Positions 1 through 64,000 of a stretch of DNA of 64,000 bases are shown in pieces. Location of the stretch: assembly GCF_947305105.1 (NCBI RefSeq), contig NZ_CAMZCS010000003.1, positions 1 to 64,000 on the forward strand, read 5' to 3'. The notes under the pieces were generated by a model. That model had not been told where the DNA came from. It was given only the letters and a program-made list of their open reading frames with translations, and searched no databases. Position 1 is the stretch's first letter; each line of letters starts with the position of its first letter. The DNA is from an uncultured Fibrobacter sp. Its GTDB lineage: Bacteria; Fibrobacterota; Fibrobacteria; Fibrobacterales; Fibrobacteraceae. A program made the translations under genes and the position numbers.

Positions 1-775
1 GTTCCTTGGTCGCTTTGCCTTGACGCTTGGCTTCGCGGGCGAATGCTTCGCGGAAGGCGGCATCGCCGGTGTCGATCAAAAGTGTTTCGCCGGTTTCGGG
101 GTCTTCAAGTTCCACGAGGCCTGCGGGCGGGAGTTCCATTTCGCGCGGGTCCACCACAGAGACGGCGAGCACGTCGTGGCGTTTGCGCAAAATCTTGAAG
201 GCGTTTTCGAAACCTTCGTCCAAGAAGTCGCTCATTACCACGACTACGGCGCGGCGGTTCAGAATCTTACCGGCGTACTCAAGCGCCACCTGCGTGTTGG
301 TACCGTGATGCTGCGGCTTGAAGTAAAGGATTTCACGAATGAGGCGTAATACGTGCTTGCGGCCCTTCTCCGGCGGGATGAACAGTTCAACCTGGTCGGT
401 GTAGATGAGCAAGCCGACTTTATCGTTGTTCTTGATGGCGGCAAAGGCGAGGAGCGCGGTCAGCGTTGCCATGACTTCGCCCTTCATCTGCTTGCCGGAA
501 CCGAATTCCGAAGAGCTGGAGGCATCGACCATCAAAAGCATGGTCATTTCGCGCTCTTCGATAAACTTCTTGACGTAGGGGGTGCCGGTTCGTGCGGTCA
601 CGTTCCAGTCGATGGTACGTACGTCATCGCCGGGCATGTATTCGCGGACTTCGCTGAACTCCATGCCGTTGCCCTTGAACGAGCTGTGATAAGCACCGGT
701 CATCACGGTGTCGAGTGCGCCGCGAACGGAAAGTTCGATGCGGCTGACAGTCTTTAAAACTTCTTTATCAAGCAT
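1..775 (-). CDS. DUF58 domain protein, 3' part cut by window edge
   Basis: The reverse strand is open from an ATG at 775 to the window edge (258 codons), so the C-terminus is missing. Near residues 30-50 it has the DUF58 signature GMEFSEVREYMPGDD followed by RTIDWN, and a later VDASSSS stretch fits the metal-binding D-x-S-x-S site of a von Willebrand A-like fold. Proteins of this family usually sit beside MoxR-type AAA+ ATPases and membrane vWA proteins in a complex thought to act as a chaperone for envelope proteins; such partners would lie to the left of this window. A good promoter lies upstream. Family assignment is firm, cellular role is inference. Confidence 0.85.
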   Translation of the reverse strand, partial: MLDKEVLKTVSRIELSVRGALDTVMTGAYHSSFKGNGMEFSEVREYMPGDDVRTIDWNVTARTGTPYVKKFIEEREMTMLLMVDASSSSEFGSGKQMKGEVMATLTALLAFAAIKNNDKVGLLIYTDQVELFIPPEKGRKHVLRLIREILYFKPQHHGTNTQVALEYAGKILNRRAVVVVMSDFLDEGFENAFKILRKRHDVLAVSVVDPREMELPPAGLVELEDPETGETLLIDTGDAAFREAFAREAKRQGKATKE

Positions 776-797
776 TTTTTAGTCTCTTTCGAGAGGG

Positions 798-826
798 AAT
801 ATACAAAAAACAATATGCTAGAACAA
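798..826 (-). promoter_or_regulatory. Promoter of the DUF58 gene
   Basis: Read on the minus strand, TTGTTC (826-821) and TATATT (803-798) are separated by exactly 17 bases, and the T-rich TTTTTTG touches the -10 box. The start codon lies 22 bases downstream of the -10 box. Confidence 0.55.
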
Positions 827-879
827 TTGTTTTTTAGGGTTGAATTCTATGGTTTTACAGTTTTTTGAATTAAGAGTAT

Positions 880-965
880 GCGGGAGGGGACCACGCTCAG
901 AGTTGCGAAGGCCGCCCGGTCCCCTCCCTGCACCCTCCCCTTCCCCGGCCGACGCTCCCATTCTC
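880..965. repeat. Dispersed hairpin repeat, copy 1
   Basis: An 86-base intergenic element whose 11-base arms GGGAGGGGACC and GGTCCCCTCCC are inverted around a spacer containing GTTGCGAAGGCCG. Nearly the same sequence, inverted, occurs at 26109-26194, and a partial relative at 29850-29968 shares the GAGAATGG..GCGTCGGCCA end. The rest of the 340-base gap (776-1117) contains only T-rich sequence. Confidence 0.7.
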
Positions 966-1117
966 ACGCCCGGAGGATTATATTGCCTATGGCTGGGAAA
1001 ATTTCGCGCAATTGGTTATGGAAAAGCAGGGCTGGGAAATGCAGGGGTAGGGAATGCTGGGATGCTTTTTCAAGGATTTTTTTTTCTTTTTCCCCGGCTG
1101 GCGCTTCTATTCTCTTT

Positions 1118-3040
1118 TTACAGGCGGATGCCGGTGTCGCGCTGGGTCGTGGTTGTGCAGGCGGCGTGGAAGGCTTGCTCGCTTGCGATGATAGTCACGG
1201 TTTTCTTGGCGCGGGTGATTCCGGTGTACAGGATTTGGTTTGTCAGGAGGGGGTGGCCTTCGCGTGTGGGGAGGAACATCATCACGTGGTTGTATTCGGA
1301 CCCCTGCGATTTGTGGATCGTGATGGCGAATGCGGGTTCGATGGCGTCTGCCGGCAAAAGCGAGAGCGGGTAGAACTCGAAGCGTTCGCGCTTTATCATC
1401 AGGTACGGCCGTCCATCTTTGAAAATGACGATTCCCGTGTCGCCGTTGTATAGTTTGTACATCGACTGGTTGCGCGTCAAAATGAGAATTTCGCCCGGGA
1501 AATACTGGTTCGCGGGGGATGTAGGATTGCCGCTTGCTTTGGCGTATTGCTGCCGGATTCGCTTGCAAGCGGCTTGGTTCAGTTTTTCCACTCCGCGCGG
1601 CCCGCGACGTTCCGCCGACAGGATTCGTTTTTGGAGGGACAGTTCCCACAGGCGGTTGCAGGCGGGTTTGTCTTCGAGGTCCATCTCCTTGGAGGCGGCT
1701 TCGGCAAGGGCGGGCATTTCGGCAAAGTCCTTGACCCACTCGTTTACGAGAACGGCAGTGGCGTTTTCTTCTTCTTTTTTGGTTCCGGTGGTGGCGTTGA
1801 TGAACTTGACTGCATCACCGGATTCAAACGGAATGTCAGCTTGGTTCTGGATGGCCTTGGCGAGTCTGCCGATTTCGGAATCGTCGGTAAAGCGGTTCGA
1901 TTTCGTGAGCTTGACGACAAAGTTGCGCGTCGTGTTTTCGGGTTTGAGAATTTCGCCGAGAACGGCCCCCGCTTCGACGGAAGGCAACTGGTACGGGTCG
2001 CCCAGCACGAAGATTCTTGAACCTTCTTGGATGGCTTGCAAGAATGCAGCGAAAAGCGAGATGTCTATCATGCTCGCTTCGTCGATGACGAAGATGGAAT
2101 TTTTGCCGAACGGATTCTTTTTGTTGTAGCGGTATCCCCCGTCGTTGGGGGTGTACTTGAGCATCCTGTGAATCGTGCTGCTTTCGAGGTTGCTTAACTT
2201 GTTTAAAATGTCGGCGTGGTTTTCCCTTTCGTTAGGCTCAATTTCGCCCAGGCTCCCGACAAGGCTTTCGCGCATGCGGTCGGCCGCTTTGCCACTCGGT
2301 GCGGCGAGATAGATTTCGTAGTCGAGATATTCCGGGTGGGATTCCAGCATGCACCAAAGGATGTACAGCACGACGGTTGTCTTTCCGGTGCCCGGCCCGC
2401 CTGTGATGATGAGGTTTTCGCTTTGCCCGCGGATAATGGCTTCGGCTTGTTCCCGGTTCACGAGGAATTTGCCTTCGGGGTTACTTTTGTTTGCAAACCG
2501 GAGATTCTTCGTGTGGATTTGGGCGATTTTTTCGATGCAGCTCGCGATTGCCGATTCTGATGGAGTGGATCCGTCGGTGAATAGCGTTGTGGCGGTGCGC
2601 TCAATGATGCGCTTTGCTTCAAAGTATTTCGCGATGTACAGGTAGGTGGTGTTGCCAGACTTGCTTGCGACAAAAAGTTTGGAATTGACATCGTCGAAGA
2701 CTTCGCTGTCTTCAGGTTTCCAGTCAATGATGCTTTCGAACTTTTGCTTAAGAATGGCGGCGATGGCGCTTTCGATAATCGGCTTGAACTCGCTGGCGTC
2801 GCTGAATTTTCCGGCTTCGAATTCAATGGAATCGGTGTCGTAAAGTTTGAGTAGCCCGTTCCATTTCTGTGCCCATTTGTTGTAGAATGAGTCGGTATCC
2901 AGAGCGAATTGTGTGTTGCCGTCGTCTTGCAGCGAAAGGACAAGGTAGAGGAATTTCTGCACGCATTCCGGGAGGTTCGGCTCCGCTTGCGTTATAAACC
3001 GGTGCAGGTGTACATTGATGGGGGCGATGACTTGGCTCAT
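1118..3040 (-). CDS. recD: Exodeoxyribonuclease V alpha subunit RecD
   Basis: 640 residues, close to the usual RecD length. It is the 5'-3' superfamily 1B helicase motor of RecBCD, which processes double-strand breaks and linear foreign DNA. Visible motifs in order: Walker A GGPGTGKTTVV near residue 215, Walker B VIDEASMID near 320, helicase motif V ITIHKSQGSEYN and motif VI YTGITRAKK near the C-terminus. The start ATG overlaps the stop of recB by four bases (ATGA), so it is the last gene of a recC-recB-recD operon and is probably translationally coupled. Nothing unusual was seen. Confidence 0.95.
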   Translation of the reverse strand: MSQVIAPINVHLHRFITQAEPNLPECVQKFLYLVLSLQDDGNTQFALDTDSFYNKWAQKWNGLLKLYDTDSIEFEAGKFSDASEFKPIIESAIAAILKQKFESIIDWKPEDSEVFDDVNSKLFVASKSGNTTYLYIAKYFEAKRIIERTATTLFTDGSTPSESAIASCIEKIAQIHTKNLRFANKSNPEGKFLVNREQAEAIIRGQSENLIITGGPGTGKTTVVLYILWCMLESHPEYLDYEIYLAAPSGKAADRMRESLVGSLGEIEPNERENHADILNKLSNLESSTIHRMLKYTPNDGGYRYNKKNPFGKNSIFVIDEASMIDISLFAAFLQAIQEGSRIFVLGDPYQLPSVEAGAVLGEILKPENTTRNFVVKLTKSNRFTDDSEIGRLAKAIQNQADIPFESGDAVKFINATTGTKKEEENATAVLVNEWVKDFAEMPALAEAASKEMDLEDKPACNRLWELSLQKRILSAERRGPRGVEKLNQAACKRIRQQYAKASGNPTSPANQYFPGEILILTRNQSMYKLYNGDTGIVIFKDGRPYLMIKRERFEFYPLSLLPADAIEPAFAITIHKSQGSEYNHVMMFLPTREGHPLLTNQILYTGITRAKKTVTIIASEQAFHAACTTTTQRDTGIRL

Positions 3041-6000
3041 TGTTCGTCCTCCACGGTTTCTTTGCGTTTGCGCATGAGCTTGCGGATGTTGCTGTAGGAT
3101 TTTTGCAGCGCATCAAAATTTTCCCAAGTATGCGCGTAGATGCCGTTTTCGGTGCCTGCCTTGCAGCCGCGCAGAAATACGTAATACATTCCACCGAAGA
3201 ACTTGTCGTAAATTTCGGATTCCGTGAGCGGGGTGTTGCTGTTGCCACTGTTGCCTGCTCCGTAGAACTGCTTGAGCCACTTGATGAGACAGTAGCTGTA
3301 GAGTACGCGTTGAACGGAGTAGTCTTCGTCTACTTTTTTCTGTATGCTTGCTGGGCTGTAATCGCCGTCTGCCATGACGTCGGATTTCCAGTCGACGATG
3401 GAGAATCGCAGTTGTCCCTGTGTGTCGTGGCGCATGAACACTAGGTCAATAAATCCCTTGCAGATGCTTTGCAGGTATTCGCTTGCTTCACCGTTGTCGT
3501 CGGTGGTGGCGTTCAGGTTGAACTGGACTTCGGCTTTTCGGCTGTTGTCGTCGAGGCTCGTCAACTTGAAACTCGCTCCGCTTCTGTGTCCAGCTTCGAT
3601 AGCGGGCAGGCTTGCATTCAGCGTGTTCCAAACGATATCGAGCGTGTGGCGAGTCCATTCGTCCTTGTGGTCCCAAATGGGCAGGGACTGCTTCTTGAAC
3701 GTTTCCTCCACGAGCATTGAAAGCTCTGCGGAGCCGTACATGGATTCTGCATTCTCGTGGCTCAAGCCAATTTCTTTGAACTTGCTGAGTTCAAAAATTT
3801 CGTGGAGTGCGTTACCGATTTTTGAACCGCGCGGGTATTTGATTTCGGCTTCGATTTGCGAAGCGTCGGGCCCGATATCTTCGCCTGCGTAATAGTTTGC
3901 CTCGGCACTTCCTTCTTTGTCAAGGTTTGCCTCTTCGTCGATGCTGAGCGAGGATTCTTTTTTGCCGGCAAGTGTGCTGTAGGAATGTTGCATGATGCCG
4001 AGACGGGCAACCTCTTTTTGCAATGCCTGGATATGCTCTTTTTGTTTGCTTTCTGCGTCAAGCCCTTCTTCGCTTTGCTCCCCGAGCAATTCTTTTGCGG
4101 TCGCAAGAATGTTGTCTTGAATGTTGCTCTTTAATAGACGTTCGGTCGGAATGTCCCATTCTTTTGCTGTTCCCATGATCTCAAAGAGATTTTCGTTCTT
4201 TTCATCGGAACAGAAACTCTTCAGGGAATTGGCGAGGAAGCGGAAATCTTCTTTGGGGGTGTCGCCCTCATCGTACCAGTTTGCATAGCGGGGGAGCACT
4301 AATATTGAGGATGCTCGAGTGAAGTCGACATAAAAGAGTCTTGACCATTCTTCCAGTTCCTCGGCTTGGCGGGCATTCTTTGCGTTTTGTCCGTAGCCTA
4401 GGTGGATGGAATCGCTTTCATGGTACAGGTATGGCCCGTCCGTGTTTTTGTTCAGTTGTTTAAACCCTGCGACCGAAATGACAACGGGGAATTCTAGACC
4501 TTTGGACGCGTGAATTGTCATGACTTGGACGGCGTCAAAATCTGAGCCCTTCGCGACAAGGTTGCTGTCCTGATCGTCGGCATCGCCCGAAGAAATGGAG
4601 AGATTTTGCAGATGCCGGATAAGGTCGTCTAAAGTGCAACTATGGTTGTACAGGTAGTTGATGGCGTAATTCCCGATTTGGCGGAGCTTCGTGAATTCCT
4701 GTAACTTGCTCAAATCAGAAAGGCGCTTTTCCACTTCACTTTCGGCGTAGATGCTTTCTTGCATTTCGGCAAAGCGGCGTTCGCTCGCGAGTTCTTTCCA
4801 GTGGCATATCATCTGCCGTGGCTTGCTGAACGGGTCATCGAAAAATTCACTTTCCACATCGCTCAAGGCTACAGCGAAAAAGTCGGTAATCAACACTTCG
4901 TTCAAAATGCGCCTGTTCCATGCCGAAAAATCGGTGGCATTGATTGCCTTGAACAGCGAAATCCATTCGGCACATTCACGCCCGTAAAAAAGATTGCTGT
5001 CTTTATAACGCGTGAAGGGAACACCGGCGAGTTTCATGCAGGTCTCAATATTTTCCATCTCGCTTCTGGAGCGCGCGAGAACGGCGAAATCCTTGAATGT
5101 CACGTTGCGGTAGATGTCTTCGCTGTTTTTGGGATTCTTGTTGAAAACTCGTAGTTTTGTCCGCTTGCCTTCTTTTGAATCGACAAATGTGCAGCAGTCA
5201 ATAATTTTTTCAACGCAAGTTTGTGCAAAATTAGTGCTGTTGACGCTATTTTCAGATATCCAGAAGGGTGCGATATCATCCCAGGAATCTGTTTTTGCAT
5301 CGTAGAATTTTGCATCCGGTTTCTGGAGTGCTTTTGCTTTCGGATTGTCGCCGGGTTTGTTGCCGGGTGCATAGGAGCGTTTGAATTCTACACTGTTGCC
5401 AAAGAAATCCTTACATTCAAAGAGGTTGTTGCATGCCTCGATAACGGAGTTCGTGGAACGATAGTTGTGTTCCAAGTCCTTGCGGTTGCCAATCTCTTGG
5501 GTGGCCTTGTGGTAAACGTTTACATCGGCACCTTGGAAACTGTAGATGGATTGCTTGGGGTCGCCCACCACGAAAATGGAATGGTTGTTGGCTTTCAGGA
5601 AAATTTCCTTGAAAATGTCCCATTGCAGCTGGTTCGTGTCTTGGAATTCGTCGATGATGGCGTAGCGGTATTGTTCGCGGAGTCTGTTGCAAAGCTCGCT
5701 TTCTGCCCCGTTTTCACCCTTCTTGAGGACGGCGCTGTGGACGGAGAGAATCATGTCGTTGAACGACTGCTCTTTGTTTTCGTTCTTGAACTTTTGCCAT
5801 TCGTTGAAAAGCGGTTTTATCTGGCTGTAAAGGAATTTCTGGATTTGTGCCTGGAGAATCGTGTTGGGCAAATCGTTAAACTTATCCTTGAAATTCTTGA
5901 AGAACAGGAAGGCGTTGTAAGCTTCGTCAGGCCACGCCTCAATCGTTTTCGTGGTTGAGAAAGTCTTTCCGTTGAACAATGCTTTCCCGTTGGTCCATTC

Positions 6001-6720
6001 CTTGAGCGCATTGATGAAATCGCTGACTTTGTTTTTGCCGGTTTTGGTAAAACTGAGGTCGGAATACTTTTCCAAGGTGGCCAAATTATCGGCAATTTCT
6101 TTGTTGCTTAACAGGTCGGCAAAATTTTCCGGGATTGTTTCGAATGGACTTTCTTCGGCGTTGTCGAGGCCGATGGTTTCCTTCCCGTCGGCGGTTTCTC
6201 CTTTGTACATGTTGATTGCCGAGGAGAGCCTATCCGTGAGCGATTCTTCGAGCGAGTCTGCTGCCGGAGCGTTTTGCAGAATCGTCTGGTAGAGTTTGTT
6301 GCTAGGCCATTTGTCGCGTGCCCAAGCGCTTATCATCGCCTTTACTTCTTTGTCGTCGACCATGGCGAGGTCGAATGGACGCCCCGCTTCGTAGGCGTAT
6401 TCCTTCAGTGCTTTTTGGCAGAAGGAATGGATTGTGAAAATGGCGGCATTGTCAACATCGCGCAGGGCTTTCTCGAATTTCTCGGCGGTAATGCGATCGG
6501 TCCCTTCGGCATCGAGGACTTCTTCCATCTTTTTACGGATGCGGTCTCTCAGTTCGCCTGCTGCTTTTTCGGTGTAGGTGACGATGAGGATTTTCTTGAG
6601 CGGGCAGCCTTCATCAACAAGCTGGGCCACAACCTGTTGGATGGTGTAAGTTTTGCCCGTTCCGGCAGAAGCTTCGATGAACAGGTTTTTACGGGGGTCG
6701 ATGATTTTTTCAATACTCAT
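3037..6720 (-). CDS. recB: Exodeoxyribonuclease V beta subunit RecB
   Basis: Start taken at 6720 (MSIEKIIDP), where ATGA overlaps the recC stop; a longer reading frame to 6798 would run into recC. 1227 residues. The N-terminal UvrD-like helicase has Walker A EASAGTGKTYT at residues 17-27 and further SF1A motifs (DEFQDTN, VGDPKQSIY, TIHASKGLEFPVV). The C-terminal RecB-type nuclease shows GFIDLVF followed by IVDWKSD, the D and D-x-K catalytic positions of the PD-(D/E)XK fold. It is the 3'-5' helicase and the nuclease of RecBCD. The middle gene of the operon. Confidence 0.95.
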   Translation of the reverse strand: MSIEKIIDPRKNLFIEASAGTGKTYTIQQVVAQLVDEGCPLKKILIVTYTEKAAGELRDRIRKKMEEVLDAEGTDRITAEKFEKALRDVDNAAIFTIHSFCQKALKEYAYEAGRPFDLAMVDDKEVKAMISAWARDKWPSNKLYQTILQNAPAADSLEESLTDRLSSAINMYKGETADGKETIGLDNAEESPFETIPENFADLLSNKEIADNLATLEKYSDLSFTKTGKNKVSDFINALKEWTNGKALFNGKTFSTTKTIEAWPDEAYNAFLFFKNFKDKFNDLPNTILQAQIQKFLYSQIKPLFNEWQKFKNENKEQSFNDMILSVHSAVLKKGENGAESELCNRLREQYRYAIIDEFQDTNQLQWDIFKEIFLKANNHSIFVVGDPKQSIYSFQGADVNVYHKATQEIGNRKDLEHNYRSTNSVIEACNNLFECKDFFGNSVEFKRSYAPGNKPGDNPKAKALQKPDAKFYDAKTDSWDDIAPFWISENSVNSTNFAQTCVEKIIDCCTFVDSKEGKRTKLRVFNKNPKNSEDIYRNVTFKDFAVLARSRSEMENIETCMKLAGVPFTRYKDSNLFYGRECAEWISLFKAINATDFSAWNRRILNEVLITDFFAVALSDVESEFFDDPFSKPRQMICHWKELASERRFAEMQESIYAESEVEKRLSDLSKLQEFTKLRQIGNYAINYLYNHSCTLDDLIRHLQNLSISSGDADDQDSNLVAKGSDFDAVQVMTIHASKGLEFPVVISVAGFKQLNKNTDGPYLYHESDSIHLGYGQNAKNARQAEELEEWSRLFYVDFTRASSILVLPRYANWYDEGDTPKEDFRFLANSLKSFCSDEKNENLFEIMGTAKEWDIPTERLLKSNIQDNILATAKELLGEQSEEGLDAESKQKEHIQALQKEVARLGIMQHSYSTLAGKKESSLSIDEEANLDKEGSAEANYYAGEDIGPDASQIEAEIKYPRGSKIGNALHEIFELSKFKEIGLSHENAESMYGSAELSMLVEETFKKQSLPIWDHKDEWTRHTLDIVWNTLNASLPAIEAGHRSGASFKLTSLDDNSRKAEVQFNLNATTDDNGEASEYLQSICKGFIDLVFMRHDTQGQLRFSIVDWKSDVMADGDYSPASIQKKVDEDYSVQRVLYSYCLIKWLKQFYGAGNSGNSNTPLTESEIYDKFFGGMYYVFLRGCKAGTENGIYAHTWENFDALQKSYSNIRKLMRKRKETVEDEQ

Positions 6721-9700
6721 CTTTTGGCCTCCGTATTCTGTGGCGCACCGATTTCTATGCGGAACAAATCTTTTTGCCTTTTGGCTTCGGTGAACCATGC
6801 TCCCGATTCACCGTTAAAATCGTTTTGCGGGTCGAACCCTGTGTCTTTTCGCTTGTCGAGCAGGTGGCGCTTTTCGAAATAGGCCCAGGCGTTGCTCAGT
6901 TTTTGGGTGTAGTCGGCGAAGTTTTCTACAGTCTCGTCAACCATGTCGATGGGGACGGCCTTGGAATATTTCTTTTGGAATGCCTTGTCGTAAAGTGCGG
7001 AGAGTGTTTCTCGTGCCTGCTTGGGTGTCATGCGGACCTTTGCTCTGCTGGGCTCGTGCTCCTTGACGCTGTAAATGGAAATGTCTACGGATTCGGCTTC
7101 GTGAGAATCTTTTTGCGCAATCAGGGCGAGGGCGGCCACATACGGGCCTGTGTATTTGCTGTTCTTGAAATACTTTTGGCCTGCTCTGCCCCTCATTTTT
7201 GAGGTCGTGATGCTCGTAATCTTGTTGCGCTCGCCGTTGCACCAGTCAAGGGCTCCCAATAGAGTCCACCGCGTTCCATCGGGTTGTACAATCGGGAGTT
7301 CTATTTTGTCTTTATATGTCCAGTTTTCGGTTTGGCTTGCCGGAGAATCTGGGAATTCTGCCATTTGCTCCAACAATGCGTTTTTGCGACGTTCGGCAAC
7401 CTTCCACAATTTTTCTCCATATTGCCCGTCGGGAATTCTGCCGCCCAATTCAAGGTTTTTACGGAGTGCGTCGAGGTCTTGCTTGTTCCCGGTAATGGCT
7501 GCGGCCACCATGTTTTTCATGAGGGAACTTTGTTCAAGGCGGTCAAAGTCAATGGGCTCGAAAACTTCGTCGTCCAAATGGGCCGTGTCTTCGTCCATTT
7601 GCATCATTTGCGAGACGCGGAATTCGATGGGGTCGTCCAAGAAACATTTTAGCTGGTACAAGCTGACGCGTCCTGGGCATTTGTCGATAGAGCCCGGCAG
7701 ATTGCCGTAGCCAGAAGTAGAATCTCCGTGGGCCACTCTCTTATTGTAAACGGACTTGTTTCGGAATTCTTTGGAGGTGAACAACTCGCTGTAGGGGCGT
7801 TTCTCGTCGAGCGGAATTTCTTGCTGCTTCCATAGCTTTTCGGCGAGTAATTTTGCCTCCATCGCAGAGATGTCTTTGCCAATGGCCTTGAAACTCTGCT
7901 TGATGGCAATCTTGAGGAAATTCCTGATGTCGTTTACAACGGAGGAAGGATAGAGTTCTTCGTCTTTGACAATATTTTGGTTCACGTAGCTGATGTGGAA
8001 ACTTTCTTTTGTACACATCAACTGGCACAAAAATGCGTAACGGCGTTTGGCGATGGGGGAGTCGTCGCCGGGCCAAGGGGCTACGGCTTTGCGTAAATCC
8101 AGTGTGTTCTGCGTCTTGCTGCCGGGGAAACTTGTGGAATCCGCCCCGATAAAGAACAAATGCTTTACAGGGATAATTCTGTTGGGGATGAATTTGGAGA
8201 AAGTAATCCCGTTGACAAAAAGGTTCCCGCAACTGTATTCGGAACTTTCGGCGGCACCGCAAAGCGTTTGCGAAATGCAGGCCCACGAAATGTATGGAGC
8301 TCCAGCATCAAATTGGATGCGGAGATTTTCGATAGCTGCTGTCACGTTCTGGAAAACGATGGTTTCGCCTGCAAAGCCCTCCGGCGGGTTCGGCATGGCG
8401 ACCCAGTTGTTCAGGAAATTCACGATTTTGTCAAGTACGGCGGGCGTCACGGCGGGCTCGTTCTTTGCAAGCGCTATCCATTCGCCGAGTTCTTCGATGC
8501 CGTCGGCAAAGCGGCTCAGTGCCGTACTGTTTGCGCTCATCATGTCGGCGTAGGGGAGGCATTCTCCATCGCCAATGTCGATGGTGTGCGTGCTGAATCG
8601 CGATGCAAGAATCCGGCGCAGATTTTTTCCCCAGTCGTCGCTTTTTGTGCGTGTGCGGAAGGTGCTTGTGTTCCTGACCCATGTTTCCCAGGCGCTCACG
8701 TTGTCGTCGGTGATGCGGCGGGTATTTTGCACGACAGGGTTGCGGATTAGGCTGAAGAATGCGGGACGGTTCAGGCTTCCGGCTTGCTGTACTTTAAAAA
8801 GTGCTTCGAGTGCTTCGGCCGTGAGTGAACTTTTTGCGGGCGAATCGACAATCGAAAACGGAATATCCCTTTCGGAACTCTGGTCAAAAGCTTGATAGAT
8901 AGCGGTGCGGTAGTCGTCCAGGCAGGGCGAGAAAACGAGAATGTCGCTGATGCGGTTCACCGGATTGCCTTCAGCGTCTTTTTCGGCGAGCAGCTTGCAG
9001 ATTTGCGTATGGAGCGCGTCCATCTCGCGTTCCCTTGTCGGGGCGGCGGTGATAGTAAAGCTGTTGTCTTGCGGTGATTCCGAGGATTCGTCTTCGGGCA
9101 GGCTGTCGAGCAAGCTTGGCAATTCGTTTTTGCGGCTTGCAACCATGTTTTGCACCTTGTGCAAGAGTGTGTCCATGGGAATCGCTTCACCTTCTCCAGA
9201 ATCAGCATCTCCGGCGAATTCAAAATCGTAATCGGCGGCTTGGCACCACAATTTGATATTGTCGCGTCCTGATTTTCCCCAGTAACACAGGAGTGCATTC
9301 TCGGAGGAGGAATCTACACCTTGTTCGGAATCGTCTTCTTCGGGGTCGGCTGATTCGTCGAGGTGTGTGCGCAAGCGGTCGCGGATGCTTTCCGGGATGG
9401 GTCCCGATTCGCCTTGCCATTCGCCGTTTCGTGAAAGCCATTTGCGGTGAATGTCTCCGCACGGCGTGCCCGCATCTTCCCAGAATTCCATGCACGGGTT
9501 CTGTATGTAGGCGTAGACTTCGTGTTTCTCGGCAAACTTTTGCAAAATGACGCGGTAGAACTGCCCCATGCCCGTAAGCCCAAAGATGAACACAGGCAGG
9601 GGCCCGTCTTGACCCATAAACTGTTCGCAGTGGAATTGCCCATCGTGGTTGTCCATGCAGTCTTTGAACAGGAAGGGGATAGTCAGGTACGTTGTATTGA

Positions 9701-10385
9701 ATTCTTGCGGATGGTTTTCGTTTTTCCGCTGGTTCATGGCGTCGAATGCGCGGGTCAATAGCGAAGGCTTGTCCCCGTGCTGGTGGAAAACCTTGGAGTA
9801 CAGCGTGCGCTGCCATTTTTCGCGGTCGCCCCCGTCAAAGAAATCTCGCAGGTTGCCTTGTTCCCAATGGTCAAGAATTCCTTCGGCGAGGTCTCCGGCT
9901 CCACCTTTCCGGATAAAACCCGTCGGCCTTGAGGTCTCGTATTCCAAAAAGAGCGATGCCATCTTCCCGCAAAGGTCAAAGAGGTGCTGTTCGTCCAGTT
10001 TGCCATCGGTTTCCAAGTAGCGGACAACTTCGTCTCCGAGCAGGTGATAGTTGTGCTTTTCGGCCTTGGCGTCTTCTTCGCTTACATCGTTATTGCCGTA
10101 GAGGTATGCCCAGATAACGTTGCGGAGCAGGTCGGCATTCAGTTTCTTTTTCGTGTTGTCGTCGGGGCAGAGAATCTTGAGCAGGAACTTGTCTATCATC
10201 ATGGAATTCAAGTTCGCGAGCGTCCCGCACTTTTTGACCCAGTGCAGTCTGAACCACTGTTCCAGTTTTGGGTCCGGAAAAATCACCACGGGTGTCTGGA
10301 ACGGGTTTCCCCAGGAACCCTTGACGGCCTCGATGAGTTCGTCGGCAAGGTCTTCTAGGTTCAGGGAAAATTTCAGGTGCAGCAT
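6717..10385 (-). CDS. recC: Exodeoxyribonuclease V gamma subunit RecC
   Basis: 1222 residues, in the size range of RecC. RecC is an inactivated helicase-like scaffold that holds the Chi-recognition channel. The N-terminus (MLHLKFSLNLEDLADELI, then VIFPDPKLEQWFRLHW) and the central VKHLFFIGADSTSFPG segment match the RecC pattern. It is the promoter-proximal gene; recB and recD follow with 4-base overlaps, which fits production of an equimolar complex. The ATG at 10385 lies in a 36-base gap from the neighbouring sensor gene, so the operon promoter may lie within or before that gene. Confidence 0.93.
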   Translation of the reverse strand: MLHLKFSLNLEDLADELIEAVKGSWGNPFQTPVVIFPDPKLEQWFRLHWVKKCGTLANLNSMMIDKFLLKILCPDDNTKKKLNADLLRNVIWAYLYGNNDVSEEDAKAEKHNYHLLGDEVVRYLETDGKLDEQHLFDLCGKMASLFLEYETSRPTGFIRKGGAGDLAEGILDHWEQGNLRDFFDGGDREKWQRTLYSKVFHQHGDKPSLLTRAFDAMNQRKNENHPQEFNTTYLTIPFLFKDCMDNHDGQFHCEQFMGQDGPLPVFIFGLTGMGQFYRVILQKFAEKHEVYAYIQNPCMEFWEDAGTPCGDIHRKWLSRNGEWQGESGPIPESIRDRLRTHLDESADPEEDDSEQGVDSSSENALLCYWGKSGRDNIKLWCQAADYDFEFAGDADSGEGEAIPMDTLLHKVQNMVASRKNELPSLLDSLPEDESSESPQDNSFTITAAPTREREMDALHTQICKLLAEKDAEGNPVNRISDILVFSPCLDDYRTAIYQAFDQSSERDIPFSIVDSPAKSSLTAEALEALFKVQQAGSLNRPAFFSLIRNPVVQNTRRITDDNVSAWETWVRNTSTFRTRTKSDDWGKNLRRILASRFSTHTIDIGDGECLPYADMMSANSTALSRFADGIEELGEWIALAKNEPAVTPAVLDKIVNFLNNWVAMPNPPEGFAGETIVFQNVTAAIENLRIQFDAGAPYISWACISQTLCGAAESSEYSCGNLFVNGITFSKFIPNRIIPVKHLFFIGADSTSFPGSKTQNTLDLRKAVAPWPGDDSPIAKRRYAFLCQLMCTKESFHISYVNQNIVKDEELYPSSVVNDIRNFLKIAIKQSFKAIGKDISAMEAKLLAEKLWKQQEIPLDEKRPYSELFTSKEFRNKSVYNKRVAHGDSTSGYGNLPGSIDKCPGRVSLYQLKCFLDDPIEFRVSQMMQMDEDTAHLDDEVFEPIDFDRLEQSSLMKNMVAAAITGNKQDLDALRKNLELGGRIPDGQYGEKLWKVAERRKNALLEQMAEFPDSPASQTENWTYKDKIELPIVQPDGTRWTLLGALDWCNGERNKITSITTSKMRGRAGQKYFKNSKYTGPYVAALALIAQKDSHEAESVDISIYSVKEHEPSRAKVRMTPKQARETLSALYDKAFQKKYSKAVPIDMVDETVENFADYTQKLSNAWAYFEKRHLLDKRKDTGFDPQNDFNGESGAWFTEAKRQKDLFRIEIGAPQNTEAKR

Positions 10386-10421
10386 ACCGACAATATATTT
10401 AAATCGGGACCGCAGAAACGA

Positions 10422-12347
10422 TTAGCTTTGCGCTTCTTCGGAAGATTTGCCTGTGATGTCGCTTATTGCAAATACGGCGTGGTCCTTGTCAAGGCCCCAG
10501 AAAATTTCGATGCGGAAGAGTTTGCACGGTGTCGTAGAAACATCGCGGAACGTTGTGGAGTAGGACCCTTCCTTTTCGAGGCGCGAACGGATATAATCGG
10601 GCTGGATGTATTGGATTATCCTTGCTCTGTCGTCTTCGTGAACGTTCTCTACGATGAAGTTTTCCGCTGATTTCATATAAGTGAGGCTGCCATCGTAGTA
10701 GCGGTCCGTGACTTTTTCTCCTTGGAATGTCGTAACCGATTTGTTGGCCAAGTCGGCGTAGTAGGCAACGGCGTAGCGCTGGGTGAATGCCTTGGCAAAT
10801 GTCCTTGCGTTTTCGTAAACGGCGCGGTTCACTTGCTCGTTTTCAAAATTGACAATGTCGTTGATATCGACGAGGCCGACTACGATATTGGAGGGGTTGT
10901 TCTCGCTCACGATGAACTTCGCATTGTGCCAGCAGTAACCTTTTTCCAGTTTAACGCGGCAGCGGAACTTGATGACTTTTTCTTTGCGGAGTCGCTCAAG
11001 GAACGATGGATGCATGCCTCCCTTGAGGTATTCCGGAAGATCGCTTGGATGGACAATCCTTTCCATGAAAAAGTTGAAGTTGTCCACCGAGAATGTGTTG
11101 GGCGGAGTCTTGTGATCGACGGCGATAATTCCCTGCATGAACTTGGCCGAAGTATGGATTCGCGTGACTTCGTTGTTCTCGAGGTTGATATGGCTGATGT
11201 AATCGAAATCGTCGGCGAGGCCTGCAAGCACGGATGTAAGTTTCTGTGTTTCTTTTTCCGAGGAGATTTCTTCTACGCTCAAGACAACGCATTTTTCGCC
11301 GTTCTTATTATACCCGAGAACAGCCTTGCTCCGTACCCAGAAGACTTCGCTTGCGAGCAGCCACCGGGCTTCAATGGATTCTGGCTCCCCTGTGACTAAG
11401 ATGTGCATGAAGTTTTCTTTCGAGAAGAACCTGTGACAGGGAATCCGGTCTTGTTCGTGGACGAGCGAGTCGAAAATTTTTGCAACGCTAGAGAAAAAAT
11501 CATCCGAGAACGTAAAACGCATCGCAAGGGAATCTAGGTTTGTATTCCTGTTGCGGACGGTGTGGTCGAAGGCTCCCGTGAACGGGTCGATGAAATACAG
11601 TTCGTTGATATTGTCGGCGAGGGCGTTGAGGTTTTCCAAGTCGTTGCTTTTTTGCTTTATCGTTTTCGTGACAGCGGTAATTTCGTTTTCGATAATCTGT
11701 CTGCCGTTCTTGGTGATGATGGCGGCAATGAACAGCAATGCGCCCAAGATGAATGTGGCCTTGGTGTCAAAGAGGGCGACCGTCCCGAAAACGGATGTAA
11801 GGTCGAGGTTCTCGGCAGCGAGATTGACCGCCTTGTTCAGTCCGAGGAATCCCGGCGAGACGTTGAGGACGACATCTCCGCCGAATTCAGCGAGATTTAG
11901 GTCTATTAGCCCGGAGTAGATGCTGATGGGGATGAGGCAGAAACTGAAGACAATGGACCAGAAAATGGAAATCAAGCCAATCTTGATAGTGAACCAAAAA
12001 TCGTAGTAGCGAGTGGCGATGATGAGCGGGCCTGCAAAAAGGACCCATTCCATTTGCCCGAACAAAGTCGAGACAATGGTGGCTAAGGCGAGTATGTACA
12101 GCGAGATGACCCACTTGAGGAATGGACCTCTGCCGTTTCGTTGCTTGATGAGGAGGAACAGCAGGATGCGAATGATGTTTCCCGAGATGATGAGGGGGAG
12201 GAGGAGGTCGAACGGGATGAACGAGTCAAGAAGCAGGAGCATGAAAACCAGGGCAACCGAGATGATGCAGATGATGAGCATCAGGTTCCCCACAAGCAGG
12301 TTTGCTTCGCTTTCGTTCCTGTTGAGTATTTCGTCGGATGTCGTCAT
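10422..12347 (-). CDS. Membrane protein with PAS-like sensor modules and no obvious output domain
   Basis: 641 residues. The first roughly 240 residues hold several hydrophobic membrane segments. The cytoplasmic part contains about three consecutive PAS-like modules; one reads ADDFDYISHINLENNEV, then HPSDLPEYL, then RCRVKLEKGY and VVGLVDINDI. I find no histidine kinase, GGDEF, EAL or HTH motif, and the chain ends after the third module. The same module precedes the kinase at 34750 and the GGDEF domain at 44326, so this looks like a sensor that signals through protein contact or has lost its effector. It may be co-transcribed with recCBD downstream. Signalling role is inference. Confidence 0.6.
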   Translation of the reverse strand: MTTSDEILNRNESEANLLVGNLMLIICIISVALVFMLLLLDSFIPFDLLLPLIISGNIIRILLFLLIKQRNGRGPFLKWVISLYILALATIVSTLFGQMEWVLFAGPLIIATRYYDFWFTIKIGLISIFWSIVFSFCLIPISIYSGLIDLNLAEFGGDVVLNVSPGFLGLNKAVNLAAENLDLTSVFGTVALFDTKATFILGALLFIAAIITKNGRQIIENEITAVTKTIKQKSNDLENLNALADNINELYFIDPFTGAFDHTVRNRNTNLDSLAMRFTFSDDFFSSVAKIFDSLVHEQDRIPCHRFFSKENFMHILVTGEPESIEARWLLASEVFWVRSKAVLGYNKNGEKCVVLSVEEISSEKETQKLTSVLAGLADDFDYISHINLENNEVTRIHTSAKFMQGIIAVDHKTPPNTFSVDNFNFFMERIVHPSDLPEYLKGGMHPSFLERLRKEKVIKFRCRVKLEKGYCWHNAKFIVSENNPSNIVVGLVDINDIVNFENEQVNRAVYENARTFAKAFTQRYAVAYYADLANKSVTTFQGEKVTDRYYDGSLTYMKSAENFIVENVHEDDRARIIQYIQPDYIRSRLEKEGSYSTTFRDVSTTPCKLFRIEIFWGLDKDHAVFAISDITGKSSEEAQS

Positions 12348-12398
12348 TTATTCCTCTTTGCCACAGGTTCCTGCCATAATAAAATAATCTTTTTTTCC

Positions 12399-12404
12399 TA
12401 TATT
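12399..12404 (+). promoter_or_regulatory. -10 box upstream of glk
   Basis: TATATT lies 24 bases before the glk start and follows a T-tract. No convincing -35 hexamer is visible at 16-18 bases. Confidence 0.35.
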
Positions 12405-12428
12405 CAAAACGCAAAACGAGGTTTTATT

Positions 12429-13496
12429 ATGGAAATTAAATGGCTTAATCCCGATGCGAAGTTTGACCGCCTTGTGCTGGCGGGCGATATTGGTGGTACC
12501 AACACGAACCTTGGCCTGGTCGGCTACAAGGACGGCAAGTTTACCCTGATTCTTGAAACGGTGTGCCCCTCCAAGGACATCGACGGCCTCGAAGCGCCCA
12601 TCCGCGAGACCCTCAAGATTGCGGCCGAGAGCAACGCTGCCCTGAAGCCGAGCCACATCTGCATCAGCGCCGCTGGCCCTGTGGGTTGCAACAAGTGTGT
12701 GATGACGAACCTCCCGTGGTGCGTTGACGGCGAAGCCCTTACCGCGGCGACCGGCATCCCGACGCTTGTCATCAACGACTTCATGGCCATCAGCTACGGT
12801 ATCCCCACACTCGACGTGGACGACCCCAAGCAGATTTTCAAGCTCACGCATACCGATGGCAGCCAGCCCGCTCCGCAGAAGGCGACCAAGGCGGTCATCG
12901 GTCCGGGTACCGGCATGGGCGTTGGCTTCCTCGCTTTCGATGGCGAGAAGTACATCCCGGCCTGCTCCGAAGGTGGGCATTCCACGTTTGCCCCGTTCGA
13001 CAAGGATTCCCAAGAATTCCACGACTACATGGAAAAGAAGATTGGCACCGTGCCGGGCGTGGAACCGCTCGTCTCGGGCATGGGGCTGCGCAACATGTAC
13101 GAATGGTGGAAGGAAACCCGCGGCGTTCCCGACAACGAGGCCTTCAAGAAGATTGAAGAAACCGAACCGAACGATCGCCCCAAGTACATCAGCCGCGCAA
13201 GCGATACCGATCCGGTGGCTGCCGAGATGATGCGCCTGTTCGTGAAGATGCTCGCCCGCTTTGCAAGCGACGCTTCTACATTGTTCTTGCCGCTGGGTGG
13301 CCTCTATCTGGCTGGTGGTACGGTGCAGAAGGATTTGCGCTGGCTCGAACGCGACAACCTGTTCATGCAGTGGTTCGAGAAGAACTACAACCCGAACATC
13401 CGTCCACTTTTGAACAAGATTCCGGTGTACATCATCAAGGATTACAGCATCAGCCTATACGGTGCTGCGAATGCAAGCTTGAATCTGCAGAAGTAG
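12429..13496 (+). CDS. glk: Glucokinase
   Basis: 355 residues from the ATG at 12429; upstream in-frame codons belong to the divergent promoter region. It phosphorylates glucose with ATP at the entry of glycolysis, a fitting step for an organism that lives on cellulose-derived sugars. Seen: the phosphate-binding motif LAGDIGGTNTNLGL near residue 17, ICISAAGPV, VINDFMA (catalytic Asp region), IGPGTGMGVG and LAGGTVQKD. These fit the bacterial Glk family better than ROK kinases, since no CXCGXXGC zinc motif is present. It is divergent from the sensor gene and is followed by a hairpin terminator. Confidence 0.9.
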   Translation: MEIKWLNPDAKFDRLVLAGDIGGTNTNLGLVGYKDGKFTLILETVCPSKDIDGLEAPIRETLKIAAESNAALKPSHICISAAGPVGCNKCVMTNLPWCVDGEALTAATGIPTLVINDFMAISYGIPTLDVDDPKQIFKLTHTDGSQPAPQKATKAVIGPGTGMGVGFLAFDGEKYIPACSEGGHSTFAPFDKDSQEFHDYMEKKIGTVPGVEPLVSGMGLRNMYEWWKETRGVPDNEAFKKIEETEPNDRPKYISRASDTDPVAAEMMRLFVKMLARFASDASTLFLPLGGLYLAGGTVQKDLRWLERDNLFMQWFEKNYNPNIRPLLNKIPVYIIKDYSISLYGAANASLNLQK

Positions 13497-13520
13497 TAGA
13501 TTTTCTTAATCTTTGCAAAA

Positions 13521-13551
13521 ATGGCGGGCTTCGGCCTGCCATTTCGTTTTT
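13521..13551 (+). terminator. Terminator after glk
   Basis: A 9-base stem (ATGGCGGGC with GCCTGCCAT, one G-T pair) is closed by a TTCG tetraloop and followed by TTCGTTTTT. Confidence 0.6.
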
Positions 13552-13638
13552 CGCCCGAGTCCGCGTTTGTTTTTTTGCCTTTCAGAAGATATATTTAAAG
13601 CATCTTTGGGTTAACAGGGAACAAATGGAGTTGGTCTT

Positions 13639-15630
13639 ATGGATTCTTTCTTGAAAGGTCTCGTTTTTGCCTCGTTTTTTGGGGTATGCTTCTGCACGAA
13701 CGCCTTCGCGCAGACCAAGGTCGTTGTCGACCCGTCTAAGAAGTACCAGGTTTTCGAGGGCTGGGGCACGAGCCTCTGCTGGTGGGCTGTTCTTGTGGGT
13801 GCCTGGGATGAGGCGAACCGCGACAAGTTCCTGGGTGCCGTCGCCGACCCCGACACGGGCTTGGGTTACAATATTTTCCGTTACAACGTTGGCGGCGGGG
13901 ACCAGCCTGGTCACAATCACCTTACGAAAGGTGACGGCGGCGGCAAGGTTCCCGGTTACAAGCCGACAGAGAAGGGCGACTTTGACTGGACGGCCGATCC
14001 CGCCCAACGCGGCGTCGCCCTCAGCCTCAACAAGATGGTCAAAGACCCGATTTTTGAGGCCTTCAGCAATTCCCCTCCGTGGTGGATGACCAAGAGCGGT
14101 TGCGTCTCGGGCAGTAACGACGGTTCCGACAACCTGAAAGAAGATTATTTTGACGATTTCGCGGATTACCTTTCTGAGGTGGCGCTCCACTTCAAGACGG
14201 AATGGGGGCTCACGTTCCGCACGGTCGAGCCGTTCAACGAACCGAGTGCCGGCTGGTGGAAATCGAATGGCGGCCAGGAGGGGTGCGGTTTCAAGAACAA
14301 CCAGTCCAAGATGATTGTGGAACTGGGCAAGGCACTCAAGAAGAAGGGACTCTACCCGGAAACGTCCGTGAGTGCGGCCGACGAGACGTCCATCAAGCAG
14401 GCGCATGACCAGCTGGGCAATTACACCTCCGAGGCGCTGTCTTACTTGGGCCAGGTGAACACGCACAGCTATTCCGACGGCAGCTACCGCAAGCAACTTT
14501 ACAACCGTGCCTTCAGCATGGACAAGCGCCTTTGGCAGTCCGAGACGGGCCCGCTGAGCAAGAACGGCGACGAGCATATCGCGCTGTGGATGGCGAATGT
14601 GATTATCCAGGACTTGCGCGACCTGAAGGCCGAGGCTTGGATTGACTGGCAGATTGCCGACCCCGCCGAGAACTGGCGTTCCATCAAGGCGGACCACAAG
14701 AAACAGACATTCTCCTACATGCCGCGCTACTACATGCACGCTGCGTTCAGCCGCTACATTCGCCCGGGTTCGCGCATTATCGATAGCGACAACGGCAACA
14801 CGGTTGCCGCCCTGCGCCCCGACGGGGCGCTGGTCATCGTCGTGCGGAACAGCGGTAGCAGCGACGTGAAGTACAACTTCGATTTGAGCAAGTTCAAGAA
14901 GTTAGGGACAACGGCGAAGGTCGTGCGTTTCGAGCTGCCGGGCAGCCTCAAGCCGGCTGACGATATCGCCATCAGCGGCACTTCGCTTGCGATGACGGCG
15001 AAATCGAATACCGTCACGACGATGGTTGTCGCGGATGTGGAAGGGACGGATTGCACTCCGTCGGAGGTCATCTCTTACGTAAAAATCCACAATGGCGACT
15101 GGGAAGAATCTAAGGATGTGTCGCTCAAGAAGGGCGATTCCCTGGTCATCGGCCCGCACCCGTACGAGGGTGGTCGCTGGAGCTGGACCGGCCCGAATGA
15201 CTACTATTACCTGGGCCGCGAAGCCCGTTTCAAGAACATGGACGGGACAAAGAGCGGAATCTACACGGGCAAGTACGTGAACCCGTCGGGCTGCGAGACG
15301 GAATTGAAGGTCAAGGTCGTGGTGGACGACCCGGAACACCCCTATGTCGAGAAGCCGCCTGAGGACACGTCGACAACAGCCTTCAAAAACGTGCGGCTCG
15401 CTTCCCTTGTCCGTGCCTACAGATTCGGGGACGGGATTCGGGTGACGGGCACAAACGGCGGATGGACTGTGTTCCGGATGTACGACATGCAGGGGATTCC
15501 TGTGAAAACGGCTGAATTTGTCGGGGACGGGATTGTCCAAATGGGCCCTGCCCAGCCACGCGGACACTATGTCGTCCAAATTCTCGACAGGTCGGGCATG
15601 CGTTTGTTCGAAGGAATTGTTCGATATTAA
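13639..15630 (+). CDS. Secreted glycoside hydrolase family 30-like enzyme
   Basis: 663 residues with a Sec signal peptide (hydrophobic core, AFAQ cleavage near residue 25). The catalytic barrel opens with VFEGWGTSLCWW, typical of GH30; the proposed acid/base is in EPFNEPSAGWW and the nucleophile in LWQSETGPL. A beta-sandwich follows the barrel. Next comes a small carbohydrate-binding-like module with HNGDWEES and GGRWSWTGP, common in cell-wall hydrolases of fibre degraders. The last 80 residues resemble a C-terminal sorting tail (MYDMQGIPVKT, ending GIVRY). The GH30 family includes galactanases, xylanases and glucosidases; the N-terminal motif leans towards the galactanase-type subgroup, but the substrate is not fixed by sequence reading alone. 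Confidence 0.85.
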   Translation: MDSFLKGLVFASFFGVCFCTNAFAQTKVVVDPSKKYQVFEGWGTSLCWWAVLVGAWDEANRDKFLGAVADPDTGLGYNIFRYNVGGGDQPGHNHLTKGDGGGKVPGYKPTEKGDFDWTADPAQRGVALSLNKMVKDPIFEAFSNSPPWWMTKSGCVSGSNDGSDNLKEDYFDDFADYLSEVALHFKTEWGLTFRTVEPFNEPSAGWWKSNGGQEGCGFKNNQSKMIVELGKALKKKGLYPETSVSAADETSIKQAHDQLGNYTSEALSYLGQVNTHSYSDGSYRKQLYNRAFSMDKRLWQSETGPLSKNGDEHIALWMANVIIQDLRDLKAEAWIDWQIADPAENWRSIKADHKKQTFSYMPRYYMHAAFSRYIRPGSRIIDSDNGNTVAALRPDGALVIVVRNSGSSDVKYNFDLSKFKKLGTTAKVVRFELPGSLKPADDIAISGTSLAMTAKSNTVTTMVVADVEGTDCTPSEVISYVKIHNGDWEESKDVSLKKGDSLVIGPHPYEGGRWSWTGPNDYYYLGREARFKNMDGTKSGIYTGKYVNPSGCETELKVKVVVDDPEHPYVEKPPEDTSTTAFKNVRLASLVRAYRFGDGIRVTGTNGGWTVFRMYDMQGIPVKTAEFVGDGIVQMGPAQPRGHYVVQILDRSGMRLFEGIVRY

Positions 15631-15678
15631 AAGGTTTTCTTGTTGCGAATTTGATATAGATTGCTTATATTAAATTAC

Positions 15679-16449
15679 ATGAACAAGAAAACTCTCATTA
15701 CTTTGCTTTTAATTCTCGTCAGTGTCCTCATGATCACGTTCTTCGTGATGGACTGGCTCGTGTTTTACCGCTGCGGCGCCGTCGAGCAATGCCTTGTCGA
15801 AAGCAGCAATTACCAGAATATCGCCAAGTTTGCGGTTACCGGCATCATGACGGTCATCGTATTCTTCATTGGCGGTAACTGCCTGTGCAGACGCGACCGC
15901 AACTTTCTACAGGCCGGCTTCGCGATGGCCTTGTGTGCAGACTTCTGCCTCAAGATTCTGCACAATTATTCCCACTTTCTGGACCACCGCAGTGACTACA
16001 CATTGCTCGGCATCTGCTTTTTCATGGTGGTGCAGGCCTTGTTCATTTACCGCCATACGCGCATGAGCGACACGGACAACAGTTCCCCGTGGATTCTTTG
16101 CATCCCGTTTGGCGTCATGTTCCTCGCGAATGCGCTGCACCTGTTCCGCATTTTCGAGGGCCCGACGGTCCCGATTGTCGCCACCTACGGCGCCTTCCTC
16201 ATCTGCTCGCTGATTGTCGCTTGCAAGGTGCCCAAGAAGGGGTATTTCCCCGAAAAGAACGCCAGGAATATCAAGCGCGGCATGATCCTGTTCTTCTGCT
16301 GCGACGCCTGCGTTGGCCTTTCGCTGGCTACGGGCGAAGACCATAGCGTCCAAGAAATTGTCGCTACGGTCGCAAACAACTTTGTGTGGTATTTCTACAC
16401 CCCGGCCCTGATTCTGTTGGGCCTCAGCGGGTATAAGAGGAAAGGGTAA
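15679..16449 (+). CDS. Polytopic membrane protein, possibly YhhN/TMEM86-like
   Basis: 256 residues from ATG 15679; a TTG six codons earlier is possible. About seven or eight hydrophobic segments span the chain. The spacing of ALCADFCLKI, then a segment ending in FIYRHTRM, and LFFCCDACVGL is reminiscent of the YhhN/TMEM86 lysoplasmalogenase-like family (acidic residues at membrane edges), but I would not assign an enzyme activity. It starts about 48 bases after the GH30 stop, and a TATATTAAATT stretch just before the ATG could be a promoter. Confidence 0.5.
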   Translation: MNKKTLITLLLILVSVLMITFFVMDWLVFYRCGAVEQCLVESSNYQNIAKFAVTGIMTVIVFFIGGNCLCRRDRNFLQAGFAMALCADFCLKILHNYSHFLDHRSDYTLLGICFFMVVQALFIYRHTRMSDTDNSSPWILCIPFGVMFLANALHLFRIFEGPTVPIVATYGAFLICSLIVACKVPKKGYFPEKNARNIKRGMILFFCCDACVGLSLATGEDHSVQEIVATVANNFVWYFYTPALILLGLSGYKRKG

Positions 16450-16650
16450 GTAGGAAGTAGACAGTAAGCAGTGATTAGTGGTTGGGAGGCAGCAGGTTTG
16501 TCATTGCGAGGGGCGAAGCCCTGAAGCAATCTCCGTCAGAGAATCTAGAGATTAGGATCTAGGGGCTATGAGGTGTGAGACCCTAGCCTCATTGCTCACA
16601 GCTCATCGCTCATTGCTCACAGCTCATTGCTCGCGCCTCGCGCCTCGAGC
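16450..16650. repeat. Low-complexity intergenic tract with a REP-like segment
   Basis: The gap between two convergent genes is filled with short near-repeats: AGTGATTAGTGGTT at about 16470, then TGTCATTGCGAGGGGCGAAG followed by CCCTGAAGCAATCT, a hairpin-forming motif of a type seen in intergenic regions of many bacteria, then reiterations of GCTCATTGCTCACA. The tract runs up to the stop codon of folD. No gene was found in it. Confidence 0.6.
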
Positions 16651-17490
16651 CTATCCCAGATACTTTTCGCCGCTTTCCACGCTCTGGTAGATGAGCGTGT
16701 TGATGGTCATGGGGCCCACGCCGCCGGGGACCGGCGTGTAGGCGGATGCCACGTTGTCGAGTCCCTTTTCGATGTCGCCGACTCCACCCGGATGGTAACC
16801 GGCGTCGACCACGACCGCGCCCTGCTTGATCCATTCCTTCTTGATGAACTCGGGCTTGCCCACGGCACCCACGAGGATGTCGGCCTGCTTCACGAATTCG
16901 GGGAGGTTCTGCGTCTTGCTGTGGCAGATGGTCACGGTGCAGTCGGCATTCAAAAGCATCATCGCCATCGGCTTGCCCAGAATGGCGCTGCGGCCGACGA
17001 CTACGGCATGCTTGCCTGCGAGCGGGATGTTGTAGGCCTTCAAAAGGCGCATGATTCCGGCGGGAGTCGCGCATCCGTAGGCGGGCTCGCCCATCGCCAT
17101 GCGGCCAAAGCCCAGGCAGGTCACTCCGTCCACGTCTTTGCGGGCGTCAATGGCCTCGAAAGCGGCGCGTTCATCGATGTGGCGCGGGACTGGGTGCTGC
17201 AGCAGAATGCCGTGTACGTCGCGGTTGTCGTTCAATTCCTGGATTTTGTTCAGCAGTTCCTCGGTGGTGGTGTTCTTGGGGAGCACCACGCGGATGCTTT
17301 CCATGCCCACGCGGGCGCAGGCGTTGCCCTTCATCTTCACGTAGGTGGCGCTGGCCGGGTCGTCGCCCACCAGGATGGTCGCGAGGATGGGGGTCTTGCC
17401 CGTTTTTTCCTTGAGTTTCGCCACGCGGGCGCTGAGTTCTTCTTCAGTGGTCTTGGCGAGGGCCTTGCCGTCGAGGATGAGTGCTGCCAT
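16651..17490 (-). CDS. folD: Bifunctional methylenetetrahydrofolate dehydrogenase/cyclohydrolase
   Basis: 279 residues, the normal length. FolD interconverts methylene-, methenyl- and 10-formyl-tetrahydrofolate. Seen: [14 protein letters not shown] with the catalytic Lys-containing Yxxx[13 protein letters not shown], the cofactor loop [11 protein letters not shown] and the C-terminal signature [11 protein letters not shown]. The stop codon abuts the repeat tract at 16450-16650. The upstream gene on the same strand ends 136 bases away behind its own terminator, so folD is probably monocistronic. Confidence 0.96.
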
Positions 17491-17550
17491 AAGGTCTCCG
17501 TTAGGGCGTTTTTACCCGTTTTTCGGAAACAAAGATAGATATTCTGGGAA

Positions 17551-17574
17551 TAAAAAAAAGCCCCCAAAGGGGCT
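17551..17574 (-). terminator. Terminator of the small gene at 17626-17874
   Basis: On the minus strand AGCCCC, a 4-base loop and GGGGCT are followed by eight T residues, a standard intrinsic terminator. Confidence 0.75.
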
Positions 17575-17625
17575 AATAAAGGTGAAACGCTTTCGCTGTG
17601 TTAACTTGCCGACCCAACCTCTCGG

Positions 17626-17874
17626 TTAGATCAGGGTGTCAAGCACTGCGGGGACAATGATGCAAACAACGACCCACGGGTACGAAAGGGAACCACGGAG
17701 CCACCCAGTGCGGAACCCGGTGCGGGCGAATTCCACCTTGTGAATGTTTTCAGGATTCTCGACTGAGCCCTGGACGGATTGGTCCAACAGGTCTTTCACG
17801 CTTTCAATCGAGGAATCGAACAAACGCTTCTGGCTTGTCGCATTTTCGATGATGTGTGCAAAATTGTTGTACAT
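17626..17874 (-). CDS. Small protein with C-terminal membrane segment
   Basis: 82 residues from the ATG at 17874, preceded by AAGGAAAAA as ribosome site. The N-terminal 55 residues are polar (MYNNFAHIIENATSQKRLFD), and the C-terminal stretch SYPWVVVCIIVPAVLDTLI is a single hydrophobic segment. The gene has its own terminator. I do not recognise the family; a tail-anchored small membrane protein is the most that can be said. Confidence 0.5.
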   Translation of the reverse strand: MYNNFAHIIENATSQKRLFDSSIESVKDLLDQSVQGSVENPENIHKVEFARTGFRTGWLRGSLSYPWVVVCIIVPAVLDTLI

Positions 17875-18128
17875 GGTTTTTTCCTTTAAAAAACCCAATC
17901 CTTTCCTAAAGATAGAAAAAAGTTACAAAAATCAAAGGGGTTTGTTGAATTTTGTTTACGTTTGTGCTTTTTGCGTGTTTTAACTCACGGAATTGCCGTT
18001 TTTTTTGAAAAAAATGCGGTTGGTATTGTTTTTTTAACCATCATTTTGGTTTCATTGTGACGAACATCATATATTATCCTACATTTATAGTGTGAAATTT
18101 GGCTGATCCTAACCATGTTTGAGGGAAT

Positions 18129-18986
18129 ATGAATATAATATGCAAGTCCTCCGCTCTTGCCGTTTGTGCAGGTCTTTTTGCCTGCGGCGGCTCCCAGAAA
18201 CCGGCTGTTGAACCTGCTTCGGCCGATTCCACTGCGGTACAGGCTCCGGCTCGCCTAGATACCCTGATTACCGATCAGGACCGGTTCAGCTATGCCCTCG
18301 GAAAAGATTTGGGCCGGGCCATTGCCAATGTGAACGTCCCATTGCGGATGGATTTGGTCAAAAAGGCCATTGACGACCAGTTGGATTCGACGAAAAAGTC
18401 TCTAATGAGCGATTCTGCTTCTGAGGCGGCTCTTCAGGACCTGCTTTTGCGCATGCAGCAGCAGAAGGAGGCCGAGGAAAAGGCTGCGGCCAAGAAGAAT
18501 CTTGACGAACAGGTTCAGTTCCTGGCGAAGAATATTTTGGATTCTACGGTGAAAACGACCCCGAAGGGTGTGCAGTACAAGATTCTCTTGGACGGGCCGG
18601 GAATTACCCCAAAGGCGTCGGACAAGGTCCAGGTGCATTACGTGGGTGCCCTGCTCAACGGAAAAGAGTTTGATAACAGCGTCAAGCGTGGCGAACCCAT
18701 GGAATTTCCGGTGAATGCTGTCATCGAAGGTTGGCAGGACCTCCTTATGATTATGCACGAAGGCATGAAGGTGAAGGCCTGGATTCCTAGCGAACTCGCT
18801 TATGGCGCGGAAGGCGTTCCTCCGTCAATTCCGCCGAACTCGCTCCTCGTGTTCGAAGTACAACTGTTGAAGGTCTATGCTGAAAATCCGGAACCGCTGC
18901 CTGCAGCCAGTGCTCCGGCGGATTCGGCTGCCGCTCCGGCGGCTGCTCCGGCAGACCCTGCGGCGAAACCCGCCACCAAGAATTAA
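18129..18986 (+). CDS. FKBP-type peptidyl-prolyl isomerase lipoprotein
   Basis: 285 residues. A lipoprotein signal ends in LFACG (lipid-modified Cys near residue 19). An N-terminal dimerisation-like helical region (DRFSYALGKDLGRAI, typical of FkpA/Mip proteins) is followed by the FKBP domain with KVQVHYVGALLNGKEFDNS, GEPMEFPVNAVIEGW and SELAYG..GVPPSIPPN. The last 30 residues are a Pro/Ala repeat. It should catalyse prolyl isomerisation of envelope proteins from a membrane anchor. The stop is three bases before argA, so the two are probably co-transcribed although unrelated in function. 250 bases upstream are T-rich without a clear promoter. Confidence 0.88.
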   Translation: MNIICKSSALAVCAGLFACGGSQKPAVEPASADSTAVQAPARLDTLITDQDRFSYALGKDLGRAIANVNVPLRMDLVKKAIDDQLDSTKKSLMSDSASEAALQDLLLRMQQQKEAEEKAAAKKNLDEQVQFLAKNILDSTVKTTPKGVQYKILLDGPGITPKASDKVQVHYVGALLNGKEFDNSVKRGEPMEFPVNAVIEGWQDLLMIMHEGMKVKAWIPSELAYGAEGVPPSIPPNSLLVFEVQLLKVYAENPEPLPAASAPADSAAAPAAAPADPAAKPATKN

Positions 18987-18989
18987 TTT

Positions 18990-20360
18990 ATGGTTGCAAC
19001 CATGAACAAGTCTGCGTCTGATTTCTACTCTCAGCACTTCGAAGTCGCCGGGTTCATCCGGGAAGTCTTCGGTTACATGGACCGGTTCAAGGGCCAGCTC
19101 TTCATCTTGAAGATTGATGACAGCCTCATGGACCACCCCCTGTTCCCGGTGCTCATGCGAGATATCGCCCTGTTGCACAAGGCGGGTATCCGCATCATTA
19201 TCGTGCCGGGTACGCGCAAGAGTATCGACGCGCAGCTCAAGGCTTGGGAAATCGAATCCAAGTTCCATGACGGCGTGCGGCTTACGAGCGAAGAGGCCCT
19301 GCCCCTCATAGAGCAGGCGTCCTTGGGCGTTGCCCAGCGCATCATGAGCCACCTCACGGCGAGCGGCCTCAGCGGTATCCAGGGCAACTGGGTGCTGGCG
19401 CGGAGCCTTGGCGTCATCGACGGCGTAGACTACATGAGAACGGGCCGGATCGAAAGGATTCAGCGTGATATCCTCGACCAGCTTTTGAACGAAAAGTTTG
19501 TGCCTATCATTCCGCCGATTGGCTGGAACAAGCTCGGGCATGCGTACAACATCAGCTCTACCGAACTTGCGACCGAAATCTGCAAGTATATGAAGGTGGG
19601 CAAGCTGTTCTTCATTGGTAACGAGAACGGTATCAAGCTCAAGGGTCTTGTGACCGGCAAGAACACAAAGTATTTGGAACCCACCGAGTCGGGCGTGATT
19701 TCGGCTTTGGACGTGGACCAGGCGAAGGAACTGTTGGAACTCAATTCCGACGTGTTGAACTTTGCGCAGATGGACTACCTGATGAACGCCATCCATGCCT
19801 GCGAGGCGGGCGCGAACCGCGTTCACCTGCTAAGCGGTGAATTCCAGGGCAGTGTGCTGCAAGAAGTATTCAGCGCACGCGGTGACGGTACCATGGTGTA
19901 CGCGAACCAGTACTCGAGTATTAGGCCTGCGAACATCGAAGATATTCCGGATATCCTCCGGATTATGCAGGACTACATTGCGAAGGGCTACCTGGTGCCG
20001 CGTACACAGGAAAGCATTTCCGAAAAGCTCAAGGACTACGTGGTGTACAGCATCGACAACAGCATCCACGGTTGCGGTGCGTTGCACGCCTTCGAAGACG
20101 GCATGGCCGAAATTGCGGGCATTGCCGTGGGTGCGAACTACCGCAAGTCGGGCATTGGCGACGCGATTGTACGGCACCTGATTTCTATTGGGCGCATGAA
20201 GGGCTACAAGAAATTGTTCCTGCTCACGACGCAGGCGCTCGACTGGTTCTACCCGTTCGGATTTGAGGACGGCACGGTCGAGGACTTGCCCAAGAGCAAG
20301 CGGGACAACTACAACCAGAAGCGTAACTCGCGCATATTGATACTCCCGCTTGACAAGTAG
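18990..20360 (+). CDS. argA: N-acetylglutamate synthase (amino-acid kinase fold plus GNAT)
   Basis: 456 residues. It makes N-acetylglutamate from glutamate and acetyl-CoA, the first step of arginine synthesis. The first 290 residues have the amino-acid kinase fold (FILKIDDSLMD, IRIIIVPGTRKSID, HLLSGEFQGSVLQEVF), and the last 140 a GNAT domain (IRPANIEDIPDIL, AEIAGIAVGANYRKSGIGDAI for acetyl-CoA). This is the classical two-domain ArgA. No ribosome site is visible before either Met1 or Met5; the 3-base gap from the FKBP stop suggests translational coupling, hence the start at 18990. Confidence 0.88.
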   Translation: MVATMNKSASDFYSQHFEVAGFIREVFGYMDRFKGQLFILKIDDSLMDHPLFPVLMRDIALLHKAGIRIIIVPGTRKSIDAQLKAWEIESKFHDGVRLTSEEALPLIEQASLGVAQRIMSHLTASGLSGIQGNWVLARSLGVIDGVDYMRTGRIERIQRDILDQLLNEKFVPIIPPIGWNKLGHAYNISSTELATEICKYMKVGKLFFIGNENGIKLKGLVTGKNTKYLEPTESGVISALDVDQAKELLELNSDVLNFAQMDYLMNAIHACEAGANRVHLLSGEFQGSVLQEVFSARGDGTMVYANQYSSIRPANIEDIPDILRIMQDYIAKGYLVPRTQESISEKLKDYVVYSIDNSIHGCGALHAFEDGMAEIAGIAVGANYRKSGIGDAIVRHLISIGRMKGYKKLFLLTTQALDWFYPFGFEDGTVEDLPKSKRDNYNQKRNSRILILPLDK

Positions 20361-20382
20361 GAATTTCACGGTTGGGTGTTGC

Positions 20383-22152
20383 ATGGCTTTTAAGAAAATA
20401 GCACTGCTGTTTGCCTTGCTGTGGATTGCCGCATGTTCTGATGGCGAAAACGATGAAAAAGCCTTTATGCGTTTGATTGAAGATGATGAAGAATCTTCTT
20501 CGATAGCGTTGAATGGCTCCATAGAATATATGCCGTCTATGAATGCGGAACGAGTCCGGATTTTCCAGGTAGACAGGGATTTGAATCCGATTGATTCTTT
20601 TGAAGTGACGGTGGGGCCAAAACGCGGGCATTCTATTGAATTTGCTGTTGACGCACGATATTATGAAACTCCGTATTTAAAACTTGTGACGATTTTCCCG
20701 CTTAACAAGAAAGAAAAAATGGAATTGTCCCAGTATTATTACTTGGATACGTATAATACGCACGTATACCTGCAATTCTATGGTGCCTTGATTTCTGGCC
20801 GCGTTGAAACCTTGGTCCGAGAAAAAAAGTACAGTTTGCACAATGCCATTAACAAGGCTTACGAGGAACTTGAAAAATCGATGGGGATTTCGTTAGAGGA
20901 CCCGCAATACAGAACCTTTAATGAAGGCAATGATTATTATTCTAATACGGGCCTATTTGATATGACGCCCTATGTTCTTTGTCGATATGAAATTTCTGAT
21001 AGCCTGTTCTACAGCGATTTTAGGGAATGGCGTGATTTTTTTGCGAAAGACGGAAAATTTGATTCGACGATCAAGGTGCGTGCGGCTGATTCCTGGCTGG
21101 CCACGTTCGATTTGCGGTTAGATTCTAGGGACAAGTTTTATTTTGAAAGTGACAATCGCGATACGTCTTCTAGGTTGAAAAAAATAGATACGGCGTTCTT
21201 TGCATGGGCGTATGAACTGGACCGCTCTTGGAGCGAAAAGGATTCCATAGAAATCATGAATGAACTTAGCCTTTATAATGGGCGTCAGTTTGTTTATGAA
21301 AGTAATTGTCCGTCGCTCTATGGTTGGCGTTTGCAGACGACTCTTGAAGATACGATTGGCACTTGCTTGTGCAATAGATGGGATTTTGTGGAACATGACG
21401 GAATCTATTATTTGTGTCGATACGAAAGTGGGACGGGATGGGAAGTGTTAAGTGACGTTGATTCCATATTGAACCATAAGTATTCGGAGGAGTGCAATAG
21501 GGGCATTTGGTCTTATGGCGTGCTCGGATATCATGAAGATAAAACGTATGTTTGCGACTGCGATGATTCCGATCAGTGCGGATGGTCCGAAGTGAAAGAA
21601 GACTTTAAGTGGACTGTACTTGATACGCCGACTGTCAATATTTTGGCGGCGCGTCTTTATGGGGATTGCAGAGACCATGGAGGCGAAAAACAGGTGATGG
21701 ACAGCATCTTGCTGCGCTGCCATTGGAATCGGTGGGCAAAGGTCGATACATTGTCGTATTATATGGGGATATGTCATAATACCTCCAATCAAATAGAATT
21801 TGGCCAGATGCCGAATGGGGATTACTATAAGTGCAGAACTTATGGCGGAACAGAATGGGAACCCTGTACCTATCCAGAAGTGAAGGGCGATTTGTGCAAT
21901 TGGGTGATTGATCCTGTTTATAAAAAATATGGTGACCAGTATTTTTATTGCTCAAACGAAAAGTGGAGCGAAGTCCCGGAAGATAGCGTTTATAAGCCTG
22001 TTGTGCGCGGTGATTCGTGCGGTCCAGTAAATAAAGGCGAAATCAAAAAGTACGATGACGAGTATTTTATCTGCAATTTGATAACCACTTCTGGCAGGCA
22101 ATTGTATTACTGGCAAAGGGCAAGTGAATCGGACCTTTCCAGAGAAGATTAA
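20383..22152 (+). CDS. Lipoprotein with repeated Cys/Trp modules
   Basis: 589 residues from ATG 20383. The signal peptide ends with the lipobox LWIAAC. The first half (to about residue 310) is a beta-rich region without recognised motifs. The second half has about five related modules of 40-60 residues, each with two or three Cys and a pattern like G.YY.C..Y.G..W (GIYYLCRYESGTGW, KTYVCDCDDSDQCGW, GDYYKCRTYGGTEW, DQYFYCSNEKW, DEYFICNL). Such repeats are a habit of Fibrobacter surface lipoproteins. Function unknown; display at the cell surface is inference. It follows argA by 22 bases. Confidence 0.65.
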   Translation: MAFKKIALLFALLWIAACSDGENDEKAFMRLIEDDEESSSIALNGSIEYMPSMNAERVRIFQVDRDLNPIDSFEVTVGPKRGHSIEFAVDARYYETPYLKLVTIFPLNKKEKMELSQYYYLDTYNTHVYLQFYGALISGRVETLVREKKYSLHNAINKAYEELEKSMGISLEDPQYRTFNEGNDYYSNTGLFDMTPYVLCRYEISDSLFYSDFREWRDFFAKDGKFDSTIKVRAADSWLATFDLRLDSRDKFYFESDNRDTSSRLKKIDTAFFAWAYELDRSWSEKDSIEIMNELSLYNGRQFVYESNCPSLYGWRLQTTLEDTIGTCLCNRWDFVEHDGIYYLCRYESGTGWEVLSDVDSILNHKYSEECNRGIWSYGVLGYHEDKTYVCDCDDSDQCGWSEVKEDFKWTVLDTPTVNILAARLYGDCRDHGGEKQVMDSILLRCHWNRWAKVDTLSYYMGICHNTSNQIEFGQMPNGDYYKCRTYGGTEWEPCTYPEVKGDLCNWVIDPVYKKYGDQYFYCSNEKWSEVPEDSVYKPVVRGDSCGPVNKGEIKKYDDEYFICNLITTSGRQLYYWQRASESDLSRED

Positions 22153-22244
22153 ATAGGGAATGGTGTCATGGAATGCCCCAGGGATTTGTTGCCGGTGGTG
22201 CAGGTTTTGTGTGTCCAGGATAATTAGTCTTTTTAGGAGTTATT

Positions 22245-22835
22245 ATGAATACGCTTGAAGCAATACGTACACGTCGCAGTACCCGCAAGTTCAAGGCACA
22301 GCCTGTCGAACTCGAGAAGTTGAAGCAGATTGTCGAGGCGGGCCAGTTCGGGCCTACCGGCGGCAATGCGCAGAGCAACCACTTCTTCGTGATTTCGGAT
22401 GCTGCGGTGATTGCGAAACTCAAGGAACTCGTGCAGTCCGCTTTTGCCGCGATGGAACTCCGCGAAGACTTGTACAAGAGCCTCAAGAATTCCATTACGC
22501 TTGCGCGCAAAGGGAACTACTCCTTCTGCTATACGGCGCCCGTGCTGATCGTGGTCGCGAACAAGAAGGAATACGGCAACAACATGGCCGATGTCGCCTG
22601 CGCTGTGGAGAACATGATGCTTGCCGCGAACGAGCTTGACCTCGGCAGTTGCTACATCAATCAGCTCAAGTGGCTGAACGAAGACCCGACGCTTCTCGAA
22701 TACCTGCACGGCCTTGGCTTGCGCGAAGACGAACGCGTGTACGCCTCCGTTGCCATCGGCTACGCCGATACGGAGAGTGGCCTCCCGAACCGCGCGGAAT
22801 CCCCGCGCGTCGGCAACGAAGTCGTGTTCGTGTAA
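22245..22835 (+). CDS. Nitroreductase family protein
   Basis: 196 residues. The N-terminus TLEAIRTRRSTRKFKAQPVE is the FMN-binding start of the nitroreductase family; GPTGGNAQSNHFFVI and the C-terminal half NMADVACAVENMMLAANELD followed by LGSCYIN also fit. It probably reduces a nitro, quinone or similar substrate with NAD(P)H in the cytoplasm; the substrate cannot be told. A clear ribosome site TTAGGAG precedes the ATG. Confidence 0.88.
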   Translation: MNTLEAIRTRRSTRKFKAQPVELEKLKQIVEAGQFGPTGGNAQSNHFFVISDAAVIAKLKELVQSAFAAMELREDLYKSLKNSITLARKGNYSFCYTAPVLIVVANKKEYGNNMADVACAVENMMLAANELDLGSCYINQLKWLNEDPTLLEYLHGLGLREDERVYASVAIGYADTESGLPNRAESPRVGNEVVFV

Positions 22836-22841
22836 TTTTTG

Positions 22842-22904
22842 TATATTACTCCCAACACCAGAAAGGGTGGTATTAAGGATCGCGGATATATACCATCCGC
22901 GGAG
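22842..22904 (+). promoter_or_regulatory. Promoter and leader of the ORF6N gene, shared with the RhuM gene
   Basis: TTTTTGTATATT (-10 box at 22842-22847) is followed after 8 bases by CACCAGAAAGGGTGGTATTAA (22856-22876), then a hairpin with 7-base arms CGCGGAT and ATCCGCG (22881-22901), whose end meets the ribosome site GGAG. The same -10, spacing and CACCAG block precede the RhuM gene at 52762. In both, the block reads HQKGWY then stop in one frame. Transcription would begin close to CACC, so the block may be the first part of the mRNA. Confidence 0.55.
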
Positions 22905-22912
22905 TAAAGGTG

Positions 22913-23797
22913 ATGCTCGACGCTGATTTGGCTGAAATTTACGGGTATGAAACAAGATTTTTTAATCGTCAGGTAAAAAATAATATTGAGCGATTTGCAG
23001 AAGATTTTCGATTTCAGTTGACCGAGGAAGAAATGCAAATCTTGATGTGCAAAAAATGCACATCAAGTTGGGGCGGCACGAGAAAGCTGCCTTATGCCTT
23101 TACAGAACAAGGCGTTTATATGCTTATGAGTGTGTTAAAAGGCGATTTAGCAATTCAGCAGAGTATGGCTCTCATTCGGCTTTTCAAAAAGATGAAGGAC
23201 TATATTGTTGATGAAAATCGCCTATTACTCGAATCTGACGGTATTGCGCAGGTCGCTGCCCACACGATTCAGAATACAAAAGAAATAGCCGAAATCCGCC
23301 AAGATGTCTCCATTATGAAAACAGACCTCCAGAAAGTCATGGAAAATTTCGTGGACCCGAGCACCCACAAACATTTCCTGATACTGAACGGCCAGCGGCT
23401 AGATGCCGATGTCACCTACACGCAAATTTACGGCATGGCGAAGAAATCCATCACGATTATTGACGACTATGTCGGCGTGAAGACGCTTGACCTGTTGCGA
23501 CGAATCGCGAAAGGAGTCTCCGTGACAATCTATAGTGACAATCGCAGTTTTGAAACCCTGACGGACCAGATGCAGAAAGATTTTCTTGCGGTGCGTCCTG
23601 ATGTCAAATTCGTCATGAACAAGACAAAAGACAAATTCCACGACCGCTACATCTTCTTGGATTACGGACTGAAAAGCGAAAAGCTCTTCCACTGCGGAGC
23701 ATCCAGCAAAGACGCCGGCAACAAAATTACCACCATCATGCAGATAGAATACACGCAGGCGTATCGTAGCATTATGGAGATACTTGAGAAAAAATGA
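22913..23797 (+). CDS. ORF6N-domain protein with PLD-like C-terminal region
   Basis: 294 residues from ATG 22913 (GTG 22910 also possible). The ORF6N DNA-binding domain usually begins earlier: in-frame codons upstream encode IYTIRGVKVMLDADL, but a TAA at 22874 and the lack of a start codon mean the first strand is either untranslated or lost. Then come NRQVKNNIERFAEDFRFQLT and LPYAFTEQGVYML. The C-terminal part (SITIIDDYVGVKTLDLL, KFHDRYIFLD, FHCGASSKD) resembles a phospholipase-D-like half site, as also seen in the RhuM protein at 51788. Such genes are typical of phage and accessory DNA. The biochemical role is unknown. Confidence 0.75.
   Translation: MLDADLAEIYGYETRFFNRQVKNNIERFAEDFRFQLTEEEMQILMCKKCTSSWGGTRKLPYAFTEQGVYMLMSVLKGDLAIQQSMALIRLFKKMKDYIVDENRLLLESDGIAQVAAHTIQNTKEIAEIRQDVSIMKTDLQKVMENFVDPSTHKHFLILNGQRLDADVTYTQIYGMAKKSITIIDDYVGVKTLDLLRRIAKGVSVTIYSDNRSFETLTDQMQKDFLAVRPDVKFVMNKTKDKFHDRYIFLDYGLKSEKLFHCGASSKDAGNKITTIMQIEYTQAYRSIMEILEKK
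23041..23067. repeat. Palindrome inside the ORF6N gene
   Basis: Eleven-base arms CTTGATGTGCA and TGCACATCAAG around AAAAA. The TGTGCAAAA..TGCACA core resembles the palindromes at 52541 and 53061. Confidence 0.65.
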
Positions 23798-23905
23798 ATA
23801 GCGCCATATCGTCTCGATCTCGGCACAACATTGTCATTGCAACCCCGATTTTAATGTTACGGAATTCAGTATCATTAGATTCAATGCTGGTAGCAATGGT
23901 TACAT

Positions 23906-24556
23906 TCACCCTTTCCCGAGCATTTCTTTCACATTCTTCTTGACTTCTGTCAAGTCACTGCTTGTGAGTATCGGGATGAGCGAGTTGATTTCTTCGATGG
24001 GTTTGTCCCACCAGCGCCATTCGAGCATGAGGTTGGTGAGCTCGTCGTCAAAGCGGTTACGGATAAACTGCGCTGGGTTCCCGGCCACGATGGTGTAGGG
24101 GTCCACGTTGCTGCCTACGACGCTGCTTGCGCCGATGATTGCGCCGTCACCGATATGCACTCCGGGGAGTATCGTTGCGTTCTGGCCAATCCACACGTCG
24201 TTCCCGATGACGGTGTCTCCCTTGAGCGGCATGTCCGCAGGGGCGGGCGCCTTCATGTCCCAGCCTGCAAGCGTGTAGAACGGGAATGTCGATATCGCGT
24301 TCATCTGGTGGTTCGCCCCGTTCATCACGAATTCCACTCCCGCCGCAATCTGGCAGAACTTGCCGATAACCAGCTTGTCGTTGTTCCACGGGTATAAGTG
24401 AGTCACGTGGCTTTCGAATTCGCTGTCGGCAATGTAGGTGAAGTCGCCCACGATGATATTCGGGTTCTTGAGCGTCGGCTTCACGTAGATTTCCTTGTCG
24501 TAGCCCGCAATCGGGTGGATTGTATTCGGGTCGGGGATGTTTTGCGGTGTAGGCAT
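23906..24556 (-). CDS. Vat/CatB-like hexapeptide acetyltransferase
   Basis: 216 residues. It has the left-handed beta-helix signature of xenobiotic acetyltransferases: KLVIGKFCQIAAGVEFVMNG, NHQMNAISTFPF (with the catalytic His region), GNDVWIGQNATILPGVHIGD, and VAGNPAQFIRNRF. Its length and WRWWDKPIEEI tail are those of the streptogramin A acetyltransferase (Vat) group, which also includes chromosomal enzymes of unknown substrate. Acetyl-CoA is the expected donor; drug resistance is not shown. It is divergent from the transporter gene with only 36 bases between. Confidence 0.85.
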   Translation of the reverse strand: MPTPQNIPDPNTIHPIAGYDKEIYVKPTLKNPNIIVGDFTYIADSEFESHVTHLYPWNNDKLVIGKFCQIAAGVEFVMNGANHQMNAISTFPFYTLAGWDMKAPAPADMPLKGDTVIGNDVWIGQNATILPGVHIGDGAIIGASSVVGSNVDPYTIVAGNPAQFIRNRFDDELTNLMLEWRWWDKPIEEINSLIPILTSSDLTEVKKNVKEMLGKG

Positions 24557-24592
24557 GTCTCCAAATTACATTTTTTTTCTATTGTTCTTTTT

Positions 24593-26002
24593 ATGGAACG
24601 CGAAAATTTTAAATCAAGACTTGGTTTTATCCTTATCGCTGCCGGTTGCGCCATCGGATTGGGCAACGTTTGGCGTTTCCCTTATATTGCGGGCCAGTAC
24701 GGCGGTGCGGCTTTTGTGCTGCCCTATCTTGGCTTCTTGCTGTTCCTCGGGCTCCCGATCCTCATGGCGGAACTTGCGCTGGGTCGTGGCGGCCGTAGCG
24801 GTGTCGCCCGCGCCTTCGATAACCTGGAAAAGCCGGGGACCAAGTGGCACTGGGCCAAGTTCCCGCTGATTTCGGCGAACTACATCTTGATGGCGTTCTA
24901 CTCGGTGGTCACGGGCTGGATGCTCTACTACTTCTACAAGATGGTCACCGACGCGAACTTCCTCAAGGGGACTCCCGACCAGATTGCGGCCGGTTTCGGT
25001 GAAATGCTTGCGAACCCCGCGCTTATGATTTTCTGGATGACCGTCGCCATCGTGCTCGGCCTTGGGGTCGTATCGCTTGGGCTCCAGAAAGGTGTCGAGG
25101 GCGTCACCAAGAAGATGATGATTTGCCTGCTTGTCATCATGGTCCTCCTTGCCATTCGAGCCGTGACGCTTCCGGGTTCTACTGCAGGTCTCCAGTTCTA
25201 TTTGCTTCCGTCTTTCGAGCGCTTGACGCAGTCGGGCAAGGGCGTGGGCGAGGCAATCTTTGCGGCATTCGCGCATGCGTTCTTCACGCTCAGTATCGGT
25301 ATCGGTAGCATGGCGATTTTCGGTAGCTACATAGGCCGCAAGCACTCCCTCGTCAAGGAAGCTGCGAGTGTCTGCATCCTTGATACGGTCGTCGCGCTTG
25401 TTGCGGGTATTATCATCATCCCGAGCTGCTTCGCCTTTGGCCAATCTCCGGGACAGGGCCCGGGTCTCATCTTCGTTACGCTTTCCAACGTGTTTTCCAT
25501 GATGCCGGCGGGTCGGTTCTGCGGTGCGGCGTTCTTCCTGTTCATGTCTTTCGCGGCTCTGTCCACCTTGATTGCCGTGTTCGAGAACCTCGTCTCGTTC
25601 TGGATGGACCTCAAGGGGTACGACCGTAAAAGGGTCGCCTTCTGGAACATCCTGGTCGTATTCGCGCTTTCGCTCCCGTGCGCCCTCGGCTTCAACGTGC
25701 TTGCGGGCTTTGAACCGTTCGGCCCCGGCAGCTGTGTGCTGGACCTCGAAGACTTTATCGTGAGTAACACCATGCTTCCGCTTGGCGGCATGTTCATCGT
25801 GATTTTCTGCTCCAGCCGTTACGGCTGGGGGCAGGAGAAATTCTTTGCCGAAATCAACTCCGGCAAGGGCTACAAGATTCCGAGCAACACCATCTTCAAG
25901 ATTTATTTCAAGTGGGTGCTGCCTGTGCTTGTTTCCATCTTGCTTATTCAAGGGTATCTCTCCAAGTTCGCCCCCGACCTCTGCGCCAAAATCTTCGGAT
26001 AG
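24593..26002 (+). CDS. Sodium-dependent transporter, NSS family
   Basis: 469 residues from ATG 24593. The N-terminal GFILIAAGCAIGLGNVWRFP is the sodium- and substrate-binding first segment of the neurotransmitter:sodium symporter family (LeuT fold). About 11-12 membrane segments follow, with EKPGTKWHW after helix 2 and FFTLSIGIGSMAIFGSY at helix 6. Substrate is probably an amino acid; the specific one cannot be told. The divergent arrangement with the acetyltransferase may mean shared control. Confidence 0.92.
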   Translation: MERENFKSRLGFILIAAGCAIGLGNVWRFPYIAGQYGGAAFVLPYLGFLLFLGLPILMAELALGRGGRSGVARAFDNLEKPGTKWHWAKFPLISANYILMAFYSVVTGWMLYYFYKMVTDANFLKGTPDQIAAGFGEMLANPALMIFWMTVAIVLGLGVVSLGLQKGVEGVTKKMMICLLVIMVLLAIRAVTLPGSTAGLQFYLLPSFERLTQSGKGVGEAIFAAFAHAFFTLSIGIGSMAIFGSYIGRKHSLVKEAASVCILDTVVALVAGIIIIPSCFAFGQSPGQGPGLIFVTLSNVFSMMPAGRFCGAAFFLFMSFAALSTLIAVFENLVSFWMDLKGYDRKRVAFWNILVVFALSLPCALGFNVLAGFEPFGPGSCVLDLEDFIVSNTMLPLGGMFIVIFCSSRYGWGQEKFFAEINSGKGYKIPSNTIFKIYFKWVLPVLVSILLIQGYLSKFAPDLCAKIFG

Positions 26003-26108
26003 GAAGAAGATTTTGCAAATCTGTAAAATAAAAAATGAAAAAGCAAACAAAATATTTTTGAGAAAAGCGAGATCGGTAGTCAAAGAAAAGAAAGAAATTA
26101 ATCGTTGC

Positions 26109-26194
26109 GAGAATGGAAGCGTTGGCCAAGGAAGGGGAGGGTGCAGGGAGGGGACCGTGCGGCCTTCGCAACTCCGAGCTGGGTCCCCTCCCGC
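26109..26194. repeat. Dispersed hairpin repeat, copy 2 (inverted)
   Basis: Reverse-complement relative of 880-965 with the same arms GGGAGGGGACC and GGTCCCCTCCC and about ten mismatches by eye. It sits in the 309-base gap between the transporter and folE, which otherwise holds only A-rich sequence and a low-complexity tract. Confidence 0.7.
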
Positions 26195-26277
26195 AATTAT
26201 TTAAATGAGTAAAATGAAGAAATAACAATGGTTCTAAAACTTGTTTTTTATTTTTTCTATTTTTGCCGTGCAAAAAC

Positions 26278-26308
26278 CTAACCACTAATCACTAACCACC
26301 AACCACTA
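26278..26308. repeat. Low-complexity CTAACCACTAATCA tract
   Basis: Reiterated CTAACCACTAATCACTAACC touching the start of folE. AACCACTAATCACT is the exact reverse complement of a segment in the tract near 16470. Confidence 0.55.
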
Positions 26309-26311
26309 TTT

Positions 26312-26881
26312 ATGATGGATTTCAAGAAGATGGAAGATGGCTTCCGGATGATTCTGGAAGGCATGGGCGAAAACCCGAACCGTGAAGGTCTTTTGGATAC
26401 GCCGAAGCGTGTCGCGAAGATGTACGCCGAACTCATGACGGGGCTTTCGGGTGAAACCCGCGCCGAAGATATCTTGAAGACGCGTTTCCATGAAAAGTAC
26501 GACGAGATGATCATTGTGCCGGATATCGAGTTTGCAAGCATGTGCGAACACCATTTTCTGCCGTTCACGGGCAAGGCACATGTGGCTTACATCCCCGGCG
26601 ATTGCGTGGTGGGCCTTTCCAAGATTCCGCGCGTGGTGGAATTTTACGCGCGCTTCCCGCAAATTCAGGAACGCATGACGCGCCAGATTGCAGAACTCAT
26701 CCAGAAGGAGCTGAACCCGAAAGGCGTGGCCGTGGTGCTCGAGGCATCCCACATGTGTATGACGATGCGTGGTGTGAAAAAGCCCGGTGCCACGATGGTG
26801 ACGACGCAGCTTTTGGGCCGCTTCAAGACCGACGAGAAAACGCGTGCCGAATTCATGTCTAGGATTTATGCGCCTCGGTAA
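26312..26881 (+). CDS. folE: GTP cyclohydrolase I
   Basis: 189 residues, a normal FolE length. It converts GTP to dihydroneopterin triphosphate, the first step of folate synthesis (or of 7-deazaguanines). Seen: the active-site stretch [19 protein letters not shown] with zinc ligands Cys and His, [20 protein letters not shown], and [15 protein letters not shown] carrying the second Cys ligand. There are two adjacent ATG codons; 26312 or 26315 may be used. No SD is obvious because the low-complexity tract runs into the start. Confidence 0.96.
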
Positions 26882-27277
26882 TGTAGCCGCCAATACTACT
26901 TTTTGTCCATTATGGATAGATTTAATATAAAGTAATTTAAAGTGTTTTTATTATTATGGGCCATGGACATTTTGTCCATGGCCTTTGGATTTATTGTCCA
27001 TAAAAAAAGCGCTTTGCCTATTTCTGAATTTGCGGGAATTAGGTAATTTGGTAATGGGTGAAAGAAATAGATGTTTGGATGTATGGCGATGTGGGTTTTG
27101 TTGCATTCACTTTAATACGATAATCCCCATACAATGTTTTTCTTTGTTTTTGACGAATACGCCAAGACGTTTTTGAGTGTTGTCTTTGTGGTATTTTGAA
27201 TAAACTAAAAAAACATTGGCCGTGCACGACCTTTATTTCTACGATATTGATTTTTGGTTAGAATAAGGAGACAAGAA
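26882..27277. other. Gene-free region with one strong hairpin
   Basis: 395 AT-rich bases without a supportable gene. A perfect 11-base stem (GGCCATGGACA and its complement, TTT loop) lies at 26959-26983 and is followed by TTTGGATTTATTGT; a near match (GTCCATTATGGA) lies 50 bases before it. The hairpin may end folE transcription. An AAGGAG ribosome site for the next gene lies at 27265. Confidence 0.5.
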
Positions 27278-28537
27278 ATGAAATCTAAAATATTGACAAG
27301 CATGGTCGTTGCGTGCGCCTTTGCCTTGGTGAATTGTGATGACACCACTTCGGCTGTGGAAGATGCCCTGCAGGAACAGGGTGGTGTTCCTACATCCAGT
27401 AGCGATGGACTTGCGCCTACGACAACGCCCGAAATCAGTTCTGGCTCTATTGTCGGTGGCAACAATGCCGCGATTCCGGCTTCTTCGGATAGCCAGGGAT
27501 TAAGCCAGGGAATTGAACAGGGAACTGTGCCCGCATCGTCGGCCATTGGCGGTGGTAATCTGGTTCCTGCGACATCTTCGGCTGGTGGCGAAAACGCCTC
27601 GCCGACTTCTGCTCCGGCTTCTTCCGGGCAGCAGGGCGGTGATGTTGCCCCGGCGCCTGCCTCCAGTTCTGCTGGTACTACCGTGACTCCGGCCAGCTCC
27701 AGTGCTGCGGCTCCGGCTAGCAGTTCCGAAGCTGCACAGGCTCCTGCGGCTAGCGGTATTTTCCTTGCCGAAGGCACGGACGAAAACAAGGACCAAATGG
27801 AAGTTGAATATATCGAACACACCGGTTGGGATGGTGGCGGAATCCTTTCTTATCCCAAGCGTCTCTCCGCCGACAAGAAGCATGCCGTTGTCGTTTGGGG
27901 TCCCGGTGGCGGTACTGAACCCGGTGCTTACGGTGGAATGATCCGCCGTCTTGCTTCGCACGGCTTCGTGGTGATTGCGCTGCGCGAATCTCCGGGCAAC
28001 ACTTCCCAGGGCAAGCCCGCTCTCGACTGGCTCGAAAAGAAGAACAACGATCCGAACGATCCGCTTTATCAGAAACTCGACATGACGAAGGTTGGGTGCT
28101 CTGGCCACTCCATGGGCGGCCTTGAATCTGAGCAGATGGTTATTCAGGACAAGCGCGTGATTACGGCGATGCTGAACAACAGCGGTGACCTCGGACATAC
28201 GGCTATGGCGAGCGTCCCGACAGACAAGACTATCGGTATCGTTTACGGTGAAGCTGGCATGGAACGCCCGAATGCCGAAGCTGACTACAACAACAACGGT
28301 GTCAAGGTTCCTGCTTGCCTTATCCAGATGACGGGTGGCCCGCAGGGCGGCGAAGGTGGCTGGGGTCACGGTTCTGGCCCGTGGGGCGGCATGGCCGCGA
28401 CGGTTGCCTGGATGCGCTGGCACCTCGGCGGCGAAGACTTCCGCAAGGCTGATTTTGTCGGTTCGAGCGGTCGCTACATCAATGGCGAAATCATTGGTGA
28501 ACAGGGACACTGGAAGGGAACCTGCAAGAACTTCTAA
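27278..28537 (+). CDS. Lipoprotein alpha/beta-hydrolase (esterase-like)
   Basis: 419 residues from ATG 27278. The signal peptide ends in ALVNC, the lipidated Cys. Residues 30-165 are a low-complexity Ser/Ala/Pro linker (PASSSAGTTVTPASSS). The hydrolase domain starts near EVEYIEHTGWDGGGILSYP; it has an oxyanion segment VWGPGGG, the nucleophile elbow GCSGHSMGGLES and a likely catalytic His in GGWGHGSGPWGG. It resembles the PET-hydrolase/chlorophyllase-like group of extracellular esterases. A surface-anchored esterase acting on plant-wall esters fits the setting, but the substrate is inference. Confidence 0.8.
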   Translation: MKSKILTSMVVACAFALVNCDDTTSAVEDALQEQGGVPTSSSDGLAPTTTPEISSGSIVGGNNAAIPASSDSQGLSQGIEQGTVPASSAIGGGNLVPATSSAGGENASPTSAPASSGQQGGDVAPAPASSSAGTTVTPASSSAAAPASSSEAAQAPAASGIFLAEGTDENKDQMEVEYIEHTGWDGGGILSYPKRLSADKKHAVVVWGPGGGTEPGAYGGMIRRLASHGFVVIALRESPGNTSQGKPALDWLEKKNNDPNDPLYQKLDMTKVGCSGHSMGGLESEQMVIQDKRVITAMLNNSGDLGHTAMASVPTDKTIGIVYGEAGMERPNAEADYNNNGVKVPACLIQMTGGPQGGEGGWGHGSGPWGGMAATVAWMRWHLGGEDFRKADFVGSSGRYINGEIIGEQGHWKGTCKNF

Positions 28538-28556
28538 TACTCCACACTCCAAAAGA

Positions 28557-28589
28557 AAGCACTCCGGGATTTATCCTGGGGTGCTTTTT
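28557..28589 (+). terminator. Terminator after the esterase gene
   Basis: Stem of AAGCACTCC with GGGGTGCTT around GGGATTTATCCT, ending in TTTTT. Confidence 0.75.
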
Positions 28590-28609
28590 GTTGTGAAAAT
28601 CAGTTGAAC

Positions 28610-29257
28610 TTACTTAATTAATTCGACAAATTCGCGGCACACGGCTTCGGGATCGGGCTTGCCGAAGATGGCGGAACCGACCACAAAGATGTTCGCGCCG
28701 GCTTCCTTGCAGGCGAGAATGTTGTCGAGCTTGACGCCGCCGTCGATCTGGATGTCGAGTTCCGGTTTCATCTGGCGGAGTTCACGAATCTTGTCGAGGC
28801 AGTAGGGGATGAGGCTCTGGCCGCCGAAGCCCGGGTTCACCGACATGATGAGCGCCATGTCCACAATGTCGAGTACGTACTTGATGCTTTCGAGCGGGGT
28901 CGCCGGGTTGATGGCCACGGCGGGCTTCACGCCGAGTTCTGCAATCTGGTGCAGCAGGCGGTCGAGGTGGTTCGTAGTTTCGGCGTGTACGCTGATGATG
29001 CTTGCACCGGCCTTTGCGAATTCGCCCACGTACTTTTCGGGGTTCTCGATCATCAGGTGGCAATCGAGCGGGAGCTTGGTGCCCTTGCCGACGCAGGCAG
29101 AAATGCCCGGGCCAAAGCTGATGTTCGGGACAAAGTGCCCGTCCATGATGTCGAGGTGAACAAGACCGGCTCCACCGTTTTCGATGGCCTGGAGACCTTT
29201 GCCGAGTTCGAGGAAATTTGCGTTCAATACGCTTGGGGCGATAATTTGCTTGAGCAT
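28610..29257 (-). CDS. rpe: Ribulose-phosphate 3-epimerase
   Basis: 215 residues from the ATG at 29257; the open frame extends further but only as the antisense of the next gene. It interconverts ribulose-5-phosphate and xylulose-5-phosphate in the pentose phosphate pathway. Seen: IIAPSVLNANFLELG, HLDIMDGHFVPNISFGP with the catalytic Asp and metal-binding His, MSVNPGFGGQ and QIDGGVKLDNI. It is convergent with the esterase gene and divergent from the next gene. Confidence 0.95.
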   Translation of the reverse strand: MLKQIIAPSVLNANFLELGKGLQAIENGGAGLVHLDIMDGHFVPNISFGPGISACVGKGTKLPLDCHLMIENPEKYVGEFAKAGASIISVHAETTNHLDRLLHQIAELGVKPAVAINPATPLESIKYVLDIVDMALIMSVNPGFGGQSLIPYCLDKIRELRQMKPELDIQIDGGVKLDNILACKEAGANIFVVGSAIFGKPDPEAVCREFVELIK

Positions 29258-29315
29258 GTTGCAAATATACATTTTTTTGCTAATTTTATTTGCACTAAGA
29301 TGAAAGGAGATAATT

Positions 29316-29711
29316 ATGGCAAAAACAACTGCTACCAAAGCTACAACAAAGAAAGCTGCTGCAAAACCTGCTGCCGCTCCGAAGGCTGCCCCCAAGGCCG
29401 CCCCGGCTAAGAAGGCTGCTGCCAAGCCCGCTGCAAAGGCTGCCGCCCCCAAGGCTGCAAAGGCTGCCGCTACAAGCGCTGCTCCCAAGAAGGTCACCGT
29501 TGAGTTCATCGCGGATTGCCCGCTTGCAAGCACCGTGTCCATCGCTGGCACCTTCAACAACTGGGCTGTCGATGTCGACATGCTCAAGAAGGACAAGAAG
29601 TCCGGCCTCTGGACAACGAAGATTGCCCTCGTTCCTGGCGACTACGAATACAAGTTCGTATGCGACGGCAAGAACTGGGATGCCGGCGACAACAAGATCA
29701 AGCACGTCTAA
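29316..29711 (+). CDS. Histone-H1-like Ala/Lys tail fused to a glycogen-binding (CBM48/AMPK1) domain
   Basis: 131 residues. The first 60 are almost only Ala, Lys and Pro in KAAPKAAPAKKAAAKPAAK-type repeats, like bacterial H1-type DNA-binding tails. Residues 62-131 form an AMPK1_CBM/isoamylase-N-like beta-sandwich: VTVEFIADCPLASTVSIAGT, FNNWAVDVDML, WTTKIALVPGDYEYKFVCDG, NWDAGDNKIKHV. AAGGAG precedes the ATG. Each half is well recognised; the combination is unusual. It may tether a protein to glycogen or to nucleic acid, but no function is proven. Confidence 0.75.
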   Translation: MAKTTATKATTKKAAAKPAAAPKAAPKAAPAKKAAAKPAAKAAAPKAAKAAATSAAPKKVTVEFIADCPLASTVSIAGTFNNWAVDVDMLKKDKKSGLWTTKIALVPGDYEYKFVCDGKNWDAGDNKIKHV

Positions 29712-29849
29712 TTTTAGACGAAAGAACGCCGCTTCGCGGCTACAGACGAAAGAGGTTTCGGAATACCGGGACCTTTTTTGTTTTACAATAATTGAAAAAA
29801 AAGCCTGTAGCAGGAAAGCTGGTTAATTTAACAAATAGTGTAAAGTGGC

Positions 29850-29968
29850 ACGAGAATGGAGGCGTCGGCCACAACCTGTCAAGGCGAATGCCGCGGTCAT
29901 ACTTGTATGACCATGGCTGAGCCGTAAGGTTGGCGCTTGCGCCAGGATGGGGAGTGTGTTGCAAAAAA
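29850..29968. repeat. Partial relative of the dispersed repeat, with hairpins
   Basis: The left edge GAGAATGGAGGCGTCGGCCA matches the edge of the elements at 880 and 26109. The interior differs: GGTCATAC TT GTATGACC is a perfect hairpin, enclosed by AACCT..AGGTT. It lies just before lysA in a 275-base gap. Confidence 0.5.
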
Positions 29969-29986
29969 AAAACTAAATTTCCGCCC

Positions 29987-31249
29987 ATGGCAAATTATTC
30001 TATTCCCCAAGAAGTTTTTGTGAAGGCTGCCGAACAGTACGGCACCCCCCTCTGGATTTATGACCGCGCCACTATCGAAAAGTGTGTGAAGGATGTCCAG
30101 GTTTTTGACACCGTGCGTTTTGCCCAGAAGGCATGCCCGAACCTTTCCGTGGTTTCGCTCATCCGTAAGCTCGGCTGCGTTGTCGATGCCGTCTCTGCTG
30201 GCGAAATCGTGCGCGCTCTCAAGGCGGGTTTCAAGGGTGGAGTCCAAAAGGGCAAGGCTCCTGAAATTGTCTACACCGCAGACATCTTTGACAAGGACGC
30301 TCTTGAACTTGTGAAGGAACACAACATCGCGGTGAACGTCGGTTCGCCCGACATGATCCAGCAGCTCGCTGATTTCGGCGTGAAGTCCGAACTCACCATC
30401 CGCGTGAACCCGGGCTTTGGCCACGGCCATTCCCGCAAGACCAACACCGGTGGCGACCTCAGCAAGCACGGCATCTGGCATGAACAGATTAAGGACTGCA
30501 TCAAGCTTGCGCAGGCAAACGGCATGTGGATTACCGGCCTGCATATGCATATCGGTTCCGGCACCGACTTCGAACACCTTGCTCAGGTGTGCGATGCCAT
30601 GGTTGACGCAAGCCGTCGCCTGGGTTCTCACCTCCGCACCATCAGTGCAGGGGGCGGCCTCCCGATTCCTTACCACGAAGAAGAAAAGGGCAACCGCATC
30701 GACGTGAAGGCCTACTACGATTTGTGGGACAAGGCCCGCAAGAACATCCAGCAGAGCATCGGCCACGATGTTCACCTGGAAGTAGAACCGGGGCGCTACC
30801 TGGTGGCCGAGAGCGGCTACCTGATGGCCGAAATCCGCGCCGTCAAAAAGCAGGGCGATAACCTGTTCTATCTGGTGGATGCCGGCTTTACCGACCTCGT
30901 GCGCCCGAGTTTCTACGGCAGTTATCACGGCATTTCCATCATCGCCCGCGACGGTCGTGAATTGAACGAAACAGTTGACGCCGTTGTGGCAGGCCCGCTC
31001 TGCGAATCCGGTGACGTGTTCACTCAGGAAGAAGGCGGATTCGTCGTGACCCGCAAACTCCCGAAGGCCAAGGTCGGCGACTTGCTGATTCTCCATGATG
31101 CCGGCGCCTACGGTGCCGCCATGAGCAGCAACTACAACAGCCGCCGCTACGCCGCCGAGACCATGTACACGAACGGCGAACTGAAGGTCATCCGCGAAAG
31201 GCAGACGTTTGAGCAGTTGCTCCAGAACGACCGCATCATCGACCTATAA
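29987..31249 (+). CDS. lysA: Diaminopimelate decarboxylase
   Basis: 420 residues from ATG 29987. It removes CO2 from meso-diaminopimelate to give lysine, using PLP. Seen: RFAQKACPNLSVVSLIRKLG (PLP Lys region, slightly divergent from the usual YAxKAN), VDAVSAGEI, LHMHIGSGTDFEHL, EPGRYLVAESGYL for the phosphate, and GPLCESGDVF, the specificity and catalytic Cys region. Arginine or diamine decarboxylases of the same fold are longer or lack CESGD. No close partner genes. Confidence 0.93.
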   Translation: MANYSIPQEVFVKAAEQYGTPLWIYDRATIEKCVKDVQVFDTVRFAQKACPNLSVVSLIRKLGCVVDAVSAGEIVRALKAGFKGGVQKGKAPEIVYTADIFDKDALELVKEHNIAVNVGSPDMIQQLADFGVKSELTIRVNPGFGHGHSRKTNTGGDLSKHGIWHEQIKDCIKLAQANGMWITGLHMHIGSGTDFEHLAQVCDAMVDASRRLGSHLRTISAGGGLPIPYHEEEKGNRIDVKAYYDLWDKARKNIQQSIGHDVHLEVEPGRYLVAESGYLMAEIRAVKKQGDNLFYLVDAGFTDLVRPSFYGSYHGISIIARDGRELNETVDAVVAGPLCESGDVFTQEEGGFVVTRKLPKAKVGDLLILHDAGAYGAAMSSNYNSRRYAAETMYTNGELKVIRERQTFEQLLQNDRIIDL

Positions 31250-31322
31250 GTTTCCAGACCGATGAGATAAGATTTATAAACTTCGCATAACTGAGTTTAG
31301 AATCAACATGTTTTATAAAACG

Positions 31323-31346
31323 GCCTATGGAAATATATCCATAGGC
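31323..31346. terminator. Hairpin between lysA and the Rpn gene
   Basis: Perfect 9-base arms GCCTATGGA and TCCATAGGC followed by TTTTGAATTTATTGT. Similar in stem and flank to the hairpin at 26959, so possibly the same terminator type serving the convergent genes. Confidence 0.5.
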
Positions 31347-31370
31347 TTTTGAATTTATTGTGTGAAATTT

Positions 31371-32405
31371 TTACGGGTTCTTGTTCAATGCTTCGAGCTT
31401 TGCCTGGAACTCGGCGACTTTATCTGCAGGAAGTCCCATTTCTTGAAGGACTGCGATGGAATCGGCACGCTCCTGTTCCTTTCCTTCAGCAAATCCTGTG
31501 GCGAGCCCCTCGTTTTTCCCTTCGGCGAATCCCTCGGTCTTGCCCTCGGCGAATCCTTCGGTTTTTCCTTCAGCGAATCCTTCGCATTTACCCTCGGCGA
31601 ATCCTAGTTCACGGCCTTCCGCTAGGCCTTCTTCGTGTTCAGCCATCAGATCAGTCATGTTCTTTACCTCGAGGTTGAAGAGTTCCTCTTCAAAATTAAT
31701 CAATTTTACCGAATTGAGCAACCTTTGAAAAGTCTCGTTTTTCAAAATGTTTTCGGGGGCTCTTTCCTCCTTGACGATTGCTTTGATGGCGCGAAGCCAC
31801 TGGGCTGCTGCGGAATTGTCGCTTTTGGTGGAACCTCTGTTCTCAAGTTCAAAGAACTTGTCAATTTCCACGAAAATCTTCTGGATTTTGGGGAAGAACT
31901 TTTTCCCGTGGCACATCTCGTCGACGCGGTGGATGTATGTGGAGGGTTCCTCCGGGAACATCTCGAAGTCGAGCAGGCCGAGGAAGTAGATGCGGGGCAG
32001 CTCGTATTTTTCGCTGGTATGGACCTGGTTCTCGATGACGCGCGAGATGTAATATTCTACGCGGTCCTTGAAGAACCTGTCGCTCTTCTGCTGGACTTCG
32101 ACGAGGACTTTCTCTCCAGCGTTGGTCGTGCCGATGATATCCAGGATGCAATTTTTCTTGTTGAAGATTCCCGGGAATTCCTGCATTTCGAGCGTGATGT
32201 CCTTGATGGCTTCGCCGCCCTGCAAGTCAAGCATCGCGTTCACGAGCGAGATGAGGAGCGAGTGGGACTTTTCTTCCGCAAAGACCACTTTGAAAATGCC
32301 GTCGCTCAGGATGTAGGCGTATTGGTAGAGTTCACGGTACTTGAGAAGGTTGTTTTTGTCGATGGATATGGCCTCGAGCAAGGCACGGTATTGGGTACGG
32401 TTCAT
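31371..32405 (-). CDS. Rpn-type PD-(D/E)XK nuclease / putative transposase
   Basis: 344 residues from ATG 32405. The N-terminal 240 residues follow the Rpn (recombination-promoting nuclease, PF12784-like) pattern: DGIFKVVFAEEKS, the catalytic stretch CILDIIGTTNAGEKVLVEVQ, and DRVEYYISRVI. The C-terminus contains consecutive EGFAEGK-type repeats (about seven units) before a short ADKVAEFQAKLEAL helix; such repeats are usual in this family and vary in number. Rpn proteins nick DNA and can promote RecA-independent recombination. No terminal inverted repeats were seen, so it does not look like a standard insertion sequence. Confidence 0.85.
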   Translation of the reverse strand: MNRTQYRALLEAISIDKNNLLKYRELYQYAYILSDGIFKVVFAEEKSHSLLISLVNAMLDLQGGEAIKDITLEMQEFPGIFNKKNCILDIIGTTNAGEKVLVEVQQKSDRFFKDRVEYYISRVIENQVHTSEKYELPRIYFLGLLDFEMFPEEPSTYIHRVDEMCHGKKFFPKIQKIFVEIDKFFELENRGSTKSDNSAAAQWLRAIKAIVKEERAPENILKNETFQRLLNSVKLINFEEELFNLEVKNMTDLMAEHEEGLAEGRELGFAEGKCEGFAEGKTEGFAEGKTEGFAEGKNEGLATGFAEGKEQERADSIAVLQEMGLPADKVAEFQAKLEALNKNP

Positions 32406-32478
32406 ACGTATCTCCGTTTGGAAATGTTTGTAGGTTGTAGTTTGCAAACGGAAACCGGAAGAAGACAGACTGTATAGT

Positions 32479-32578
32479 GTAGAGCACTTGCGGTCGCCCA
32501 TGCGGCAATCGCTTGCAAACCTTTGATATGACAAGGTTTAACGTCCGTCTTTTTTTAGTTCGACAGACGGTGCTCTAC
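32479..32578. ncRNA. Candidate structured RNA or leader with four helices
   Basis: The ends GTAGAGCAC (32479-32487) and GTGCTCTAC (32570-32578) pair over 9 bases. Inside lie three further helices: GCG/CGC plus GCC/GGC (32490-32512), AAACCTT/AAGGTTT (32517-32539, 9-base loop) and CCGTCT/AGACGG (32545-32570). This makes a compact junction. It may be read on either strand; on the minus strand it would be in the leader of the Rpn gene. No known RNA class was recognised. Confidence 0.4.
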
Positions 32579-32590
32579 GTTGATCACAAT

Positions 32591-32685
32591 GGGGCCTTTC
32601 CCCCCACAGGGGACCTGTTCCCGAATTGCAGACTCGTCTAGCCATGCAAAGGGGGGACTGCGTCAAGCAGATAGTTCAACGGCCC
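32591..32685. ncRNA. Second structured module before prs
   Basis: GGGCC (32592-32596) can pair with GGCCC (32681-32685), and CCCCCC (32600-32605) with GGGGGG (32651-32656). Between them are a small hairpin ACAGG/CCTGT (32606-32618), TTGCA/TGCAA (32626-32649) and CTGC/GCAG (32658-32670). Together with 32479-32578 it fills most of the 509-base gap before prs. Whether both are one RNA is unknown. Confidence 0.35.
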
Positions 32686-32841
32686 GCCCGAATCGAATAC
32701 ACTGTCAGCGGGATGAATGCTTCTCGATAAGAAAATATAAGCAATGGGCCTTGAAAAAGCAAGTGATGACACCCTTGTCTCCATTTGATGTGTGAAAATC
32801 CAGGAAAATTAAGCAATAGTCTTTTAGCAGGCTTTTATAAG

Positions 32842-32870
32842 TTGAAACTGGCGTGGATTCTATCTATATT
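32842..32870 (+). promoter_or_regulatory. Promoter of prs
   Basis: TTGAAA (32842-32847), a 17-base spacer and TATATT (32865-32870), 44 bases before the start codon. A small AACCTAAAGGTT palindrome follows at the expected mRNA start. Confidence 0.65.
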
Positions 32871-32914
32871 TGAGCCAAACCTAAAGGTTCAACCCTCAAT
32901 TTCAAGGCACAAAA

Positions 32915-34081
32915 ATGTCAGATCGTTTTATCGTGACCGGCAACTTCACCGATGACCCGTTCGCCATCGACATGGCCCAGTACATTGGTCTCCGTGAAGA
33001 CATCTCCGACGTGGTCTCCCTGAAGACCTTTGCTAACTCCGAATTCTGCCCCCGCTACGGGCTGGACGTGGACGATATGGAACATATCGGCCGCCGCCTC
33101 GAAGGCAAGATCGTCCTGATTTGCTCGGTCTCGAACCACGAACGCAGCCGTAACGACTACGCTATGCGTAACTGCATTTTGGCCCGCGCCGCCAAGGACA
33201 ACGGTGCCGAGCAGGTGGTGCTCGTTGAACCTGACCTGTTCTACAGCGCCCAGGACCGCGGCCCGCACCGCATTGGTCCCCTCGAGAAGGATCGCCCGGA
33301 CATCGACTTGAAGAAGTTCGACGGCCAGGCCTTCACGAGCCTCCTTTACGCCCAGTTGCTCAAGACCTCCGGCGTCGATGCCGTGGTGACGGTCCACAAC
33401 CACAGCGTCAAGGTGCAGAACCTCTTCAGCGAAATTTTCGAAGGCAACTTCCACAACCTTATCCCGACGGACGCCTACGCCCACTACATCAAGAACAGCA
33501 ACTTCGTGCAGACGGGCAAGGACGGCAACAACCTCGTGATTGTCTCCCCGGACAAGGGCGCCCGCCCGTTCATGAACGCCGTGTTCGACGCCCTGCAGCT
33601 CCCCGAGTGCAAGCGCGTGGTGATGGACAAGGTCCGTACCGGTGAACGTGAAATCAGCATGACCTTCAACCCGGAACTCTCCGACATCAGCATCGAAGAA
33701 ATCCAGGGCAAAGACGTTATCGTGTTCGACGACATGGTGCGTACGGGTACGACGATTGTGCAGTGTTGCGAACACATCAAGAAGGGCAACCCGAACCGCG
33801 TTTGCTTCGGCGTGACGCACTTCCACACAAGCCCCGAGGCCCGCGAAAAGCTCAACAGCCCCGCCATTGACGAAATTCTCACGACATCCACCCTCCCGGA
33901 CATCATGAACCGCGACTGCCAGGGCCGCCTGCGCAAGAAGCTCACCGTGATGAAACTCGGCAAGTGGATTGCTCGCCACGTGATGCAGATGTATGGTCTC
34001 GACGACGGACGTTTCGAGAAGGACTTCTACAAGATCGATATGTCCTCCAAGAACCCGCGTTGGCCGCCGGTCTTTTTTTAA
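32915..34081 (+). CDS. prs: Ribose-phosphate pyrophosphokinase family protein
   Basis: 388 residues, about 70 longer than the classical enzyme. It should make PRPP from ribose-5-phosphate and ATP. Seen: TFANSEFCPRYGLDVDD and RSRNDYAMRNCILARAAKDN (ATP-binding flexible-loop side), VDAVVTVHNHSVKVQNLF, IVSPDKGARPFM and the PRPP loop VIVFDDMVRTGTTI. The C-terminus extends by some 50 residues rich in basic and aromatic positions. It has its own promoter; the next gene starts 11 bases after its stop. Prs function is likely; the long form could have altered control. Confidence 0.85.
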   Translation: MSDRFIVTGNFTDDPFAIDMAQYIGLREDISDVVSLKTFANSEFCPRYGLDVDDMEHIGRRLEGKIVLICSVSNHERSRNDYAMRNCILARAAKDNGAEQVVLVEPDLFYSAQDRGPHRIGPLEKDRPDIDLKKFDGQAFTSLLYAQLLKTSGVDAVVTVHNHSVKVQNLFSEIFEGNFHNLIPTDAYAHYIKNSNFVQTGKDGNNLVIVSPDKGARPFMNAVFDALQLPECKRVVMDKVRTGEREISMTFNPELSDISIEEIQGKDVIVFDDMVRTGTTIVQCCEHIKKGNPNRVCFGVTHFHTSPEAREKLNSPAIDEILTTSTLPDIMNRDCQGRLRKKLTVMKLGKWIARHVMQMYGLDDGRFEKDFYKIDMSSKNPRWPPVFF

Positions 34082-34092
34082 GGAGAAATAGT

Positions 34093-34566
34093 ATGCGTAA
34101 GAAGGAGATACTATCAATTGCTGCCGCAATGGCCCTGTTGGCTCTTGTCGGTTGTTCCGCTGATTCAAGTACGTCTGTGCCTGAACCCGTGAAAAAAGAT
34201 GTACATGCTTTGCCTGATGGGGATTCGGAAGAGGATTCCGGGAATGGCAATAGCTCAACGCCTGCCACCAATCCATCTGCGGGTGGCAAAGTCTCTTGTG
34301 AATGGACGATGGATTTGTCGGGGCTTTCTGAAAGTATGTCCAGCAAAACCTGTTATGAGGTTGATGTTGCCTATGCGGATTCTGTGATGCGGTACTGCAA
34401 TGCGGATGCGGGATTCGGTGAAACAGTCTCAACTGGTACCGGTTGCTCCGCTGGTGCGACTAAAGTTTGCAATACAACTTTAGGTGGCGCAGCGGTGAAA
34501 GTTCATTTTTATGGAAGCATTTACCAGACGAGCACTTGTGACGAACTAGTCATGGGTGACGACTAG
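34093..34566 (+). CDS. Small lipoprotein, unknown
   Basis: 157 residues from ATG 34093 behind AGGAGAAATAGT. The lipobox LALVGC is followed by a Ser/Asp/Gly-rich linker and a domain of about 90 residues with six or seven Cys (VSCEWTMD, KTCYEVD, MRYCNADAG, GTGCSAGATKVCNT, TSTCDELV). The Cys pairing suggests an exported disulfide-bonded fold. Family not recognised. Probably transcribed with prs and ended by the hairpin downstream. Confidence 0.6.
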   Translation: MRKKEILSIAAAMALLALVGCSADSSTSVPEPVKKDVHALPDGDSEEDSGNGNSSTPATNPSAGGKVSCEWTMDLSGLSESMSSKTCYEVDVAYADSVMRYCNADAGFGETVSTGTGCSAGATKVCNTTLGGAAVKVHFYGSIYQTSTCDELVMGDD

Positions 34567-34592
34567 AAATTAGACTCACTAAAAATTTTGAA

Positions 34593-34619
34593 GGCTCCTC
34601 TTCGGGGGAGTCTTTTTTG
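34593..34619 (+). terminator. Terminator after the lipoprotein gene
   Basis: Eight-base stem (GGCTCCTC with GGGGAGTC, two G-T pairs) capped by a TTCG loop and followed by TTTTTT. Confidence 0.8.
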
Positions 34620-34749
34620 TATGGCAAGAAATCTGCATGGAACCTAAAAATATGGAATAATTATCAAATTTGATTTGCCCCGGTGCGTATAAAAACATAT
34701 CTTATACAACGTAAGAGCCAAATGGATTTTTCGGAAAAAAGGATAGAGG

Positions 34750-36837
34750 ATGGAAAACCCCGGTGCACGTGATGTGCTCACGAAAAACGTGAAGAAAGAC
34801 AGAGTCATGGAGGCTCTTGCCTCCGAGTACGAATGTATAAACTACGTCGTGGTGGGCAACGTGCTGAGGGAACCTTCCATACGTTACCGCATCAGCAAAA
34901 AGCTGGGCGAGTGCATTCCGGGTTGGCTCCGCGAGATGGGCATATACGAAAGGTTCGATCTCATCAAGAACACTATTGTCGTAAACCAGGAACGGGAGGC
35001 GTTCGCCTACAAGACCAAGCGCGAAGTCATCTTGGAAAACCTCAGGAACGCCCCGGTATATTTTGTGAACTTCCGGGCGAATGTGCTTGATAAAATCCAT
35101 TATTACCAGGTGAAGTTCATTGCCGACAAAAATTCCGTCGGCAAGTTGGTCGGTTATATTGCCGTTCTCCGCTGCATCGACGACGAGGCCATTGCCGAGC
35201 GCAAGACGCAAGACTTGCAGCATGTGGTGAGCGCGATGACGGAAGACTACGACACGATTATCCGTTACAATTTCCGCACGAACGTGGGCGAGATTTTCCG
35301 TGCCGGGCGGCTCGTGGGGGCCACGCGGGAAGAATGGAGAAATGCCGGTGCGTTTGGAACTTTGATGAAATTGTATGCGAGCAGGGTCGTGCTCCCCGTG
35401 GACCGGGAAAATTTCTTGCGGCAAGTCCAGCAAGACCGGTTGTTGCCTGCTATCCAGAGCGGGAAACCTTGCACCGTGACTGCGCGGTACGGGAGCCCGG
35501 CAAACCCGAATTGGCTGGGTATGAGAATTGTCCGCCCTGGCGGGACTGCCGATATGAATTGTGCGCTTGTCGGCATCAGGGACATTTCGAGCGAAATTAC
35601 AGAAGAACAGCAGCGCAAGGCTGAACTCGAAATGCAGAACAAGGCTCTCCAGGCAGCCAGGGATGCGGCACAGGCAGCAAGCAAGTCGAAGTCGACGTTC
35701 CTGTTCAACATGAGCCACGATATCCGTACACCGATGAACGCCGTACTTGGCTTTGCCGACAAAATCGAGAAGTACAGTGATAACGCCGAACTTGTCCGGG
35801 AGGCCGTTGCCAAGCTGAAAAATTCCGGGACGGTGCTCCTCAATATCATCAACGAGGTCCTTGAATTGTCGAGGATTGAATCGGGGAAGATAGACATTGA
35901 TCCGGTGCCTTGCGACGTGCGGTCGGGAATTTCCCAGCTCGAAGACGTCGTGCGCCCCTTGATAGAGAAAAAGTTCCTCGCTTACTCGGTGCAGGTCAAT
36001 GTCCGGGACTACCTGGTGCGCATGGATGTCGCCCGCGTGAACAAGGTGGTGTTCAACATTCTCTCGAATGCCATCAAGTACACGCCCGCCGGAGGAAATA
36101 TCTGGTACAGGCTAGATCAGATTGGCAGTTTGCCCGATGGTCGCGTTCTGTACAAGTGGTCTATCCGCGATAACGGTATCGGTATGGATGCGGACTTTGT
36201 CGAGCATGCGTTCGAGCGGTTCAGCCGCGAGCACAGTTCTACAGTCAGCGGCATCGAAGGGACTGGCCTCGGCCTTGCCGTGTGCCACGAACTGGTCGAG
36301 AAGATGGGCGGTGCCATCAATATCAACAGCGAGAAGGGCAAGGGGACAGTGGTCGCTTTCAGTTTGCCCGTCGAGAGGTGTACCGAAGCCGACTTCCCGA
36401 AACCAGAAGAGGAAGAAGTCAAGGAAGATGCGGTTGCGCTTGACGGCAAGAAGGTCTTGCTTGTCGACGACAACGAGATGAACCGCGAAATTGCCATGGA
36501 TATGTTGACCGATAACGGCGTAATCGTCGAAATGGCCGATAACGGCTTCAAGGCGGTCGAGATGATTGCCGCGTCCAAACCGGGGGACTTTGACCTTATC
36601 TTGATGGATATCCAGATGCCCGTGATGGATGGCTACGAGGCCACACGCCGTATCCGAGCGTTGCCGAACAAAAAACTGGCCAATATTCCCATTATCGCGA
36701 TGACGGCGAACGCCTTTGACGAAGATCGCAAAGCTTCGAGGGCTGCTGGAATGAACGCCCACCTGGCAAAGCCTGTCGGTGCGGATGTGCTTTGCCGGAC
36801 TTTGTCGGAATTCATTGGTGTTCGGTCGCCCGGATAA
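34750..36837 (+). CDS. Hybrid sensor histidine kinase/response regulator
   Basis: 695 residues. No membrane segment is visible, so it is likely cytoplasmic. Residues 1-160 and 160-290 look PAS-like (second module SAMTEDYDTIIRYNFRTNV..VLPVDRENFL..LVGIRDISSEI), then a coiled coil, the HisKA box FNMSHDIRTPMNAVLGFA (His near 322), the ATPase with NILSNAIKYTPAGG, RDNGIGMD, and GTGLGLAVCHELVEKMGG, and a C-terminal receiver (VLLVDDNEMNREIAMDML, phospho-acceptor in LILMDIQMPVMDGYEATRRI near 620). No DNA-binding output is present, so a downstream Hpt or regulator elsewhere is expected. Confidence 0.92.
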   Translation: MENPGARDVLTKNVKKDRVMEALASEYECINYVVVGNVLREPSIRYRISKKLGECIPGWLREMGIYERFDLIKNTIVVNQEREAFAYKTKREVILENLRNAPVYFVNFRANVLDKIHYYQVKFIADKNSVGKLVGYIAVLRCIDDEAIAERKTQDLQHVVSAMTEDYDTIIRYNFRTNVGEIFRAGRLVGATREEWRNAGAFGTLMKLYASRVVLPVDRENFLRQVQQDRLLPAIQSGKPCTVTARYGSPANPNWLGMRIVRPGGTADMNCALVGIRDISSEITEEQQRKAELEMQNKALQAARDAAQAASKSKSTFLFNMSHDIRTPMNAVLGFADKIEKYSDNAELVREAVAKLKNSGTVLLNIINEVLELSRIESGKIDIDPVPCDVRSGISQLEDVVRPLIEKKFLAYSVQVNVRDYLVRMDVARVNKVVFNILSNAIKYTPAGGNIWYRLDQIGSLPDGRVLYKWSIRDNGIGMDADFVEHAFERFSREHSSTVSGIEGTGLGLAVCHELVEKMGGAININSEKGKGTVVAFSLPVERCTEADFPKPEEEEVKEDAVALDGKKVLLVDDNEMNREIAMDMLTDNGVIVEMADNGFKAVEMIAASKPGDFDLILMDIQMPVMDGYEATRRIRALPNKKLANIPIIAMTANAFDEDRKASRAAGMNAHLAKPVGADVLCRTLSEFIGVRSPG

Positions 36838-36890
36838 TGATATTTATCGTTTTTATTACGATTTTTTCATGCCTTTGAATAAAAGTTATG

Positions 36891-36896
36891 TATATT
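36891..36896 (+). promoter_or_regulatory. -10 box of nhaA
   Basis: TATATT nine bases before the start codon at 36906, implying a very short leader. No good -35 hexamer at the right distance. Confidence 0.4.
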
Positions 36897-36905
36897 GGTT
36901 AGCGT

Positions 36906-38246
36906 ATGTCAGCAAAAGTTACCAGTAGCGATAAAGTCAACGATTTGTTCCCGGAAACCCCGGTCCGTAAGATTATCACCCCGATTGAACGCCTGATGAA
37001 GGTGGAAACGACGGGTGGAATTGTTCTTATCATCATGACGGTTGCGGCCCTGATTTGGGCGAACCTGAGTCCAGAAACCTACCATCATTTTTGGCACATG
37101 CCATTTACGTTGAAGATTGGCGACTGGATTGGCAATGGTGATTTGCATTGGCTCATCAACGACGCCTTGATGACGATATTCTTCTTCAATATCGGCCTCG
37201 AAGTCAAGGGCGAGATGACTTACGGTGAGTTGCACAACCCGAAGGCGGCGAGTTTGCCTATCATTGCCGCTGCGGGTGGTATGCTTTTCCCGGCGCTCAT
37301 TTACTTGACGCTCTGCCCGCATGGCGAAAACAGCGCGGCGCACGGTTGGGGTATCCCGACGGCGACGGATATCGCGTTCGTGGTGGGCTGCATGGCCATT
37401 CTCGGCAAGAAGGTGCCGCATGCCTTGCGCGTGATGATTTTGACTTTGGCGATTGCCGACGATATTGGTGCTATCCTCGTGATTGCGATTGGCTACCCGA
37501 GCGGCGACGGCATCAACTTCGCGGCTCTCGGTGCGGGTTTTGCCCTGCTTGTCTTGATTAATGTGCTGTTCCGCATTGGCGTGCGCAACCTGTTGCTGCA
37601 CGGCGTCATCGGTGTCGCGGTTTGGGCGTTCTTTGTCAAGAGCGGCGTGCACCCGACTATCGCGGGCGTGCTTCTGGGCCTCTCGGTTCCGGCCAAGGCC
37701 GTCATTGCCAACAGCAAGATGGCGCATTTTGCAAGCAACGTGGGCGGAGTCCTCTCGGGCGAATCCCAGGACCGCAACGCAAAATACGAAGTGTTTACCA
37801 TGCTCAAGCGCGGCGCGAGCGAAAGTATTTCCATGCAGGAACGCCTGTTCAAGCCTCTTGTCCCGTGGGTCAACTTCTTTATCATGCCTCTGTTCGCGTT
37901 GAGCAACGCAGGTGTCGAAATCAAGCTCGGTGGCGTGGAAGTCCCGGTGATGGGTGCCGTGGCGCTGGCCTTGATCTTTGGCAAGCCTATCGGTATTTTC
38001 CTGTTCAGCGTGCTTGCCGTGAAGGTGGGCGTGTCGGTGAAACCGAGCTACAGCTGGAAGATCCTTTGGGGCGGCGGCATGCTTGCCGGTATCGGCTTTA
38101 CGATGGCGCTGTTTGTCGCAAGCCTTGCGTTCGATGTGGGTGACCGTCAGGATTCTGCCAAGCTCGGCATCTTGATGGGCAGCTTCTGTGCCGCAATATT
38201 CGGCACCATCTACATGAGCATCGTGTCCAAGGCGCACCACGAGTAA
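36906..38246 (+). CDS. nhaA: Sodium/proton antiporter NhaA
   Basis: 446 residues with about twelve membrane segments. It exports sodium in exchange for protons, supporting pH and salt balance. Seen: MTIFFFNIGLEVKGEMTYGEL, WGIPTATDIAFVVG with the first catalytic Asp, and LTLAIADDIGAILVIA with the Asp-Asp pair. The N-terminal 45 residues are cytoplasmic and charged. The GIY-YIG gene starts on the base after its stop codon. Confidence 0.95.
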   Translation: MSAKVTSSDKVNDLFPETPVRKIITPIERLMKVETTGGIVLIIMTVAALIWANLSPETYHHFWHMPFTLKIGDWIGNGDLHWLINDALMTIFFFNIGLEVKGEMTYGELHNPKAASLPIIAAAGGMLFPALIYLTLCPHGENSAAHGWGIPTATDIAFVVGCMAILGKKVPHALRVMILTLAIADDIGAILVIAIGYPSGDGINFAALGAGFALLVLINVLFRIGVRNLLLHGVIGVAVWAFFVKSGVHPTIAGVLLGLSVPAKAVIANSKMAHFASNVGGVLSGESQDRNAKYEVFTMLKRGASESISMQERLFKPLVPWVNFFIMPLFALSNAGVEIKLGGVEVPVMGAVALALIFGKPIGIFLFSVLAVKVGVSVKPSYSWKILWGGGMLAGIGFTMALFVASLAFDVGDRQDSAKLGILMGSFCAAIFGTIYMSIVSKAHHE

Positions 38247-38618
38247 ATGCCTCACTTTGTCTACATGCTCCGTTGCTTGGGCAACCGTATATATACGGGC
38301 TACGCGACGGATGTAGAAGCTCGCTTTGAACAACATAAGGCTGGGAAGGGCGCGAAATTTACGCATGCGTTTCCGCCTGAATGTATCTTGAAAACTTTTG
38401 AACTTGAAAGCCTCGAAAAGGCCCTGCGCCTGGAGGCCCGTGTCAAGAAATTGCCCCGCCTGCAAAAAGAAAAACTTGTCGCGGGTGACGAAACTTTGAC
38501 CGAAAAGTTAATGGCGGGGCTTGCCGAAACGTTGGTGGAAAAAAAGACCCGTGTGCGCCGCGAGCGCCGTGCCAAAGGTGCTACAAAACGCCGTGCAAAA
38601 TCTAGCCGAAAAGCCTAG
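38247..38618 (+). CDS. GIY-YIG domain protein with basic tail
   Basis: 123 residues. The YhbQ/UPF0213-like GIY-YIG fold reads FVYMLRCLGNRIYTGYATDVEARFEQHKAGKGAK in two pieces (residues 4-36), with LEARVKKLP nearby. It carries a C-terminal extension of about 40 residues rich in Arg, Lys and Ala (KTRVRRERRAKGATKRRAK) that would bind nucleic acid. These stand-alone proteins are putative structure-specific nucleases with no firm role. It is directly abutted to nhaA, probably co-transcribed. Confidence 0.8.
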   Translation: MPHFVYMLRCLGNRIYTGYATDVEARFEQHKAGKGAKFTHAFPPECILKTFELESLEKALRLEARVKKLPRLQKEKLVAGDETLTEKLMAGLAETLVEKKTRVRRERRAKGATKRRAKSSRKA

Positions 38619-38626
38619 TAAAAAAC

Positions 38627-39403
38627 CTAGCTGATAATGAGGTCAATGACCAAGTAAATAGCCATCGCTATGCTTGTCGCACTGATGAAGTGCTGTATGA
38701 ACTTGTTGCCTTTTTTGCGCTGCAAAAAGCTTCCGCAGTAGCCGCCCAGCCAGGCACCCGCTGCCATCACAATGGCGATGGGCCAGTTGATTTTGCCTGC
38801 GATGCCGAGTACAGTGGTGCTGATAAGCAGGAACACGTTGGTGAGCGTATTCTTGAGCGCGTTCACGCGGATGGGATCGAGCCCGGTGTAACGCGTGAGC
38901 CCGAAAATTTGTACAAAACCCACGCCCACTTGCACAATGCACCCGTAAATGGAAATCAGTGCGAAGCCGAGGGCGCCTTTCCAGGTGAGTTTTTCTGGTG
39001 GCATTGCAGGTGGCTTACCGAGAATGTCTTTGCGCAGGTTGCTCATCACCACGACGAGGCAGATGACGCAGGCGAGTATGGCCTGGAATGTGCGGTCGCC
39101 GATGTGCACCAGGAAAACGGCTCCGATGGCGGTTCCGGCGATGGTGGGCAGGAGCAGCTGCAGGAAAATCTTCTTGTTCAGGTAGCCGTGCTTCATCAGG
39201 TTGATGGCGCTGCTGAAATTCCCGATGATAAGCCCAATGCGGTTCGTGCCGTTTGCGACGGTCGCGGGCATGCCGAGGAATATCATGATGGGCAAGCTCA
39301 GTGTGGAACCGCCGCCTGCGATGCTGTTGATGAGGCTGACAACTAACCCAAGGATAAAAAACGCTGGGTACTGCGCGTATTGCCAAACATCGGCGTCAAT
39401 CAC
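38627..39403 (-). CDS. TSUP (TauE/SafE) family membrane transporter
   Basis: 258 residues with about eight membrane segments. The repeated motif GLVVSLINSIAGGGSTLSLP near residue 20 and YGCIVQVGVGFVQIF near 155 mark the TSUP family, which moves sulfite, sulfoacetate or other organosulfur anions. The substrate is unknown. The start overlaps the stop of the upstream lipoprotein gene by ATGA, so they form a two-gene operon. Confidence 0.85.
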   Translation of the reverse strand: MIDADVWQYAQYPAFFILGLVVSLINSIAGGGSTLSLPIMIFLGMPATVANGTNRIGLIIGNFSSAINLMKHGYLNKKIFLQLLLPTIAGTAIGAVFLVHIGDRTFQAILACVICLVVVMSNLRKDILGKPPAMPPEKLTWKGALGFALISIYGCIVQVGVGFVQIFGLTRYTGLDPIRVNALKNTLTNVFLLISTTVLGIAGKINWPIAIVMAAGAWLGGYCGSFLQRKKGNKFIQHFISATSIAMAIYLVIDLIIS

Positions 39404-40590
39404 TTCTGGAGTTCCTTCTCGAGGAATTGCCTGTTCTCTACGACAGTCTTCTTTTGGCTGTTATCCGGATATTCGCTCATGCACTTGTCCAGCGGGGCGA
39501 TGGCCTGTTTGAGGAGTTCGCGCTTCTTTTCGGGGTCCTTTTGCTTCTGGGCCTTCGCGAAAAGGTTTGAGGTTTCCTTGCGCTGGGTGTTGCAGTAGGC
39601 GTCGGCAAGTTCGCGGTATTTTGCGTTGGCTTCTTTGCGCAACTTGCTTGCCTTGAGCTTGTTCAGCAGTTCCTTGGCATCTTTGTATTTGCCGGCCTTG
39701 ATGAATTCGTCGGCCTTGGCGAGGGCAGCGGCGGGGTCGTGCGATTCCCAGTACTTGACGGCGGCGGCATCGGTTGCCTGTGCCGCTTCGCGGATATGGT
39801 CGACGAGCGCCTGGATGTGGAGTTCTACTTCAAAGTCGCGGTAGCGCATCTGGAACTCGGTCACCTTTTTCTGGGCTTCGGCGAATTGCGCCTTGTCGTC
39901 GGCGAGCGCCTTGATTTCGGCGTATTCCTTTTTCGCCTTGGCGAGAGTGTTCTTGTAGGCGACTTGTTTCTGTTCCGTGGCCCACTTGGTCAGTGCATCG
40001 CCGGGCTCAAGCGAAATCAGGCTGTCGGCGGTCTGTGCCACCATGCTGTATGCGGCGCGGGCGCGGTTCATGTTCTGGATTTCGAGGACAAGCGGCTCGT
40101 ATTGCTTTGCTTTTTCGGCACGGGTCTTGTCGAAGGCGAGAATCATGGAGTCGGTCTTGGCTTCCCACTGCGCCCAGAGCGGCTTGATGACGCGGAAACG
40201 CTGCAGGTAGGCTACGGCCGAGTCGGCGAGGCCCGCTTTGTAAAGCGCATTGGCGTGGGCGAAAACACCGTCGACGAGGGTCGGGAATGCCGTGTAGGGG
40301 TCGACAGGAGCCGGCTGGCCGTTGCCGATGTCGGTCAGCGGGACGGTTTCAGATGCTTTGGAAGGGACGCTTGTCGTGGTTTCTGCGGTGGGGGTGGCAC
40401 TGTCCGCCGACTGCATGGTAGACTGACTGGTGCCAGATTCGCTTTCCGGTGCAGTTGAGGGCTGCCCGCTGCTGTCACGTTCTGCATTGACAGAAGGTTC
40501 GCCGGAGGGGTCTGTCTCGGGGGAGGGCGCATTACCCACGCACGCCGCAAGAGCAAAAGCCGATAAAAGTAAAAGGAAGTGCTTCATCAA
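39400..40590 (-). CDS. Lipoprotein with helical TPR-like repeats
   Basis: 396 residues (Met1 and Met2 are both possible starts). Lipobox ALAAC near residue 17. Residues 20-95 are a Ser/Thr/Pro/Glu-rich linker. The rest is alpha-helical with lengths and hydrophobic spacing of TPR-like hairpins (VFAHANALYKAGLADSAVAY, LAKADEFIKAGKYKDAKELL). Family not further recognised. It probably acts as an envelope-anchored protein-protein scaffold. Operon with the transporter downstream; role in transport is not shown. Confidence 0.65.
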   Translation of the reverse strand: MMKHFLLLLSAFALAACVGNAPSPETDPSGEPSVNAERDSSGQPSTAPESESGTSQSTMQSADSATPTAETTTSVPSKASETVPLTDIGNGQPAPVDPYTAFPTLVDGVFAHANALYKAGLADSAVAYLQRFRVIKPLWAQWEAKTDSMILAFDKTRAEKAKQYEPLVLEIQNMNRARAAYSMVAQTADSLISLEPGDALTKWATEQKQVAYKNTLAKAKKEYAEIKALADDKAQFAEAQKKVTEFQMRYRDFEVELHIQALVDHIREAAQATDAAAVKYWESHDPAAALAKADEFIKAGKYKDAKELLNKLKASKLRKEANAKYRELADAYCNTQRKETSNLFAKAQKQKDPEKKRELLKQAIAPLDKCMSEYPDNSQKKTVVENRQFLEKELQK

Positions 40591-40606
40591 AAAGTAAATA
40601 TAGGTA

Positions 40607-40735
40607 ATAGGGGAGAGGCTAGAGAATAGAGACTAGAGGCTAGTGAATAAGAATCACGCACTTCGTGCGTTAATAACAGACGGCGAAGCCGTGATATTTT
40701 CCCCTAGCCTCTAGATCCTAGATTCTAGTCTCTAA
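40607..40735. repeat. Low-complexity AGAGACTAGAGGCTAG tract
   Basis: Reiterations of CTAGAG/TCTAGA blocks at both ends form an imperfect long inverted repeat; between them sit two short hairpins, GCACTTCGTGC and ACGGCGAAGCCGT. The right edge supplies the stop codon (TAG) of the PBP gene. Confidence 0.55.
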
Positions 40736-43700
40736 TCCGCTTCTATAGGCACAAATGCGTTCCCGCCTAATCCTTCAGGCAAATCCCAGTCATCGTCTTT
40801 GGGCATTGCTGCGGCCTTCGGGGCTACAGGCTGTCCAGCGGCAGCGGGGATGTCCTGTGCAGGCTGCGGGGCGGGCGGCTGGCTCATGGAGCCAGCGTCG
40901 GGGCCGATGGCCCCGTCTATGGCGGGCGCGCCGGAGTCGGTCACGGTGGGCATCGGCATGCTGGTGAGTATTCCCATTTCGGCACTTGCTGCCGCTGCAC
41001 GTTCCTGCACCTGCGGCGGGGTGAATCCCGGCACGTCGAGCCACGGGAGCGGCCTGCCTTCGGCACTGCTCGCGCCCGCCATCGCCCGCCCTGTCATCGG
41101 GTCGACCGTGAGTTCTCCGCGTTCGTTTGTCAGGATCAGCGGGACTTCGCCACTGGCCATCATGGAAATATCGAGGAAGTCGATTTGTTCCGGGATACCG
41201 AGGATTCCGATTTCTTCTTTTGCGAAAGCCGCCCATTGCGGGAGGCCTCCCGAAGCACCTGCGATACGTGTGCGTCCGGACTTTAGCGGCTTGTTATCGT
41301 CGAAGCCTACGTAGCTACCGATAGCCACCACGGAATCGAGCGCAATGCCATTCTTGTCTTTAACATAGGTGGGGAGCGCTCCCATGAACGCTACGTTGCG
41401 GTAGTCGTTCGTGGTACCCGTCTTGCCGAGGGCCGGGTAGCGCAACTTGGTTGTCCCTTCGGAGTTCGATACGGTGATGCTTGCATACTGGCTGCGGGCG
41501 GTTCCGTTCTTGAACACGGAACGTAACATCGCACCCATCTGCGTGGTGACCGTTTCATCCAAGACAACCTTGCTTTCGGTGTCGTTCTTGAATATGACTC
41601 GACCATCGCGGTTCTTGATTTCTTTGATAAGGCAAGGTTCGGCCCAGTCGCCGTCTTTGCACTTGAACACCTTGCCCGTGAGAATGGTCTGGTAGGCCGT
41701 GGTAATTTCGCTCAAAGTAATGTCGTTCACGCCGAGCGGCATGCTGAACACCTTCTGCAATTTCTGCTTGATGCCGATTTCGCCTGCAAACCTTGCGAAT
41801 TCCGACATGGCGAGTGCGCGGCGGTAGTCGGGCCAGTTACGCAGATGTTCGGGATCGAGGTAGTCGCTTTCGGGGTCGGTCGGTTCGACCATCGTGCTCA
41901 GACGCTTGAAGTCGGCCAGCGTGAAGTTCGGGAAGAGTTCTTCTGCTTCGAGCGAAGCGAAAGTTTCGGTGAGCCCGTTCATGAGAATTTCGTTTTCACG
42001 GTTGCGCAGGACCTCGGAGTAGTTCTTGAAGTTGTGGCGCAAGTAACGGATAGCCGATGCGTCGCGCTTGGCTTGCTTGATGCCTACGTCGGTATAGCTC
42101 CCGTAGCGCAACGCCTGCATAGCGCGGGCCTGTGCGTACAGTCCTTCGTTCTTGTAGCGTTCCACGAGGGCGTCGCGTGCTCGTGTGAATTCAATTTCGC
42201 GCTTTACGTCTTCTTTCATGGTGAGGCCAAACTTGTCGCGCAGTCTCTCGAAGAATGCCTTGGATTCCTCGTCGGGGAGGCGAGCCATTTCGTTCTGTGC
42301 CGCGACCATGGAGAATTCCTCGTCGCTCAATTTGTCGAGCAGGTGCTCCAGCAGCCAGATGCTTGCGATGTTTTCTGAGCGCGTGGCCGCCCAGGCGATG
42401 CTTACCACGTCACCCTTGTTCTTGTGGTCGGGGCGCGGGAAGTAGAACTGGTTCACGTACTGGAACGCGTTGTACTCGTTCTCCAATTCATCGAGGTAGT
42501 TCCAGTGGTACTTGAGTGCGAGTGCGAAAAGCAGAGGTTTCCAACTAGAACCAAGCTGGCGTAGCGCCTTGAAGCTGCGGTCGAAACCCGTATTGTGGAA
42601 ACCGCCTTGGCTTGCGATGACCTTACCGTTCTGCAGTGCGAACAACGCTCCTTGCAGCACCGGTTCCGTCTCTATCTTGCACGGGGCAAAACCATCTTGC
42701 AGTTCGTCCGAAAGGATGCTCACTAGGAGGATGGCTCCCTGCTTGAGTTGCGAGGCGAGAATCTTGTTCACATCGCCGCCAACCTGCTTTGCAAATTCCT
42801 TTACGGCCTTTTCGGTGACAATGCCTTTGAGCTGGCCAAAACTGAGCGTGAGCGACTTGAGTTTTCCGTTCTCGTCGAAGAATACGCTGTCTACAGCGCC
42901 GTAGAGGTAGTCGCCTTTGCGGGCGCTCTGGGCGCGGTTCGCGAATTCGGCCTTGGGCAGCACGAAACCGCCCAGCTGCATCTGCAAGTTGCTGATGTTG
43001 TTCTGGAGGGCGCGCTTCGCGGCATCTTGGCTCTTGCCGTCGAGCGTCGTCACGATGACGAGCTGTGCCTTGCGCCAGTCCTCGATGCCTTCTTTTTGGA
43101 ACAACTCGTGGAAGTAATCGTTGTCGAGCTTTTCTTCGAGGCGTTCGAGCGTGGTGCTCATGGTAAAGCGGAAGTTGCCGTGGTTGAATTCAAGCGGCTT
43201 GGCGAGCGCCTTTTCCATGTCTTCTTTTTCGATATAGCCTTCGTCGAGCATGCGTTCAAGCACGTACTTTAGGCGTTCTTCGCCACGGGCAATCGCCTTT
43301 TCGCGCCGTTCGGTGGTGCGCTGGATAAAGGGGTCGTAGTTGAACGGGCCCTTGACCGAGCCTGCAATAAAAGCGCATTCAGCGAGTGTGAGGTCCTTGA
43401 GTTCCTTGTTAAAGAAGTACTGTGCTGCGATGGCGACACCCTTACCCGTACCCGAGACGTGGAACTGGTTCAGGTAGAATTCCAGGATTTCTTCTTTGCT
43501 GAAGTGCTTTTCCATGCGGAGCGCATTCATCAGTTCCTTGAGCTTTTCCTTGACGCTGCGTTCCTCGCGGCCGAAGATGTTCTTGACCGCTTGCTGGGTG
43601 AGCGTGGAGCCTCCCTGGCGGAGGTGTCCCTCGCGGATGTTCCTTGCCATGGCGCGCGCGAAGCCGTGGAAGCTGAATCCGTTGTGATTCCAGTAGCCGG

Positions 43701-43989
43701 CATCTTCGGCGGCCACCAGCGCATTGACGATGTTCACCGGAATGTCGCCGTAAGGCACGTACACGCGGTGGTTCGCATCGAAGAAGGCTCCGAGCAGTTC
43801 GTTACCGTCGTTAAAATAGACGCGGGTCTCGCCGCTGAGCACCTGGAGGATGGTGTTACGGTTGAACTGGTTGTCTGGATCCTGTTCGGGGAGGATTTTG
43901 AAGACGACGATGTATGCGGGGATGCAGCAAATGAGGCCAACGAGGGCGAAAGCCGCGGTGATTTTCAGCAGTTTTTTTAGACGACGCAT
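40732..43989 (-). CDS. Class A penicillin-binding protein (PBP1-like) with large insertion
   Basis: 1085 residues. One N-terminal membrane anchor; then the glycosyltransferase domain (VAAEDAGYWNHNGFS, RQGGSTLTQQAVKN), and the transpeptidase with S-x-x-K at 481-484 (GSSWKPL), S-x-N in TRSENIASIW near 535, and KTG in ALGKTGTTND near 856. It builds and cross-links peptidoglycan. The stretch between S-x-N and KTG is about 320 residues, far longer than in ordinary class A enzymes, and is mostly charged helix. The C-terminal 110 residues are Pro/Ala-rich. A promoter-like ATATATATAG lies upstream. Gene symbol not assigned because the PBP1a/1b/1c type is unclear. Confidence 0.88.
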   Translation of the reverse strand: MRRLKKLLKITAAFALVGLICCIPAYIVVFKILPEQDPDNQFNRNTILQVLSGETRVYFNDGNELLGAFFDANHRVYVPYGDIPVNIVNALVAAEDAGYWNHNGFSFHGFARAMARNIREGHLRQGGSTLTQQAVKNIFGREERSVKEKLKELMNALRMEKHFSKEEILEFYLNQFHVSGTGKGVAIAAQYFFNKELKDLTLAECAFIAGSVKGPFNYDPFIQRTTERREKAIARGEERLKYVLERMLDEGYIEKEDMEKALAKPLEFNHGNFRFTMSTTLERLEEKLDNDYFHELFQKEGIEDWRKAQLVIVTTLDGKSQDAAKRALQNNISNLQMQLGGFVLPKAEFANRAQSARKGDYLYGAVDSVFFDENGKLKSLTLSFGQLKGIVTEKAVKEFAKQVGGDVNKILASQLKQGAILLVSILSDELQDGFAPCKIETEPVLQGALFALQNGKVIASQGGFHNTGFDRSFKALRQLGSSWKPLLFALALKYHWNYLDELENEYNAFQYVNQFYFPRPDHKNKGDVVSIAWAATRSENIASIWLLEHLLDKLSDEEFSMVAAQNEMARLPDEESKAFFERLRDKFGLTMKEDVKREIEFTRARDALVERYKNEGLYAQARAMQALRYGSYTDVGIKQAKRDASAIRYLRHNFKNYSEVLRNRENEILMNGLTETFASLEAEELFPNFTLADFKRLSTMVEPTDPESDYLDPEHLRNWPDYRRALAMSEFARFAGEIGIKQKLQKVFSMPLGVNDITLSEITTAYQTILTGKVFKCKDGDWAEPCLIKEIKNRDGRVIFKNDTESKVVLDETVTTQMGAMLRSVFKNGTARSQYASITVSNSEGTTKLRYPALGKTGTTNDYRNVAFMGALPTYVKDKNGIALDSVVAIGSYVGFDDNKPLKSGRTRIAGASGGLPQWAAFAKEEIGILGIPEQIDFLDISMMASGEVPLILTNERGELTVDPMTGRAMAGASSAEGRPLPWLDVPGFTPPQVQERAAAASAEMGILTSMPMPTVTDSGAPAIDGAIGPDAGSMSQPPAPQPAQDIPAAAGQPVAPKAAAMPKDDDWDLPEGLGGNAFVPIEAD

Positions 43990-44131
43990 TTTGGAAGACT
44001 ATATATATTATGAACGGGTATAATCTAGAATTTTTGAAAGGAGACCGCCCATAATATTGCGGAAAGGGGCGGATTTTGGCGAAAATGGGGCGCAGAGGTC
44101 CCAAAAAATGATGCTTTTTCGGCCATTACCC

Positions 44132-44160
44132 TTGAAAAAAACATGAAAATTAAGTAAAAT
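44132..44160 (+). promoter_or_regulatory. Promoter of tRNA-Ser
   Basis: TTGAAA (44132-44137), 17 bases, TAAAAT (44155-44160), 15 bases before the mature tRNA 5' end. Confidence 0.6.
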
Positions 44161-44175
44161 TTGTGTCCCCAAGAT

Positions 44176-44264
44176 GGGAAGATGGCCGAGCTGGCCGAAG
44201 GCGCGTCCCTGCTAAGGACGTATAGGACTTAATCCTATCGCGAGTTCGAATCTCGCTCTTCCCG
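44176..44264 (+). tRNA. tRNA-Ser (anticodon GCU)
   Basis: The acceptor arm GGGAAGA pairs with TCTTCCC; the anticodon loop CTGCTAA between CGTCC and GGACG carries GCT; the long variable arm ATAGGA..TCCTAT marks a class II tRNA; the T arm is GCGAG TTCGAAT CTCGC. The discriminator is G. CCA is not encoded (CTG follows). It decodes AGC and AGU. Confidence 0.95.
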
Positions 44265-44272
44265 CTGAAAAG

Positions 44273-44302
44273 GCCCCGAGTCTTACGACCCGGGGCTTTT
44301 TT
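44273..44302 (+). terminator. Terminator after tRNA-Ser
   Basis: GCCCCG with CGGGGC, extended by GTC/GAC around TTAC, followed by six T residues. Confidence 0.8.
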
Positions 44303-44325
44303 GTGTCTCCTGCAGAAACAGTCTT

Positions 44326-45954
44326 TTATTCCCAGGATTCCTGGGCGTGTTCACGTTTTTTGATATGCCTCTTGTGGATGTACATGAAGGCGTCGGCACG
44401 CTTGAGTACGTCTGCCGGGGTTTTATCTACCTGGGAGTCAAATTCAGCGATGCCCGCAGCAAACGAAATCCTGTCGGCGCGCAAGGGCTCGTTCGGCTCG
44501 CGCAGCGAACGCAGCTTGTCCAACAGCGCATCCCTTTCTTCGTAATCGGAACCCTGCACGACAATGACGAATTCGTCGCCGCCGATTCGGTACACGGGGC
44601 TGTGCTTGAAGGTCTCGCAGAACGCACGGCAGTTGGTTTTGATGAACAAATCCCCCGCTTCGTGCCCGAGCTGGTCGTTCACGATTTTTAGGTTGTTCAA
44701 GTCGCATTCAATGATAGCGAATTCAACAGACTTGCCCTGCTCTATGTCGCGGAGGAGTTCGTCCGATTTCTGGTTGAATGCGGCGCGGTTGTTCACTCCG
44801 GTGAGCGGGTCCCTGCTGGCGATAAGGGTGGTCCGCATCAAGTCGTGCTTGAGTTTTTCCGTTTCTTCTTTGATGCGTTCTTCGTGGCTGATGTTGTGCA
44901 TACCGATGACGTAGCCGGTCAGGTTGCTCTCGCTGTCGTGTACGATTTTCAGCTCGTAGAATTCAATTACGTTGTCTATTTTTACGCGGACGCGGGTGAC
45001 GAAAGTCGGTTCCTTGGCCAGTTCGGAGATGCTGTTCTCGCAGGAGCCATGTTTGAGGAATTCGGGGAGGTCTTCCGGCACGATGACGGTGCGCAGGAAC
45101 TTGTCCAGTTTTTGCGTGGAAGGTAGACCGCTGTTGATGTCTTCGTCAAAAATTTGTTTGAACCTCGGGTTCATCGTCTGGAATCGTACATCTTTGCGCT
45201 GCGTGTCGATGTAGCAAATCAAGTCGAAGTCGGCCGAGAGTGCCGCCATGATGGCGCTGTCTTGCCGGTAGATGGTTTGCCGGGTCATGTGGATGACGAC
45301 ATGCGTGAAGATGACGCAGCAACCCAGCATGTAGCCGATGGAGAAGAACGGAGCGAATGGGAAGAACAACTGGAGAATCCCGCAAATGATAGGGGCCAGC
45401 ACGCAGAGGAACACGGCCGTGAATTTCCGGCGGTCCTTCTTTTTGATGCCGGTCTTCATCTTGATAAGGCAGACAATCCCGATAAAGATGTAGGTCGCGT
45501 ATTGCATGTAGAACAGGTACTGCGCCGTTATGGTTTTGCGGTAGTACCCGGATTCGTTTACGCTGAAAAGGAACTGGTACTTGATATTGATGAGCAGGAG
45601 CGCGAACTGTGCCACCACGAGCAGGAGTGCGGGGATGCGGTACGCTTTGGGGTGGTGGATGCGCTTGCCCAAGTAGCAGAGGGTGTAGTCTAGCCACAGG
45701 TACGCCGTGATGGCTGCCGCGGCAAAGAAAATCGTGGTGGATGCGAACAGGAGTGTTTCGTGGTGCGGGTGGTTTGTCGCGATGATTGCCCAGATGCCGT
45801 CGTTGAGGCAGAATAAAATAACCCAAATGACGAGCCTAGCGAAGGAGCGGTCTTGGGGGTCGCGTTTATCCCAGGTTTTTTTGAATTGCGGTAGGGATAC
45901 CAGCAGTACGATGGCACAAGTTACAGCCATCAGTGAATGGAGCAAACTTTCCAT
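44326..45954 (-). CDS. Membrane diguanylate cyclase (GGDEF)
   Basis: 542 residues from ATG 45954. About seven N-terminal membrane segments lead to a PAS-like module (SADFDLICYIDTQRKDV, VPEDLPEFL, TRVRVKIDN, VIGMHNISHE) and a GGDEF domain with DPLTGVNNRAAF, IIECDLNNLKIVND and an intact RIGGDEFVIVV (near residue 457). It should make cyclic di-GMP from GTP. An inhibitory RxxD site cannot be claimed. The PAS-like module is the same type as in the proteins at 10422 and 34750. Confidence 0.9.
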   Translation of the reverse strand: MESLLHSLMAVTCAIVLLVSLPQFKKTWDKRDPQDRSFARLVIWVILFCLNDGIWAIIATNHPHHETLLFASTTIFFAAAAITAYLWLDYTLCYLGKRIHHPKAYRIPALLLVVAQFALLLINIKYQFLFSVNESGYYRKTITAQYLFYMQYATYIFIGIVCLIKMKTGIKKKDRRKFTAVFLCVLAPIICGILQLFFPFAPFFSIGYMLGCCVIFTHVVIHMTRQTIYRQDSAIMAALSADFDLICYIDTQRKDVRFQTMNPRFKQIFDEDINSGLPSTQKLDKFLRTVIVPEDLPEFLKHGSCENSISELAKEPTFVTRVRVKIDNVIEFYELKIVHDSESNLTGYVIGMHNISHEERIKEETEKLKHDLMRTTLIASRDPLTGVNNRAAFNQKSDELLRDIEQGKSVEFAIIECDLNNLKIVNDQLGHEAGDLFIKTNCRAFCETFKHSPVYRIGGDEFVIVVQGSDYEERDALLDKLRSLREPNEPLRADRISFAAGIAEFDSQVDKTPADVLKRADAFMYIHKRHIKKREHAQESWE

Positions 45955-46069
45955 GTCCGTAATATAATATATTCGCAAGCATAAAATATTAATTTAACGT
46001 AAAAAAATAGTGCCAGTTTGTTGCGAATGGGCGTTGTGCCAGTATATTAAGAAAGTGCTAGAGGTGTGT

Positions 46070-47815
46070 ATGGGAAAAAAGTTCATGTTTGCACTTGGGG
46101 TTGTTTTGGCTACCGCACAGGCGTTCGGTGCCGTGTATTATGTTGCACCCGACGGTAACGACAGCAATGCCGGCTCGGAGAAAAAGCCCTTCGCGACGCT
46201 CAACAAGGCGAACAAAGTTGTGTGTGCTGGCGACACCGTTTGGATTCGCGGCGGCATCTACGACTTGCACGATACCGTCTTTTACGAACGATACAAAATG
46301 ACGGCGGGAATACTCTTGACCGCGAGCGGCGAGAGCGACGACAACCGCATCCATTACCTAGCCTATCCGGGCGAGCGCCCGATTTTTGACGCGACCAACC
46401 TCCCCGTGGCCGAAGGCGAAGAACATAGCGACGGTACACCCGAAGGAGCGATGTACACCTCGCCGTTCGTGATTGCGGCAAAGTACTTGCACCTGAAGGG
46501 CTTCGATGTCCGCAACACGCCCATGATACACAATTCCAATTCGGGCATTTTCATCTACGCGAGCAAGCACATTTTCTTAGAGCAGATAGACAGCCACCAC
46601 AATGCCGGGCCGGGATTCTTCGCGCACGACGGTGCATCGGGCGGCGGCGGACATCTCTTTTTGAACTGCGATGCCCACGACAACTACGACCCCACCGATT
46701 GGCAGGGCGACGGCGAGAATGCCGACGGCTTTGGCGTGCATTACCAGTACGATGGCGACACCACCAAGTTCGTCGGGTGCCGCGCCTGGTGGAATAGCGA
46801 CGACGGCTATGACGTGCTGGCCCAAGAATTCCCCGTCGTCGTGGAAAACAGCTACGCCATGGGAAACGGCTACATCCATTACGGGACAAGCAAACCGCCT
46901 AACGGGAATGGCAACGGGTTCAAGATGGGATACAGCCGAAACGACAAGGGTAGACACATCATCAAAAATTGCGTCGCCTGGAACAATGTGGCCACCGGTT
47001 TCTATTCGAACTACACGGCCATCGGTAGCACATGGATCAACAACACTTCCTACAAAAACGGTGATCGCTCTTTTGGCATGCCCTCGACTCTTTACGCTGA
47101 CGATGAAAGAACTCGCATTGCCGAAGTTGTTCCGCTCACGGGCGACAAGGCGCACGTACTCAAGAACAATATCGCCTTCCCGAACAAACTATCGCAAATC
47201 GGGACATGCTGGGAAAAGATATCGAGCCAGGACATTGACCATTATGTGGATTGCCCGGCCGGCGAAAACAACACCTGGAACCTTGATTTGGACTTGACCG
47301 AAAACGACTTTGTGAGCCTCGACGACCCCAGTATGACCGTCACCGGCGAAGACCTCTCGACGATTCCGGGAATGCTTGGCCCCCGCAATGAAGACGGCAG
47401 CCTGCCCGAAGTGGACTTTTTGAAACTCAAGAAAGGGAGCCGCGCCATCGACAAAGGCGAAGATGTCGGGTTGCCATTTGCCGGGAAAGCCCCAGATTTA
47501 GGAGCGTTCGAATACGGGATGCCCGCATCGAGCAGTGTCGCGAAGTCGAGCAGTTCTGCCGGCAAATCAAGTAGTTCGGCCCGCAAATCAAGCAGTTCTT
47601 CAAAGAAGTCTTCGGCTATCGCAATGCAATCCAACGTGATTGCAGGAGTGCAGGTGCCCGCGGATGTGTTTGATATGCAAGGGCGCTACCTTGGAACGAT
47701 GCCTGCAGAAACATTGCGAGGCGATATCGCAGAAGCCCTGCGCGTGCAGTTCCATGTGGCAGGAATCTACCTCGTCCGGCACGGCAAAACGATCCAGCAA
47801 GTCACGGTGAAGTGA
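46070..47815 (+). CDS. Secreted right-handed beta-helix polysaccharide lyase (PL9-like)
   Basis: 581 residues from ATG 46070. Signal peptide ending AQAFGA near residue 23. The mature start VYYVAPDGNDSNAGSEKKPF is the typical head of secreted beta-helix pectate-lyase-like enzymes. The coils include SNSGIFIYASKH, HDNYDPTDWQGDGENADGF and RAWWNSDDGYDVL, with acidic clusters that could bind calcium, as in family PL9. Residues 480-520 are a Ser/Lys linker (SSSAGKSSSSARKSSSS), followed by a tail of about 55 residues with VFDMQGRYLGTMP and ending QQVTVK, resembling a sorting domain. Pectin breakdown is likely; exact family is inference. Confidence 0.8.
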   Translation: MGKKFMFALGVVLATAQAFGAVYYVAPDGNDSNAGSEKKPFATLNKANKVVCAGDTVWIRGGIYDLHDTVFYERYKMTAGILLTASGESDDNRIHYLAYPGERPIFDATNLPVAEGEEHSDGTPEGAMYTSPFVIAAKYLHLKGFDVRNTPMIHNSNSGIFIYASKHIFLEQIDSHHNAGPGFFAHDGASGGGGHLFLNCDAHDNYDPTDWQGDGENADGFGVHYQYDGDTTKFVGCRAWWNSDDGYDVLAQEFPVVVENSYAMGNGYIHYGTSKPPNGNGNGFKMGYSRNDKGRHIIKNCVAWNNVATGFYSNYTAIGSTWINNTSYKNGDRSFGMPSTLYADDERTRIAEVVPLTGDKAHVLKNNIAFPNKLSQIGTCWEKISSQDIDHYVDCPAGENNTWNLDLDLTENDFVSLDDPSMTVTGEDLSTIPGMLGPRNEDGSLPEVDFLKLKKGSRAIDKGEDVGLPFAGKAPDLGAFEYGMPASSSVAKSSSSAGKSSSSARKSSSSSKKSSAIAMQSNVIAGVQVPADVFDMQGRYLGTMPAETLRGDIAEALRVQFHVAGIYLVRHGKTIQQVTVK

Positions 47816-47889
47816 AAGTTCGGAATTCTTAATTAAATAAAAATTTTTTTCAATGCTCCTATTGCTTTTTGACAATAAATTTTATAAAA

Positions 47890-47909
47890 TTTAATTGCAT
47901 ACAATTAAA
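47890..47909. promoter_or_regulatory. OhrR-type operator
   Basis: A perfect inverted repeat, TTTAATTG and CAATTAAA around CATA, lies 60 bases before the peroxidase gene. It is close to the AATT-centred sites bound by OhrR in other bacteria (TACAATTNAATTGTA). An AT-rich promoter with TTGACA at about 47868 overlaps this zone. Confidence 0.6.
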
Positions 47910-47968
47910 CAAAATGCAATGAAATGCGGTGCAATAAAACACCATCACCCAAAAAACGGAGGTTCACC

Positions 47969-48514
47969 ATGGCGACCATCTACGATTTTACCCTCACCGA
48001 CGGCAAAGGCAACCAGGTCCCGCTCGCAAACTTCAAGGGCAAGGTGATGCTCATCGTGAACACCGCGACCGGCTGCGGCTTTACCCCGCACTACAAGCCC
48101 ATCGAGCAGATGTATTCCGATTTCCACGACAAGGGTTTCGAAGTCATCGACATTCCCTGCAACCAGTTCAAGGGCCAGACCCCCGGCACCGACGACGAAA
48201 TCCACGAATTCTGCACGCTCAACTACGGCACCGAATTCCCGCAAATGAAAAAGTCCGACGTGAACGGCCCCGACGCACTCCCGCTCTACACCTACCTGAA
48301 ATCGCAGAAAGGTTTCGAAGGCTTCGGCTTTGGCGTGAAGGCCGCCGCCATGGCGCTTTTGCTCAAGAGCATCGACAAGGACTACAAGAATAATCCGGAT
48401 ATCAAGTGGAACTTCACCAAGTTCGTGGTGGACCGCGAAGGCAATGTGATCGCGCGCTTCGAACCCACCGCCGACATGGACGACGTGCGCGCCTGTGTAG
48501 AAAAGTTGCTCTAG
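47969..48514 (+). CDS. Glutathione peroxidase family protein
   Basis: 181 residues from ATG 47969. The thioredoxin-fold peroxidase has the Cys form of the active site, NTATGCGFT, plus IPCNQF and WNFTKFVVDREG, giving the Cys-Gln-Trp-Asn set. In bacteria such proteins usually take electrons from thioredoxin and reduce organic hydroperoxides. The OhrR gene starts nine bases downstream, and an OhrR-like operator lies upstream, so hydroperoxide induction is expected. Confidence 0.92.
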   Translation: MATIYDFTLTDGKGNQVPLANFKGKVMLIVNTATGCGFTPHYKPIEQMYSDFHDKGFEVIDIPCNQFKGQTPGTDDEIHEFCTLNYGTEFPQMKKSDVNGPDALPLYTYLKSQKGFEGFGFGVKAAAMALLLKSIDKDYKNNPDIKWNFTKFVVDREGNVIARFEPTADMDDVRACVEKLL

Positions 48515-48522
48515 GAGCTGCC

Positions 48523-48957
48523 ATGAACTGCCCCCAGCTAAAACTCGAAAACCAGCTGTGCTTCCCGCTGTATGCCGCGTCCAAGGAGATCACGCGCCGC
48601 TACGCCCCGTACCTGGAACCGCTCGACCTCACGTACACGCAGTACATTGTGATGCTCGTGCTGTGGGAAGAAAAAAAGTGCAACGTCTCGGAACTCGGAA
48701 AAAAGCTGTTTCTCGATTCCGGGACGCTCACCCCGCTTTTAAAAAAGCTCGAGGCCAAGGGCTATGTCCAGCGCACCCGCGAACAGAGCGACGAGCGCTG
48801 CCTTTCCGTAAGCCTCACCGCCGAAGGCGAATCGCTCAAGCGCAAGGCCGCAAGCGTCCCCAAGTCCATGGCCAGCTGCGTCAACCTCTCCGACACCGAA
48901 GCCAAGACCCTGTATACCCTGCTGTACAAGGTTTTGGACGGGCTTGGGGAAGGGTGA
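48523..48957 (+). CDS. ohrR: OhrR-like MarR family peroxide sensor
   Basis: 144 residues from ATG 48523 with GGAG ribosome site. The N-terminal KLENQLCFPLYAASKEIT carries the reactive Cys of OhrR proteins, followed by LDLTYTQYIVMLVLWEE with the two Tyr that hydrogen-bond it, LFLDSGTLTPLLKKLEAKG as recognition helix and the wing SDERCLSVSLT. It resembles the one-Cys type as in Bacillus. The usual partner is Ohr; here it is a glutathione peroxidase instead. It probably represses its own operon until oxidised by organic peroxide. Confidence 0.88.
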   Translation: MNCPQLKLENQLCFPLYAASKEITRRYAPYLEPLDLTYTQYIVMLVLWEEKKCNVSELGKKLFLDSGTLTPLLKKLEAKGYVQRTREQSDERCLSVSLTAEGESLKRKAASVPKSMASCVNLSDTEAKTLYTLLYKVLDGLGEG

Positions 48958-48972
48958 GTTTTTTTCCTAATT

Positions 48973-48997
48973 CTCTACCAGCTTGGTGGAGTTTTTT
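48973..48997 (+). terminator. Terminator after ohrR
   Basis: CTCTACCA, GCT loop, TGGTGGAG, six T. Same lower stem as the terminator at 51316. Confidence 0.75.
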
Positions 48998-49021
48998 ATT
49001 TTCTAATTCCGCAATAGGTTG

Positions 49022-49050
49022 TTGACGGATTATTTTCCATAATCTATATT
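49022..49050 (+). promoter_or_regulatory. Strong promoter in front of a structured region
   Basis: TTGACG (49022-49027), exactly 17 bases, TATATT (49045-49050), the best sigma-70-like promoter in the window. The next coding start is 315 bases downstream, so it drives a long leader or an RNA gene. Confidence 0.65.
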
Positions 49051-49056
49051 GTTCCC

Positions 49057-49345
49057 CGTAGTTCAATAATCCTCGCGACAGTCGACATAGACCATTCGGT
49101 CCGTACGTGCATTCGCGGCGAGGCCCATCAACCTTCTTGTTGATGTTGTTGGATAGCTGGCAGGAACACGACCTGCTCGAGTGTGCCCGCAAGGGTGCCA
49201 GGTAACGCCGGGGAAAGCCCCCGCCAACAGCACCGCAGGATCATCCCAATCAAATAAAAACGCTATAGCACAAAGTGCGCCGTATTTGTCGGCGTGTCTG
49301 TGTTTTTGTTTCACTATCGGAATTGCGTGACAGCATAAACGATAG
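49057..49345 (+). ncRNA. Candidate structured RNA / long leader of the AlbA_2 gene
   Basis: Between the promoter and the next gene there are many helices: CCTCGC/GCGAGG enclosing GACC ATTC GGTC, CATCAAC/GTTGATG, GCAGG/CCTGC, CCC GCAA GGG with a GNRA loop, GGTGC/GCACC enclosing GGGG AAAG CCCC, and CGCCG/CGGCG at 49278-49293. The segment AGGGTGCCAGGTAACGCC followed by a G/C hairpin resembles the specificity domain of RNase P RNA, but the other conserved P RNA parts (GAGGAAAGTCC) are missing. No ORF of value is present. It could end near 49250 or reach the coding region. Confidence 0.45.
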
Positions 49346-49364
49346 GATAAAGAAAGGCGAAAAA

Positions 49365-50912
49365 ATGGATGAAAGTATAAAAGACGAAATACGGGCCCTG
49401 CTCAATGATTTGGAGAGCGACCGGATTGAGCGGACAATCTCCACAACGAATACGGATAAGTTTGGTCAAGCCATTTGCGCATTTGCCAATGATTTGCCTA
49501 ATCATCAAATGCCGGGATTTTTGTTCCTAGGCGTGCTTGACAACGGCGAAATTCAAGGTGTTGATGTGACCGATGAACTGCTGAAAAATGTCGCCGCCAT
49601 CCGTACAGATGGAAACATCCAGCCGCAGCCATCTATGATCGTCGAAAAAGTTTCTATGGAAGAAGGCGAGATTGTCATGGTAAAAGTGGACCCGTCGGTA
49701 TTTCCTCCCGTCAGATACAAAGGGCGAATCTGGATTCGTACAGGCCCGCGTAGGGGCGTGGCCAACGAAAATGACGAGCATATCCTCATGGAAAAAAGGC
49801 GCGCCAACGTGAAGTCGTTCGATTCTTCTCCCTGCTTGAATGCGACGATAGATGACTTGGACTTGCGACTTTTCAAGCATTATTTTTTGCCCAAGGCCAT
49901 GTCGGATGAAGAACTTGAAGCAGAAAACAAGGCGAATAGCGATGTAAGATACCAGCTGAGCGCTTTCGGTTTTTTTGATGTGTTGCATAATTGCCCGACT
50001 AATGCAGCAATGTTGTTCTTTGCCAAAAACCTGCGGAGATTTATTCCCGGCGCTTATGTTCAATATGTGCGTTTCGCGGGCAAGGATCGTTCCGGGGACA
50101 TTTTGACAGAACATGAGTTCAAGGGAAACCTCTGTACGGCTCTGCCAGAACTCGACACATTCATCAAGACGACCATTGCAAACCGGCGCCCCGTACCTGT
50201 CAGCGCGTTGCGAGAGGAATCCGTGGTGGATTACCCCGATTGGGCGACTCGTGAGTTGCTGATGAACGCAATTTGCCATAGGGATTACACCTCGCATGGC
50301 CCCATACAGTTTTACCAGTTTGATGACCGGATCGAAATCATGAACCATGGCGGTTTGTATGGCCGTGCGAACGAAGAAAACTTCCCGAATGTGAACGATT
50401 ACCGCAATATCGTGGTTGCCGAGGCAATGAAGGTTCTTGGATTTGTCAACCGTCATAGCCGCGGTGTATTGAGGGTGCAGAAAGAGCTGGTCGCCAACGA
50501 AAACGGGGAGGCAATTTACGATTTTGGTTACCAAACAGCGGTCTTGGTATGCGAAAAAAGGTCACCATTAGGGGACCGAATGACTGCTGCTGCAATCGCT
50601 AATGGCTATTTGACCGAAAATGACAAAATTCGTTCAAATTCAGCAATTTCGGACGAAAAACCGTCACAAAAAGGGACAAAAAAAGGGACACGAAAAGGGA
50701 CAAAAATAAAGGTTCCTGTGTTTCCATCGAAAATTGTAGAGGATGTTTTCGAGGCGTTAAAAATCAATCCGAAGGCAAGGTTGTCTTGGCTTGCCGATAA
50801 CCTTGGCGTTAGCGAAAGAACAATCAAGCGAGCTGTAAACGACCTGAAAGAACTCGGCTACATAAATTCCGAGCATTCCAAAGTAAAAGGCGTTTGGCAG
50901 TTGCTGAAATAA
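49365..50912 (+). CDS. AlbA_2/schlafen-like ATP-binding transcriptional regulator
   Basis: 515 residues from ATG 49365. The N-terminal AlbA_2 (schlafen) domain reads SDRIERTISTTNTDKFGQAI then AFANDLPN and FLFLGVLDNGEIQGV; the middle has the HATPase_c_4-like part (LMNAICHRDYTSHGPIQFYQ, IEIMNHGGLYG); then a Lys/Gly/Thr-rich linker (KGTKKGTRKGTKIK) and a C-terminal winged helix (RLSWLADNLGVSERTIKRAV). Proteins of this design are frequent in accessory and defence regions and act as predicted regulators or RNA/DNA effectors. The long structured leader is noted separately. The next ORF follows after 27 bases. Confidence 0.8.
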   Translation: MDESIKDEIRALLNDLESDRIERTISTTNTDKFGQAICAFANDLPNHQMPGFLFLGVLDNGEIQGVDVTDELLKNVAAIRTDGNIQPQPSMIVEKVSMEEGEIVMVKVDPSVFPPVRYKGRIWIRTGPRRGVANENDEHILMEKRRANVKSFDSSPCLNATIDDLDLRLFKHYFLPKAMSDEELEAENKANSDVRYQLSAFGFFDVLHNCPTNAAMLFFAKNLRRFIPGAYVQYVRFAGKDRSGDILTEHEFKGNLCTALPELDTFIKTTIANRRPVPVSALREESVVDYPDWATRELLMNAICHRDYTSHGPIQFYQFDDRIEIMNHGGLYGRANEENFPNVNDYRNIVVAEAMKVLGFVNRHSRGVLRVQKELVANENGEAIYDFGYQTAVLVCEKRSPLGDRMTAAAIANGYLTENDKIRSNSAISDEKPSQKGTKKGTRKGTKIKVPVFPSKIVEDVFEALKINPKARLSWLADNLGVSERTIKRAVNDLKELGYINSEHSKVKGVWQLLK

Positions 50913-50939
50913 AAACCATTAACCAAAAGTGAGGAAAAA

Positions 50940-51302
50940 ATGGACTATACATTTACAGAAAAAGAAACCGAAATGATGTTCAATTGGGGCTATACCTCCG
51001 AAATAGAGCATGGTTTCGAAGCTGAAGAACAAAAATTGTACGATAAGTTGGAACGGATCTTTACTCCGTTGCAAAAAGAGAAAAGTGAATCTCGTAAGAT
51101 TGTAGAATTTTTTGAAGAAATATGCGATACATATAAGGGAGTGTCATATTCTTTGCGAATTCCTGGGGGCAATTGTATAAGATTCGTTGATATTGATAAG
51201 GATCTTTGCTTTGACACGAAGAAAACGAAATACACGGATGTGGTGCTTGAGGTGTCAAAAATGATAAATAAGTTGAAACTGAAGAAGCGGGAGGCAAAAT
51301 AA
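50940..51302 (+). CDS. Unknown 120-aa acidic/basic helical protein
   Basis: 120 residues with GAGG ribosome site. Mostly helical, starting MDYTFTEKETEMMFNWGYTS, with an acidic first half and a basic end (LKLKKREAK). No motif recognised. Position, 27 bases after the AlbA_2 gene and before a terminator, suggests one transcription unit and perhaps a linked function. Confidence 0.55.
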   Translation: MDYTFTEKETEMMFNWGYTSEIEHGFEAEEQKLYDKLERIFTPLQKEKSESRKIVEFFEEICDTYKGVSYSLRIPGGNCIRFVDIDKDLCFDTKKTKYTDVVLEVSKMINKLKLKKREAK

Positions 51303-51315
51303 GAAACATCTAATT

Positions 51316-51339
51316 CTCTAACGAGCTGTTGGAGTTTTT
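51316..51339 (+). terminator. Terminator after the 120-aa ORF
   Basis: CTCTAAC, GAGCT loop, GTTGGAG, five T. With 48973 it shares the flank CTAATTCTCTA and TGGAGTTTTT. Confidence 0.7.
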
Positions 51340-51455
51340 GCATTTTCGTTTTATCGGCAGCCAACTGCTACCGATTTATGATTGTTACAAATTAAGTCCA
51401 CTGATGGCTGAATTGGTGATTTGAAAATCAATATGCAAAAAGGAGATTGTATTTG

Positions 51456-51758
51456 ATGTTCAATGCTTTACTCGCTTGGCTGAAAGATGAGAAAGTCTTC
51501 CTGAAAGTCCAGGCGGGCACCGGCGACAACCTGCTCGAAGAAGACATCCGGGAAGGGTTCACCGACTATTGCCTATGGTCCACGTTCCGGCCGGAATGCA
51601 TCGACACCGACGGCGAGCTCGACATGGAATGCCTGGACAGCGGCATGGTCCTGTTCTGGGAAAACTGCACCCCCGGAGAGGCGCTGGAATCGAGCTACCA
51701 GCAAGCCTTCGGCACCGCCTTCGACAAGGACGACATCGCGGTACTGATGGAAGAATAA
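51456..51758 (+). CDS. Unknown 100-aa acidic protein
   Basis: 100 residues from ATG 51456 (TTG 51453 is nearer to the AAAGGAG site). Strongly acidic, with DGELDMECLDSGMVLFWENC in the middle and FDKDDIAVLMEE at the end. GC content is high and host-like compared with the ORF before it. Family not recognised. The stop is followed two bases later by the direct repeat at 51761. Confidence 0.5.
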   Translation: MFNALLAWLKDEKVFLKVQAGTGDNLLEEDIREGFTDYCLWSTFRPECIDTDGELDMECLDSGMVLFWENCTPGEALESSYQQAFGTAFDKDDIAVLMEE

Positions 51759-51760
51759 CA

Positions 51761-51790
51761 ACCCCCTCGAATTCGAGGGGTTTAAATTCA
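51761..51790. repeat. Direct repeat flanking the RhuM gene, left copy
   Basis: ACCCCCTCGAATTCGAGGGG followed by TTTAAATTCA. The core CCCCTCGAATTCGAGGGG is a perfect 18-base palindrome. A copy with two changes lies at 53021-53050. It may also serve as terminator for the genes on both sides. Confidence 0.75.
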
Positions 51791-52762
51791 CCGCCCTTTC
51801 ATGCTCTCCTGGATTTTCTCGATGACTTCTGCGGGAGTCACGAAGTCCAGAACGCTGAACGCAGTCATCTCGTTGCCCATATCCTTGAACGAGGCCCCGA
51901 AGTGATACACCTTGTCGTCGACGAGCAAAAAGCGGTCGTGAATCGTGCGCATTGTCTTTAAATCCAGGCCGGGATATTGCTTTTTGTGCAAATCCGCAGC
52001 CGCCCTGAACTCGGGAGTGATACGCGCTGAATAAATAGCCGCCTGCACGCCCTTCGCACGCATCGCTGCGAATTTCAGCACCTCAATGGTGGCGAACGGG
52101 TCGATGAACACCACGGAACGCTTGGCCGATTTCACGAGGTCTGCAATCAGCACAAACCCGTCGAAACGAGTTCCTGTTGCGAGAATGCCGCCGGTTGGCG
52201 CCTGCGCCGCATTCACGAAGAAATCTATTCGCTGCTCGACCGCGGAAAGGCGGGAATCCTGTTCGGCGACAGACTTCCGGACATCCGCGATTTCTGCGCC
52301 CTGACTTTCGATGAGCTGCCGCTGTTCATGCAGACGGTCCGCAATCTGCAAATCCGTCGCAATCTTCCGCTGGTTCACGGCATAGCCCTTGAGCATGTAG
52401 TCTTTAAGGACGTGATTTGCCCACTGGCGAAAACGCGTGCCAGCAATAGATTTAACGCGATAGCCGACAGAGATGATTACGTCAAGGTTGTACAGGACGA
52501 CCTCAGAAATCTGCGTTTTCCCTTTAATTGCGCCATGGGGAGTGGTATGTGCAAAATTTGCACATACCACTTTTGAATCCAGTTCGCCCTCCTTGAATAC
52601 GTTTTTGATATGCTTTGCGATGACGGAACGTTCTCTTTCGAACAGCATGGACATCTGCGCCTGCGTAAGCCACACTGTCTCGTTCTCCACGCGCACCTCC
52701 AGCCGCACTTCTCCCTCCGGCTGGTAGAGCACGATTTCGCCTTTTTCTTCGTTTTTCGACAT
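51788..52762 (-). CDS. RhuM family protein with PLD-like C-terminal region
   Basis: 324 residues, ribosome site AAAAGGAG. The N-terminal RhuM pattern reads VRVENETVWLTQAQMSMLFE, SVIAKHIKNVFKEGELD, KGKTQISEVVLYNLDVIISV, and FRQWANHVLKDYMLKGYAVN. A coiled coil follows (QLIESQGAEIADVRKSVAEQ) and then a C-terminal region like that of the ORF6N protein at 22913: SVVFIDPFATIEVLKFA, IHDRFLLVDD, YHFGASFKDMGNE. RhuM proteins are of unknown function, found in pathogenicity islands and phage-like regions. The gene contains a 31-base palindrome, follows an attenuator-like leader and is framed by direct repeats. Confidence 0.85.
   Translation of the reverse strand: MSKNEEKGEIVLYQPEGEVRLEVRVENETVWLTQAQMSMLFERERSVIAKHIKNVFKEGELDSKVVCANFAHTTPHGAIKGKTQISEVVLYNLDVIISVGYRVKSIAGTRFRQWANHVLKDYMLKGYAVNQRKIATDLQIADRLHEQRQLIESQGAEIADVRKSVAEQDSRLSAVEQRIDFFVNAAQAPTGGILATGTRFDGFVLIADLVKSAKRSVVFIDPFATIEVLKFAAMRAKGVQAAIYSARITPEFRAAADLHKKQYPGLDLKTMRTIHDRFLLVDDKVYHFGASFKDMGNEMTAFSVLDFVTPAEVIEKIQESMKGR
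52541..52571. repeat. 31-base perfect palindrome inside the RhuM gene
   Basis: Arms AGTGGTATGTGCAAA and its exact complement around one base. It encodes the conserved VCANFAHTT stretch, so part of the symmetry is set by the protein, yet the 15 paired positions include synonymous sites. Confidence 0.75.
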
Positions 52763-52782
52763 TTTCGACTCCTTTTGGGCAT

Positions 52783-52880
52783 AAAAAAAAGACCGTCCCT
52801 ACGGGAAACGATCTATCAATACCACCCTTTCTGGTGCATAAGGCAATATACAAAAATTGTCACCAGTGGTGTCAAAATGT
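52783..52880 (-). promoter_or_regulatory. Promoter, leader and attenuator-like hairpin of the RhuM gene
   Basis: On the minus strand: TTGACA (about 52875-52870), a spacer of 19 bases holding the palindrome CACCAGTGGTG (52861-52871, overlapping the -35 end), TATATT (52850-52845), 8 bases, then CACCAGAAAGGGTGG. ATGCACCAGAAAGGGTGG continues to a stop, giving a possible 7-residue peptide MHQKGWY (52839-52816). A hairpin (52813-52791, GATCG..CCC/GGG..CGGTC) with eight T (52790-52783) follows, an intrinsic terminator ahead of the ribosome site. Confidence 0.55.
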
Positions 52881-52907
52881 TTTCGGGAAAATAATGCTTT
52901 ATAACAA

Positions 52908-52941
52908 AAAGGTTAATATTTTTTGCAAATAATTAACCTTT
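52908..52941. other. Inverted repeat in the RhuM/methyltransferase intergenic region
   Basis: Ten-base arms AAAGGTTAAT and ATTAACCTTT around a 14-base loop. Purpose unknown. It lies in the 404-base gap between the two divergent genes, together with three further palindromic blocks. Confidence 0.5.
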
Positions 52942-52995
52942 AGGTTATAGAAATGCCAACTTGGAATCACGACTGCGGTTCCATAATTCGGATTG

Positions 52996-53020
52996 AACTG
53001 TCGCAAAATTTGCGACAGTT
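52996..53020. repeat. GCAAAATTTGC-core palindrome
   Basis: Arms AACTGTCGCAAA and complement around one base, perfect over 25 bases. Directly adjoins the right direct repeat. Confidence 0.7.
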
Positions 53021-53050
53021 ACCCCCTCGAATTCGAGAGGTTTAAAATCA
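53021..53050. repeat. Direct repeat flanking the RhuM gene, right copy
   Basis: ACCCCCTCGAATTCGAGAGG followed by TTTAAAATCA; 28 of 30 bases as at 51761-51790, same orientation, exactly 1260 bases away. Confidence 0.75.
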
Positions 53051-53060
53051 TAAATGGAAA

Positions 53061-53087
53061 AGTAATGTGCAAAATTTGCACATTACT
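53061..53087. repeat. GCAAAATTTGC-core palindrome
   Basis: Arms AGTAATGTGCAAA and complement around one base, perfect over 27 bases. 40 bases upstream of the methyltransferase promoter zone. Confidence 0.7.
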
Positions 53088-53126
53088 ATTACCCATATGT
53101 TCCAAAACGGAACACGTGCCTTTCTC

Positions 53127-53159
53127 TGTCACAATTTGTCACTCCGCCGGATCTATATT
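53127..53159 (+). promoter_or_regulatory. Operator-like motif and -10 box of the first methyltransferase
   Basis: TGTCACAATTTGTCA (53127-53141), then TATATT (53154-53159), which ends seven bases before the start codon. The second methyltransferase has the same arrangement. Transcription would start at or next to the ATG. Confidence 0.5.
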
Positions 53160-53166
53160 TCTGCGC

Positions 53167-54120
53167 ATGAAATCACTCGCAAACACCATCTACTCCTGTT
53201 TCAAGGACAAGGGCGAATTCTCGCTCAAGGACGCCTATTCCGAAAATTCCGACAAGCCCAAGGAAACCGTCCGCGCGCGCATCTACGACAACCTCGGCGT
53301 AAAATTCGAGCGCGTCGCCAAGGGCCTGTACAAGACAATCGAGGGCGACGAAAGCTGCGTCGTGATAGAAGGCGACGGCCGCGACCTCTCCATGCTCGGG
53401 GACGCCTCCATCGACTGCATCCTGACCGACCACCCGTGGCTAGACAAGAAGTCCAACAAGGGCGGCGACCGCAACTTCGCCACGTACGACTGCTTCAGGT
53501 ACACCCTTGACGACTTCAGGGAAAAAGCCCGCGTGCTCAAGGACGGCTGCTTCCTCGTCGAAATCCTCCCCGCCGAAAACGAGAACAACTACGATTACCT
53601 CTACCAGATAAAGAAATACGCCGAACAGTGCGGGCTGCTCTACTACTCGAAAGTCACCTGGAAAAAGGGGAACTTTGTCAGCAATACCGGGCGCAAGTCC
53701 AAGAACACCCAAGACGTGATGATATTCTCGAAAGGCACGGCGCGCAGCCTGCGCATCGACGCCAAGAAGACAAAAGACACCGGGACGCCCCAGTACATGA
53801 GCGGCACCGCGCAGATGCTCCCCGCCATGTTCGACATCCCGCCCGTCGCAAGGAAGAACAAGATACACCAGAGCGAACTCCCGCTGACCCTGTGCGAAAA
53901 AATCCTCCAGTTCGTGACCAGGCAGGGCGAAACCGTGCTTGACTCCTTCGCCGGCAGCGGCGTCGTGGGGGAAGCCGCACTGAATTTGAAACGGAACTGC
54001 ATCCTGATAGAACTCGCCCACAGGAACATCCTCAAAATCAGGGACCGGCTCGCAGGCAACCCCTTCTTCCGAGAAGCATTCTGGAAAGCAAGCCCGCCCC
54101 TTGGCAACCTGAACGGATAA
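53167..54120 (+). CDS. DNA methyltransferase with HARE-HTH-like N-terminus
   Basis: 317 residues from ATG 53167. Residues 1-58 form a winged helix like HARE-HTH (SLANTIYSCFKDKGEFSLKD, VKFERVAKGLYKT). The rest is an N6-adenine/N4-cytosine methylase with motif order IV-to-I (beta class): motif IV is CILTDHPWLD near residue 88, DHPW in place of DPPY or SPPW; motif I is DSFAGSGVVG near 260. It should modify DNA with S-adenosylmethionine; the target base and site are unknown. GC-rich, host-like codons. A near-identical but AT-rich paralogue lies at 61612. No nuclease gene adjoins this copy. Confidence 0.85.
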   Translation: MKSLANTIYSCFKDKGEFSLKDAYSENSDKPKETVRARIYDNLGVKFERVAKGLYKTIEGDESCVVIEGDGRDLSMLGDASIDCILTDHPWLDKKSNKGGDRNFATYDCFRYTLDDFREKARVLKDGCFLVEILPAENENNYDYLYQIKKYAEQCGLLYYSKVTWKKGNFVSNTGRKSKNTQDVMIFSKGTARSLRIDAKKTKDTGTPQYMSGTAQMLPAMFDIPPVARKNKIHQSELPLTLCEKILQFVTRQGETVLDSFAGSGVVGEAALNLKRNCILIELAHRNILKIRDRLAGNPFFREAFWKASPPLGNLNG

Positions 54121-54148
54121 AGGGAGGGGGAAGCCTTGCATTTTAAGC

Positions 54149-54197
54149 TGTCAAGTAATCCTTGACAACTCAACTCCTCAATAATTTTGAGGAGTTG
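54149..54197. other. Two adjacent hairpins between methyltransferase and helicase genes
   Basis: TGTCAAG/CTTGACA with a 5-base loop (54149-54167), then CAACTCCTCA/TGAGGAGTTG with a 7-base loop (54171-54197), both perfect. No T-run follows, so these are not clear terminators. They mark the point where base composition changes. Confidence 0.6.
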
Positions 54198-54276
54198 CCA
54201 CAAACGGTGTGATAACTTATACAATTTGGCATTCACAACACCTTTTGAGGCGCAATTTTATATAGTTTTCACGTCA

Positions 54277-57200
54277 GTGAGCATTGTTTTTCTTGATATT
54301 GAGGTTTCTACATCCAGCAACAAGATTATGGATCTTGGTGCGGTTAACGACCAAGACTCCACTTTTCATAATTCAATCCAGGGTGACTTTCTGAATTTTG
54401 TGAAAGATGCCGAATTCATCGGTGGTCACAACATTCTAAATCATGATTTAAAATATTTGGCGCATTTGGATTTGCGGAAAAAGAAGGTGATTGACACTCT
54501 TTATTTGTCGCCTTTGATGTTCCCAATGAGGCCAAGTCACAAACTGCTGAAAGACGACAAGATCCTTAGTGACGCTCTGAACAACCCCTTGCTTGATGCG
54601 CAAAAGTCAAAAGGCCTCTTTTATGATGAGGTTAACGCCTTCAAGGCGTTGGATAACGATTTAAAAGAAATCTATTTGAACCTTTTGAAGGGAACAGCGG
54701 AATTTAAGGGCTTTTTTGAATTCCTGGGATATTCTGTTTCGACGAAAAAGTTTTTAGGCATTTTCCAGAACGGTTCTGAATCTAAAAATACAGCAAACCT
54801 TATCAAGAAACGTTTTGAAGGTTTGATTTGCGAAAACGCCGACATAGATACGTTTGTCACAGACCGCCCCATAGAACTAGCATACGCCTTGGCAGTAATC
54901 AATTTAAAAGACAAGCGTTCCATAACGCCGGCCTGGGTTCTGAAGAATTACCCATACATAGAAAACATTCTTTTCTTGTTGCGCAATAAGCCTTGCCATA
55001 AGAAATGCGCCTATTGCGAAGGCAAGCTTGACGTTAGGAAAAAACTCAAAACGTTTTTCGGCTACGATAATTTCAGAACGTATGATGGTGAACCGCTACA
55101 GGAGCAGGCGGCCGCAGCTGCGGTAAACAACGATTCCCTGCTTGCAATCTTCCCGACAGGTGGCGGCAAATCGATTACGTTCCAATTGCCCGCTTTAATG
55201 GCTGGTGAAAACTACAAGGGATTGACGGTTGTCATTTCTCCTTTGCAGTCCTTGATGAAAGACCAGGTGGACAACCTGAATAAAAAGGGAATTGTGGATG
55301 CCGTTACCATAAACGGTTTGTTGGATCCAATTGAGAGGGCTGAATCCGTAGAACGAGTGGAATCGGGTTTAGCGTCGCTCCTGTATATTTCACCGGAGTC
55401 TTTGCGCTCCAAGACCATAGAAAAACTGTTGCTTTCAAGGCAAATCGCACGTTTTGTGATCGATGAAGCGCACTGTTTTTCTAGCTGGGGCCATGATTTC
55501 CGTGTCGATTACCTTTATATAGGTGACTTCATCAGAAAAATTCAGGAACAAAAGATAGGTTCCAATAGAATTCCTGTTTCTTGCTTTACGGCTACGGCAA
55601 AGCAGAAGGTGGTTCAAGACATCTGCGATTATTTCAAGCGGAAATTGGATCTTGATTTAAAGATTTTTGCAACCAAGGCGACTCGAGCCAATTTGACTTA
55701 TCATGTCATCTACCAAGAGGATGATGACCAGAAATATAAGACCTTGAGGTCCCTGATTGAGCAGAAGAATTGCCCCACGATCGTCTATGTTTCTAGGACA
55801 AAGACCACGGCGGTTCTTGCCGAGAAACTGAACCAGGATGGTTTTGTTGCGCGCGCATTCAACGGCAAGATGGACAGCCGTGAAAAAGTCGAAAACCAGA
55901 ATGCCTTTATCAACAATCAGGTGCAGATTATTGTTGCCACGTCGGCTTTTGGCATGGGCGTTGACAAGGACAATGTTCAGCTTGTTGTCCATTATGAAAT
56001 TTCCGATTCGCTAGAGAATTATGTTCAGGAAGCTGGCCGTGCAGGGCGAAACCAAAGCCTGGAGGCCGATTGCTACGTTCTTTTCAACGAGAAAGATCTG
56101 GACAAACATTTCTTGTTGTTGAACCAGACAAAACTCAGTTTGAGCGAGATTCAGCAAGTTTGGAAAGCCATCAAGAGTCTTACCAAGAATCGGTCGATCT
56201 TGAAGCGTTCCCCATTGGAAATTGCTCGCGAAGCAGGTTTTGACGACCCCAACGGGGATGTGGAAACTCGTGTCAAGACGGCAATCCTTGCGTTGGAAGA
56301 AGCTGGCTATATTGAGCGTAGGCAAAATTGCCCAAGAGTGTTTGCGACGGGCATAATGGTCCAAAATATGGACGAGGCCCGTAGAAAGATTACGGCTTCG
56401 ACCCTTTTTGACGAGAAGCAGAAAGAAGCCGCTTCTAGAATCATGAGTCTCCTGATTTCCGAAAGGAGCACGTCAAAAGCCGATAGCGATGAAGCAGAAT
56501 CCAGAATCGACTATATTGCCGACATTTTGGGTTTGAAATGTAGCGAAGTCCAAGAGTCCGTTCAGCTATTACGCGCAGAAAACATTCTTGCAGACACCAG
56601 GGATTTGACCGCATATATCAAGAAATCCGAAGGCGAGAATAAGTCGAAGGGAGTCATAAACCGTTTTGGCCAAATGGAAAATCTCCTTCTTTCGAAACTG
56701 GAAACGGGTAAAACCATTTTCAACTTGAAGGAATTGAACGAAGAGGCGATGGCGTCGGGTATCAAAAAATCTAGCGTCAAGGATTTCAAGACAATATTAT
56801 TCTTTTGGATGATCAATAATTTCATCGAGAAGAATTATTATTCTGATGTCAGTACGAAAATAGAATTGAAGGTGCCACTGGACACCTTAAAGAAAGATTT
56901 TGACCACCGTATTCAGTTATCACGGTTTATCGTTGAACATCTGTATCAAACGAATTTGAAAGTAAGGCCAAATCAACGTGAAGAAGCGCTGATTCAATTT
57001 TCCGAAAAGGAATTGTTGGCTGCCTATGAAGACGAGATTTCGCTTTTCACCAAGGAAACGGTCTCTTACAAGGATTTGGAAAGGTCTTTGCTTTATCTTT
57101 CCAAGACGAATTCCCTACAGATAGAAAACGGCTTTTTGGTCTTGTATAATGCTCTTGAAATACACAGAATCGAAAAGAACAATTTGATAAAATATAAAGT

Positions 57201-59121
57201 CGACGACTACGAAAAGCTGAATAATTTCTACAAGATGAAAATGCAGCAGATTCACATCGTTGGCGAATACGCCAACATGATGGTTCGCGATAGCAAGCAG
57301 GCGTTGACTTTTGTGAGCGATTATTTTGCCTTGGAATACAAGATGTTCCTGAAGAAATATTTCAAGGGAAATCGCGAAGACGAAATCAACCACAACATCA
57401 CTCCACAAAAGTATCATGAAATCGTTGACGAGCTTTCGCCGCGGCAGAGAGAAATAATAGAAGATAAGGACAGCCAGTATATAATGGTTGCCGCCGGGCC
57501 AGGTAGCGGAAAAACGCGAGTACTGGTGCATAAACTGGCTTCGCTGATGCTGCTGGAAGATGTAAAGCACGAACAATTGCTGATGCTGACATTTTCACGG
57601 AGTGCCGCAATTGATTTTAAGGAAAAGCTGCGCAAGCTGATTGGAAATGCCGCTGTTTATCTGACCGCGAAGACGTTCCATTCTTATGCCTTTGATTTGC
57701 TTGGAAAGATGGGTGACCTGAACGAATCTGATTCTGTTATCGAAACAGCGGTGCAGATGATTCGCGAGGGGGAAATTGAACAAAGCAAGATAACGAAAAA
57801 AGTCCTTGTCATCGATGAAGCCCAGGATATGGATGAGCACCAGTTTGCTCTTGTCCAAGCGTTGATTGAGCAAAACGAAGACATGCGCGTAATAGCCGTC
57901 GGGGACGATGATCAAAATATTTTTGAAGGGATTCACAAGAAAAATGGTTCCGGTTCTGTAAATTTGAGCAAGTTTACAGAGATCTACAATGCGAAAAAAT
58001 ACGAACTTGTCGAAAACTATCGAAGCATAAAGCCGGTGGTAGATTTCAGCAATCGCTTTGTGCAGGATATCCCGAACCGTTTGAAAGAGAACCCCATCGT
58101 TTCTGTAAGGGAAGGTGTCGGAGCAGTAAGGATTCGAAGGTTCGCTTCTACGAGCCTGGAATACCCGGTATTGAACCATCTGAAGAAATATCCTCCTCTC
58201 GGGACAGTGGGCGTATTGACCCAGACCAACGATGATGCGTTAAAGGTCATGGCACTTTTGAATCATGAAAAGATAAAGGCGAAGTTAATCCAAGATAGCG
58301 ATGGATTTGCCTTGCACGAACTGATAGAATTCAGAAGTTTCTTGAAGTGGGTCCAAAAGGAAAATGAACCGATTATCAGTACGGAAGATTGGAACCTTGC
58401 CGTTGAAAAGCTGAAAGAGAAATACCAAAAGAGTTCCATACTTGACATTTGCTTGCGAGCCCTTGACGTTTACAAGAGCCAGAACGACCGTCTTTATCAA
58501 AACGACTTCAAACTATTCTTGATGGAATCCAAAATTTCGGACTTTGAAAGAGGAACGAAGAAAGAAGTTGTTGTATCGACTATTCACAAAGCCAAAGGAC
58601 GTGAATTCGATAGAGTTTATGTGATGGTGAAAGACCAACGAATGAACACGGAGGAAGGAAGACGTGTTCTGTATGTTGCGTTCACTCGTGCGAAGAATCA
58701 ATTGTACGTTTTCCATTGTTGCCCCTTCTTGGAAGAGTATGCGCCCGAGAAACTAATAGATAAAGCCGAGTATCCAGAACCGGCAGAAATCATTTGCCAG
58801 TTCGGGCACAAAAATTTGTGGCTTGATTATTTCTATGGCGAAGCATCGGGTGAAGGCCCGGAATTGAAGAAAAGGGTTTTCGCACTATGTGCGGGAATGC
58901 CGTTGCGATTTAGGAACGGTTGCCTGTATGATTCTTCTTCATCCAAAAATGCGATTGCCGTTTTGTCGAAGGACGCAAAAGCAAAAATAGCGCACCTAGA
59001 AGAACTGGGCTATGTCGTGAAAAAAGTCAAAATCCGTTACATAGTCGCTTGGAAAAACAAAGAACGCGAAGATGAGTGCCCGATTATTCTGCCAGAAATA
59101 GAACTGGAAAGAAGAGGGTAG
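54277..59121 (+). CDS. Exonuclease-RecQ-UvrD fusion helicase
   Basis: 1614 residues if the GTG at 54277 is the start (TTG codons upstream are alternatives, no good ribosome site). Residues 1-130 look like a DEDD 3'-5' exonuclease (IVFLDIEVST, IGGHNILNHDLKYL, then NNPLLDA with Asn where His is usual). Residues 250-900 are a RecQ helicase: Walker A FPTGGGKS near 292, DEAH in VIDEAHCFSSWGHDFR near 395, ATSAFGMGVDKDN and YVQEAGRAGR. Residues 1050-1560 are a UvrD/Rep helicase: AAGPGSGKTR near 1073, VIDEAQDMD near 1178, VGDDDQNIFEG, HKAKGREFDRV and YVAFTRAKNQL. DNA unwinding and end degradation are likely; defence is inference from the neighbourhood. Confidence 0.88.
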   Translation: MSIVFLDIEVSTSSNKIMDLGAVNDQDSTFHNSIQGDFLNFVKDAEFIGGHNILNHDLKYLAHLDLRKKKVIDTLYLSPLMFPMRPSHKLLKDDKILSDALNNPLLDAQKSKGLFYDEVNAFKALDNDLKEIYLNLLKGTAEFKGFFEFLGYSVSTKKFLGIFQNGSESKNTANLIKKRFEGLICENADIDTFVTDRPIELAYALAVINLKDKRSITPAWVLKNYPYIENILFLLRNKPCHKKCAYCEGKLDVRKKLKTFFGYDNFRTYDGEPLQEQAAAAAVNNDSLLAIFPTGGGKSITFQLPALMAGENYKGLTVVISPLQSLMKDQVDNLNKKGIVDAVTINGLLDPIERAESVERVESGLASLLYISPESLRSKTIEKLLLSRQIARFVIDEAHCFSSWGHDFRVDYLYIGDFIRKIQEQKIGSNRIPVSCFTATAKQKVVQDICDYFKRKLDLDLKIFATKATRANLTYHVIYQEDDDQKYKTLRSLIEQKNCPTIVYVSRTKTTAVLAEKLNQDGFVARAFNGKMDSREKVENQNAFINNQVQIIVATSAFGMGVDKDNVQLVVHYEISDSLENYVQEAGRAGRNQSLEADCYVLFNEKDLDKHFLLLNQTKLSLSEIQQVWKAIKSLTKNRSILKRSPLEIAREAGFDDPNGDVETRVKTAILALEEAGYIERRQNCPRVFATGIMVQNMDEARRKITASTLFDEKQKEAASRIMSLLISERSTSKADSDEAESRIDYIADILGLKCSEVQESVQLLRAENILADTRDLTAYIKKSEGENKSKGVINRFGQMENLLLSKLETGKTIFNLKELNEEAMASGIKKSSVKDFKTILFFWMINNFIEKNYYSDVSTKIELKVPLDTLKKDFDHRIQLSRFIVEHLYQTNLKVRPNQREEALIQFSEKELLAAYEDEISLFTKETVSYKDLERSLLYLSKTNSLQIENGFLVLYNALEIHRIEKNNLIKYKVDDYEKLNNFYKMKMQQIHIVGEYANMMVRDSKQALTFVSDYFALEYKMFLKKYFKGNREDEINHNITPQKYHEIVDELSPRQREIIEDKDSQYIMVAAGPGSGKTRVLVHKLASLMLLEDVKHEQLLMLTFSRSAAIDFKEKLRKLIGNAAVYLTAKTFHSYAFDLLGKMGDLNESDSVIETAVQMIREGEIEQSKITKKVLVIDEAQDMDEHQFALVQALIEQNEDMRVIAVGDDDQNIFEGIHKKNGSGSVNLSKFTEIYNAKKYELVENYRSIKPVVDFSNRFVQDIPNRLKENPIVSVREGVGAVRIRRFASTSLEYPVLNHLKKYPPLGTVGVLTQTNDDALKVMALLNHEKIKAKLIQDSDGFALHELIEFRSFLKWVQKENEPIISTEDWNLAVEKLKEKYQKSSILDICLRALDVYKSQNDRLYQNDFKLFLMESKISDFERGTKKEVVVSTIHKAKGREFDRVYVMVKDQRMNTEEGRRVLYVAFTRAKNQLYVFHCCPFLEEYAPEKLIDKAEYPEPAEIICQFGHKNLWLDYFYGEASGEGPELKKRVFALCAGMPLRFRNGCLYDSSSSKNAIAVLSKDAKAKIAHLEELGYVVKKVKIRYIVAWKNKEREDECPIILPEIELERRG

Positions 59122-59187
59122 TTCTTCGGGATTGTTTTGAACTATTACATTTTGACTAAATTTCACAAATCTAAAAATGAGGCTAGT

Positions 59188-60132
59188 TTAGGCTTTATGT
59201 CTTTTTCCTGAGCGCAGCAATTGGTAAAATTCATTTTTTTCATTACCCCTAGATATATACTCATCATAGAGATAATCTGTTAACAAAGAAATAATCTCAC
59301 GATAATATTGTGTTGCTTGAGCTTTTTCTGGCCAGCCATCATCTTTTTTGCTTTGAAAACGTAACGCATCTTTTATCAGATCTCGGTTTTGACCGGAAAT
59401 GAACGAAATACGGCTTTGTATATCGTTGTATGCAGATAATGGCGAATAATTATAAAAATTACGAGTTTGCGAAGGAAATGTTTCTCCATATGTTTTCACA
59501 TATTCATTCAAAGTAGCATATATAGCCCTTTCATCAGCATCGGCAAATCTATATATCTCTTTTTTTACTATATCGGGCAATACCTTCCATAAAGCCTCAT
59601 GCGTATTGTCTTTTCTGTGCACAAAAGAAACGACAATTTGATTATCGTCGTCAGATTCATCCATTTCTGCCCAAAAGTAATAATTCCCTTTATAAAAACG
59701 AATCAGATTATCGCCAGACAACGTTTGATTTATTAGATTTTCTATTTCATTCGCGTTATTTTCGTCAACAAAAACAAAGCCTCTATGAAGGAAAAGGAGT
59801 AAAATAAATGATGAAAAAAATAAATCATAATACACCGTCACAAATTTCCAATTGAATGGTCTCTTCAAAGCGTCTATACACTCATGCTGACGCATCCTCT
59901 TTATTTGGAAAAGTGACACCTCAGTAATCAGCATTTTGTAGAATTCTTCTTTAAGGAAGGTTATCTTTGTTGATTCAGAATCCTTTTCAAATTTTTTCGC
60001 ATGTTTTTTGATTAATTCAATTATTGTCCAAAAATGAGCTTTTTTTGGTGTGACTGATGTGCCTACTAGGGGCAACAAAAATCTATTTCTTATATTTAAA
60101 AAACCTTGGCCATTCAGATATATACTACTCAA
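59188..60132 (-). CDS. Unknown 314-aa protein paired with a DGQHR protein
   Basis: 314 residues, starting by ATGA overlap with the DGQHR gene. No known motif. Helical and charged with many aromatic residues; one hydrophobic stretch LFFSSFILLLFLHRGFVFV near residue 105 could be a buried helix or strand rather than a membrane span. The C-terminus is basic (LLRSGKRHKA). The tight coupling implies that it works with the DGQHR protein. Very AT-rich codons. No function is proposed. Confidence 0.6.
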   Translation of the reverse strand: MSSIYLNGQGFLNIRNRFLLPLVGTSVTPKKAHFWTIIELIKKHAKKFEKDSESTKITFLKEEFYKMLITEVSLFQIKRMRQHECIDALKRPFNWKFVTVYYDLFFSSFILLLFLHRGFVFVDENNANEIENLINQTLSGDNLIRFYKGNYYFWAEMDESDDDNQIVVSFVHRKDNTHEALWKVLPDIVKKEIYRFADADERAIYATLNEYVKTYGETFPSQTRNFYNYSPLSAYNDIQSRISFISGQNRDLIKDALRFQSKKDDGWPEKAQATQYYREIISLLTDYLYDEYISRGNEKNEFYQLLRSGKRHKA

Positions 60133-61130
60133 AATATATCATCCTCGTCAATAGAGCTATATTTAGAATACTCCCTCAATTGAGCTTTCATGTCTGCAAC
60201 CATCTTTGTGACGGTTGCATTACTGGAACCCACATACGAATCATATGATAAATTAGATATCGGAGTCAGAACATCTTTTAAATTTTTCACCTTGATGTTT
60301 TGATACTTATCAAAAGCTTTGTCTATACACTCATTAAAAATTGCAAAAACAGCCTTAAATAAAGAGCCATTCGTTAATTTCACTTTCTCGTTATGGCAAC
60401 TATTCAACACTTGGTCCGCGGCTTCTAAATAATTTTTTACAGCCTTGCAAACAAGATTAACATCTTTTTCTTTAAAATAACCACTTTCTAGTATATTTTT
60501 GGTAGCTTCATTAAAAGTCAATCTTGATATGTAGCCAACTCTACTTTTATTTGCGGAAAAACGCCCTGCCAGTACACTATTCTTGTCCAAATAGTCAAAA
60601 AGAGTTCGCTGTTTTTCTTCTAAAGACGTTTCTTTTCCAGCAATGTTTTTTATATCCAGCAGTAAAGTTGCTGGGACTCCCTTTTGATTTGTATTAATGT
60701 CAATGAAAAGATTCACTTCTGCAGTAATATTTAAATTATTGAAAATTACAACAGGAACTGCGTAATCCTCTTTTGCTAAAAAATAACCAAATAATCTATG
60801 TTGTCCATCCAAAACAAGAAACGAATTTTTACTAATGCTAAAAGTCAGTTCTGATTTCTTTTTATCATAAGATATATTTGAGATATTCTGGGCACTTAGG
60901 ATCAATGAAGACGGTATGCATTTTTTTCCACTATCTAGATATGCAGCAATATTTTTCGCTCTATTTTCATTCAATGTTCTCTGGAAGCCTTTTCGTGGGT
61001 CGGATTCTCTTCGCGAGACAAAACAAACCTCCTTTAATATTGAGCTTGACATGACGGCAGAATAAAAAACGATTCCATTTTGACTACAAGGAATTGCTTT
61101 AATTGATTGACTTTTTTGTTTAGACATCAT
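60129..61130 (-). CDS. DGQHR domain protein (DndB/DpdB-like)
   Basis: 333 residues from ATG 61130 (second ATG three bases on), chosen because GAGGCGA precedes it; a longer frame begins at 61178. The DGQHR signature is present in FLVLDGQHRLFGYFLA, followed by IDINTNQKGVPATLLLDIKN. This fold belongs to DndB, which controls phosphorothioate modification genes, and DpdB of the deazaguanine DNA system. No dndCDE or dpdA genes are visible in the window, so the system it serves is unknown. AT-rich and followed by an overlapping partner gene. Confidence 0.85.
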   Translation of the reverse strand: MMSKQKSQSIKAIPCSQNGIVFYSAVMSSSILKEVCFVSRRESDPRKGFQRTLNENRAKNIAAYLDSGKKCIPSSLILSAQNISNISYDKKKSELTFSISKNSFLVLDGQHRLFGYFLAKEDYAVPVVIFNNLNITAEVNLFIDINTNQKGVPATLLLDIKNIAGKETSLEEKQRTLFDYLDKNSVLAGRFSANKSRVGYISRLTFNEATKNILESGYFKEKDVNLVCKAVKNYLEAADQVLNSCHNEKVKLTNGSLFKAVFAIFNECIDKAFDKYQNIKVKNLKDVLTPISNLSYDSYVGSSNATVTKMVADMKAQLREYSKYSSIDEDDIF

Positions 61131-61569
61131 TCGCCTCTGTTGGACATTGTTTGTTTTATTATTAAGTAATAATAACATTAATCTTTATCTTTTTCAACTG
61201 CAAATTAGTATAAAGATATTTTTCATTGTTTAATATGTCCCAGAAAAAACGTAATTTTTATAATTTACCCAAAATTACATTTAGTAGAGGTAGAGCCGAA
61301 CCATCGGATAATATTTGTTAGTTGAGCCGATGCTCTGTCGAAGGGAGTCCTCCCTATAAAGATCCAGAAAATCGCCAATGTTGAAGGATTGTTCAATAAG
61401 AAGAATTGCTATAGCATGATAATCGGCAAAATTGAGTCGATTGATTCAGCAATTAAGCAGGGGCTCTGGAGCTTCCTTGTGGTAAGATCTCCGGGCGACT
61501 TCAGAGTGAGGAGGATGTTCGGAAATCAGAAAAAATTTTTCCCGATTTCGGCGGCTTTTATTTTTCATA
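61131..61569. other. Gene-poor divergent region with a possible gene remnant
   Basis: About 440 bases between divergent genes. The left part is very AT-rich. An imperfect hairpin (CATCGG/CCGATG with AGAG/CTCT) lies at about 61291-61336. From 61326 an open frame without ATG or ribosome site (KIESIDSAIKQGLWSFLVV, RSPGDFRVRRMFGNQKKF) runs into the methyltransferase start; its GC content is higher than its surroundings, so it may be a decayed gene end. Weak evidence. Confidence 0.35.
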
Positions 61570-61604
61570 TGTCACAAATTGACATCATTGTAAATATATA
61601 TATT
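61570..61604 (+). promoter_or_regulatory. Operator-like motif and -10 box of the second methyltransferase
   Basis: TGTCACAAATTGACA (61570-61584), a TGTCA/TGACA inverted repeat containing a TTGACA, then TATATT (61599-61604) ending seven bases before the ATG, the same distance as in the first copy. Confidence 0.5.
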
Positions 61605-61611
61605 TTCATCC

Positions 61612-62560
61612 ATGAAGTCTCTCGCAAATTCTATTTATTCCTGTTTCAAGAAAAAAGGTGAATTCTCGCTCAAGGAAGCCTATTCCAAAAACTCCGACAA
61701 GCCTAAGGAAACTGTTCGCGCAAGAATTTATGACAATCTCGGAATAAAATTCGAACGTGTCGCTAAAGGTCTATACAAAACCATCGATGGCGATGAGAGC
61801 TGTGTGTTAATAGAAGGTGATGGACGAAATCTAAGTATGCTTGATGATGCTTCTATCGACTGCATCTTGACGGACCATCCTTGGTTGGATAAAAAATCAA
61901 ACAAGGGTGGAGACCGAAATTTTGCCACATACGACTGTTTCAAATACAATCTGGATGATTTTAAGGAAAAAGCACGCGTCCTCAAGGACGGCTGTTTTCT
62001 TGTTGAAATTCTCCCTGCTGAAAACGAGAACAATTATGATTACCTCTATCAAATCAAGAAGTATGCAGAGCAGTGTGGATTACTCTATTATTCTAAAGTC
62101 ACATGGAAGAAGGGAAATTTTGTCAGTAACACGGGTCGCAAATCTAAAAATACTCAAGACGTGATGATTTTTTCGAAGGGTAAGGCTCGAAACCTTCGAA
62201 TTGACGTGAAAAAGACAAAAGAAACTGGTGAAATCCACCATATGAGCGGAACTACGCAGATGCTTCCAACGATGTTCGATATTCCACCAGTTGGAAAGGG
62301 CGACAAAATTCACCAAAGTGAACTGCCACTAACCTTGTGTGAAAAAATCCTTCAATTTGTGACAAAACAGGGTGAAATAGTGTTAGATTCCTTCGCTGGA
62401 AGTGGAGTTGTGGGGGGATGCCGCATTAAATTTGAAACGAAATTGCATCCTGATAGAACATGCGCATCGGAATATTGTTAAAATTAGGGGTAGGCTTGCT
62501 GGCAACCTTTTTTCAAAGAGATGTTCTGGCATGCGAAAACATGAATTAAACATCAAGTAA
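61612..62560 (+). pseudogene. Second DNA methyltransferase, frameshifted at a G6 tract
   Basis: Residues 1-268 align with the protein at 53167 with about 28 differences, including the HARE-HTH-like head and TDHPW. After GSGVVG the frame shifts at GTGGGGGGATG (six G, 62412-62417; the other copy has five) and the protein ends at 62481. Removing one G restores DAALNLKRNCILIEHAHRN and a normal end at 62560. The shift falls just after motif I, so the C-terminal strand of the SAM-binding fold is lost. Codons are AT-rich, unlike copy 1. Either a fresh mutation, a sequencing error, or a switchable tract. Confidence 0.8.
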
Positions 62561-62575
62561 TAAAAGGGTTCGTAC

Positions 62576-63295
62576 ATGAAAGCAATTTCTCAGACCGAGC
62601 AAGTTATTGCAGCGTTGGAAAAAGAAGGCGGGTTCGCGACTTTTAAACGGTTAAATGAAATTGTTGATTTTTCTAAATGGAAAACGAAAACTCCGGAAGC
62701 TAGTGTTCGAAGAATTGTTCAAGACAGCGACCAAATTTTCAAGATTAGACCTGGTTTATGGGCTCTGGAAAAATATCGAAAGGAGGTCTTGTTACGTCTT
62801 GATTTGAAAATTGGTGACAAAAAAAGTGAACAATCATTTGACCATGGATATTATCAGGGATTGTTGGTTGAAATAGGAAAGTTTAAGAAACTGACCACAT
62901 ATGTTCCTGCACAGGATAAAAATCGCAAGTTTCTTGGGAAAAAGCTAGCGGAAGTTACTGATACTACCGATATTCCGCATTTTACCTATGACACGATTCT
63001 AAGAAAGGCCAAAACGGTTGATGTAATATGGTTCAATGAAAGAAATATGCCGTCGTTTTTTTATGAAGTAGAACATACAACTGATATAAAGAACTCTCTT
63101 TCCAAATTTTACGAATTGCAAGATTTTTCGGCGGAGTTCTTTATTGTTGCAGCGGCAACGAGAAAAAATGAGTTTGATGACAAATTGAATGCTTCTATTT
63201 TTAATTCCATAAAGGAACGAGTGAATTTTTTGGATTATGACAAAGTCGTTAAACGACATGAGGGTTTGACGATCGCTAAAAATGCGTCTTGGTAA
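62576..63295 (+). CDS. Predicted restriction-type nuclease with HARE-HTH-like N-terminus
   Basis: 239 residues, starting 15 bases after the restored methyltransferase stop. Residues 1-65 look like HARE-HTH (TEQVIAALEKEGGFATFKRL, VRRIVQ, IFKIRPGLWAL), the same kind of domain as in the methylase. The C-terminal part has KTVDVIWF and then FFYEVEHTTDIKNSL, an EVEHT motif found in predicted PD-(D/E)XK-like nucleases that take part in restriction. Paired with the methyltransferase this gives a candidate modification-restriction module. Catalysis is inferred; no Lys of the classical D-ExK is certain. Confidence 0.65.
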   Translation: MKAISQTEQVIAALEKEGGFATFKRLNEIVDFSKWKTKTPEASVRRIVQDSDQIFKIRPGLWALEKYRKEVLLRLDLKIGDKKSEQSFDHGYYQGLLVEIGKFKKLTTYVPAQDKNRKFLGKKLAEVTDTTDIPHFTYDTILRKAKTVDVIWFNERNMPSFFYEVEHTTDIKNSLSKFYELQDFSAEFFIVAAATRKNEFDDKLNASIFNSIKERVNFLDYDKVVKRHEGLTIAKNASW

Positions 63296-63432
63296 TTTTA
63301 TAAAATCAATATGCGAATCTATTTTCGAAAAGTTTGAATTGCCGACGCTATCGTAATTACAGGGAAACTTATGCTTTCCTTATATTAACGTAAGCTTTTA
63401 GGTTATTGGGAGTGGATTGTTGTACAGCTATA

Positions 63433-63999
63433 TTATAGCTTTTTCAAAATAACTTGGAGCTGCTGCCAGTAATCTTCTAGTTTTGGACTTGCTGCAGAGA
63501 AATGAGGTAGATAATAAACACGATAGCCTTCTTTTTCCAAGGTGTTTCGTAAAAATCGCTCACAATCCCTTCCAAGGGCGATCAGTATAGGCTTTTTTTT
63601 ATTATCAAGAATACTAAGTTCTTCTTTTAGTTTCTCTATGTTACTTTCTAGCTTTTGCGGGTTGTTTTTTAGAATGCTTTTAAGTTTTTTTGCATCTTTT
63701 GTGGGAATATCTTTTATAAGGTCTGTGATATAAGAACCTTTCGCGGTGCAAAAACTATTTTCATTGCGTTTCATAACGGCGAATCGAAGTTTATAGTCGC
63801 GCCCTTTACTATAGGATGAATGAAAGTTAATCCAACTATCTTGTTTTGCATGCCCGTTTTTCCCTTTATGATTGTCAGCTGCATTTAGAGCAATGAATAC
63901 AAAATCTGTTTTTATTTCTTCTATAAGAAGATTTTCATCCTTCGCCCAATTCATTGAGCCGACATTTTCTTTTGTAGATAGATTGTCAGAATTGGGCAT
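63433..63999 (-). CDS. Uracil-DNA glycosylase-like protein, possibly partial at the edge
   Basis: 188 residues from the ATG at 63999; the true start may lie beyond the window. VFIALNAADNH resembles the first UDG-like motif, then WINFHSSYSKGRDYKLRFAV, GSYITDLIKDIP, ILIALGRDCERFL and YYLPHFSAASPK at the position of the HxS motif. This fits the broad uracil-DNA-glycosylase-like superfamily with non-canonical residues. Such proteins occur in defence regions. Assignment is moderate; the 137 bases before it on the left hold nothing recognisable. Confidence 0.45.
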   Translation of the reverse strand: MPNSDNLSTKENVGSMNWAKDENLLIEEIKTDFVFIALNAADNHKGKNGHAKQDSWINFHSSYSKGRDYKLRFAVMKRNENSFCTAKGSYITDLIKDIPTKDAKKLKSILKNNPQKLESNIEKLKEELSILDNKKKPILIALGRDCERFLRNTLEKEGYRVYYLPHFSAASPKLEDYWQQLQVILKKL

Positions 64000-64000
64000 A

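Follow-up and report, generated by a model that had tools for sequence, protein, structure and literature searches.

The window analysed here, a 64,000-nt stretch of DNA from an uncultured Fibrobacter sp., carries a marR-type gene with its end at position 48957, then a terminator-like hairpin (48973-48991), a sigma-70-type promoter, a conserved structured RNA and a Schlafen-AlbA_2 gene (Table 1). The initial annotation of this locus had proposed a strong promoter followed by about 290 structured bases, with at least six helices and one GNRA loop, ending shortly before an AlbA_2 gene. The promoter, the helices and the GNRA loop were all recovered, and a similar promoter was found at the same place in 89 of 109 intact copies of the RNA; ahead of this promoter, the copies are unrelated in sequence (25% identity). 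The conserved body, however, is only 198 nt long, and the gene starts 118 nt beyond its end. Beyond it, a protein of about 120 aa (MDYTFTEKE...) is encoded at 50940-51302 (+); related proteins (L042:9311-9664, L057:17982-18353) recur 3' of AlbA_2 or DUF1016 genes in RNA-led units and belong to no Pfam family. Also near the RNA-AlbA_2 unit, a RhuM-type protein with a strong match to PADLOC PDC-S05 is encoded at 51788-52762 (-), with no RNA before its gene.

Table 1. Features of the RNA locus in the window and paired segments of the RNA.
Feature	Position	Strand	Evidence or remark
Sigma-70-type promoter, TTGACG-17-TATATT	49022..49050	+	10/12 matches; same place in other intact copies
Conserved structured RNA body, 198 nt	49049..49246	+	Covariance model R1: 220.6 bits, E 6e-64
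5' domain (P1, P1b, P2)	49071..49123	+	Two-sided changes in all three helices
P1	49071-49076 with 49118-49123	+	Two-sided changes
P1b	49083-49085 with 49113-49115	+	Two-sided changes
P2	49090-49093 with 49098-49101	+	Two-sided changes
P3 hairpin (49126-49132 with 49139-49145)	49126..49145	+	93.6% of cells paired; 3 two-sided pairs
Pseudoknot, P3 loop 49135-49138 (UCUU) with 3' tail 49237-49240 (AGGA)	49135..49240	+	
3' domain, P4 closing a junction with P5b, P5, P6 and P7	49146..49230	+	Covariation in A1 and A2
P4	49146-49152 with 49224-49230	+	
P5b	49156-49158 with 49180-49182	+	Varies on one side only
P5	49160-49164 with 49172-49176	+	
P6	49183-49188 with 49193-49198	+	GCAA (GNRA) loop 49189-49192
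18-mer AGGGTGCCAGGTAACGCC	49192..49209	+	P6 3' strand and conserved joining strand CARGUAAYGC
P7	49209-49213 with 49219-49223	+	
Variable spacer	49247..49364	+	Weak terminator-like hairpin at 49275-49297
Downstream gene, 515 aa	49365..50912	+	SLFN_AlbA_2, HATPase_c_4 (RecG C-terminal type) and HTH (Pfam)

The window RNA was more stable than shuffled sequences (z = -2.18), and the comparative evidence for its fold is far stronger. The structure was drawn by RNAalifold and inspection from a MAFFT alignment of 41 copies (A1), in which 97.7% of the cells pair, two-sided changes occur in 19 pairs and the covariation score is 0.257 versus 0.162 when shuffled (0/500), with slid controls at or below 0.064; since the inner pairs of P6 are misaligned in A1, the outer P6 pairs alone were counted. 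Covariance model R1 collected 116 copies, and the alignment of these (A2), biased towards R1 because it was fitted to that model, contains two-sided changes in 26 of 48 pairs and scores 0.287 versus 0.165 when shuffled (0/500; slid controls at or below 0.073). A fold of nine helices and a pseudoknot was supported in both alignments. Within P1b, one pair is G-C in 63 cases and A-U in 51, with zero exceptions, and the pseudoknot, whose pairs were absent from the model used to make A2, is paired in 97.5% of the cells, its last pair being U-A in 87, G-U in 15, A-U in 2 and G-C in 1. The single-stranded patches conserved in the RNA are large, and no tandem repeat array is apparent in the sequence of its body. 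The window segment is a member of a real RNA family with compensatory changes.

Variation within the family takes several forms. Palindromic insertions of about 50-75 nt were seen within the RNA in L308, L311, L046:8127-8311, L314, L318 and L332, that of L311 lying in the P7 loop with the helix kept. Among degenerate copies (G000:C12:15839-15942, L056:1918-2055, L057:14018-14154, L333, L335), several have one deletion junction in common and have lost P4-P7. Diverged relatives (L323, L324, L339, L337, L053) keep the 3' domain (GGATAGCT.GCAGGAACACGACCTGC...GTAATGCC) and have a different 5' domain.

Searches of the window RNA against Rfam (Rfam 15, 4227 families) returned zero matches at the gathering score, and a permissive scan gave chance-like weak matches only, with no known class up to E 0.1; six contigs with other copies gave no Rfam match up to E = 2. 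No earlier description of the RNA was found in the literature searched. Neither outcome that would have spoken against a new RNA class, a lack of compensatory changes in homologues or a match to a complete known family, was encountered, and the suggestion of such a class is borne out by the covariation in 41 and then 116 copies. The RNA constitutes a previously unlisted family, so far known from Fibrobacteraceae only.

The same annotation had pointed to the specificity part of bacterial RNase P RNA and to a possible decoy. The likeness to class A RNase P RNA (RF00010) consists of AGGTAACGCC, a string of 10 nt that reaches 18 nt in the window copy, and GTAACGCCGGGGAA is common among family copies, as a mimic or a specificity-domain remnant might lead one to expect. 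Nevertheless, the exact 18-mer is limited to 3 of 116 copies; the eight bases at its 5' end form the 3' side of P6, the most variable stem, and the remainder is the conserved joining strand. The RF00010 model found no match at the window locus up to E 10, no covariance model matched a catalytic core in the window RNA, and the fold around the string is different. Moreover, the host has a true RNase P RNA elsewhere (C4:20151-20531, 294 bits), the sole sequence to pass the RF00010 gathering score, which carries GGATAACGTCC and lacks both GGTAACGCC and TAACGCC. Homology to RNase P RNA was thus rejected and a relative or mimic of it is scarcely credible; as judged from these comparisons, the agreement over about ten bases is coincidental.

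Within the window genome, plain DNA search detected three further copies, one of them degenerate, and the same kind of search found copies in most Fibrobacter genomes. With R1, copies were identified in 62 of 80 Fibrobacter genomes (36 of the 40 high-quality ones), with up to six per genome and about 150-155 in all, as well as in five genomes of two sister genera. On a phylum sample of 151 genomes, copies were confined to Fibrobacter and these two sister genera within its family. A scan of 85,000 species with a DNA pattern agreed: among the matches listed, R1 fits only Fibrobacter and Fibrobacteraceae contigs, and none of the viral contigs listed fits it. BLASTN of plasmid and phage records found no copy.

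The position of the RNA relative to genes was examined in a census of 143 copies, 136 of which have enough downstream sequence. The first downstream ORF lies on the strand of the RNA in 125 of the 136 (p about 1e-25), whereas the orientation of the upstream gene is random (69 vs 59). An ORF of at least 110 aa follows within 400 nt in 118 of the 136 copies, at a median distance of 101 nt. Three mutually unrelated families predominate: 98 of the 136 copies are located at most 400 nt upstream, on the same strand, of a gene for a DUF1016/YhcG nuclease (40), an AlbA_2 protein (30) or an ORF6N protein (28). Homologues therefore do not always precede AlbA_2 genes, a link that had been put forward for checking, and an exclusive association with this family is ruled out. 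The remaining downstream genes include CopG antitoxin operons, a Gp49/HigB-type toxin, Bro-N and RhuM/Fic proteins; Pfam assigned 10 downstream representatives to YhcG, ORF6N, AlbA_2, CopG, Bro-N, RhuM/Fic, Gp49 or no family. In PADLOC, the DUF1016 representative matched PDC-S02 (E 1e-132) and the ORF6N representative PDC-S05 (E 6e-102), which are among the phage defence candidates reported from the rumen (PMC13356809). The downstream proteins belong to these two families, but the HMM definitions of the latter cover protein genes only. The main families follow intact RNAs (82/104) more often than degenerate ones (16/32; p = 0.003). Conversely, 41 genomes yielded 474 domain hits to the three families, whereas the entire census contains 98 RNA-linked genes of these families, so most of their members occur without the RNA. 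In many copies, a conserved zinc-ribbon-like small ORF (MFDEIFGKFNGGP...LILRCPKCGAKLRYPRG) lies between the RNA and a main gene of the AlbA_2 or ORF6N type (L041:12277-12600, L254, L258, L264 and others).

When the downstream family was mapped on a tree of the 109 intact RNAs, a minimum of 23 changes was required, the lowest value in 200 label shuffles being 32. RNA and gene are co-inherited beyond chance, yet often switched. Indeed, identical RNAs precede different families (L043, L244), one a DUF1016 gene and the other, in a different genome, an ORF6N gene. One-direction arrays of the form RNA-gene-RNA-gene were found in L043, L044, L046, L310 and L314. The window copy lies right after marR, where the RNA is present in 2 of about 17 near genomes carrying the locus; G046 is the sole other near genome with the RNA at this place, the remaining ones having other inserts. 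A phosphatase-type gene occupies it in more distant species, and the site (48957 onward) is an insertion hotspot. From this re-pairing, the arrays and the insertion site, the RNA appears to belong to accessory, mobile DNA, with no recombinase tied to it.

These features would also be expected of an element acting mainly as DNA, such as a homologous recombination anchor or a cassette junction for defence islands in which RNA structure is secondary: the arrays keep one orientation, the downstream gene has been switched many times and insertion has taken place directly after marR. However, compensatory changes preserve the pairs while altering the sequence, which requires selection on the single strand; this covariation argues for selection at the RNA level, whereas a mobile cassette or an attC-like site would be selected as DNA only and be associated with a recombinase. 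The conserved promoter also speaks against a DNA element, and a casual rather than systematic look noticed no integrase tied to the copies. We regard this explanation as quite improbable.

The hairpins in the spacers between RNA and gene, one or two in number, vary with the gene subfamily. Terminator-like hairpins were detected in 18 of 84 spacers (about 4 expected), including that of the window; a universal intrinsic attenuator before the gene was accordingly not found, nor was a common expression platform in the spacers. As 66 of the 84 have no terminator-like site, RNA and gene are probably carried on one transcript, as far as can be read from the DNA. The toxin-antitoxin operons (CopG antitoxin) with the RNA upstream, in L050, L291, L297, L327, L330 and L303, have their own TTGACA..TATAAT promoter, located between RNA and gene, and a palindromic operator. 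This second promoter keeps alive the reading of the RNA as a separate small RNA, either trans-acting or serving the protein encoded downstream as RNA partner or antitoxin, with RNA and gene moving as a module. Its own strong promoter, the large conserved single-stranded patches and the terminator-like hairpins in about one-fifth of the spacers fit such a role. Yet one and the same RNA stands before proteins of at least three unrelated folds, even identical RNAs precede different families, and most spacers have no terminator-like site, which makes a stand-alone RNA unlikely. The arrangement of promoter, RNA and potentially toxic gene does resemble type III toxin-antitoxin systems (ToxIN-like), but several unrelated proteins lie downstream and the tandem repeats of type III antitoxins are lacking. 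This class was rejected, because the RNA body does not consist of repeats and Pfam scans of 10 representatives revealed no ToxN-family gene downstream.

The reading that we favour, and consider reasonably probable, is that of a modular cis-acting leader RNA common to mobile defence-type genes, in line with the earlier proposal of a regulatory leader. The family combines a pseudoknotted fold and a common promoter with strict orientation, proximity to the gene that follows and a history of being joined again and again to unrelated genes. It is the covariation, the same-strand ORFs, the short distances and the conserved promoter that point to action in cis, together with the higher frequency of the main families behind intact RNAs and the co-inheritance with frequent switching. 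Under the leader interpretation, the promoter would transcribe the RNA as the 5' untranslated part of the messages from mobile genes of defence type, chiefly those for DUF1016/YhcG nuclease, ORF6N and AlbA_2 proteins and less often others. The RNA would act as a control module common to these genes: its pseudoknotted fold would respond to one signal, cellular or related to infection, and set read-through or translation of whichever gene is downstream, so that unrelated defence genes would come under one type of switch. This interpretation is weakened by the differences between spacers of different subfamilies and the lack of a conserved expression platform in those searched, as well as by the many genes of the three families without the RNA; in the toxin-antitoxin cases, the RNA need not serve as a leader, since the operon is provided with a promoter of its own that lies beyond the RNA.

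Leader RNAs as such are already known. Like riboswitch-type and other cis-regulatory leaders (Rfam Cis-reg class), the Fibrobacter RNA is structured, covarying, promoter-proximal and directly 5' of ORFs, and one RNA class is common to unrelated genes. It differs from them in matching 0 of 4227 Rfam families, in its restriction to one bacterial family and in preceding defence candidates rather than metabolic genes. To our knowledge, one leader class on many unrelated defence-type genes is unusual among leader RNAs.

How bacteria silence costly defence genes until they are needed is poorly understood. Against this background, genes of several defence-candidate families that are unrelated to one another are preceded, throughout one genus, by the same new RNA fold. 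For PDC-S02, PDC-S05 and AlbA_2 genes, about whose biology much is still to be learned, the fold provides a clue to regulation; it is also a defined module for probing ligand, partner and phage response, and a marker for finding more defence genes in Fibrobacter. More tentatively, one class of RNA sensor might recognise an infection-related signal and switch on interchangeable, unrelated defence effectors; bacterial immunity would then have an RNA-based regulatory layer of its own, one that expanded within a bacterial family as the RNA became joined to new effector genes.

Follow-up and report, generated by a model that had tools for sequence, protein, structure and literature searches.

A mobile DEDD-RecQ-UvrD fusion gene with an atypical exonuclease site in Fibrobacter and other bacteria

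The window analyzed here, a 64,000-nucleotide stretch of a contig from an uncultured Fibrobacter sp., contains a single uninterrupted open frame on the forward strand (54187..59121) that encodes 1644 residues when read from a TTG codon at 54187. A GTG codon at 54277, 30 codons into the frame and the start adopted in an earlier note on this DNA, would yield a protein of 1614 residues. The GTG appears to be the more likely start because homologues of the protein begin near residue 30 of the 1644-residue frame and because the upstream TTG falls inside a perfect inverted repeat. Residue numbers are counted throughout from TTG 54187, and 30 is to be subtracted for the GTG start. The earlier proposal that DEDD-like, RecQ and UvrD modules share one polypeptide is borne out by the open frame, by profile matches and by predicted structure models. 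The features of the locus are as follows.

52993..54120 (+): N6_N4 methyltransferase gene upstream of the fusion gene, kept only in L033, a 98% identical locus
54171..54197 (+): perfect 11-bp inverted repeat with a 5-base loop (arms 54171-54181 and 54187-54197), located between the fusion gene and its upstream methyltransferase gene
54277..59121 (+): DEDD-RecQ-UvrD fusion gene, likely GTG start, open frame from TTG 54187; 1614 or 1644 aa
54283..54681 (+): DEDD-type exonuclease fold, residues about 33-165
54295, 54301, 54445 and 54595 (+): codons of D37, E39, D87 and D137, the metal-binding carboxylates
54991..55017 (+): conserved C-x3-C-x2-C knuckle (C270, C274, C277), just N-terminal of RecQ
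55039..56151 (+): RecQ helicase core, residues about 285-655, with TGGGKS at 324, DEAHC at 426 and QEAGRAGR at 614
56164..57394 (+): mostly helical middle region, residues about 660-1070, with a conserved DYF patch
57409..58767 (+): compact UvrD-like SF1 helicase core, residues about 1075-1527, with AGPGSGKT at 1103, DEAQD at 1210, GDDDQ at 1239 and TRAK at 1500
58768..59118 (+): C-terminal domain, predicted alpha/beta, residues 1528-1644

The nuclease module, comprising the N-terminal 130 or so residues, gave no match above cut-off in a Pfam search. A profile built from 15 relatives matched RNase_T (PF00929) proteins with a probability of 97.9% (E 5e-13) and brought the acidic motifs into register; three unrelated profiles used as controls reached 0.1-1.6%. 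The PHROG DNA-polymerase and polymerase-exonuclease families match the module at 5e-5 and 6e-4, and among PDB sequences the profile matches 9l8b (E 0.0016) and, weakly, T7 DNA polymerase (E 0.17). RecQ chains filled the lists of a PDB fold search with the DEDD-containing model, making the missing exonucleases there uninformative, and a profile comparison with PF13482 was invalid, having one usable row in an apparently wrong reading frame.

An alignment of 89 proteins (the window, 29 related genomes, 3 plasmid records and 56 of 80 survey loci) includes 88 with the N-terminus. All 88 share D37, E39, D87 and D137, and D103, H118 and K122 do not vary among them either. The fold and the D-E-D-D carboxylates thus place the fusion protein in the DEDD 3'-5' exonuclease superfamily. 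Neither subfamily residue is present: five positions before the last Asp, the DEDDh His occurs in none of the 88 (Asn in 69, Ser in 18, Phe in 1), and four positions before it, the DEDDy Tyr is likewise absent from all 88 (Asn in 76, Asp in 12). In the protein encoded in the window, N132 and N133 stand where the His or Tyr general base would be expected. The alignment therefore upholds one half of the earlier description of this nuclease as complete, namely its four carboxylates, and contradicts the other, as the His/Tyr base is missing in every sequence. Such a pattern is a departure fixed across the family rather than local decay. Because the carboxylates are kept but the base is missing, the module is best judged atypical, neither complete nor plainly dead, and because of that same missing base the exonuclease may be weak or dead. 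DEDD-bearing stretches without helicases also occur, one in a 346-aa frame (G071:C7:6196-7005) and one of about 200 aa adjoining an AbiEii gene on a Sulfurospirillum plasmid (L204, 7986-8585); these may be either remnants or stand-alone forms.

Between the nuclease and the first motor, the knuckle cysteines are nearly invariant in the alignment (C270 in 89/89, C274 in 88/88 and C277 in 88/89) and may form a metal site, possibly Zn-like. The RecQ core is recognized by Pfam (DEAD 303-478, 4.8e-31; Helicase_C 515-622, 6.3e-21) and by the NCBIfam RecQ model TIGR00614 (268 bits against a cut-off of 219.8). Two structure models were predicted, with pLDDT values of 82.5 and 80.2, and comparison of a predicted model with the RecQ structure 1oyy aligned 346 residues (Z 25.7, rmsd 3.0). 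The GKS, DEAH, motif VI arginines and fold of the RecQ family are all present, with the motifs found in 88-89 of 89 proteins. An HRDC domain, which is frequent but not obligatory in the family, was not found at the fusion locus (contig C3); HRDC matches in the same genome lie only on contigs C12 and C38, one of them in a 715-aa RecQ frame. Beyond the RecQ core, residues 660-1070 gave no Pfam match above cut-off.

The second motor is recognized by Pfam as UvrD (N-terminal part from 1084, 4.6e-25; UvrD_C 1410-1509, 1.4e-18), and the predicted model aligns 431 residues with the UvrD structure 4c2t (Z 37.8, rmsd 4.7). It possesses the Walker A, DExx/QD, GDxxQ, TH..KG and TRAK motifs and the fold of UvrD/Rep SF1A helicases. 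Of UvrD chains 645-658 residues long, the core aligns with only about 431-440, which makes the customary 1B/2B insertions look reduced in part. The nucleotide-binding and arginine motifs of both helicases are essentially invariant across the 89 aligned proteins. As to the loss of catalytic residues in the nuclease and both ATPases, named in the earlier note as grounds for abandoning its idea, the ATPases are intact in 89 of 89.

The helicases of the RecQ and UvrD families and the DEDD exonucleases all work 3'->5', while RecBCD has motors of opposite polarity and a PD-(D/E)XK nuclease. The suggestion that the modules have opposite polarities, and with it the analogy to RecBCD, fails because the three module families all run 3'->5'; moreover, Pfam showed no RecB-type nuclease domain in the fusion, nor any RecC- or RecD-type subunit. 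A normal recCBD operon does lie elsewhere in the window, as previously noted, with recC at 9144-10382, recB at 3127-6690 and recD at 1124-2653, all on the reverse strand. What the fusion has in common with RecBCD/AddAB is the combination of two motors and a nuclease for DNA ends, its UvrD core being structurally similar to AddA and RecB; it differs in its DEDD fold, its same-polarity families, its single chain and its patchy distribution. If both motors on a chain have the same polarity, they would travel on opposite strands in diverging directions or take turns at an end. RqlH, a RecQ-like relative, is reported to work 3' to 5' (PMC4670107).

The distribution of the fusion is broad and uneven. 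A scan with the DEDD domain alone, one genome per species, detected at least 571 relatives, and the best 80 of these, which were kept, belong mainly to Bacteroidota and Bacillota but also to Fibrobacterota and others. Six of the 80 survey loci were missed by the motif pattern used to locate frames. Among the 74 located loci (from the best 80 of at least 571), 56 have frames longer than 1400 aa; of the 18 shorter ones, 6 are cut by a contig end and 12 are internal, mostly in metagenome assemblies in which errors are possible. Within the genus of the window, the DEDD domain occurs in 25 of 80 genomes (15 of the 40 high-quality ones), 24 of the 26 DEDD matches belong to frames of 1473 aa or more, and the fusions fall into two clades about 36% identical to each other.

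Placing the Fibrobacterota on a 54-row tree takes 5 changes, and well-supported branches force at least 4 of these, a result implying that the gene has been transferred between phyla. The tree retained 54 of the 89 rows (less than 80% mutual identity, at least 1500 aa) and is a quick tree without a mixture model, on which two long rows, L063 and L064, are unsure. Plasmid copies are found in eight or more genera (Bacteroides, Aliarcobacter, Thiothrix, Allochromatium, Nostoc, Rhizobium, Sulfitobacter and Cereibacter), where the records label the gene 'RecQ family ATP-dependent DNA helicase'. Chromosomal sites are variable, with a hotspot shared by 6 of 30 loci and used by both clades beside a glmS-like gene (609 aa, SIS and glutamine amidotransferase domains). 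These patterns describe a large family, usually one chain, without a conserved partner, patchily inherited and mobile. The mostly housekeeping contexts that would have spoken against the earlier interpretation did not emerge, since the gene is accessory and mobile by its genus distribution, apparent inter-phylum transfer and plasmid copies; it is also separate from the housekeeping recBCD genes elsewhere in the window.

The modification/restriction surroundings described earlier are confirmed by two N6_N4 methyltransferases in the window. An obligate methyltransferase partner was considered and rejected, the upstream gene being kept just in the window and L033 among 30 loci. Downstream of the second methyltransferase, which falls in the same cluster as the 52993 gene, comes a 239-aa protein that weakly matches a type II restriction enzyme (3.9e-5), and the two (61612-63295, +) form a possible RM pair. 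At 59188-61178 (-), a 314-aa protein without a Pfam, NCBIfam or PADLOC match adjoins a DGQHR/DndB-like protein (TIGR03187, 131 bits; specific Dnd/Dpd models below cut-offs), and a RhuM-family gene at 51788-52762 (-) matches the PADLOC candidate PDC-S05 (9.8e-112).

Across the window and 29 related loci, the fusion is the only general gene, with RhuM/ORF6N-like genes nearby in 9 of the 30; in the 56 full-length survey loci, the most frequent family of neighbours is present in just 8, which amounts to no conserved partner. Individual copies nonetheless adjoin defence genes. A PsyrT/PsyrA pair (812 and 314 bits; 4420-7420) lies directly upstream of the fusion gene in L036, a type I restriction enzyme is two genes away in L061, and AbiE pairs are near in some loci. 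On plasmids, type I RM adjoins the Allochromatium copy and I-D CRISPR genes lie near that of Thiothrix, with HipA, RES/BrnT and ParAB also among the neighbours. Other copies are in unremarkable settings, such as beside DUF4250 and TonB genes in Bacteroides or beside plasmid parAB.

For three hallmark families, 9 of 181 matches fall within 20 kb of a fusion (positions counted by hand) against 1.66 expected, or 6 after shared loci are collapsed (P 0.007). This enrichment comes from N6_N4 methylases and AbiEii; type I methylases alone show none (1 of 93 matches against 0.82 expected). The 115 nearest neighbours of the fusion match 240 PADLOC families, compared with 88 families matched by the 116 control neighbours beside ordinary RecQ genes (one of 117 was dropped); these are counts of families rather than genes, and the control is not clean in that some control RecQ genes adjoin type I restriction genes. 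Such ordinary RecQ genes occur in L160, L161 and L165, the last in the window's own genome (G000:C12), as seen from REase_I matches in 3 control neighbours and N6_Mtase matches on G000:C12 and G034:C39; other RecQ-like genes lie close to N6_Mtase matches on G051:C13, G055:C2 and G064:C77. In the broad survey, near and far genes on the same contigs did not differ, with 115 PADLOC families from 133 genes (of 184 candidates) near the fusion and 115 from 123 genes (of 123) far from it. The link of the fusion gene to defence genes is thus modest and suggestive.

Several known systems share parts of this architecture. WRN (Werner), a DEDDy enzyme, likewise carries a 3'->5' DEDD exonuclease fold at the N-terminus of a chain that also has a RecQ core; the fusion differs in lacking the Tyr, in having a second SF1 motor and a putative Zn-like knuckle, and in being bacterial and apparently mobile. 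GajB of Gabija is a UvrD-like helicase working with a nuclease, and the SF1 core of the fusion matches GajB models at 138 bits; in contrast to Gabija, this core is joined to RecQ and DEDD, and no match to GajA (OLD-type ATPase/nuclease) was seen among seven window neighbours scanned (best 25 families per protein). RecQ-type cores also occur in the defence loci of DpdF and PsyrT/RqlH, and that of the fusion matches DpdF at 306 bits and PsyrT at 272 bits, but the generic RecQ model TIGR01389 scores it at 308 bits, equal to the DpdF match, and neither Dpd partners nor a PRTase domain nor a DprA antitoxin belonging to the fusion was found. Membership in Dpd was rejected (NF041063 at 203.5 bits against a cut-off of 550; the DpdB model for a neighbour at 45.7 against 300), as was membership in PsyrTA/RqlHI, as PsyrT matches the helicase core only and no DprA-like match was seen among the seven window neighbours scanned.

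DinG of Bacillus subtilis, described as a 3'->5' exonuclease-helicase of replication stress (PMC12525004), is likewise a single bacterial protein in which a DEDD exonuclease is joined to a helicase. The DinG helicase is XPD-like in place of RecQ plus UvrD. The nearest concept to the fusion is WRN/DinG plus a UvrD motor. An exonuclease class fused to RecQ has been known since 2014, when cluster F.14 of Majorek et al. grouped the exonuclease-type domains of RecQ ATP-dependent DNA helicases with T7 DNA polymerases (PMC3985635), an affinity shared by the weak T7 match of the fusion profile; the passages on that cluster mention no UvrD module, missing base, distribution or function. A literature search, with subscription papers mostly outside its range, returned no functional study of the three-module fusion. 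As far as found, it is an uncharacterized variant of the helicase-nuclease fusion with an atypical DEDD site.

The fusion may represent a mobile, single-gene accessory helicase-nuclease, the likeliest payoff of which would be the degradation or disabling of foreign linear or replicating DNA such as phage or plasmid; this interpretation is given slightly less than an even chance. A defence role is suggested by the modules on one chain, the kept motifs, the patchiness, the plasmid copies, the lack of a fixed partner and the defence-gene neighbours, while the missing His/Tyr base, the lack of type I methylase enrichment, the equal near and far PADLOC counts and the unremarkable settings argue against it. 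The protein would load on single-stranded or resected DNA ends, where the RecQ core would unwind 3'->5', as its family does. The UvrD-like core, whose family also runs 3'->5', might cooperate by working the complementary strand or stripping bound proteins, and the DEDD domain would trim the exposed 3' end in a metal-dependent manner, with catalysis that is probably slow or relies on an unusual general base.

Some plasmid copies adjoin parAB and replication genes or have SSB and ParA genes close by, which would suit a maintenance or recombination enzyme that processes the replication intermediates or recombination ends of its own mobile element rather than foreign DNA. Such an enzyme would combine WRN-like end processing with UvrD/Srs2-like stripping of RecA on plasmids and integrative elements, in keeping with the appearance of WRN helicase chains when the RecQ part was compared with the PDB and with the replication-stress role of DinG (PMC12525004). 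This explanation is nevertheless rather unlikely, in that many chromosomal copies lie at variable sites with no replication genes recognized nearby, most genomes of the genus lack the gene, and several copies are broken, as fits a dispensable trait. Comparably doubtful is the notion that the DEDD domain only binds or docks 3' ends in a metal-dependent way, leaving in effect a double helicase. Replacement of the base in 88 of 88 sequences is what such a domain would show, yet if the domain were dead, some lineages should have lost metal ligands, and the four carboxylates are invariant together with D103, H118 and K122.

Two further explanations are very improbable. The fusion could be an ordinary genome-maintenance RecQ with extra domains, as its score over the TIGR00614 cut-off would allow, but the same genome has recBCD as well as HRDC on two other contigs (one in the 715-aa RecQ frame), and the accessory distribution and surroundings of the fusion already disfavour this origin. 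Alternatively, it could be a RecQ-type toxin of a toxin-antitoxin-like defence, as in PsyrT/RqlH, restrained by an unlinked factor; the RecQ part matches PADLOC PsyrT at 1.9e-81, and RqlH is described as genotoxic without RqlI (PMC4670107). Against this stand the lack of a PRTase domain in the Pfam results, the lack of any gene conserved beside the fusion and the similar scores of ordinary RecQ models.

Returning to foreign DNA, a bolder form of that reading can be put forward tentatively, at well below even confidence: the fusion would be a very widespread, overlooked solo defence enzyme, in which a His-less DEDD class and two 3'->5' motors chew and unwind invading DNA without a partner, and which is exchanged between phyla at hotspots and on plasmids. 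If this is true, genes labelled 'RecQ family ATP-dependent DNA helicase' would encode a self-contained helicase-nuclease in hundreds of genomes. A single cloned gene would then be enough for testing, and its DEDD domain would show whether the exonuclease fold works without the usual histidine or tyrosine.
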